From positions 1 through 25,106 of IMG/VR virus record IMGVR_UViG_3300046028_006021: 25,106 bases of DNA, one strand, 5' to 3'. The position numbers and the translations under genes were made by a program. Numbering within the stretch: position 1 is the stretch's first letter; each line of letters starts with the position of its first letter. Below, piece after piece: positions 1 through 25,106 of the stretch. Source of the stretch: a virus. The notes under the pieces are model-generated. The model saw only the letters and a list, made by a program, of their open reading frames with translations, was not told where the DNA came from and ran no database searches.

Positions 1-1
1 T

Positions 2-85
2 GTTTTACTCAAAAATATCTTTGAAGGATATACCGAGCAAGACGTTATCCAGATGATTGAGAAGGAGGTTTTAAATTTCCTATGA
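2..85 (+). CDS. 3' end of an unidentified gene
   Basis: An open frame enters from the left edge and ends in TGA at 83-85, overlapping the ATG of the next gene as ATGA. Only 27 C-terminal residues are visible (ending EKEVLNFL), too few to assign a family. The same ATGA coupling recurs through this arm, so I infer it is the upstream member of the same early operon. Confidence 0.6.
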   Translation, partial: VLLKNIFEGYTEQDVIQMIEKEVLNFL

Positions 86-372
86 GCAAAGCAACAGCAG
101 CACAAAAACGGCTATGGGGCAGGGTTTTCGAGAATGGCTGTATAGCTTGTGACCTTGAAGGCAATTTCACCTTTCCTCAAATCCACCACTGGCGACGATA
201 CGGCAAGCGTAATCACATGAAAGTTTTCGGCTTGTGTCCTGTCCACCATTGCGCCGTAAATGCAGTACCAGGAATACCAAACAGGCATCTTAATCCAATC
301 GAGTTTGCCGCAAAATATGGCACCGATGAAGAACTTTATACGCTCTGCATGCAGCAGATAGGAGAAAAATGA
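82..372 (+). CDS. Ref-like RecA-dependent HNH nuclease
   Basis: This 96-aa protein has the layout of the phage P1 Ref / RecA-dependent nuclease family: a CxxC pair (CIAC) near residue 21, then IHHWRRYGK, then a GLCPVHHCAV segment and a C-terminal PxEFAAKYG helix. In the family these Cys and His residues form a compact HNH (beta-beta-alpha metal) fold that cuts DNA held in RecA displacement loops. P1 Ref is longer because of an N-terminal extension, which is absent here as in many phage homologues. A good ribosome-binding site (AAGGAGG) lies about 12 bases before the ATG, inside the end of the upstream gene. The stop overlaps the ATG of the annealing-protein gene, which fits a recombination role. 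The family call is by motif. Confidence 0.8.
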   Translation: MSKATAAQKRLWGRVFENGCIACDLEGNFTFPQIHHWRRYGKRNHMKVFGLCPVHHCAVNAVPGIPNRHLNPIEFAAKYGTDEELYTLCMQQIGEK

Positions 373-977
373 ATATCTACCAAAAACTGATTGAAGTGAG
401 AAAGGCTGTACCATACCTGAAAAAAGACAATACCGGTCACCAGTTCAAATATGTAAGTAGTAGCCAGGCACTAGGCACACTAAAGCAAAAAATGGATGAA
501 ATGGGCCTTTTGCTTGTCCCTAGCGTTTGCGGTGAAACAGTCTCTGACCACACCACAAAAAAAGGTGACCATGAATATTTCACCGAGATCAAACTTCGCT
601 ATACGTGGGTTAATGCAGAGACACCGGAAGAGACTGTAGTTTGCGATTGGTACGGTCAAGGTCTTGATAACGGGGAGAAGGGTGTCGGCAAAGCTATGAC
701 CTATGCCGAGAAGTACTTCCTCTTAAAATTCTTTAATATCGCCACTGACAACGACGATCCAGATTCTTTTCAGCGGAAAATTGACGATCAAAAACCTTCT
801 GCATGTATCACCGAATCTCAAGTCAACACTATTTCCGCATTTATTGACGAAAACGGCATCGACAAAGCGAAGTTTTTGTCATGGGCAAAAATCAAAAGCC
901 TGTCAGATATTACCGAGAATAACTATGACAACGTAATCAACACCCTGAAAGCACGGGTCAAGAAGGTGGACGCATGA
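369..977 (+). CDS. erf: Erf-family single-strand annealing recombinase
   Basis: The 202-aa protein matches the ERF superfamily (P22 Erf type): an N-terminal helix with the YQKLIEVRKAVPYLKKD pattern, a FKYVSSSQALGTLKQKM segment, a strand pair around YTWVNAETPEE, and the family signature GQGLDNGEKGVGKAMTYAEKYFLLKFFNIAT at about residues 97-127. Such proteins form rings that anneal complementary single strands during phage recombination and genome circularisation. The last 60 or so residues look like a separate small helical domain, usual for the family. The ATG overlaps the stop of the Ref-like gene, and its own stop overlaps the ATG of the YqaJ-type exonuclease. Annealing protein and 5'-3' exonuclease are therefore translationally coupled, like lambda Bet/Exo. 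Confidence 0.9.
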   Translation: MNIYQKLIEVRKAVPYLKKDNTGHQFKYVSSSQALGTLKQKMDEMGLLLVPSVCGETVSDHTTKKGDHEYFTEIKLRYTWVNAETPEETVVCDWYGQGLDNGEKGVGKAMTYAEKYFLLKFFNIATDNDDPDSFQRKIDDQKPSACITESQVNTISAFIDENGIDKAKFLSWAKIKSLSDITENNYDNVINTLKARVKKVDA

Positions 978-1576
978 AAATACTCGACAGCATACAGCAG
1001 GGGACTTTGGAGTGGGTGGCAGCACGTACAGGATTGCCAAGCGCAAGCCAGTTCTCAAACATCATTACATCCACCGGCACGGCCAGCAAAAGCCGTAAGA
1101 AATATCTCTACAAGTTGGCAGGGGAAAGAGTCACCGGACACCGCGACGAACTTTACCAAACTCCTGCAATGCGCCGAGGCATAGAACTCGAACCAGAGGC
1201 CAGGGAAACATTCGTAATGTTGACAGGCATCGAGGTCGAACAAGTCGGAATGTGTATGCACGACAGCGGCCTTTTTTCCTGCTCCCCCGACGGCCTTATT
1301 TCTCGCAACCGTGGATTAGAAATAAAGTGCCCAAACATGGAAACGCACATTGAATACCTGTTGGGAAACAAAACACCAGCTGATTACTACCAGCAGGTGC
1401 ATGGCAGCATGTTAGTCACAGGTTGCACAGAATGGTTTTTCATGTCGTACTATCCTGGATTAAAGCCATTCATCCACCTCGAAAAACGCGACGAAGACTT
1501 TTGCAACAAACTCGAAACCGAGCTTATAAAATTTTGTTCCGACTTAGACAAAATCGTGGAGGAAATTACACAATGA
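974..1576 (+). CDS. YqaJ/lambda-exonuclease-type recombination nuclease
   Basis: The 200-aa protein begins with the YqaJ pattern (QGTLEWVAARTGLPSASQFSNIIT) and continues with RRGIELEPEARETF. It shows the PD-(D/E)XK metal-binding core as CSPDG (Asp106) followed by LEIKCP (Glu116, Lys118), then the YYQQVHGSMLVTGC helix. The family comprises alkaline exonucleases that resect double-strand ends to make the 3' strand used by annealing proteins. The length is typical. It overlaps the erf gene by four bases and runs into the next small gene through an ATGA overlap, so the pair probably acts as a two-component recombinase together with the SSB at 9.5 kb. Confidence 0.88.
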   Translation: MKILDSIQQGTLEWVAARTGLPSASQFSNIITSTGTASKSRKKYLYKLAGERVTGHRDELYQTPAMRRGIELEPEARETFVMLTGIEVEQVGMCMHDSGLFSCSPDGLISRNRGLEIKCPNMETHIEYLLGNKTPADYYQQVHGSMLVTGCTEWFFMSYYPGLKPFIHLEKRDEDFCNKLETELIKFCSDLDKIVEEITQ

Positions 1577-1788
1577 CAACATACCCAGATCCTTTCACCG
1601 AAACAGAAATAGCCGAAGGAATACAGTTTTCACACCACCGCTACGCACAGGACGAAAATTACTTAATAGACGCAGCACACAGGGTCGGCGAGGTGCTGCA
1701 ACTCGTTTACGCCAAGTGCGGCGAGGCTACAACGAGGGAGATCGTCAAGGCGTGTGGGCTGTCTAATTACGTAAGCTATCGGGGGTAA
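1573..1788 (+). CDS. Hypothetical 71-aa protein
   Basis: Start chosen at the ATG that overlaps the exonuclease stop (ATGA); the open frame extends further upstream but would only shadow the exonuclease. The product is slightly acidic, with a central helical segment (DAAHRVGEVLQLVYAKCG) and a C-terminal EIVKACGLSNY stretch that could be a short helix-turn-helix. I do not recognise the family. Its position between the recombination and nucleotide genes suggests an early accessory function; nothing more specific is supported. Confidence 0.6.
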   Translation: MTTYPDPFTETEIAEGIQFSHHRYAQDENYLIDAAHRVGEVLQLVYAKCGEATTREIVKACGLSNYVSYRG

Positions 1789-1789
1789 T

Positions 1790-2011
1790 ATGATTTGTTC
1801 AAGTCCACAATATCCTCTGCATTGCACGTTTGCAGAAATAGCCATGCTTGAAACGTATTTGATAAACAATAAGCGTAACATCGAAATCTTCTTTTCCGGT
1901 GTTGCTTTCTCAGCATCATGTCACGGAGTGTCAATTTATTTCGAGTCTGACAAACGCCGGGGCATTGCACACGACATTATCCTGAATAATTATCAAGAAG
2001 AAGAGGAATAA
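1790..2011 (+). CDS. Hypothetical 73-aa protein
   Basis: Begins at an ATG two bases after the preceding stop, with GGGGG as a possible ribosome-binding site in the end of the upstream gene. The product has alternating beta-strand-like segments (NIEIFFSGVAFSAS, GVSIYFES) and an acidic QEEEE tail. The GAAGAAGAGG encoding that tail doubles as the ribosome-binding site of the next gene. No family recognised. Its phase with its neighbours and short spacing support it being translated. Confidence 0.55.
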   Translation: MICSSPQYPLHCTFAEIAMLETYLINNKRNIEIFFSGVAFSASCHGVSIYFESDKRRGIAHDIILNNYQEEEE

Positions 2012-2013
2012 TA

Positions 2014-2316
2014 ATGGAATCACTCAAAATACAAATAGGCGGCGATCATTACAAGCACATGGCAATCCAGCCTACCGAATATTGCCAGCGCAACCGGCTG
2101 AACTTTTGCGAAAGTGCTGTAGTCAAATACGTGTCGCGCCATGCCAGCAAAGGCGGCAGGAAGGATATTGAAAAGGCGATCCATTTTCTTGAAATGCTGC
2201 TTGATATCGAATACCAGCAAGCAGATCCTGACCTATTCGCAGACCCGCCACCAATCGACAACGCGCCGAAATGTCAGGCATGCAAAGAATTACATTATGG
2301 GGTTGGAATATTATGA
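2014..2316 (+). CDS. DUF3310 family protein
   Basis: The 100-aa product carries the DUF3310 (SaV-like) signature: IGGDHYKHMAIQPTEYCQRNRLNFCESAVVKYVSRHASKGG, then DIEKAIHFLEMLLDIEY. These small phage proteins are widespread next to nucleotide-metabolism and replication genes; their biochemical role is not established. The C-terminal part contains a CxxC (KCQACKEL) not typical of the core family. A strong GAGG site lies six bases before the ATG. The stop overlaps the ATG of a dATP/dGTP pyrophosphohydrolase-like gene, a common pairing in phage genomes. Confidence 0.85.
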   Translation: MESLKIQIGGDHYKHMAIQPTEYCQRNRLNFCESAVVKYVSRHASKGGRKDIEKAIHFLEMLLDIEYQQADPDLFADPPPIDNAPKCQACKELHYGVGIL

Positions 2317-2624
2317 TTGAAATTGAAAGAGACATTGTCTTGTGGCACCGGGCAACATTCCCAAATGCAAACGCAAAAGCTGTTATAGACAAATTGGAAA
2401 GCGAATTGAGAGAAGCAATATGTGAACTCAAGTTTGGCGATATGCAAAAATTGCTTGAAGAATTGGCGGATGTTTATATCGTCGCTTGCTCTTTGGCAAA
2501 TCGCCGCGACCTGTTCGAGGATAACGTCACAATGACGCGAGTTATTCAGGATAAAATGAATGTGAACAAAGCGCGAACATGGGGCGAAGAGGACGAAAAC
2601 GGGGACAGGCCGAGGTGCAAATAA
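2313..2624 (+). CDS. dATP/dGTP pyrophosphohydrolase-like protein (DUF550/MazG-related)
   Basis: The start is the ATG overlapping the DUF3310 stop; the open frame extends 42 bases further but inside that gene. The 103-aa product shows the DUF550 layout: W-x4-FP (WHRATFPNAN), LxKLESELREA, then LLEELADVYIVACSLA, whose acidic residues correspond to the metal-binding EExxE/ELAD helices of all-alpha NTP pyrophosphatases. The C-terminal NKARTWGEEDENGD is typical of these phage enzymes. The likely reaction is hydrolysis of dNTPs to dNMP and pyrophosphate, altering the nucleotide pool during infection. It overlaps the next gene by one base (TAATG). Confidence 0.78.
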   Translation: MIEIERDIVLWHRATFPNANAKAVIDKLESELREAICELKFGDMQKLLEELADVYIVACSLANRRDLFEDNVTMTRVIQDKMNVNKARTWGEEDENGDRPRCK

Positions 2625-5110
2625 TGGATTACCAAGAGTTTTTGAAAAGTAAAATTATTTTAAACAATAGCAGCGGTTTTACTATTGATGAATCAGAAAT
2701 AAACCCGATGCTCAAACCACATCAACGCGAAATTGTTAAATGGGCAATATTCGGAGGTTGCAGGGCGATATTTGCCTCATTTGGGCTTGGCAAATCATTC
2801 ATGCAACTTGAAATACTTCGCATCATAATGAAGCATTTCGGAGGCCGCACGCTGATAGTTTGCCCACTGGGAGTAAAGCAAGAGTTCCGCGTCGATGCTG
2901 AAAAACTCGGTATTGATATAAAGTTCGTCAGGCGTGATTCAGAGGTAAGTGAAACAGGCCTTTACATTACCAACTATGAATCAATAAGGGATGGAAAGTT
3001 ATCACCTGATTTGTTCACCGCTGTAAGCCTTGACGAAGCGTCGGTATTGCGATCTTACGGCAGCAAAACATACCAGGAATTTCTTTCTATCTTCGGCAAC
3101 GTTAAATATAAATTCGTTGCCACGGCGACACCAAGTCCAAATCGGCACAAAGAACTGATTCACTACGCTGGCTATTTGGGCATAATGGACACAGGTCAAG
3201 CGCTTACTCGATTTTTCCAGAGGGATAGCACAAAGGCAAACAATCTCACTCTCTATCCGCACAAAGAAAAAGAGTTCTGGTTTTGGCTCAACAGTTGGGC
3301 CGTATTCCTTCAACGTCCGTCTGATCTTGGATATTCAGACGAAGGATATGATTTACCGGAATTGCATGTCCACCTGCACGAAGTTCAAACAGAGTTGGAG
3401 TTTAAGAAAGAGCGCAACGGTCAATTTAATATGTTTGGCAATGTTGCTCTTTCTTTACAAAACGCCAGCCACGAGAAGCGCCGGAGCCTTGATATTCGCG
3501 TTGAGAAGATGAAGGAGATAATAAATGCTGATACTGAAAAGCATTATATCATCTGGCACGATCAGGAAGCAGAACGACACGCAATAAAGAAAGCAATCCC
3601 GAAATGTGCAGAGGTTTTCGGCTCGCTTGATCTTGAAACCAGGGAGCAGAGAATCATTGATTTCAGTTATGGGAAAATAAAAGACCTGGCCACTAAACCA
3701 ATCCTGAGTGGCTCAGGTTGTAATTTTCAAAGGTTTTGCCATAACGCTATTTATCTGGGAATTGGTTTTAAATTCAATGATTTCATTCAGAGTGTTCACC
3801 GTATTCACAGATTTTTACAGGATAAAGAATGTCATATCCATTTGATATACACTGATACCGAAAAGCAGGTGTTAGCGGTACTCATGGAGAAATGGCAACG
3901 ACATAAGGAAATGGTACAGGTTATGAGTGAGATAATTCAAAAGCACGGTCTTTCAACGTTACGTATGTCCGGGGAACTTGCAAGGAGTATCGGTTGCGAG
4001 CGAATCGAAGTAACTGGAACAAACTATAAGGCAGTAAATAATGACTGCATTGAAGAAACAAAATTGATGGAAGAAAACAGCGTCGACCTTATCCACACAT
4101 CAATACCTTTTTCAAATCATTATGAATATTCACCGAGTTATAACGACTTTGGCCACAATACCAGCAACGACACATTTTTTCAGCAGATGGACTTTCTTAC
4201 ACCTGAACTTTTGAGGGTTCTTTCACCTGGCAGGGTTGCAGCTATTCACGTAAAAGATAGAATACTTTTCGGCAATGTTACCGGATACGGTATGCCGAGC
4301 GTTGACCCTTTTCATGTTACTTGTATCCAGCATTACCGGAAACATGGGTTTATCTATTTTGGCATGATAACAGTTGTTACAGATGTTGTCAGGGAGAACA
4401 ACCAAACATACCGGCTTGGATGGACCGAGCAATGCAAAGACGGCTCAAAAATGGGAGTAGGTAGCCCTGAGTATATTCTCCTTTTCAGAAAACTACCGAC
4501 AGAGACTTCAACAGCTTATGCCGACGAGCGAGTTGTGAAGGACAAACAGGAATATACCCGCTCACGCTGGCAGATTGACGCGCACAGCTTTTGGAGATCG
4601 TCGGGGGAAAGGTTGTTGTCAGTCGATGAATTGAAACAATATCCGGTTGACGTTATCAGGAAGACTTTCAGACAGCATATGTTTGAAAATATCTATGATT
4701 ATGAGGCGCATGTTAAATTCGGAGAAAGGCTAGATGAATCAGGTTCACTACCGTCAACCTTCATGCTTCTCGATCCACCTTCCCATCATGCCGATGTTTG
4801 GGACGATGTTGTTAGGATGAGAACGCTTAACGGAAATCAAAAACAGAAAGGGTTAAATAATCACATTTGCCCTTTGCAGATTGATATAGTTGATAGGATT
4901 ATAACAAGGTATAGCAACATAGGCGATACTGTATATGATCCTTTCGGCGGGTTAATGACAGTGCCATATAGGGCTGTCACGCTTAAAAGAAAAGGCATCG
5001 GCTGTGAATTAAACCCTGAATACTTTTCAGACGGCTTGACGTATTTGGCACAAGCCGATAAACAGGTGACTATGCCAACGCTTTTTGACGTTGAGAAAAT
5101 GGCTGCATAA
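2624..5110 (+). CDS. SNF2/DEAD-type helicase fused to a DNA methyltransferase (828 aa)
   Basis: I use the ATG sharing its A with the upstream stop (TAATG) rather than the ATG 45 bases earlier. The N-terminal half is a superfamily 2 ATPase: LKPHQREIVKW near 30, Walker A FGLGKS at 53-58, DEAS box at 137-140, TATP at 167-170, SGSGCNFQR at 362-370 and motif VI QSVHRIHR at 389-396. The C-terminal half (about 455-810) is a beta-class amino-methyltransferase: motif IV TSIPFSNHYEY at 492-502, a NHICPLQ segment near 746, and SAM-binding YDPFGG at 771-776. The motif order IV before I fits the N4-cytosine/N6-adenine class. Motif IV is degenerate (TSIP in place of SPPY). No nuclease domain is visible, so this looks like protective or regulatory methylation coupled to translocation, not a full restriction enzyme. 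Substrate unknown. Confidence 0.85.
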   Translation: MDYQEFLKSKIILNNSSGFTIDESEINPMLKPHQREIVKWAIFGGCRAIFASFGLGKSFMQLEILRIIMKHFGGRTLIVCPLGVKQEFRVDAEKLGIDIKFVRRDSEVSETGLYITNYESIRDGKLSPDLFTAVSLDEASVLRSYGSKTYQEFLSIFGNVKYKFVATATPSPNRHKELIHYAGYLGIMDTGQALTRFFQRDSTKANNLTLYPHKEKEFWFWLNSWAVFLQRPSDLGYSDEGYDLPELHVHLHEVQTELEFKKERNGQFNMFGNVALSLQNASHEKRRSLDIRVEKMKEIINADTEKHYIIWHDQEAERHAIKKAIPKCAEVFGSLDLETREQRIIDFSYGKIKDLATKPILSGSGCNFQRFCHNAIYLGIGFKFNDFIQSVHRIHRFLQDKECHIHLIYTDTEKQVLAVLMEKWQRHKEMVQVMSEIIQKHGLSTLRMSGELARSIGCERIEVTGTNYKAVNNDCIEETKLMEENSVDLIHTSIPFSNHYEYSPSYNDFGHNTSNDTFFQQMDFLTPELLRVLSPGRVAAIHVKDRILFGNVTGYGMPSVDPFHVTCIQHYRKHGFIYFGMITVVTDVVRENNQTYRLGWTEQCKDGSKMGVGSPEYILLFRKLPTETSTAYADERVVKDKQEYTRSRWQIDAHSFWRSSGERLLSVDELKQYPVDVIRKTFRQHMFENIYDYEAHVKFGERLDESGSLPSTFMLLDPPSHHADVWDDVVRMRTLNGNQKQKGLNNHICPLQIDIVDRIITRYSNIGDTVYDPFGGLMTVPYRAVTLKRKGIGCELNPEYFSDGLTYLAQADKQVTMPTLFDVEKMAA

Positions 5111-5111
5111 T

Positions 5112-5294
5112 ATGGAAAACGAAAAATATTGCGGCAAGTGCTACAAACTCGACCGCATAAACGACAAATGCGAGCGATACCACGCGCCACTTGTGAAGCG
5201 TAAATCGCTTGGTTTTTTCCCGGTGTATGAAAAGTGCGCGGCGTGTTTGTTACTGCACGGGAAGGAAGAGCTGAAACGTTATGATGGGGAATAA
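5112..5294 (+). CDS. Small zinc-ribbon-like protein
   Basis: The ATG one base after the methyltransferase stop gives a 60-aa product. It contains CGKCYKL near residue 7, a CERYH segment, and CAACLLLHG near 47: two CxxC knuckles that could bind one zinc. I do not recognise the family. It sits directly upstream of another cysteine-rich gene, and I infer it belongs to the same transcript. Confidence 0.55.
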   Translation: MENEKYCGKCYKLDRINDKCERYHAPLVKRKSLGFFPVYEKCAACLLLHGKEELKRYDGE

Positions 5295-5297
5295 ATC

Positions 5298-5582
5298 ATG
5301 GAATGCAAGAGGTGTGGTAAGTGTTGTAGTTTGACAATACCAATATCAGCAGGTGATGTATTGCGATGGCACAACGAAGGCCGGGACGACATTTTGGGTC
5401 GATTGGTAATAGTCGGAGAAGGTGTTGACGCTTGGTTTAATCCAACCACAGGGGCGGAACTTAATAAATGCCCATTTTTGAGGAAAACGAATCTAAGCGA
5501 AAAATATATGTGCAGTATTAACGACACAAAACCTGACGCTTGCAGACAATACAAACCTGGTGAATGTGTTGGGTGCAAATAA
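5298..5582 (+). CDS. YkgJ-family cysteine cluster protein
   Basis: The 94-aa product begins with the CxxCxxCC signature (CKRCGKCC) of the YkgJ/UPF0153 family, followed by SAGDVLRWHNEGRDDIL, an internal CPFLRK, and the C-terminal YMCSINDTKPDACRQYKPGECVGC segment. Family members are thought to bind a metal or iron-sulfur cluster; their function is not settled. It is on the short side for the family, which is usual for phage copies. It is the last gene before the promoter and RNA region at 5.6 kb, so a transcription unit may end here. Confidence 0.8.
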   Translation: MECKRCGKCCSLTIPISAGDVLRWHNEGRDDILGRLVIVGEGVDAWFNPTTGAELNKCPFLRKTNLSEKYMCSINDTKPDACRQYKPGECVGCK

Positions 5583-5636
5583 CCACTTTTTGAATGCATG
5601 GAATTGACAATCCATCCAGCATAAAAACTAAAATCG

Positions 5637-5645
5637 TGGTATAAT
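5637..5645 (+). promoter_or_regulatory. Extended -10 promoter TGGTATAAT
   Basis: A perfect TATAAT at 5640-5645 preceded by TGG makes a consensus extended -10 element, which needs little or no -35. It lies in a gap between genes, and the predicted start at about 5652 falls on the first base of a 6-bp hairpin. The same extended -10 form occurs at the late promoter near 19.53 kb. Use by the host sigma70 polymerase is inferred. Confidence 0.7.
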
Positions 5646-5651
5646 ATGCGT

Positions 5652-5803
5652 GTCGGGTGGCTCCCGGCTGGTTAAAGTTGCAAACGGAGAAATAGAAAGT
5701 GAATAATTGCTCAAATAATCGACGGCGAACGAATAAGAAGCCAACATACTACAGCCTACTTTCTGGCTCTCCGGGTATGTCTTATGCGTTCGCCGTTTTC
5801 TAT
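5652..5803 (+). ncRNA. Candidate structured RNA or leader with terminator-like hairpin
   Basis: The predicted transcript opens with a 6-bp hairpin (5652-5657 with 5663-5668). It then has an A-rich single-stranded stretch and a long compound hairpin: 5722-5731 pairs with 5787-5796, continues after one mismatch with 5733-5737 and 5781-5785, then 5744-5749 with 5775-5780, and 5753-5756 with 5765-5768. The 3' arm runs straight into a T-rich tract (GTTTTCTATTTT), as in an intrinsic terminator. Size about 150 nt. It could be a small regulatory RNA or an attenuator upstream of the 5.8 kb operon. A 40-codon frame overlaps it (see the entry at 5699), so a leader-peptide role is possible too. Confidence 0.5.
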
Positions 5804-5821
5804 TTTGGTGAAATTATATGA
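5699..5821 (+). CDS. Possible 40-aa leader peptide overlapping the RNA hairpin
   Basis: A GTG at 5699 is preceded by CGGAG at a nine-base spacing and opens a 40-codon frame ending at a TGA (5819-5821) that overlaps the ATG of the next gene as ATGA, the coupling used throughout this arm. The product starts VNNCSNNRRRTNKK and ends with a hydrophobic SYAFAVFYFGEII. The frame lies across both arms of the hairpin at 5722-5796, so translation would disrupt that structure. Either the peptide is real and the hairpin is an attenuator, or the frame is accidental. Confidence 0.35.
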   Translation: MNNCSNNRRRTNKKPTYYSLLSGSPGMSYAFAVFYFGEII

Positions 5822-6198
5822 ATAATGAAAATCAGTTGGTCAGCAAGAACGAAGGAACAAACCAAGAAAAGGAATTTTTTTTATTGAGGCTTGAACGTTG
5901 GAGATGGTCAAAATCAGAAGATATTTCTAAAGGAAGAAAAATCGAATTTTATGATTCTTCCCCAGGTGGAGTATTGCTTGACACTAAAGCAGAGTGCCCT
6001 TTATGCGAAGGAGAAATGATAGTAACTGCCGGGAACGATACGAGCAATAACATAAGTGCAAGATGGTGTTGTTGTGGTGCTTGCGGAGTTACCGGAGACG
6101 TGGCCGCAGTTTTTGGAGAGGGAGAAGTAGAACACAACAAAGAAATAGATATGTGGCTAATCCTCCCCGCTTGTGTCGTTGTAGAACTGGAGGTTTAG
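5818..6198 (+). CDS. Hypothetical protein with a CxxC/CCCGAC zinc site
   Basis: The 126-aa protein has an N-terminal charged region (NEGTNQEKEFFLLRLERWRW), a central CPLCEGEMIV knuckle and a second knuckle WCCCGACGVTGD about 30 residues later. This is a zinc-ribbon layout, and the spacing suggests a Lar-like or transcription-factor-type ribbon, though the family cannot be named. The C-terminus (MWLILPACVVVELEV) is hydrophobic. It is the first long gene after the promoter and RNA region and is followed two bases later by the next gene. Confidence 0.6.
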   Translation: MNNENQLVSKNEGTNQEKEFFLLRLERWRWSKSEDISKGRKIEFYDSSPGGVLLDTKAECPLCEGEMIVTAGNDTSNNISARWCCCGACGVTGDVAAVFGEGEVEHNKEIDMWLILPACVVVELEV

Positions 6199-6200
6199 CA

Positions 6201-6320
6201 ATGAAAAAAATTGTTTGGTTTTTTGTTATATCGTGGATCGAAAAAAACTACGCAAAAAAAGACACAGAAAATTCAAGCGCTATCGTTGATTGCTGCCTTT
6301 TCCTGAAAGAGGCGCTGTAA
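6201..6320 (+). CDS. 39-aa small protein with hydrophobic N-terminus
   Basis: The ATG at 6201 has a GGAGGT site seven bases upstream, which decides the start; the open frame reaches further back but would overlap the preceding gene. The peptide begins MKKIVWFFVISWIEKNY, an N-terminal hydrophobic helix long enough to touch a membrane, followed by a polar KKDTENSS stretch. Its TAA shares an A with the ATG of the replisome-organiser gene (TAATG). Function unknown. Confidence 0.55.
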   Translation: MKKIVWFFVISWIEKNYAKKDTENSSAIVDCCLFLKEAL

Positions 6321-6976
6321 TGGAATACTATCTTGTCAAAAACTGGTCGAAATACCAGCATTACAAGGAGAGAAATCCCCCATGGGTAAAACTTCACTTT
6401 GAATTGTTGTCTAGCGCCGATTGGGTTTGCTTAGATGATTCTGCAAGGGTGCTAGCAGTTGCTTGCATGTTGCTAGCGAGTAGAAACGAGGGGAAAATAC
6501 CAAGTAACACGGAATATATAAAACGTGTCGCATACTTAAACGACGTTCCAAATTTTAAACCGTTGATTGAGTGTGGTTTTTTGGAGTTGCAAGCAGATGC
6601 TAGCAAATGTGTGCAAACGGTATCAAATGCTAGAACAGAGACAGAGACAGAGACAGAGACAGAGACAGAGACAGAGACAGAGACAGAGACAGAAAGCGGA
6701 GCGCCGCCGTCGCCTGTTTTGGAAATAATTTTACAAAGCGGGAAAACGCATACAGTGAACAGTGACGATGTAGAGGGACTATCTGACGCTTTCCCAAGCA
6801 TCGACGTAATTGCAGAGCTTAAAAAATGCCGGGAGTGGAACAAGAACAACACGGCAAAAAGGAAAACTGCATCAGGTATCAAAAAGCACATTTTTTCATG
6901 GATGGAGAAAGCAGCGAAGGACACAAGGCCACAGGGAATAGATCATACACTCGGTACAGGGAAGAGGATGCTATGA
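6320..6976 (+). CDS. Phage replisome organiser / helicase-loader-like protein
   Basis: The ATG at 6320 (TAATG overlap) gives 218 aa. The N-terminal region (VKNWSKYQHYKERNPPWVKLHFELL, ADWVCLDDSARVLAVACMLLA, GKIPSNTEYIKRVAYL, FKPLIECGFLEL) is the winged-helix-like domain seen in phage replication-initiation proteins. A linker of ten Thr-Glu repeats (residues 106-125) follows, then a C-terminal helical domain with the ECxxW...KRKTASGIKKHIFSWMEKA pattern that in such proteins contacts the helicase. The gene abuts the primase-helicase gene by an ATGA overlap, as expected for an organiser/helicase pair. The role in loading the helicase at the origin is inferred from family and context. The repeat linker is unusual (see the repeat at 6635). 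Confidence 0.75.
   Translation: MEYYLVKNWSKYQHYKERNPPWVKLHFELLSSADWVCLDDSARVLAVACMLLASRNEGKIPSNTEYIKRVAYLNDVPNFKPLIECGFLELQADASKCVQTVSNARTETETETETETETETETETESGAPPSPVLEIILQSGKTHTVNSDDVEGLSDAFPSIDVIAELKKCREWNKNNTAKRKTASGIKKHIFSWMEKAAKDTRPQGIDHTLGTGKRML
6635..6694 (+). repeat. Hexanucleotide tandem repeat (ACAGAG)9 plus ACAGAA
   Basis: Nine perfect head-to-tail copies of ACAGAG are followed by one copy with a single change, 60 bases in all, inside the replisome-organiser gene. Each copy encodes Thr-Glu, so gain or loss of whole units keeps the reading frame and only changes linker length. Confidence 0.97.
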
Positions 6977-8736
6977 CACCGCAAGAAATCAATGAAATAC
7001 TTGTTGGCATGGTAGACACGGTAGCTGCACATCTCCTGCCAAACGGGAAGAAAGAGGGCCGGAGTTGGTGTGTCGGTTCTGTTTCCGGGGAGCCTGGGAA
7101 ATCTCTTCGCTTGTGCCTTAGCGGAACAAAGGCCGGGGTGTGGTCTGACTTCTCCAGTAATGGCAAAGGTGGCGATCTTCTCGACTTGTGGCAGCAAACC
7201 AAAGGGCTGTCTTTTGTCGACACGCTGAAAGAGGCGAAAGAGTTTGCCGGTGTTCAAGACATGCCGGAGTTGTTCACGCCGCGAAGAGTAGTGAAGAAAC
7301 CAGCAAAGCCGCAATGCACCAAGCCGAAAGATCAGATTGCATCATGGTTTGAAGGTCGGGCGATATTCCCCAAAAGCCTTGACGCTTACAAGGTAGCGCA
7401 ACAGAGAAATACAATTGTTTTCCCGTTTTTATCTCCATCTGGAGAGTTTGAGCTTGTGAAATACCGCGATCTTGACGCAGAAAAAGACGGTGGAAAGAAA
7501 AAGATTTGGTCGAACAATGACCCGGAGTATCACCTTTTCGGGTGGCAAGCTATCAGTGATAACGACAGGAGTGTAGTTATTTGCGAGGGCGAGATAGACG
7601 CGCTTTCCTGGTATCAGCAGGGCATACCTGCTCTTTCAATTCCGCAAGGTGCCGGAGGTGGCGACAAACAAACGGTATGGATTGAAAACGATTACGACAG
7701 GCTACAACGGTTTGAAACTATTTATATTTCAATGGATATGGATAAACCAGGGCAGGAAACAATCGAACCGATTATTTCCCGCCTTGGTGTTGAGCGGTGC
7801 AAGGTTGTTGACATTGGAGAGTTTAAGGACGCGAACGAAGCGCACTGTGAAGGAATGGTATTGAAAAATTACCTTGCAGCAGCAAAAACGAAAGACCCGG
7901 AAGAGTTGAAAAGGCTGGTAGACCACCACGAAGAAATCATGGATGAGTTTGAAAACCATGCAATTTCAGGAATAAGACTTCCTTGGTTAAAAACTCATTC
8001 AACAATCAGACTGCGACCGGCTGAAATATCTGTCTGGGCAGGGATAAACAGCCACGGGAAAAGCATTTCGCTTTCTCACGTTGTCGTTGATGCTGTTTCC
8101 CAGGGCGTGAGATCATGTATTGCCTCAATGGAAATGAAACCGCGCAAACTCGGAAAGAAAATGTATCAGCAGGTCGCAGGGGAAGAAAGGCCGAACACCG
8201 AAACAGCAAAGCAGATCGTTGAGTTTTTGGCGGATAATGTGTGGTTGTTCGAGGTTTACGGTACGGCAAAGGCTGACAGGATAATTGAGGTATTTTCCTA
8301 TGCTCGCAAGAGATACGGAATACAAATTTTTGTTGTCGATTCCCTGGCAAAGTGCGGATTCGGGGAGGACGACTACAACGGGCAAAAGACTTTTGTTGAT
8401 AAACTGATGGAGTTCGCAGGGAAAAACAATGTTCATGTTTTGCTCGTTGTCCACATGCGAAAGCGCGAAGACGAGCTAAAAATACCGGGGAAGATGGACA
8501 TTAAGGGAACCGGGGCAATTACTGACATGGTGGATAATTGCTTTGTTTGGTGGCGGAACAAGAAAAAAGAGGAAGAAGGCGGGGGCGGGAAACTGGCGAC
8601 GGATGCCGACGCGGTTCTCAATTGCGTGAAGCAACGAGACAGCGGAGAAGAGCCTATGTGTGGCCTGTTTTTCCATAAACCGTCTTGCCAGTTCGTAGAC
8701 GGCGACGGAGAACCGCCGAAAAGGTATCTATTTTGA
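6973..8736 (+). CDS. T7 gp4/Twinkle-like primase-helicase
   Basis: The ATG overlapping the organiser stop (ATGA) gives 587 aa; the longer open frame would only shadow the upstream gene. The N-terminal part (GVWSDFSSNGKGGDLLDLW near 55-73) resembles the region following the zinc finger in phage primases, but no zinc cysteines precede it. A TOPRIM domain follows, with ICEGEIDALSW at 203-213 and SMDMDKPGQ at 253-261. The C-terminal RecA/DnaB helicase has a Walker A variant GINSHGKS at 357-364, Walker B QIFVVDSLAK at 451-460 and VVHMRK at 492-497. The enzyme would unwind DNA 5'-3' and lay down RNA primers. With no zinc-binding module, primer-site recognition may be altered or priming lost. It is flanked by the organiser and, 770 bases downstream, SSB. 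Confidence 0.9.
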   Translation: MTPQEINEILVGMVDTVAAHLLPNGKKEGRSWCVGSVSGEPGKSLRLCLSGTKAGVWSDFSSNGKGGDLLDLWQQTKGLSFVDTLKEAKEFAGVQDMPELFTPRRVVKKPAKPQCTKPKDQIASWFEGRAIFPKSLDAYKVAQQRNTIVFPFLSPSGEFELVKYRDLDAEKDGGKKKIWSNNDPEYHLFGWQAISDNDRSVVICEGEIDALSWYQQGIPALSIPQGAGGGDKQTVWIENDYDRLQRFETIYISMDMDKPGQETIEPIISRLGVERCKVVDIGEFKDANEAHCEGMVLKNYLAAAKTKDPEELKRLVDHHEEIMDEFENHAISGIRLPWLKTHSTIRLRPAEISVWAGINSHGKSISLSHVVVDAVSQGVRSCIASMEMKPRKLGKKMYQQVAGEERPNTETAKQIVEFLADNVWLFEVYGTAKADRIIEVFSYARKRYGIQIFVVDSLAKCGFGEDDYNGQKTFVDKLMEFAGKNNVHVLLVVHMRKREDELKIPGKMDIKGTGAITDMVDNCFVWWRNKKKEEEGGGGKLATDADAVLNCVKQRDSGEEPMCGLFFHKPSCQFVDGDGEPPKRYLF

Positions 8737-8771
8737 CCATAGCGCAACGATCACCACAACACGGCTATGGT
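8736..8771 (+). promoter_or_regulatory. 8-bp inverted repeat after the primase-helicase gene
   Basis: Bases 8736-8743 pair with 8764-8771 around a 20-nt loop, starting on the last base of the primase-helicase stop codon. No T-rich tract follows, so it is not a classical terminator; it may protect or process the mRNA, or be bound by a regulator. The remaining bases up to 8810 hold only the ribosome-binding site (AGAGAGGG) of the next gene. Confidence 0.5.
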
Positions 8772-8810
8772 AGTATAGACCAGACGTAAACAAAACGTTA
8801 GAGAGGGCAA

Positions 8811-9314
8811 ATGGGCGCAGCGAAACGAAGAGGGACGAAGACGGAAAGAGAGCAGGCAGCGCACCGGGGCGACAGGGTGCTTGTGTGCCTGAGCCATATC
8901 GCAGGATGCTTGCAGAGCATGAAAACGGCAAGATGCTTTTCGAGGGTGGATGTGTTGCGGCAGCTTGAAAACGGGTTTGAGGCTACGCAACACGCCATAA
9001 TGCAATGGCCGGAGCCAATACACCCGGAATGGATGAAAGAGCGCCGGTCAGAGTTCCAGCGGTATATTTTGAGCGATGCCGTGCAGGAGTACAGCCGAAA
9101 TACCATGCTCACCTTATCCGAAACGCTTTGCATCGACATCCTCGATTCTGAAATACGGAACGAGCACGAAAGGAGTTTGATTGCGCCGATATTAGAAAGC
9201 ATTTCGTTTGTTAGAAAATATTGCGATAGTGATGGTATTGACTGGCAATCTATGAGTAAAAGTGGTAGTATGGTTGAAGAATTATATAAGATTTTAAAAA
9301 CTGAAACGGAGTAA
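8811..9314 (+). CDS. Hypothetical 167-aa phage protein
   Basis: The ATG follows AGAGAGGG at a suitable distance. The basic N-terminus (GAAKRRGTKTEREQAA) resembles the opening of many small phage proteins of unknown function; the remainder is predicted mostly helical with several cysteines but no CxxC motif. Base use shifts toward A/T in the last 40 codons. An antisense open frame of 191 codons overlaps it, but the sense frame has the ribosome-binding site, direction and spacing of its neighbours. No family recognised. Confidence 0.6.
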   Translation: MGAAKRRGTKTEREQAAHRGDRVLVCLSHIAGCLQSMKTARCFSRVDVLRQLENGFEATQHAIMQWPEPIHPEWMKERRSEFQRYILSDAVQEYSRNTMLTLSETLCIDILDSEIRNEHERSLIAPILESISFVRKYCDSDGIDWQSMSKSGSMVEELYKILKTETE

Positions 9315-9320
9315 AAATAT

Positions 9321-9494
9321 ATGGACGACGAGCAAAAAAAGAAATGGGAAAACCTGTACCACAAGGTAAACAATATGGTTTACACAATGGGCCTTGATGG
9401 AGAAATGAACGCGCAACAAACAGAGGTTGAGGAAGTTATGGCGGCACTGTTTGAAATTGACGGCGGATCGTACAACGAAAAGTTTAAAATATAG
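9321..9494 (+). CDS. Small 57-aa helical protein
   Basis: An ATG at 9321 opens a 57-codon frame ending at TAG (9492-9494), seven bases before the SSB gene. The ACGGAG that ends the upstream gene serves as ribosome-binding site. The product is charged and helical (EQKKKWENLYHKVNNMVYTMG, then TEVEEVMAALFEIDGG). It fills the only gap between two convincing genes and keeps their strand and spacing. Function unknown. Confidence 0.6.
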   Translation: MDDEQKKKWENLYHKVNNMVYTMGLDGEMNAQQTEVEEVMAALFEIDGGSYNEKFKI

Positions 9495-9501
9495 GTGAAT
9501 T

Positions 9502-9891
9502 ATGCTGAATATGTGGCAGGGAATAGGCAGGCTCGGTAAAGACCCAGTGTTGAAGGCTACACAAAGCGGCCAATCGGTTGCAAACTTTTCGATTGCTTGC
9601 AGCGAGAAATACAAGGACAAGAACGGCGAGAAGCAAGAGGTTACTTTCTGGGCCGAATGTGTCGCGTGGGGAAAGCTCGGTGATATCGTCGGAGAGTATT
9701 TCAAAAAGGGTAATTTGCTCTATGTTTCTGGGAAATTACAGAGTCGCAAGTGGAAGGATAAGGAAGGAAATGATCGTTTTGTGACTGAGATTATTGTCAA
9801 CGAAGCGAAAAACCTTTCTCCGCGCGAATCCGACAGCTACGCACCGCCGCCGATGCCGCAGAATAGCACGGGCGAAGAAGTACCTTTTTGA
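9502..9891 (+). CDS. ssb: Single-stranded DNA-binding protein
   Basis: The 129-aa product has the bacterial/phage SSB OB-fold: N-terminal MLNMWQGIGRLGKDPVLKAT, SVANFSIACSEKYKD, then VTFWAECVAWGKLGDIVGEYFKKGNLLYVSGKLQSRKW and the closing TEIIVNEAKNLSPR strand. A short Pro-rich linker leads to the acidic tip GEEVPF, equivalent to the DDDIPF tail that recruits replication and recombination partners. The linker is much shorter than in E. coli SSB, as in many phages. It would coat single strands for the Erf/YqaJ recombination pair and the primase-helicase. The TGA overlaps the next start. Confidence 0.95.
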   Translation: MLNMWQGIGRLGKDPVLKATQSGQSVANFSIACSEKYKDKNGEKQEVTFWAECVAWGKLGDIVGEYFKKGNLLYVSGKLQSRKWKDKEGNDRFVTEIIVNEAKNLSPRESDSYAPPPMPQNSTGEEVPF

Positions 9892-10139
9892 TGGGGGGCT
9901 GTATTAAAATGTGCAATATAACTATACCTATTATTCAGGTTGACGAAGAAAAAGACAGAGCAATAGAAGAGTATTTTTCGCAACACAAAAAGACATGCAA
10001 AGCCTGTAATGGAAAGGGATATATTGAATACTACCATGACGCTGGCGACCATTTCTGTGCAGGCACATCGCCGTTTAGTGAGTGGGTTAGAGAGACATGT
10101 AAAATTTGCAAATCAATTGGGAAAATTGAGAGATATTAA
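9891..10139 (+). CDS. DnaJ-type zinc-finger-like protein
   Basis: The product carries CKACNGKGYIEYY and, 35 residues later, CKICKSIGKIERY: two CxxCxGxG-like repeats as in the DnaJ central zinc finger, although the second has lost a glycine. The start is uncertain. ATG 9891 shares its A with the SSB stop, a TTG lies one codon earlier, and ATG 9909 has GGGGGG about ten bases before it and may be the true start (76 aa). Binding of zinc is likely; the function is unknown. No J-domain is present, so it is not a co-chaperone by itself. Confidence 0.6.
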   Translation: MGGCIKMCNITIPIIQVDEEKDRAIEEYFSQHKKTCKACNGKGYIEYYHDAGDHFCAGTSPFSEWVRETCKICKSIGKIERY

Positions 10140-10144
10140 CTGAT

Positions 10145-10333
10145 ATGGACGACATGAAAGCACTCCGTTGCCGCGACTGCCGCCGAGTAGTGGGCTATGT
10201 GGAAAGCGGCACGATGCAGAGCAAGACGACCGCGTTTATCTGCATTGATTGCAGGCCGCTTGAGGATGAGCCGTTGACCCAGGCGGAGAAAGTGCAGGTT
10301 GATGATTTAATGAAAATATTCGGCATGGGGTAA
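10145..10333 (+). CDS. Small zinc-ribbon protein (62 aa)
   Basis: A compact CRDCRRVVGY knuckle near residue 9 and CIDCRP near 33 make a four-cysteine ribbon, followed by an acidic helical tail (EKVQVDDLMKIFGMG). The first half resembles the Com-like and single-ribbon proteins of phages, but the match is too short to be sure. Spacing to both neighbours is two to five bases, consistent with an operon. Confidence 0.55.
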   Translation: MDDMKALRCRDCRRVVGYVESGTMQSKTTAFICIDCRPLEDEPLTQAEKVQVDDLMKIFGMG

Positions 10334-10335
10334 AA

Positions 10336-10668
10336 ATGGCACGACAAATAAACGATTTAACCGGGAAGAAGTTCAGCAAACTGACCGTGATAGAAAAGGA
10401 TTCATGCCTCGACGGTCGCGGCATGTTCTGGAAATGCTCATGCGAGTGCGGCGGTTCAAAAGTTGTGCGGTCGGCAAATCTCCTAAACGGCAGTACAAAA
10501 AGTTGTGGCTGTGTTGCGCGTGGTAGAGTGTCAGGGGTAAATCCAACAATGGCACCGCCTACTGATTTCACGGAATCGCGCCGGAAAATCATATATATCC
10601 GCAAGTTGAGCGCACAGGAACAGGGGTTAAAAGAAGCGCGGTCATACGCGGAAATGAGGTCAATATGA
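10336..10668 (+). CDS. Zinc-ribbon domain protein like the N-terminus of HNH/AP2 homing endonucleases
   Basis: Residues 4-60 show the recurrent phage pattern DLTGKKFSKLTVIEKD, FWKCSCECGG, VRSANLLNGSTKSCGC. This domain usually sits in front of AP2 or HNH domains in homing endonucleases and in free-standing phage proteins. Here it is followed by a short tail (TESRRKIIYIRKLSAQEQGLKEARSY) with no HNH or AP2 motif, so it is either a stand-alone DNA-binding module or a remnant of a homing endonuclease. The stop overlaps the ATG of the next gene. Confidence 0.65.
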   Translation: MARQINDLTGKKFSKLTVIEKDSCLDGRGMFWKCSCECGGSKVVRSANLLNGSTKSCGCVARGRVSGVNPTMAPPTDFTESRRKIIYIRKLSAQEQGLKEARSYAEMRSI

Positions 10669-10955
10669 GCATGGAAGAAATAGCAGGGAAACGATTTAGG
10701 CTAAATACTGTTGCCGGAAACGCCTATTTATTCGTATCCGACCAGGAGATTATGGCAACCGTGAGCAGCGAGAATGATTACAAACAGGCCGAAAGCAGGG
10801 CGCTTGTTGAGTGCGTGTGCAGGCTTGCGTCGAAAGGCATGACCACGCAAATCACGCTTGAGGACGTTGTCGGGCAGATGCGGAAAAGCGGGACAGGAAG
10901 GAGCACGATATTGACGGAGATTGCGGGGAAGATCGAGGAATATTTGCATGGATAA
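10665..10955 (+). CDS. Hypothetical 96-aa protein, possibly TSCPD-like
   Basis: The sequence (AGNAYLFVSDQEIMATVSS, then ESRALVECVCRLASKGMTTQITLEDVVGQMRKSGTG) resembles the TSCPD domain found at the end of some ribonucleotide reductases and as free phage proteins: a beta segment, a helix with RLASKG and a final VxQM/L turn. The similarity is by eye and weak. It overlaps the preceding gene by four bases and the following one by eight. Call tentative. Confidence 0.5.
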   Translation: MSMEEIAGKRFRLNTVAGNAYLFVSDQEIMATVSSENDYKQAESRALVECVCRLASKGMTTQITLEDVVGQMRKSGTGRSTILTEIAGKIEEYLHG

Positions 10956-11106
10956 ACAAATAGCTGGAGCGATAAAAAAAGAAATTTCAAAAATACTCGG
11001 TGATGCTCTACGCGGAGAAGAAAAATACAGACACCAAGGATTTATTCGGTGGGGGTTGGTAGAAAAAGAAATCCATGCTGTAGTCGAGAAATATATAGAG
11101 AAATGA
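10948..11106 (+). CDS. Small 52-aa helical protein
   Basis: The ATG at 10948, inside the end of the previous gene, follows GAGG at about eight bases. The product is a charged two-helix peptide (IAGAIKKEISKILGDAL, GLVEKEIHAVVEKYIEK). Its TGA overlaps the ATG of the next gene. The periodic charge suggests a coiled-coil or helical hairpin. Function unknown. Confidence 0.55.
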   Translation: MDKQIAGAIKKEISKILGDALRGEEKYRHQGFIRWGLVEKEIHAVVEKYIEK

Positions 11107-11318
11107 AAACCTACTGTATCACCGCAAAAGCAGAGGACTTGCCTAAGATCGTGCGGCGAAAACGCAAGGAAGGTATGCGGTGTAAGGGCAAGCCGGGTCA
11201 GATTTATTTACTTGTTAGCATGGAAAAGCGCATTGGAGGAAAACAGTCAGGAACCCCACCGGCCAGGGGGATACAGAACCAAGACTCTAGCCACCATGGG
11301 AGTTGCAAGAGCCTCTGA
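11103..11318 (+). CDS. Hypothetical basic protein; 3' part may be non-coding
   Basis: Coupled to the previous gene by ATGA. The first 47 residues (MKTYCITAKAEDLPKIVRRK, GMRCKGKPGQIYLLVSMEKR) look protein-like: short strands and a basic surface that could bind nucleic acid. The last 25 residues (KQSGTPPARGIQNQDSSHHG) are of low quality and fall in the region where strong RNA pairing begins, so the gene may have been extended by, or run into, a structured RNA. Function unknown. Confidence 0.45.
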   Translation: MKTYCITAKAEDLPKIVRRKRKEGMRCKGKPGQIYLLVSMEKRIGGKQSGTPPARGIQNQDSSHHGSCKSL

Positions 11319-11545
11319 TCTTGCATTTATGGCGTACTCTTGGGCCGCAAGGCTTAATACCAGGGGCCGGATGCACTTTTAAACACATGTCACTCATCAA
11401 TCTTTACCTGTGAGGTGTGCCACGCAGCAAGCCGGAGAAAGACCGGCACAAGAGTGTCCTGGGAGGTGTAGCGGTGGAGATTGCATCATACTAAGCCTCG
11501 GCGGGATAGAGAAGAGCCGCTAAACCCGCCATTGCCCAGGATATT
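11250..11545 (+). ncRNA. Candidate large structured RNA (about 300 nt)
   Basis: From 11319 to 11548 there is no usable reading frame, and paired elements follow each other. CCCC 11254-11257 pairs with GGGG 11266-11269; a 7-bp perfect stem joins 11304-11310 and 11319-11325; 11340-11346 pairs with 11351-11357 closed by a GCAA (GNRA) tetraloop; 11431-11435 pairs with 11443-11447; and an outer 7-bp stem joins 11457-11463 and 11535-11541. Inside the last, 11470-11474/11517-11521 and 11500-11505/11525-11530 cross, giving a pseudoknot or a switch. I see no tRNA, tmRNA, RNase P or group I intron signature. It ends just before the HTH regulator gene, so a free RNA or a long regulatory leader are both possible. 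Confidence 0.45.
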
Positions 11546-11548
11546 TAC

Positions 11549-11758
11549 ATGACTCCAGCCGAACGCCTAAAAGCAATCCGCCTCTCTCTCGGCATGACGC
11601 AAGCCGAGTTCGCTGCAACGCTCGGCATGAGCACGAGCCGGTACAATCAGATTGAAACAGGGAAGACAGGCGTAACGCCGTGGGGGATGTTGGCGTTGAG
11701 TGCTATGGAGTATTTGCAGCGGAAACGGCTGTTAAAATTATTTTTGAGGTTGATATGA
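11549..11758 (+). CDS. Cro/CI-type helix-turn-helix regulator
   Basis: The 69-aa protein is a single XRE-family HTH domain: TPAERLKAIRLSLGMTQAEFAATLGMSTSRYNQIETGKT, with the recognition helix at about residues 27-36, followed by a helical VTPWGMLALSAMEYLQRKR. Such minimal Cro-like repressors bind operators as dimers. It lies directly after the structured-RNA region, which may be its leader. Its GATATGATAA end overlaps the next start. The target is unknown; the TGCAATAA repeats at 19.5 kb are one candidate operator, purely by inference. Confidence 0.85.
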   Translation: MTPAERLKAIRLSLGMTQAEFAATLGMSTSRYNQIETGKTGVTPWGMLALSAMEYLQRKRLLKLFLRLI

Positions 11759-11919
11759 TAAAGAAAGGCGATAAGGTAAGGCTGAAAGTCCAGACTATAG
11801 GCGGTTTTATAGGCACAGGAACGGTCATCGGCGTTAATGGCGACTTGCTACCCGTTCAAAAAGACAATGGTAAACCTGATTGTTGCGGGGAAACAACGTT
11901 TATATGCCTCGACCATTAA
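11755..11919 (+). CDS. Small 54-aa beta-rich protein
   Basis: The ATG at 11755 overlaps the regulator's stop (ATGATAA). The product begins MIKKGDKVRLKVQTIGGFIG and continues GTVIGVNGDLLPVQ, a pattern of short strands like a small SH3/KOW-type barrel, and ends with CCGETTFICLDH. The exact family is not recognised. Translational coupling with the regulator supports the gene. Confidence 0.55.
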   Translation: MIKKGDKVRLKVQTIGGFIGTGTVIGVNGDLLPVQKDNGKPDCCGETTFICLDH

Positions 11920-11936
11920 GTTACCCGTATGAAGAA

Positions 11937-12167
11937 ATGACAGAATACACAACAAGCATACTATCGGTCATCGTTAAGCCGCCAGCCGACCGGATATTCA
12001 GCGAAATGGCAACGACGATCAGCATTGACGACGAAAGCGGCGGGGAGTTCGTCGTTGTGCGTCAAAATGCGGATAGGTTGCAGGCTGGCGAGATTCAGAT
12101 TACGCCGGAAGAGTGGCCGAGTCTGCGTAGTGCTATAAATAAAATGGTGATGATGTGCCGCGACTAA
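11937..12167 (+). CDS. Hypothetical 76-aa protein
   Basis: I chose the ATG at 11937, after the preceding stop; an ATG at 11904 and a TTG at 11880 would overlap the upstream gene. The product has beta-type segments (TSILSVIVKPPAD, ATTISIDDESGGEFVVVRQ) and a closing ITPEEWPSLRSAINKMV helix, typical of small phage proteins of unknown function that describe an edge-on beta sheet plus helix. Family unknown. Confidence 0.55.
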   Translation: MTEYTTSILSVIVKPPADRIFSEMATTISIDDESGGEFVVVRQNADRLQAGEIQITPEEWPSLRSAINKMVMMCRD

Positions 12168-12349
12168 TACACATAGAATGTGTTATATGCCGAAAAAATA
12201 TTGCAATGGTACGTGGTTTAGTATGCCATTCTTGCCATTTAAAGATAATAAAGGATAACTTCGGCAAAATTGCATTTGTAGCCGCTACTCCCCCAAATAC
12301 TCTTCAACAGTCCCCGGCTGATACCCCGCCGCCAAAAGCAACGGCTTGA
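12155..12349 (+). CDS. Small cysteine-knuckle protein, GTG start
   Basis: A GTG at 12155, inside the end of the previous gene, opens a 64-aa frame with CVICRK near residue 9 and CHSCH near 24, a likely zinc site. The second half (TPPNTLQQSPADTPPPKA) is proline-rich and lies over the 3' end of a convincing - strand gene, so the two units overlap tail to tail by 65 bases. The first half looks coding; the tail may only be read-through. It is the last gene of the left arm. Confidence 0.45.
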   Translation: MPRLIHIECVICRKNIAMVRGLVCHSCHLKIIKDNFGKIAFVAATPPNTLQQSPADTPPPKATA

Positions 12350-12473
12350 GGATGTCTTGCACCATGTCGTCCATTGAAAGCCCGTATTTAGGCACCTCGA
12401 TTGAATAAACACCATCTTCTGTCTCTAGGGTGCAGCGGGTCACGATTCTATTAACTGTTTTTTGATTACACAT
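12285..12473 (-). CDS. Hypothetical 62-aa phage protein
   Basis: A compact acidic protein with strands RIVTRCTLETEDGVYSIEVP and a helix-turn ending DILKPLLLAAGYQPGTVEEYLG, a pattern common in small uncharacterised phage proteins. It is the last gene of the right arm and starts 12 bases after the metallophosphoesterase stop with no clear ribosome-binding site, so it may depend on re-initiation. Its 3' end overlaps a + strand gene. Confidence 0.6.
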   Translation of the reverse strand: MCNQKTVNRIVTRCTLETEDGVYSIEVPKYGLSMDDMVQDILKPLLLAAGYQPGTVEEYLGE

Positions 12474-12485
12474 AGTATTTTTATA

Positions 12486-13241
12486 TCATTTCCCAGATAG
12501 ATAAACGTTTATTTTTTTATTTGATTCAAGCCCTACCTCGTGAAATCCTAATTCAACAACTGAGCTTCCCCGTGGCTTTGCTTTCAGGCCCATATCTTCG
12601 GCATAACTACCCTCATAAATTAGGTAATGGCCGGTTGTAACGTGGTGTGTCACAATGCAGGTTGTTTTGTCGCGCTTGCGGTCGATAACTGTCTGTATGT
12701 CCTGAACGTAGGCAAATGAATGGGTGTGGCCGGTAAGGTACACATCGGCACCGAGCCAGTTCTGCGCCAGCGTCATAGCGCGATTTATCTTGTTCCCTGC
12801 CGTCCCTCCGCCTGTTCCGTGGTGCATTGATATCCAGTAAGAGCACCTCCCACACGTAACCTTGATTATTGCAGAAGTTCCCAAATAGGGAATTTTTGCA
12901 CGATCTGCCAAAACTTTATCAAGGGAAATGCCGCTTTCTTTCTTAATCCTGTTATGATGATTTGAGCTTACGAAACCCATACATTTACTACGGATTGGCG
13001 CAAGTTCTTTCGCAAGCTCTTCAAGTTCTTCTTCTGGGGATGATGCTTCATAGCAACTTGATTTGCTATTCTTGGTGGCTGTTTCGAGTAGGTCGCCGGT
13101 AGATACCCAATATGCTTCTTTTTCGTCGGCTATGCGTTGAATAATTTTGTTGAGAAGGTTTGTGTCACAGTTGTTATTTGCCCTGTGAATATCGCCTAAA
13201 TTATAGATTTTAACTGGATGGTCAAAATGGAAAACATTCAA
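12486..13241 (-). CDS. Calcineurin-like metallophosphoesterase
   Basis: The 251-aa enzyme has all the metallophosphoesterase blocks in order: GDIH at 16-19, TGDLLE at 48-53, SNHHNR at 93-98 (in the place of GNHE), HHGTGGG at 140-146 and GHTHS at 171-175. These bind two metal ions; family members hydrolyse phosphodiesters, and many phage ones are thought to act on DNA or nucleotides. The start codon is TTG, preceded by GGAGGGGG at six bases, a very strong site. Being next to lysis genes gives no clear hint of substrate. The GNHE change to SNHH keeps the metal-binding His and Asn. Confidence 0.85.
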   Translation of the reverse strand: MNVFHFDHPVKIYNLGDIHRANNNCDTNLLNKIIQRIADEKEAYWVSTGDLLETATKNSKSSCYEASSPEEELEELAKELAPIRSKCMGFVSSNHHNRIKKESGISLDKVLADRAKIPYLGTSAIIKVTCGRCSYWISMHHGTGGGTAGNKINRAMTLAQNWLGADVYLTGHTHSFAYVQDIQTVIDRKRDKTTCIVTHHVTTGHYLIYEGSYAEDMGLKAKPRGSSVVELGFHEVGLESNKKINVYLSGK

Positions 13242-13244
13242 TAT

Positions 13245-13643
13245 TTACCCCCTCCGGTACTGCTCGATTAACTCTTCCGCTCTGTCTCCGACTTGATTGA
13301 ACCACTTGGAATTTTTCATCTCGTCGCAAACAGATTCGACATTCCCACGCTTTGCCGCTTCAAGCATTTTTCGGAATTGCAGGAGGCCAGAAACGCCAAG
13401 ATTGTATGCCATGTTGGTTAATACGTCCTGTCGAGGTTGTGATAGTTTATTCCAGAAAGGTATGATTTTTGATAAGTCCATTTGCAATCTTGCAACCTCC
13501 CATTTAAGAAGAATTTGCGCCGTCGCTTCGTCCATTCCCTTGTCAAGGTTATACCCGTAGCCAATTGTAAGCCTCCAGGCAGGGCATAGATAAGGGAATT
13601 TTCGGTAGCCCTCATGCTTCTTGAGTTGGTCTATCAGGTTCAA
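13245..13643 (-). CDS. T4-lysozyme-type endolysin (GH24), Glu-Cys-Thr triad
   Basis: This 132-aa muramidase aligns with T4 lysozyme without gaps over its start: Glu11, then Cys20 where T4 has Asp20, then Thr26 in LTIGYGYN. The Glu-x8-Asp/Cys-x5-Thr triad is an accepted variant, and Cys at this place is known to keep activity in T4 lysozyme. The rest follows the family, with LSQPRQDVLTNMAYNLG and a GDRAEELIEQYRRG end. There is no signal peptide or SAR segment, so it should need a holin for release. It starts with TTG, preceded by AAGGAG at eight bases, and the match to T4 from residue 1 confirms that start. It lies among small membrane proteins in the lysis region. Confidence 0.9.
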   Translation of the reverse strand: MNLIDQLKKHEGYRKFPYLCPAWRLTIGYGYNLDKGMDEATAQILLKWEVARLQMDLSKIIPFWNKLSQPRQDVLTNMAYNLGVSGLLQFRKMLEAAKRGNVESVCDEMKNSKWFNQVGDRAEELIEQYRRG

Positions 13644-13803
13644 TCTCGATTCTCCTTATGCACTCCCGGATAGCTTGCGCTCGAATCTTGGCATCACCGC
13701 CCTTGAATGTAACGATTTTGCCGGATTCGTCGTAGAAAGGGATAGCCTCTTCCTCTTTTAGAAATTCATACAACCGTTTTGTTGCATCAGTCCCTATGTT
13801 CAT
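13612..13803 (-). CDS. Hypothetical 63-aa protein
   Basis: The ATG at 13803 follows an AGGGG site at four bases; a TTG farther upstream (13851) has no such site. The product (TKRLYEFLKEEEAIPFYDESGKIVTFKGGDAKIRAQAIRECIRRI) is charged and has a clear strand-helix pattern. It overlaps both neighbours in the lysis region by 17 to 32 bases, showing the compression of this cluster. No family recognised. Confidence 0.55.
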   Translation of the reverse strand: MNIGTDATKRLYEFLKEEEAIPFYDESGKIVTFKGGDAKIRAQAIRECIRRIEIEPDRPTQEA

Positions 13804-14059
13804 GTCGCCCCTGGATGAGTATGTCGTCAATGCGTTCGTGGATTCTGTCAAGTTTCTGGTCGATCTTTACAAGTGTTATTCCCTGGCATGTTTTTTGCGC
13901 TGATTCTACTGATTTCAATCTATCGTCGTATCCTCTGAGTTTGTTCGCCACTACCCATGTTGCAGTCACGATACCGCCCACAAATGAAAGAAAAACACCG
14001 GCAATTTTCAATCCAATCTCGGCAATGAAGCCTATTTCTTCTGGTTGTCCTGGTTGCAT
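13787..14059 (-). CDS. Small membrane protein with coiled-coil tail (holin- or XhlA-like)
   Basis: The 90-aa protein has one transmembrane segment at about residues 14-38 (LKIAGVFLSFVGGIVTATWVVA), then a charged helical tail with heptad spacing (KLRGYDDRLKSVES, LVKIDQKLDRIHERIDDIL). This layout matches haemolysin XhlA and some single-span holins or holin partners. Directly upstream of the endolysin, it is a good holin or holin-accessory candidate, but the call rests on topology and position only. It overlaps the PLA2-like gene by 28 bases. Confidence 0.65.
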   Translation of the reverse strand: MQPGQPEEIGFIAEIGLKIAGVFLSFVGGIVTATWVVANKLRGYDDRLKSVESAQKTCQGITLVKIDQKLDRIHERIDDILIQGRHEHRD

Positions 14060-14514
14060 TTATCCACCATCTGCGCTTTTGCCAAGCGGTTGAGTTTTTC
14101 CCGTATCTCCGGGTTGCTGTAAGGGTTGCGACAAAACGGGCAAAAATGGATCATGCCGACCGTCGAGACTGCGGCGAAGTAGAGTAAACAACGAACGTAT
14201 GCCAGTTGTCGCTTAATGCCGGACAACTGACTTTTTACTGTCGAAAGGAGGTTTTTGAGAAATACGTTATTTGCGGCCTGAAAAGAGGCGTAAGAGTCGA
14301 TTGAGGTTGACCACATGCAATCATGGATAAAGCAAGTAGCGCATACCTTGACCCCGTGTATCTCGTCTGGGATTGTCCAATCTCCAAGGGAATTGCCTGG
14401 ACCACAAAAAGTCGGCCACTCATCAAGCAACATGTCATGGGGCCATAACTGCGCAAGCCACATAGGAGCGCGAAGTATAGCCCCTTGATAAGCAAATTTG
14501 ATTAGAGTGTGCAT
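14032..14514 (-). CDS. Phospholipase A2-like protein in the lysis region
   Basis: The start is the ATG at 14514, six bases after the upstream stop; the longer frame only shadows the upstream gene. The 160-aa product has CGPGNSLGDWTIPD at 37-50 and CFIHDCMW at 61-68, the arrangement of a Ca-binding GPG loop and a CxxHD catalytic helix in phospholipase A2-like enzymes. A helix with FQAANNVFLKNLL follows. A hydrophobic stretch (CLLYFAAVSTVGMIHF) near 109-124 and a CPFC zinc-type knuckle come after. I infer lipid hydrolysis or membrane action during lysis. The sequence match is by motif, not search. Confidence 0.5.
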   Translation of the reverse strand: MHTLIKFAYQGAILRAPMWLAQLWPHDMLLDEWPTFCGPGNSLGDWTIPDEIHGVKVCATCFIHDCMWSTSIDSYASFQAANNVFLKNLLSTVKSQLSGIKRQLAYVRCLLYFAAVSTVGMIHFCPFCRNPYSNPEIREKLNRLAKAQMVDKCNQDNQKK

Positions 14515-14519
14515 GGTTA

Positions 14520-14777
14520 TCACCCGTTTGACTGCTTCCTTTTCATCCGCGAAAACCCGTAAAAGATAATCCCGCCCCACATCGCGACCGTCCCCCACAC
14601 GCTGTCGGTGGTGCCGTGCGCTGTTCTCACAAGGTCGATTATCGTTTGCGCGTCTGGAGATGTGGCAAGTGCGGCAATTTCCTTTACGTCTATCCCCAGG
14701 GATTGCGCCGCAGTGATCGCCACTCCGAGCAACAGCCCCTTAAACTCACTCGTTTTAATTCCTTTTTCGATTTCCAT
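14520..14777 (-). CDS. Putative holin or small membrane protein
   Basis: The 85-aa protein opens with IEKGIKTSEFKGLLLGVAIT, the KTSEF-hydrophobic start seen in several phage holin-like proteins, and ends with a strong transmembrane helix (VWGTVAMWGGIIFYGFSRM) and a basic tail (KRKQSNG). Two membrane segments would put both ends on the same side, as in class II holins. It sits at the head of the lysis group. The call is by topology and position. Confidence 0.6.
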   Translation of the reverse strand: MEIEKGIKTSEFKGLLLGVAITAAQSLGIDVKEIAALATSPDAQTIIDLVRTAHGTTDSVWGTVAMWGGIIFYGFSRMKRKQSNG

Positions 14778-14781
14778 GCTG

Positions 14782-14991
14782 TCACCAATAATAAATCCAA
14801 GGTCGAGAGTCTAAGGGGAAAACCATATTGTCTAGGTCTGCCCCTGCCATTATCTGATTTTTATTTGCTCGCCATGCTGCCCTGCGCTTGCGGTGCTTAT
14901 ATATCCGCCGCCACTCCTTCGGCTCTGCACGTAGCCAGTGCGTCGCGCAGAACCGTTTCCATCTTGCTGTGTGGTGTCGTGTCCTGCTCAT
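14782..14991 (-). CDS. Basic hypothetical phage protein
   Basis: The 69-aa product opens SRTRHHTARWKRFCATHWLRAEPKEWRRIYKHRKRRAAWR, a strongly basic, Trp/His/Arg-rich sequence of the sort found in small virion or DNA-binding proteins near lysis genes, then ends with DLDNMVFPLDSRPWIYYW. I know it as a recurrent unnamed phage protein type but not its function. It starts by an ATGA overlap with the previous gene. Confidence 0.55.
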   Translation of the reverse strand: MSRTRHHTARWKRFCATHWLRAEPKEWRRIYKHRKRRAAWRANKNQIMAGADLDNMVFPLDSRPWIYYW

Positions 14992-15212
14992 TTAGCGCCA
15001 ACATATCCCAACCATTCGTCAGTGATTTTCTCAAAAATATCTTGAGCGTCGTCTATGTCTGAAATATTCAAATCGCCTCTTACCATCTTCTCAAGCATTA
15101 CAACCGGGACGATGTGCGTAGAGAGTTTCCCGGATATAACAAGGTGCGGTCGGCGTTCGTCCAATGAGATTATTGTCTGCCTCCAGCCGTCTTGTTTAGT
15201 CTCAGCACTCAT
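14988..15212 (-). CDS. Hypothetical 74-aa protein
   Basis: A small protein with one likely beta-strand run (RRPHLVISGKLSTHIVPVVML) and an acidic helical tail (DLNISDIDDAQDIFEKITDEWLG). The start ATG lies inside the end of the following small gene (ATGAGTGCTGA) and the stop overlaps the next start, so translation is coupled on both sides. No family recognised. Confidence 0.55.
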   Translation of the reverse strand: MSAETKQDGWRQTIISLDERRPHLVISGKLSTHIVPVVMLEKMVRGDLNISDIDDAQDIFEKITDEWLGYVGAK

Positions 15213-15381
15213 CGTTACAGTGTAACTCTACCTCTACCCACCCAGGCTTTATTTCTAGGAACGGACACTGCTCGACACTTAGCCCTTCAGCGTTGAGAGA
15301 ATAGCAAGGCTTCTCACATTTCGAGCATTTGTAGTCTGCCCCGCCGTCATCTCTTAAAACTGGGAAGGGGTTTATGATCAT
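15202..15381 (-). CDS. 59-aa cysteine-rich micro-protein
   Basis: A - strand frame of 59 codons with ATG at 15381 (overlapping the neighbour's TGA) and TGA at 15204-15202. It has CSKCEKPC near residue 19, a QCPFLEIKPGW segment near 38 and a CNDEC end. The cysteines suggest a zinc site or disulfides. It fills an otherwise empty 165-base gap between coupled genes. Function unknown. Confidence 0.6.
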   Translation of the reverse strand: MIINPFPVLRDDGGADYKCSKCEKPCYSLNAEGLSVEQCPFLEIKPGWVEVELHCNDEC

Positions 15382-15551
15382 AGTTTCGCCGCCTTGTTTC
15401 TCGCTTCTCGGATCGTATCGGCACAGGCAAAGGTTGCGCGAAAGTTTCTTTTCACGTCCTCTATCCTATCACCCCGTTTTTCGCACCGATGATAAACATG
15501 TCGAGATTCCCCACATCTTTGGCATATGCCTATTACAACATTTCCCCACAT
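15378..15551 (-). CDS. 57-aa zinc-knuckle protein
   Basis: The ATG at 15551 directly follows the stop of the cysteine-rich gene upstream, whose GAGGAAGAA end provides the ribosome-binding site; the longer open frame through that gene is a shadow. The product has CQRCGESRHVYHRC at residues 10-23, a Cys-Cys-His-Cys zinc-type pattern, then a basic helix (VKRNFRATFACADTIREARNKAAKL). Possible nucleic-acid binding. The stop overlaps the next ATG. Confidence 0.6.
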   Translation of the reverse strand: MWGNVVIGICQRCGESRHVYHRCEKRGDRIEDVKRNFRATFACADTIREARNKAAKL

Positions 15552-15552
15552 A

Positions 15553-15828
15553 TCATTCTTCCTCGTATAACTCACATGGACAATTCGTCGCGGTGCATTC
15601 AATGCCTCGCTCGGTGTTGCGGTAGTAGGTGCAAAGCGGCTTATGCTTTTTGTTTCCCGCCATAAACCAAGAAAGTTCTCTCTTGTCTTTCTCGGCAAAT
15701 TCAAACGATGGTGGTGTCGGCCATTGCGGGGAAAATTTGATATTGCCGTAACTATGCGACCATCCTTGATTCCCATTCGAACAAGTAGCGCAACACTCAG
15801 GAGGTAATGTGCAGTTGCAGGCTATCAT
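15553..15828 (-). CDS. Cysteine-rich 91-aa protein
   Basis: The product opens with CNCTLPPECCATCSNG, and has a later CTYYRNTERGIECTATNCPCELYEEE. The central part (WPTPPSFEFAEKDKRELSWFM) is aromatic and proline-rich. The paired cysteines could bind a metal. The ATG overlaps the lipoprotein stop. I do not recognise the family; it may be of the small tail- or surface-associated kind, but nothing shows this. Confidence 0.55.
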   Translation of the reverse strand: MIACNCTLPPECCATCSNGNQGWSHSYGNIKFSPQWPTPPSFEFAEKDKRELSWFMAGNKKHKPLCTYYRNTERGIECTATNCPCELYEEE

Positions 15829-16394
15829 TGCACTATCACCGGAGCAGGTTGCTCAACAATCGTAGGCGTTGCTGTGCCGGTCGCCGTAGCGGTCGCTGTG
15901 CTGCCTAATGCTGTCGCCGTGGTGTCGTTAAACGATCCACTCACAGTTGAGTTTGCGCCTATCTCGACATTTCCTGCCGCCAGTATACCCGCTTCCCCTA
16001 GTTTCAAAAGGCTCAGACTGCTCGCAATAAAAGGGATGTGCGACACCGCCGAACTAGCAACGTCCATTCCCGTAGTTGGCTTTTTTATATCGAGTTGTGA
16101 TGTGTGCAGGTTGCCTATTGTCATGGTTGCGATTACGCCAACTAATAGGGCTTCTGTCGGTGTTGAAGCGTATTTCATGGAGTTCTGCGCTATGGTCGAT
16201 ATCTCATATGCCTGGCTTGTCACGCGGCCTTTCTCGCTCTCTGAATGGTCTACCAATGCTTGAGAGTACGATTGATAGTCCCCATCACCGAATAGAGCAG
16301 AGCACCCCGACGCAGACAATGCGAGCATGATGCAAACAATGATGAGAGTGCAATGCACCGACCACCAGTAATCATTTGAGTTTGTCTTTTTCAT
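15825..16394 (-). CDS. Phage-encoded lipoprotein
   Basis: I chose the ATG at 16394, which has TGGAG six bases before it, over the ATG at 16415 inside the upstream gene. The 189-aa product has a lipoprotein signal: MKKTN, a hydrophobic core (CTLIIVCIMLALSASG) and the lipobox LSASGC, with Cys as the first mature residue. The mature part includes a helical region, a hydrophobic segment near SHIPFIASSLSLLKLG, and a low-complexity Ala/Thr tail (TATALGSTATATATGTATP). Envelope anchoring is likely. It is too long for a typical Rz1-type spanin. It could be a superinfection-exclusion or lysis-linked envelope protein, which is inference. Confidence 0.7.
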   Translation of the reverse strand: MKKTNSNDYWWSVHCTLIIVCIMLALSASGCSALFGDGDYQSYSQALVDHSESEKGRVTSQAYEISTIAQNSMKYASTPTEALLVGVIATMTIGNLHTSQLDIKKPTTGMDVASSAVSHIPFIASSLSLLKLGEAGILAAGNVEIGANSTVSGSFNDTTATALGSTATATATGTATPTIVEQPAPVIVQ

Positions 16395-16404
16395 GTTTCT
16401 CCAT

Positions 16405-17247
16405 TTACTCTTCATGCGGTTTAACTATTGCCCCGCCGAGTTTATAATACTGTTTGCTAATCGTGCCGATGTACCGATCCGAAACTACAATATTATCGTA
16501 CCATATGTGCCAAGGGTTAATTGATCCGTGAGTGTATCCTCCAAGTTGGATTTGAGATATCCCCCTAACATTCACATCGTTTCTATTCTTTACACTTATT
16601 GCATGTACCCTCAATATTCCATCTATCCAAACTTTATACTCACCATCACGGCTACCATCGGTGTTATATTTCATATAAAATTCATAGCAAGTCCATGTAT
16701 TATTTGGAATAAAGTCAGTGGTATATGCAACAAAACTTATTTGGTTGTCATAAGTAGATCCAGATAAATTAATTGTATTCTGCGCATCATTGCTTTCTGT
16801 TGATCCATCCCCTAACAATATCTTTAACTCCCCTAATCCGTGTGCGATACTGAAAGTTGAGTTGGCATAGTTTGTCCCATCACGTATCCCAAAAATTTTA
16901 CAAAATTTTGAGCTAGTCGCGTAGGTTTGCCCTGGCAATGTCCCTGGTCCATCAGTTTTGGCATAAAACCTTATATATATCTCTCCAATTCCTGAAAAAT
17001 CACCTGGTATTCCAATCCAAGCGGTGTCCCCCTCAGCTTGATATGTTACTTTCAACCCTCTTGAAGAGAGAAGCCCTTCTGTTTCTGTAACATCTGGGAA
17101 ACTGGTGGTTGTCTGATTATCCCATCCCCAATTATTTACTGTTCTGGGATCGCCTGAGTAACCATCAAAATTATCATTAAAAATTATAGCAGCACTTACA
17201 TTGCTATACAACACTAGTGAAAATATAATGGCTAGTCGTAAGATCAT
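16405..17247 (-). CDS. Exported concanavalin-A-like lectin/jelly-roll protein
   Basis: The 280-aa product starts with a Sec signal peptide (MILRLAIIFSLVLYSNVSAA) and then NDNFDGYSGDPRTVNNWGWD, the opening of LamG/polysaccharide-lyase-type jelly rolls. The body is rich in strands (YIRFYAKTDGPG, WTCYEFYMKYNTDGSRDGEYKVWIDG, INPWHIWYDNIVVSD), matching the concanavalin-A-like fold with its closing DNIVVS strand. It may bind or degrade surface polysaccharide. A signal peptide on a protein in a tail-gene neighbourhood is unusual. ATGA coupling to the upstream gene. Confidence 0.65.
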   Translation of the reverse strand: MILRLAIIFSLVLYSNVSAAIIFNDNFDGYSGDPRTVNNWGWDNQTTTSFPDVTETEGLLSSRGLKVTYQAEGDTAWIGIPGDFSGIGEIYIRFYAKTDGPGTLPGQTYATSSKFCKIFGIRDGTNYANSTFSIAHGLGELKILLGDGSTESNDAQNTINLSGSTYDNQISFVAYTTDFIPNNTWTCYEFYMKYNTDGSRDGEYKVWIDGILRVHAISVKNRNDVNVRGISQIQLGGYTHGSINPWHIWYDNIVVSDRYIGTISKQYYKLGGAIVKPHEE

Positions 17248-17921
17248 AAGTCTCCTGCTGAGAAGTTATCAAATGATCCTCCGGCTGCATCAATATATAA
17301 ACCTACAGTTGTCCCACTATCAACGGTAGTAGAAGCTCCAGACGAGGAAAAATAACCCGCATAGTCATCTGTGGAATCCCACGATGTTGCACTTATTGGA
17401 TTCGCTGCAACTGGATTTGCAAACACATATGCTACAGCGCTAGTACCTGTCCCCGTTAATGTAAATCCCATTGTTTGCCCAGCAGGATCACCGTATGAAC
17501 CTGAACTAAATCCTAAAGCAACACCTGAGACATATGTTGCATTTTCCCTGACCACTATCCAGTCCCACCTGTTAGACACTTCTCTCCATTGGATTGAGTA
17601 TCTATTCCCTAACGCACCAGGAGAACGGAAGATAACACCGATAATAGGACCAGTCGTTGTCGGGAAAGCAACCTTAATCCATTGATTTTCTGTGGTTACG
17701 CTAGATTGCGTATACTCAATTACACCCTCCGTGTTAGCGCAACTCAAAGCTCCGGACGATATGGACCACGTTCCGACACTCGACGTCCATTTACTGAGGT
17801 CAGCAGAAAAGTCATCTGTGATACCAACAAACGCGCTAGTCCCAAAACCCACCATAACAACGGCATTGATTGGTTGCGCGGCAACAAAAATGAATGATAG
17901 TATTAATGATATGATTTTCAT
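17244..17921 (-). CDS. Exported jelly-roll/lectin-like protein
   Basis: The ATG at 17921 (TAATATG, one base after the upstream stop) gives 225 aa with a clear signal peptide (MKIISLILSFIFVAAQPINA); an ATG at 17942 would add seven polar residues ahead of it. The body is DDFSADLSKWTSSVGTWSI, then strands typical of concanavalin-A-like domains (RYSIQWREVSNRWDWIVVR, TTVGLYIDAAGGSFDNFSAGD). It resembles the following gene product in design, though not in sequence. Envelope-polysaccharide binding is inferred. Confidence 0.6.
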   Translation of the reverse strand: MKIISLILSFIFVAAQPINAVVMVGFGTSAFVGITDDFSADLSKWTSSVGTWSISSGALSCANTEGVIEYTQSSVTTENQWIKVAFPTTTGPIIGVIFRSPGALGNRYSIQWREVSNRWDWIVVRENATYVSGVALGFSSGSYGDPAGQTMGFTLTGTGTSAVAYVFANPVAANPISATSWDSTDDYAGYFSSSGASTTVDSGTTVGLYIDAAGGSFDNFSAGDL

Positions 17922-17922
17922 A

Positions 17923-18699
17923 TTAGTCTGCTGTCTCCACATAATATAGTGAACCTGTAAGATAGTTTACTGTTCCACTCGGTGCAGCAAGCACTACCTT
18001 TATCCAATCCCCTGCATCGATAGAGCCGTTACTCAATGTTCCATCGTCTTCAGCTCCGTCTGTGTCAGCGGTTATTGCATCGTCAACAGTAGTGCACGAT
18101 GTTCCTGAACTGGTACACTCTTGAATATCAACAGCGATTGAAGTACCACCAATAGTGATTACATAAATGTCGGTAATTGTTATTGCGGTCTGAGCTTTAA
18201 AAAGGAAGAAATCGTCGGCATCAACAGGAGTTTTAATGGCAAAATCTATTTGCTTCTTGTGGGTAACAACTCGTTTAGCCCCTCCAAAATAAATCAGTTG
18301 GTCAGATGTGGTATCTACAGCTATCTCCCCGGCTGCATCAACTGTTGGAGATGCTCCGCTTGGTATTCCTGTTATACTTATGACTCCTGAGTTAATACTT
18401 ATGCCAGTTCCGGCTGTTATCTCAGTTGCATTATCCAACGATGTTGCTATAGCCTGTATTGCGGCGCTAGAATTGGTAACGCCAGTTAGGAGAGTTCCGC
18501 TGTAAGCATTGTAGTTTGTATATGTTTTTATGGTAGTTAATGATGCCCAATTGTTGCCATCTCCCGCCCCATTCTCCAGCATAACTATTTCAGTACCTGC
18601 AATACTGGTGTCCTCAGTATCGGTGGTTTTCCAGCTTGCCGCGATAACCACCGATGCACTTAGTAAGACCCCTAAAACGCTATATAATATTCGCTTCAT
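17923..18699 (-). CDS. Tail-fibre-like protein with a Sec signal peptide
   Basis: The 258-aa product has an N-terminal signal (MKRILYSVLGVLLSASVVIAA), a Gly/Ser/Thr-rich mid-part (ITAGTGISINSGVISITG), then GEIAVDTTSDQLIYFGGAKRVV, a segment recurring in phage fibre and decoration proteins, and a beta-rich C-terminal half (AITITDIYVITIGGTSIAVDIQ). It is of the right kind for a fibre or adhesin. The signal peptide is unexpected for a cytoplasmically assembled tail. The ATG overlaps the stop of the gene before it. Confidence 0.6.
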   Translation of the reverse strand: MKRILYSVLGVLLSASVVIAASWKTTDTEDTSIAGTEIVMLENGAGDGNNWASLTTIKTYTNYNAYSGTLLTGVTNSSAAIQAIATSLDNATEITAGTGISINSGVISITGIPSGASPTVDAAGEIAVDTTSDQLIYFGGAKRVVTHKKQIDFAIKTPVDADDFFLFKAQTAITITDIYVITIGGTSIAVDIQECTSSGTSCTTVDDAITADTDGAEDDGTLSNGSIDAGDWIKVVLAAPSGTVNYLTGSLYYVETAD

Positions 18700-19106
18700 C
18701 TGTGTACCTCTATTGGTGAGCCGTCTGTTCGTAAAATGTTTGAGTTATCTACACGTTGCCAGTATGTTTTGAGTTCTGCCCGTGTCGTCACGACAAAATC
18801 ATATTGCACAAGGTCAACAAAGCATATCCCCGTTTTGGCCTTTGAATATTCATCGTCGTCTGCAAGCATATACAGTTCGATGTATTTAGCCGTTCCCCAT
18901 GTCCCGCCTGTTCCGGTAAAAATGCCGGTTCCGTCAAAGCGATAAATGCAGTCTATCACCGACACTGGAGCAGAAGCGCCAGGTTTAGGCGACGGGCACC
19001 ATTTGCGGGAGGTCGTCGGGGCGTTGAGTTCGCGGTCTGACTTAGCACCTGGGGTCTTAGCTGGTCCGCCGCCGCTTGCAACCTTTAAAAACCTGCGCCT
19101 ATCCAT
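18696..19106 (-). CDS. Hypothetical virion-region protein (136 aa)
   Basis: The product starts MDRRRFLKVASGGGPAKTPGAKSD, then a Ser/Pro-rich linker (TSRKWCPSPKPGASAPV) and a globular half with CIYRFDGTGIFTGTGGTWGTAKYIELYMLADDD. The RRRFLK looks like a Tat motif but no hydrophobic core follows. Its place in the first unit after the late promoter, between two likely structural genes, suggests a virion or tail-tip role. The start shares an A with the upstream stop (TAATG). Confidence 0.55.
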   Translation of the reverse strand: MDRRRFLKVASGGGPAKTPGAKSDRELNAPTTSRKWCPSPKPGASAPVSVIDCIYRFDGTGIFTGTGGTWGTAKYIELYMLADDDEYSKAKTGICFVDLVQYDFVVTTRAELKTYWQRVDNSNILRTDGSPIEVHR

Positions 19107-19489
19107 TACGCCACCAGAATATAGGTAGTTCCAAGTGCGTTGACTGTCGTATTCCCTGAGTGTGCGACTGTTAGCTCCCCGGCGTATGGGATGTTTGCGT
19201 CAAGCTCAATCCTGCCGGTTGCGGTAAGTGTGCCGGTAAAAATCTGTATGCCGTGTTGTGAGTCGGTTATCGTTACTGTGATGGTGTTCGGTACTGTGAC
19301 TTCGCTGAATTTCACGCCTACAGCTACGATGAATCCAGCCGTGACGTTTGAAGTCGGTATCGTTGCGTTAGGGATAGTCCCGGCTGTTGCGCCGTCAACC
19401 CATGCGATAGAGTGCTCGAAAAGTGAATTTTGGTGATAGCCAAGGACTGTGCCGGATAAGCCCGGAGCGTATGTTGCGGAAGCTGCCAT
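19106..19489 (-). CDS. Probable virion/decoration protein (127 aa)
   Basis: The ATG at 19489 has GAGGT five bases upstream and fits the transcript; an in-frame start at 19501 lacks one. The product is a Thr/Val/Ala-rich beta protein (TVPNTITVTITDSQHGIQIFTG, AGELTVAHSGNTTVNALGTTYILVA), low in charge, like phage decoration, fibre-tip or Ig-like domains. It is the first gene of the late unit, 33 bases after the likely start of transcription. Function inferred from type and position. Confidence 0.6.
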   Translation of the reverse strand: MAASATYAPGLSGTVLGYHQNSLFEHSIAWVDGATAGTIPNATIPTSNVTAGFIVAVGVKFSEVTVPNTITVTITDSQHGIQIFTGTLTATGRIELDANIPYAGELTVAHSGNTTVNALGTTYILVA

Positions 19490-19521
19490 ATTATACCTCA
19501 AAGGTTGATTGTTGCTTAATT

Positions 19522-19560
19522 TGCAATAATTATAACATGACGTTGCAATAAATGCAATAA
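19522..19560 (-). promoter_or_regulatory. Late promoter (TGTTATAAT) within three TGCAATAA repeats
   Basis: On the - strand an extended -10 TGTTATAAT lies at 19537-19529, reading toward the late unit; a -35 at about 17 bases is weak. The same stretch carries three direct copies of TGCAATAA on the + strand (19522-19529, 19544-19551, 19553-19560), the first touching the -10 and the others over the -35 zone. That is where operator copies would be expected. A weaker + promoter (TTGCAA at 19543, TTATAT at 19565) may drive the gene at 19621. Confidence 0.6.
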
Positions 19561-19620
19561 TAGGTTATATCCAGATGGAGAAAGTCGTGGTTTAACTGAA
19601 AAATAATATTTGGTGCTGAT

Positions 19621-19941
19621 ATGGATAAATCAGATAGTTATTGTGAAGCGCATAGGGAATATCATGGCGATTGCTACAGTGTCGAAGGTGAAAACTCCGC
19701 TTCATTTGACGCAAGTGCATTGCTACAATCAATTGACGCTATGGTTTGGGCCGAAGCGTTTGTAGAGACTTGCAAGAAAATGAATTGGACGCTTTCTGAT
19801 ATTGACGAAGGTTTAATGGTCGGATGGTTTGCAAACGCTATGTTTGCTCAAGAGTTAAAGAGTGACAAAGAACCATGCAGAGATTGCATAATCCTCGGAA
19901 GCGTTACGCTACGTTATCGATGTGTATTATGTTGCAGATGA
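19621..19941 (+). CDS. Conserved hypothetical phage protein, probably frameshifted
   Basis: This lone + strand gene in the right arm encodes VWAEAFVETCKKMNW, then DEGLMVGWFANAMFAQELK, a pattern seen in an unnamed family of small phage proteins (D..VWAxEF...DEGLMIGWFANAI). The N-terminal CEAHREYHGDC and the CRDC near residue 86 add a possible metal site. After about residue 96 the product becomes CVLCCR and stops, while the next frame continues as a good acidic coding sequence (see 19892), so the gene looks broken or shifted. Confidence 0.55.
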   Translation: MDKSDSYCEAHREYHGDCYSVEGENSASFDASALLQSIDAMVWAEAFVETCKKMNWTLSDIDEGLMVGWFANAMFAQELKSDKEPCRDCIILGSVTLRYRCVLCCR

Positions 19942-20020
19942 ATATGAAGGGGATGATCGGGATAAGCGGATAGAAGTTGCTTATGAGATGGTGGTGGAGA
20001 AGTTCACGGGAAAAGAATAA
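19892..20020 (+). pseudogene. Out-of-frame 3' part of the 19.6 kb gene
   Basis: A 42-codon open stretch without a fitting start has strongly protein-like content: RYVIDVYYVADEYEGDDRDK then RIEVAYEMVVEKFTGKE and TAA at 20018-20020. It is +1 to the frame of the gene at 19621 and overlaps its last 50 bases. A one-base change, a programmed +1 shift or a sequencing error between about 19892 and 19920 would join them. Confidence 0.5.
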
Positions 20021-20068
20021 AACAAGAAGGCCCGACCGTGATATAGATCATGTCTATAACAGAGGGCC
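20015..20068 (-). terminator. Intrinsic terminator for the polyvalent-protein transcript
   Basis: Read on the - strand, GGCCC (20068-20064) pairs with GGGCC (20033-20029) and is followed by TTCTTGTTTTATTC. A 6-bp inner stem (20042-20047 with 20053-20058) closes on a 5-base loop. An alternative arm pairs 20035-20040 with 20072-20077. It lies 152 bases after the stop at 20220 and before the + gene's end, so it also separates the two - strand units. Confidence 0.6.
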
Positions 20069-20153
20069 GGGCACGGTGATTATATGGCTGAAATAGTTAT
20101 GTTCGTTTTTTTCTTGGCTGGCCTTTTTCTTCCTGCAACAAGTAACTGAGGGG

Positions 20154-20237
20154 ATGCCCGAAAATGTAGTTATCATTACAGCATTGGTCTACATTATCGG
20201 GTTTCCCTGTGTCGCCGGTTTACTTGCTCGCCTTTAG
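20154..20237 (+). CDS. Possible 27-aa hydrophobic peptide
   Basis: In the gap before the polyvalent gene an ATG at 20154 encodes MPENVVIITALVYIIGFPCV then AGLLARL and TAG, one clean membrane span. A 21-aa hydrophobic frame (20084-20149) precedes it. The AGGGG before the ATG is too close for a good ribosome-binding site. The remainder of 20069-20219 shows nothing else. Evidence for translation is weak; short hydrophobic frames also arise by chance. Confidence 0.25.
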   Translation: MPENVVIITALVYIIGFPCVAGLLARL

Positions 20238-23200
20238 ATAATTTTCTGCAAGTTTTATTTTCTGCTTTTCAAGGTTCTCTATAATCTTTGAATTATCTCT
20301 TCCTGTGAGTTTCTCACTTGCTTTCAACTTGTTTATCCGTTTTGTCTGCTCGTTCATTCTGGCCTGAACCTTATTAACTGCCTTGAGTTGAGCGAGTTCT
20401 TTTATGTACTTGCCCCGAAGTTTCGGGTCTGCTTCGACCTTATCTTTGATGCTGTTCAAGGTTCGCTTCTTATCGCTAAATTTCTGCTCCGAGTAATCCT
20501 TGTTGTTATAGCTGCCTCGGCCCATGTGCCAGTATGCCAGTTTACCAATTACCGGGATTGACCCTACCATCTCAAGCCCTTTCTCGTCGCCAGTGGTTAG
20601 AAGGTCTTTATATGCAGCGTTCAAAAATTTAAACGGCGGCAATATCTGCTTTGCTGCTGCTGTACCTGCTCCGTCAGTCCTGGCCTGCCATGTGACGTAC
20701 TTCGACACGCCAAACAGCCTTAGAATATTGTCAGTGACACGATCTTCAATCGAAGTTTTTCGGCCAAGAATGAGGTCTTTTATCTCATCCGCCCCGGCGT
20801 TTGCCATTGATATTAAAGCCGCAAGGTAAACCATGTTGCGGATTGCTTCGATTTTCTGTTTACTGTCTCCGTTTTTATAGGTGTTGTAAACCTCTCTGCG
20901 GAATACGTCGAACTGTTTCAGCGTGTAGGATTTGAGCATGTAGAAAACACGCCCGTTTCCTGCTTTCAGGTATTGTTCGGACTGCTCGGAAAGTGCCGCC
21001 GGCTGAAAATCGAGCAGGTTACTATACACAAGCAATTTCACGTTGTCGGTGATCCGCTTGTTTTGCAGGTCGTCTATTACGTTGTCTGTCTCGTCCTCGA
21101 ATATATCTGATATTTTCTTTTTCAGTGCTTCCGGGTTCTTCTTCGCCTGATCTTCAAAACGTTCAAGCGCGGCATTGAGAAATGATTCTTTGCCGATTGC
21201 GTCCATCTTCTCAAGTCCAACCCATTTGAACACCTTGGCAACTGCCTTGCTCATTGTATCGCTATCTGCAAACTCCTGAGCAATGCGTTCGATTCCTACG
21301 TCCTCTTTTGTGATACGGGATTTCTTCGTTATCGAACCGAGTGCAGCCTTTGCCGTTCTATACCAGCCGTTTTCGTAGATCGTCCACGCAAGGTCGCCAA
21401 TCTGGGTAATTGCGGAAAACGGACTTCCCATTGTGTCGATATAGGAAAGGTTTTTGTATCCCTGGACAAATCCATGCGTTCCTTTCTCGTGGAAACGGGC
21501 TTGCATGATATTGACAAGTATCTGCTCTGCTTCCGGGTTCTTTATCGGGTCAATAGTCCCGTTGCTCATCAGTTCAAGAACGTATTCGGAGATAAAAGGA
21601 GCATAGCCGCGCTCGGTGTTGTACTTGTCGAGGATGTTTTTATACTCTGCGATTGTTTCGCGTATGCCTTTAATCCGCTCGCTTTCTGGGAATGGCATAC
21701 CTTTCTTATGGTCTTGGTGCAATGTGGCGTATTGGTCTTCTTCTTCCGCCAGCGCCTTTCTAAGCCGTGATTCTGCCTGTCTCATTGCGCTCTTTGCTTT
21801 TGCAACCACAGTCGAGACTTTGCCAAAAAACTTGCGTATTTCAACATTCTTTCGGATGCTGTGCAGGTAGTTGACTAATGCGCCGTCAGAGTCCATATAA
21901 TACTGATCGAGTTCGACCGGGATCTCTTTTATGGTTCGCTCTTTCGCGTTCCCTGGCCTCCCTATTCCTGGATGCCCACCGAAAAGCATCTGAGAAATTA
22001 TATCAGCCTTTTGTTCCGGCGACATTTCCGCAACTGTTATTCCCATTTGGTCGGCTCTGCGATTGAGCGCGTCAGTTATAACAGGGCGCATATCACCCTT
22101 GCCGACTGCGTTCAAAAAGCCCTGCGCGTCCTTTATGACCCTTGGGGCGTATTCTTTGATAAAGGATATATCAAGCCCGACCTCGTTTGCTTCGTCCCGT
22201 AGATTGTTGAGTGTCTCACGGTAAACAGCATACTCTTTTGCAAGGTCGTATTTTTTGATAAGCTCGTTTATTTTCTCGGTGTCGCCATTCTTTCGTGCGC
22301 GGTCCCAATCTGCGAAGTCGTTCGCGCTCATCTTTTTGGCTTTCTGCAACAATGGCAAGACTGCTTTGTTGTCGGCTGCAAGATTTGTTGCAGTATCAAA
22401 GTCGAGTTTTCGCAGTCTCGCCTCAAGTTTCGGGGAAATGTTGCGAAGTCTTGTCGAAATTGCGCCGAGATATTTATCAACTCCTTGGCTCATCTTGCCA
22501 AGCGCAGAACGGACATTGCGAACAGCCTTGCGCTTCAAGTCTCGGTTCTGCGCCCTGTTTGCTTGGTATGCTTTTTCTCTATCGGCTGCAAGTTCCTCTT
22601 GTGTGCTGCCGATAGGGGGCGGTGCTTCGCTGAAATAGATATCAGCGTTTTCGCGTTCCATCTTCTGGGCGGTGTCGAGGCCGGTAGAGTTGGCTTTTGC
22701 TCCGCCGAATGAGAAATTTATGTCGGCGTTGGTGCCGTCCCATGTTCCTTGATTGAAGATTGATTTGATTTGGGTTTTGTTGAACGCAATATATGCGTCA
22801 GTTCCCCTCGCCGCCGCCTGTGCCTCTCTTCTGACTGCAATTTCAGCCATAGCGCGTAAATCTGCAACGGTGAACACGGAAACGTCCTTGAATCCGAGCT
22901 TAACGAGTGCTTGCTTGATGAGGGCGATGATCCGGCGAACTATGGAAGTTTCGGGGTGGTTCTCAAGGAGATAGGCAAGCATTTCCTCTTGCCTGTTCTC
23001 CGGCTTGGTGTCTTTCGGTACTGCCTTGATTGCATCACGAATAGCCTTGCCCGTTGCGCTCTGCTCGTCCTTGCGCTTGTCTATGGCTGCGAGTATGGCT
23101 TTGAAGTTCTTGTCATCAAGCAAGACCTTGTTGATATGCGTTCCAAGTTCGTGAACGAGCACGGGCCATGCCTTGCCGCCTGCTATGCCGTCTTCAACGA

Positions 23201-25004
23201 GATAGGATATGCCGTTGGCTGCGAATCCCTGTATCGTCTTGCCGTCTTCGGAGTAGAGGACTTCGACTGTTTCGTTTTTTGATATTATTGCTGAAACAGC
23301 GCCGAACTTAGAAGATGATCCAACAACGGAGTATCCTTCACCTAATACACCTTGAAGATATTTTACTAGTTCATTTTCATTAAATCCTTTTTGGTATGCT
23401 CCTGTGCCATCTATAATTACTTCCTGATTAGTCGAGTCAATTACATGATGTTTCGCGTTAAAAACATCCTTTCCACGAACATTTATGTATGCTTTCCCCC
23501 CAGGGGCTAGAATGCGGCCAATCTCTTTAACTATTCCATCCCTTACATCGTCAGGAACAACATTCAGGACGGCGTTGTTTATTACTGTCTGATAACTCCC
23601 AGATTTAATGTTTTCAGTTTTGTTATAAGTCGGGGAAAAACCAGCCTCAGGATATGGTTCAAATGTGTCAGCGCCTAATTCCTTCCCGCCGATATTTTTA
23701 CCAGCACCATAATCAATTATCTTCCCTCCCTTGTTCTCTTCGGGTATCAGGTTGTCAAAAATCTTCCTGTATGTTGATTTCGTAGATGCTATCTGTGTCG
23801 GGTGTGACCCGTCCTTCCTCATTTGTATTTCTGGAAGGTTGTTTGCTATTCTGAACGCTTTTACTTGCTCAGATGTTGCATACTTCACCCCTCCCCGAAT
23901 CATATCAATAATCCTCTGCGCCTCTTTCTGCGTTGCGACAATGCGGAGTCTGCCTGATTTGACTAAAGCGTCATAGCCTGCGCCGAGTTTAGCCCGGAGT
24001 TCGGCGGGGGTGTTGGCACGGGTGGAGGGGGGGATGGATTGGGACAGTTTTGGCGATGATATTTTAGCGCCACCTTTGGCAATACCATTAAGGAAATCTT
24101 TGAACGTACCTTTCTTGTCTGTGCTGTCGCTATAATCCTTTCCTCCAGGCATGTTCTTGAAAATAGAATACGTGTCGGCTAGAGTTTTCTCATCTATACT
24201 TGTTTCTGTATCAATCCCATTTTCATTTTTATAGACACGTAAATATATTTTACCACCATCTTTATCAGATATAGACGACAACTCGGACATTTTGTCATAT
24301 TTTGCCGTTACATTATTCCCACGCAATGCTGAAAGCGTTTCATAAGCGTCGGTAAACTTCTTGTCTTGAATCGGGAAATTCCCCTTGTGTAGCCCTTTTT
24401 GCCTTCTATCAATTTCATTGAGAACTGCTTCAACTTCTTTTTTATCTATCCCTGTTCGGAAAGAAACCAATTCTATTTCTCTTCTCCGCAATGCATAGGT
24501 TGATTCATCAAGTTCTTTTTGCTCTGTGTAAGAAAAGACCCCTTCTCTTGCTTTCTTCCTCAATTTATCAAACTTGTTTTTAGCTTCTTCATATAAGACT
24601 TCATAAATCTCTGCGGTGGTTTTCCCTTTTACCTCAACTCTTCCCTCAGTTCCATTATCGACCTGTCCCGGCTTCTCCACTCCCTGAATATTTCCGCCAT
24701 CCTCTTTTGCGGGATTCGTTGCATTTTCATTGCTCGCTTTATCGCTTCGAGTTTCTTTTGATACGGGGATAGCCTTATTATCATCTTTCTTCACCTCCGT
24801 TTTCGGCATCTTCGCCATAACCTGAGCCATGATCTTTTCGCGCTCTGCTTCGTATTCGGCTAAAGCGTCGGCAACAGATTTGCGCTTTGCTTCCTGCGCT
24901 TCGATTCCGTCATCTCTATGCGCCTTGTGGTTGTTCTGCAAGGTTTCGAGTATGTCGGCACGGTCAGGGCAATGTTTCTTTACACAGGCTGCAATACTGC
25001 TCAT
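20220..25004 (-). CDS. Large polyvalent (ejected) protein with methyltransferase and HExxxH domains (1,594 aa)
   Basis: This giant protein has the mosaic design of phage polyvalent proteins. Residues 1-160 are charged and disordered. A TPAELRAKLGAGYDALVKSG segment at 332-351 recurs in this class. A Rossmann SAM-methyltransferase-like domain lies at about 412-575 (KIIDYGAGKN at 428-437; INNAVLNVVPDDVRDGIVKEIG; ILAPGGKAYINVRG). A zincin-like HELGTH is at 618-623 with EEMLAYLLENHP after it. A long helical part follows (about 800-1500), ending with a hydrophobic NMVYLAALISMANAGADEIKDLILGR helix and a basic coiled tail. Such proteins are carried in the virion and delivered with the DNA to counter host defences. 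The ATG overlaps the upstream stop; a terminator follows. Confidence 0.75.
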   Translation of the reverse strand: MSSIAACVKKHCPDRADILETLQNNHKAHRDDGIEAQEAKRKSVADALAEYEAEREKIMAQVMAKMPKTEVKKDDNKAIPVSKETRSDKASNENATNPAKEDGGNIQGVEKPGQVDNGTEGRVEVKGKTTAEIYEVLYEEAKNKFDKLRKKAREGVFSYTEQKELDESTYALRRREIELVSFRTGIDKKEVEAVLNEIDRRQKGLHKGNFPIQDKKFTDAYETLSALRGNNVTAKYDKMSELSSISDKDGGKIYLRVYKNENGIDTETSIDEKTLADTYSIFKNMPGGKDYSDSTDKKGTFKDFLNGIAKGGAKISSPKLSQSIPPSTRANTPAELRAKLGAGYDALVKSGRLRIVATQKEAQRIIDMIRGGVKYATSEQVKAFRIANNLPEIQMRKDGSHPTQIASTKSTYRKIFDNLIPEENKGGKIIDYGAGKNIGGKELGADTFEPYPEAGFSPTYNKTENIKSGSYQTVINNAVLNVVPDDVRDGIVKEIGRILAPGGKAYINVRGKDVFNAKHHVIDSTNQEVIIDGTGAYQKGFNENELVKYLQGVLGEGYSVVGSSSKFGAVSAIISKNETVEVLYSEDGKTIQGFAANGISYLVEDGIAGGKAWPVLVHELGTHINKVLLDDKNFKAILAAIDKRKDEQSATGKAIRDAIKAVPKDTKPENRQEEMLAYLLENHPETSIVRRIIALIKQALVKLGFKDVSVFTVADLRAMAEIAVRREAQAAARGTDAYIAFNKTQIKSIFNQGTWDGTNADINFSFGGAKANSTGLDTAQKMERENADIYFSEAPPPIGSTQEELAADREKAYQANRAQNRDLKRKAVRNVRSALGKMSQGVDKYLGAISTRLRNISPKLEARLRKLDFDTATNLAADNKAVLPLLQKAKKMSANDFADWDRARKNGDTEKINELIKKYDLAKEYAVYRETLNNLRDEANEVGLDISFIKEYAPRVIKDAQGFLNAVGKGDMRPVITDALNRRADQMGITVAEMSPEQKADIISQMLFGGHPGIGRPGNAKERTIKEIPVELDQYYMDSDGALVNYLHSIRKNVEIRKFFGKVSTVVAKAKSAMRQAESRLRKALAEEEDQYATLHQDHKKGMPFPESERIKGIRETIAEYKNILDKYNTERGYAPFISEYVLELMSNGTIDPIKNPEAEQILVNIMQARFHEKGTHGFVQGYKNLSYIDTMGSPFSAITQIGDLAWTIYENGWYRTAKAALGSITKKSRITKEDVGIERIAQEFADSDTMSKAVAKVFKWVGLEKMDAIGKESFLNAALERFEDQAKKNPEALKKKISDIFEDETDNVIDDLQNKRITDNVKLLVYSNLLDFQPAALSEQSEQYLKAGNGRVFYMLKSYTLKQFDVFRREVYNTYKNGDSKQKIEAIRNMVYLAALISMANAGADEIKDLILGRKTSIEDRVTDNILRLFGVSKYVTWQARTDGAGTAAAKQILPPFKFLNAAYKDLLTTGDEKGLEMVGSIPVIGKLAYWHMGRGSYNNKDYSEQKFSDKKRTLNSIKDKVEADPKLRGKYIKELAQLKAVNKVQARMNEQTKRINKLKASEKLTGRDNSKIIENLEKQKIKLAENYLKASK

Positions 25005-25105
25005 TCTATCACCTGAAAAATTATGGTTAAGAAATCTATAATTTCACTGTCGTCTTTGCGTCGTGAATATGCGTTGTCAGCTATGTTAAATACTGTCGGA
25101 GAATA
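25001..25105 (-). CDS. 3' end of an unidentified late gene
   Basis: A - strand frame enters from the right edge and ends in TGA at 25003-25001, overlapping the ATG of the polyvalent gene. Only 34 residues are seen (beginning YSPTVFNIADNAYSRRKDD and ending FQVIE), too few to assign. Its coupling shows the polyvalent gene is not the first of its operon. Confidence 0.6.
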   Translation of the reverse strand, partial: YSPTVFNIADNAYSRRKDDSEIIDFLTIIFQVIE

Positions 25106-25106
25106 C

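Follow-up and report, generated by a model that had tools for sequence, protein, structure and literature searches.

The window analysed here, a 25,106-base stretch, is IMG/VR virus record IMGVR_UViG_3300046028_006021, which is classed as linear and is possibly a fragment. Its rightward genes, early and replication, extend to about position 12349, where they face leftward lysis and virion genes. The rightward set comprises what we take to be ERF-like, YqaJ-like, helicase-methylase, primase-helicase, SSB and other genes, all names except SSB resting on our own reading or on tblastn matches. Near the end of this run, ahead of an XRE/Cro-like gene (11549-11758, plus strand), lies the stretch described below. 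The 69-aa product of this gene, a helix-turn-helix protein and the presumed target of regulation, matches HTH_3 in Pfam (PF01381, E 2.2e-10, 40.8 bits against a cut-off of 23) as well as many PHROG repressor families, confirming the Cro-like neighbour that the first-pass annotation had placed beside the element. Given that no recognisable sigma-70 promoter-like or terminator-like site was found on the plus strand between 10000 and 11700, the XRE gene is probably co-transcribed with the rightward run from a long transcript.

Several other features of the window deserve mention. An HNH-endonuclease-like protein is encoded at 10336-10668 (phrog_374, E 1.4e-18), about 600 nt upstream of the element. 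Positions 2579-5110 encode what we read, by its domains, as a fused SNF2-type helicase and DNA methyltransferase; relatives of this protein number in the hundreds and occur in phages as well as in the genomes of Clostridia, Bacteroidota, proteobacteria and others, whereas the rest of the phage has few. A run coding TETETETETETETE at 6660-6730 forms a simple repeat within a replication-region gene (about 6290-6976) and is possibly phase-variable. The 1594-aa protein encoded at 20220-25004 has relatives of 48-53% identity to its residues 745-1594 (approximately) in four other phage contigs, while residues 380-600 or so resemble separate phage proteins, one of them annotated as a methyltransferase. 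A metallophosphoesterase scan found no relatives.

The stretch from 11250 to 11548 on the plus strand is non-coding. A codon-usage score trained on the long genes of the same phage stays at about +0.24 in the reading frame of the ORF that begins at 11103 until about 11250 and then falls to near 0 (+0.06 over 11250-11315); no frame is convincingly coding up to about 11520, and none turns convincingly positive before the XRE gene. Together with the 230-nt gap between the flanking ORFs (11319-11548), this bears out the earlier observation that no reading frame spans 230 bases here. The accompanying statement that the genome otherwise has almost no gaps was overstated, since the window has other gaps too, one of 235 nt (5583-5817) and one of 278 nt (19942-20219). 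The G/C and A/T skews are strongly positive over the genes upstream and drop toward zero in the stretch, which holds neither iterons nor notable repeats. The short open stretches present in several frames might be read as the remains of a decayed protein gene. However, no frame carries a convincing coding signal, and the ten six-frame pieces of the stretch gave no Pfam or PHROG match at E ≤ 1, so that we regard such an origin as highly improbable.

The first-pass annotation described the locus as an ornate structured RNA of about 300 nt. Folded as a whole, the 311 nt from 11240 to 11550 reach a minimum free energy (MFE) of -101.9 kcal/mol, a stability that 18 of 100 dinucleotide shuffles also attain (z -1.03); the minus strand gives z -0.51. 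The 5' domain (11250-11374, plus strand) contains, in its MFE fold, a closing stem CCGGCC/GGCCGG, a helix CCAAGA/UCUUGG, a hairpin UGCAAGA/UCUUGCA and a GNRA hairpin GCC-GCAA-GGC, yet it folds at chance level (z -0.25, with 80 of 200 shuffles as good). The GNRA-capped stem singled out earlier does exist, but it is only 3 bp long and belongs to this chance-level domain. A further small hairpin, GCCGG-AGAAAGA-CCGGC, appears at 11431-11447 on the plus strand in the MFE fold of 11240-11550. A solitary CRISPR-repeat-like hairpin considered at about 11254-11271 was rejected, as by eye it has only a 4-bp stem. We assign no role to the 5' part, 11250-11450. What stands of the 300-nt description is the 3'-terminal 96 nt, the only portion to survive the shuffle test, which illustrates the limits of judging structure by eye.

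This 3' domain (11452-11547, plus strand) folds into a three-way junction. A 100-nt sliding scan picks out 11451-11550 with z -4.77 on the plus strand and -1.36 on the minus strand, and when the domain was folded on its own, z was -3.87 (0 of 200 shuffles equally good) and -3.62 (1 of 200). The outer 7-bp stem noted before, TCCTGGG/CCCAGGA, is present and lengthens with G-U pairs to an 11-bp closing stem, P1, in which GAGUGUCCUGG (11452-11462) pairs with CCAGGAUAUUU (11536-11546) at pair probabilities of 0.88-1.0. Enclosed by P1 are two arms, P2 (11463-11499; GAGGU...GCCUC, with further pairs inside) and P3 (11500-11530; GGCGGG...CCCGCC). The P2 loop region carries UAGCGGU, complementary to GCCGCUA in the P3 loop through six Watson-Crick pairs and one G-U pair, and this complementarity would give a loop-loop helix within the junction. 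Loop shuffles returned p 0.04 for run length and p 0.02 for duplex energy, uncorrected values for two loops that were picked after looking. The crossing helices seen in the first pass are both there as pairings, TAGCGG(T)/(G)CCGCTA and GGCGGG/CCCGCC. An alternative 12-nt helix, 11336-11347 with 11444-11455, was rejected as a switch, its probability being 0.001 and the fold about 8 kcal/mol worse when it is forced.

The purine riboswitch is built from a three-way junction, a helix between the P2 and P3 loops and a closing stem P1. With its predicted junction and possible loop-loop helix the domain has a similar general layout, and it might be a ligand-sensing riboswitch in which the P2 and P3 loops kiss and a small molecule closes P1 over the ribosome site. 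However, the arms here are longer than those of the purine riboswitch, its conserved ligand-binding core is not found, and no Rfam riboswitch model matches at E ≤ 5. The loop-loop complementarity reaches only the p values of about 0.02-0.04 given above, the example is a single one, and a DNA-binding regulator would be an unusual target. We therefore consider a ligand-sensing riboswitch very unlikely.

The sequence AGGA at 11538-11541, which is likely the Shine-Dalgarno of that gene, lies 7 nt before the ATG at 11549 and inside the 3' strand of P1, and its predicted unpaired probability in context is 0.00. P1 itself stops 2 nt short of the start codon, and removal of its 5' strand is predicted to open much of the region. 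Opening the ribosome site would cost 7.0 kcal/mol, the eighth highest value among 43 starts. An RNA thermometer was rejected, as the predicted AGGA pairing persists from 15 to 55 °C. Because the structured part reaches up to the start codon of the regulator and covers the ribosome site, it points to a cis-acting leader rather than to a free-standing ornate RNA.

Searches for known RNA families and for homologues were negative throughout. The whole Rfam library, including the GOLLD, ROOL and HEARO models against which the first-pass annotation had proposed a check, yielded no family at gathering score or at E ≤ 5, be it riboswitch, intron, ribozyme or c4 antisense RNA, and a tRNA/tmRNA search found none, in agreement with the earlier failure to recognise any known RNA. 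The element resembles GOLLD, ROOL and HEARO in being a structured non-coding RNA, some of those being phage-borne, but differs from them in lacking a match to their models and in having only 96 nt structured beyond chance; GOLLD and ROOL are far larger. A group I intron was likewise rejected: besides the missing Rfam match, no P7-type GACUA/UAGUC pair, a criterion for such introns, could be seen by eye.

The homology search proposed along with the covariance check also returned no homologue of the element in phage contigs or genomes. BLASTN against phages and plasmids gave no real match, only a weak 24-nt one in a Mycobacterium phage (E 4). We further collected some 200 loci (3.1 Mb), starting from four proteins (helicase-methylase, primase-helicase, XRE and large virion protein) and from DNA patterns, and nothing like the element was found among them by BLAST or with a single-sequence covariance model, R1. 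This model detects the locus it was built from at E 1.9e-31 and makes no other credible match in the relatives; being made from one sequence, it has little power for distant homologues, and its null is not proof of uniqueness. In 395 genomes R1 made two matches at E ≤ 0.01 per genome against about four expected by chance, the better of the two falling in a two-component-regulator gene. Exact 16-mers had 19 and 27 matches in viral contigs, none with a meaningful model E-value and all with flanks unlike the element by eye, many of the first set sitting in long open frames; no match was obtained for a 19-mer searched in viral contigs or for a 22-mer searched in genomes. Even in the nearest loci by helicase-methylase, L008 (84%) and L009 (79%), the element is untraceable by BLAST or R1, and the same searches find it missing from the loci closest by replication genes, L087 and L088 (77-78% in the primase-helicase) and L010. 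Nor was the leader seen at XRE genes in other phages. Contig L007 (IMG/VR record 3300046001) is identical to window positions 1-6096 and ends before the element; its positions 1-6395 reach 299 bases past the left end of the window.

These results also bear on the view taken in the first pass, in which the locus would yield a discrete, trans-acting RNA, non-coding and about 300 nt long, either processed from the operon or made from its own promoter. The stretch is indeed non-coding, it contains a number of hairpins together with a GNRA loop and a compact 3' domain, and its base skews drop toward zero, as in structured RNA. However, the whole element has a z of only -1.0, neither promoter nor terminator is recognised, homologues and Rfam matches are lacking, and the fold stops at the next gene's start codon. 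We therefore disfavour a free-standing ornate RNA and consider it unlikely.

A stable fold is, by itself, weak evidence in this phage, because in the same 100-nt scan two other windows among the 251 on this strand fall below z -4.7, one of them inside the primase gene. Within the primase-helicase coding sequence, positions 7701-7800 form a strong hairpin with z -4.6 to -5.5 on the plus strand and -6.6 on the minus strand. The window also holds a second structured leader, in the intergenic stretch 5690-5817 before the gene at 5818 (z -4.6), where a long stem ACGGCGAACG.../...CGUUCGCCGU bears an inner branch. It belongs to no Rfam family, is identical in L007 and has no other homologue among the roughly 200 gathered loci. 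When 40 gene starts of the window are ranked by the z of the sequence preceding them, 5818 comes lowest (-5.3) and 11549 second-lowest (-4.0).

The main alternative to a cis-acting leader, and one not much less likely, is that the stretch is an ordinary spacer that mosaic gene exchange has left behind, or else a site that functions as DNA, such as a promoter, operator or origin, and that its fold is fortuitous. The phage has a mosaic genome, the stretch lacks conservation, the 5' part folds no better than chance, and similarly low z values occur elsewhere, even in coding sequence. Operators, moreover, are often found beside Cro-like genes. However, the structured part is strand-specific and lies exactly over the ribosome-binding site, and the stretch has no sigma-70 promoter, iterons or notable repeats. 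On this balance we hold a fortuitous fold to be a serious possibility, with roughly a third of our belief.

We nevertheless favour, tentatively and with somewhat less than even confidence, the reading in which 11452-11547 is a cis-acting leader that sequesters the ribosome site of the Cro-like gene at 11549. The contrast between z -3.6 to -4.8 on the plus strand and -1.4 on the minus strand speaks for it; against it stand the missing homologue, a site-opening cost that ranks only eighth of 43, the low z values elsewhere and the closest phages, which are without the leader. While the computation shows that the stretch is non-coding, that its 3' part folds and that AGGA is buried, we infer from this how the locus would be transcribed, fold in the cell and lower translation, and what might open P1. 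The XRE gene would be read out as part of a long transcript, and the leader RNA would fold into the three-way junction, perhaps locked by the P2-P3 loop-loop helix. The closing stem P1 would then pair the Shine-Dalgarno AGGA and keep synthesis of the regulator low. Opening of P1, by a protein that could be the regulator itself or a host factor, would allow more translation. P1 might alternatively be relieved by processing, or by a shorter transcript that starts inside the structure.

That such a leader may gate the Cro-like gene is proposed by analogy with established cases. Structures that bury the ribosome-binding site are known in phages for the T4 genes e, soc, 49 and I-TevI and for mobE of Aeromonas phage Aeh1 (PMC3014915). 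In T4 gene e the structure cuts lysozyme synthesis about 100-fold from long early transcripts, whereas transcripts from late promoters, which lack the 5' part of the structure, are translated well (PMC3014915). The present locus is similar in that the Shine-Dalgarno of a phage gene is held in a predicted stem where translation begins, and longer upstream transcripts are possible. In contrast, the T4 and Aeh1 structures are described as stem-loops, with late promoters known for e and I-TevI (PMC3014915), while here the stem closes a three-way junction, the target is a Cro-like regulator and no internal promoter is recognised. The pseudoknot-type pairing possible in this leader, which likewise precedes a phage gene for a DNA-binding protein, also recalls the gene 32 mRNA of T4 and T2, whose autoregulatory pseudoknot, 67 nt ahead of the start codon, serves to nucleate protein binding (PMC3014915). 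Here, however, the possible crossing helix would sit inside the very domain that buries the ribosome site.

It is improbable, in our estimation, that the 96-nt junction, with a loop-loop helix between P2 and P3, represents the first observed example of a new class of regulatory RNAs in phages, one that senses a ligand or a protein (e.g. the regulator itself) and thereby gates Cro-like translation. The leader is more plausibly a modest further example, from a single phage, of a known type of regulation. If it works as proposed, an early phage regulator would be restrained at translation by RNA structure, a layer of control that is seldom sought in phages known only from metagenomes.
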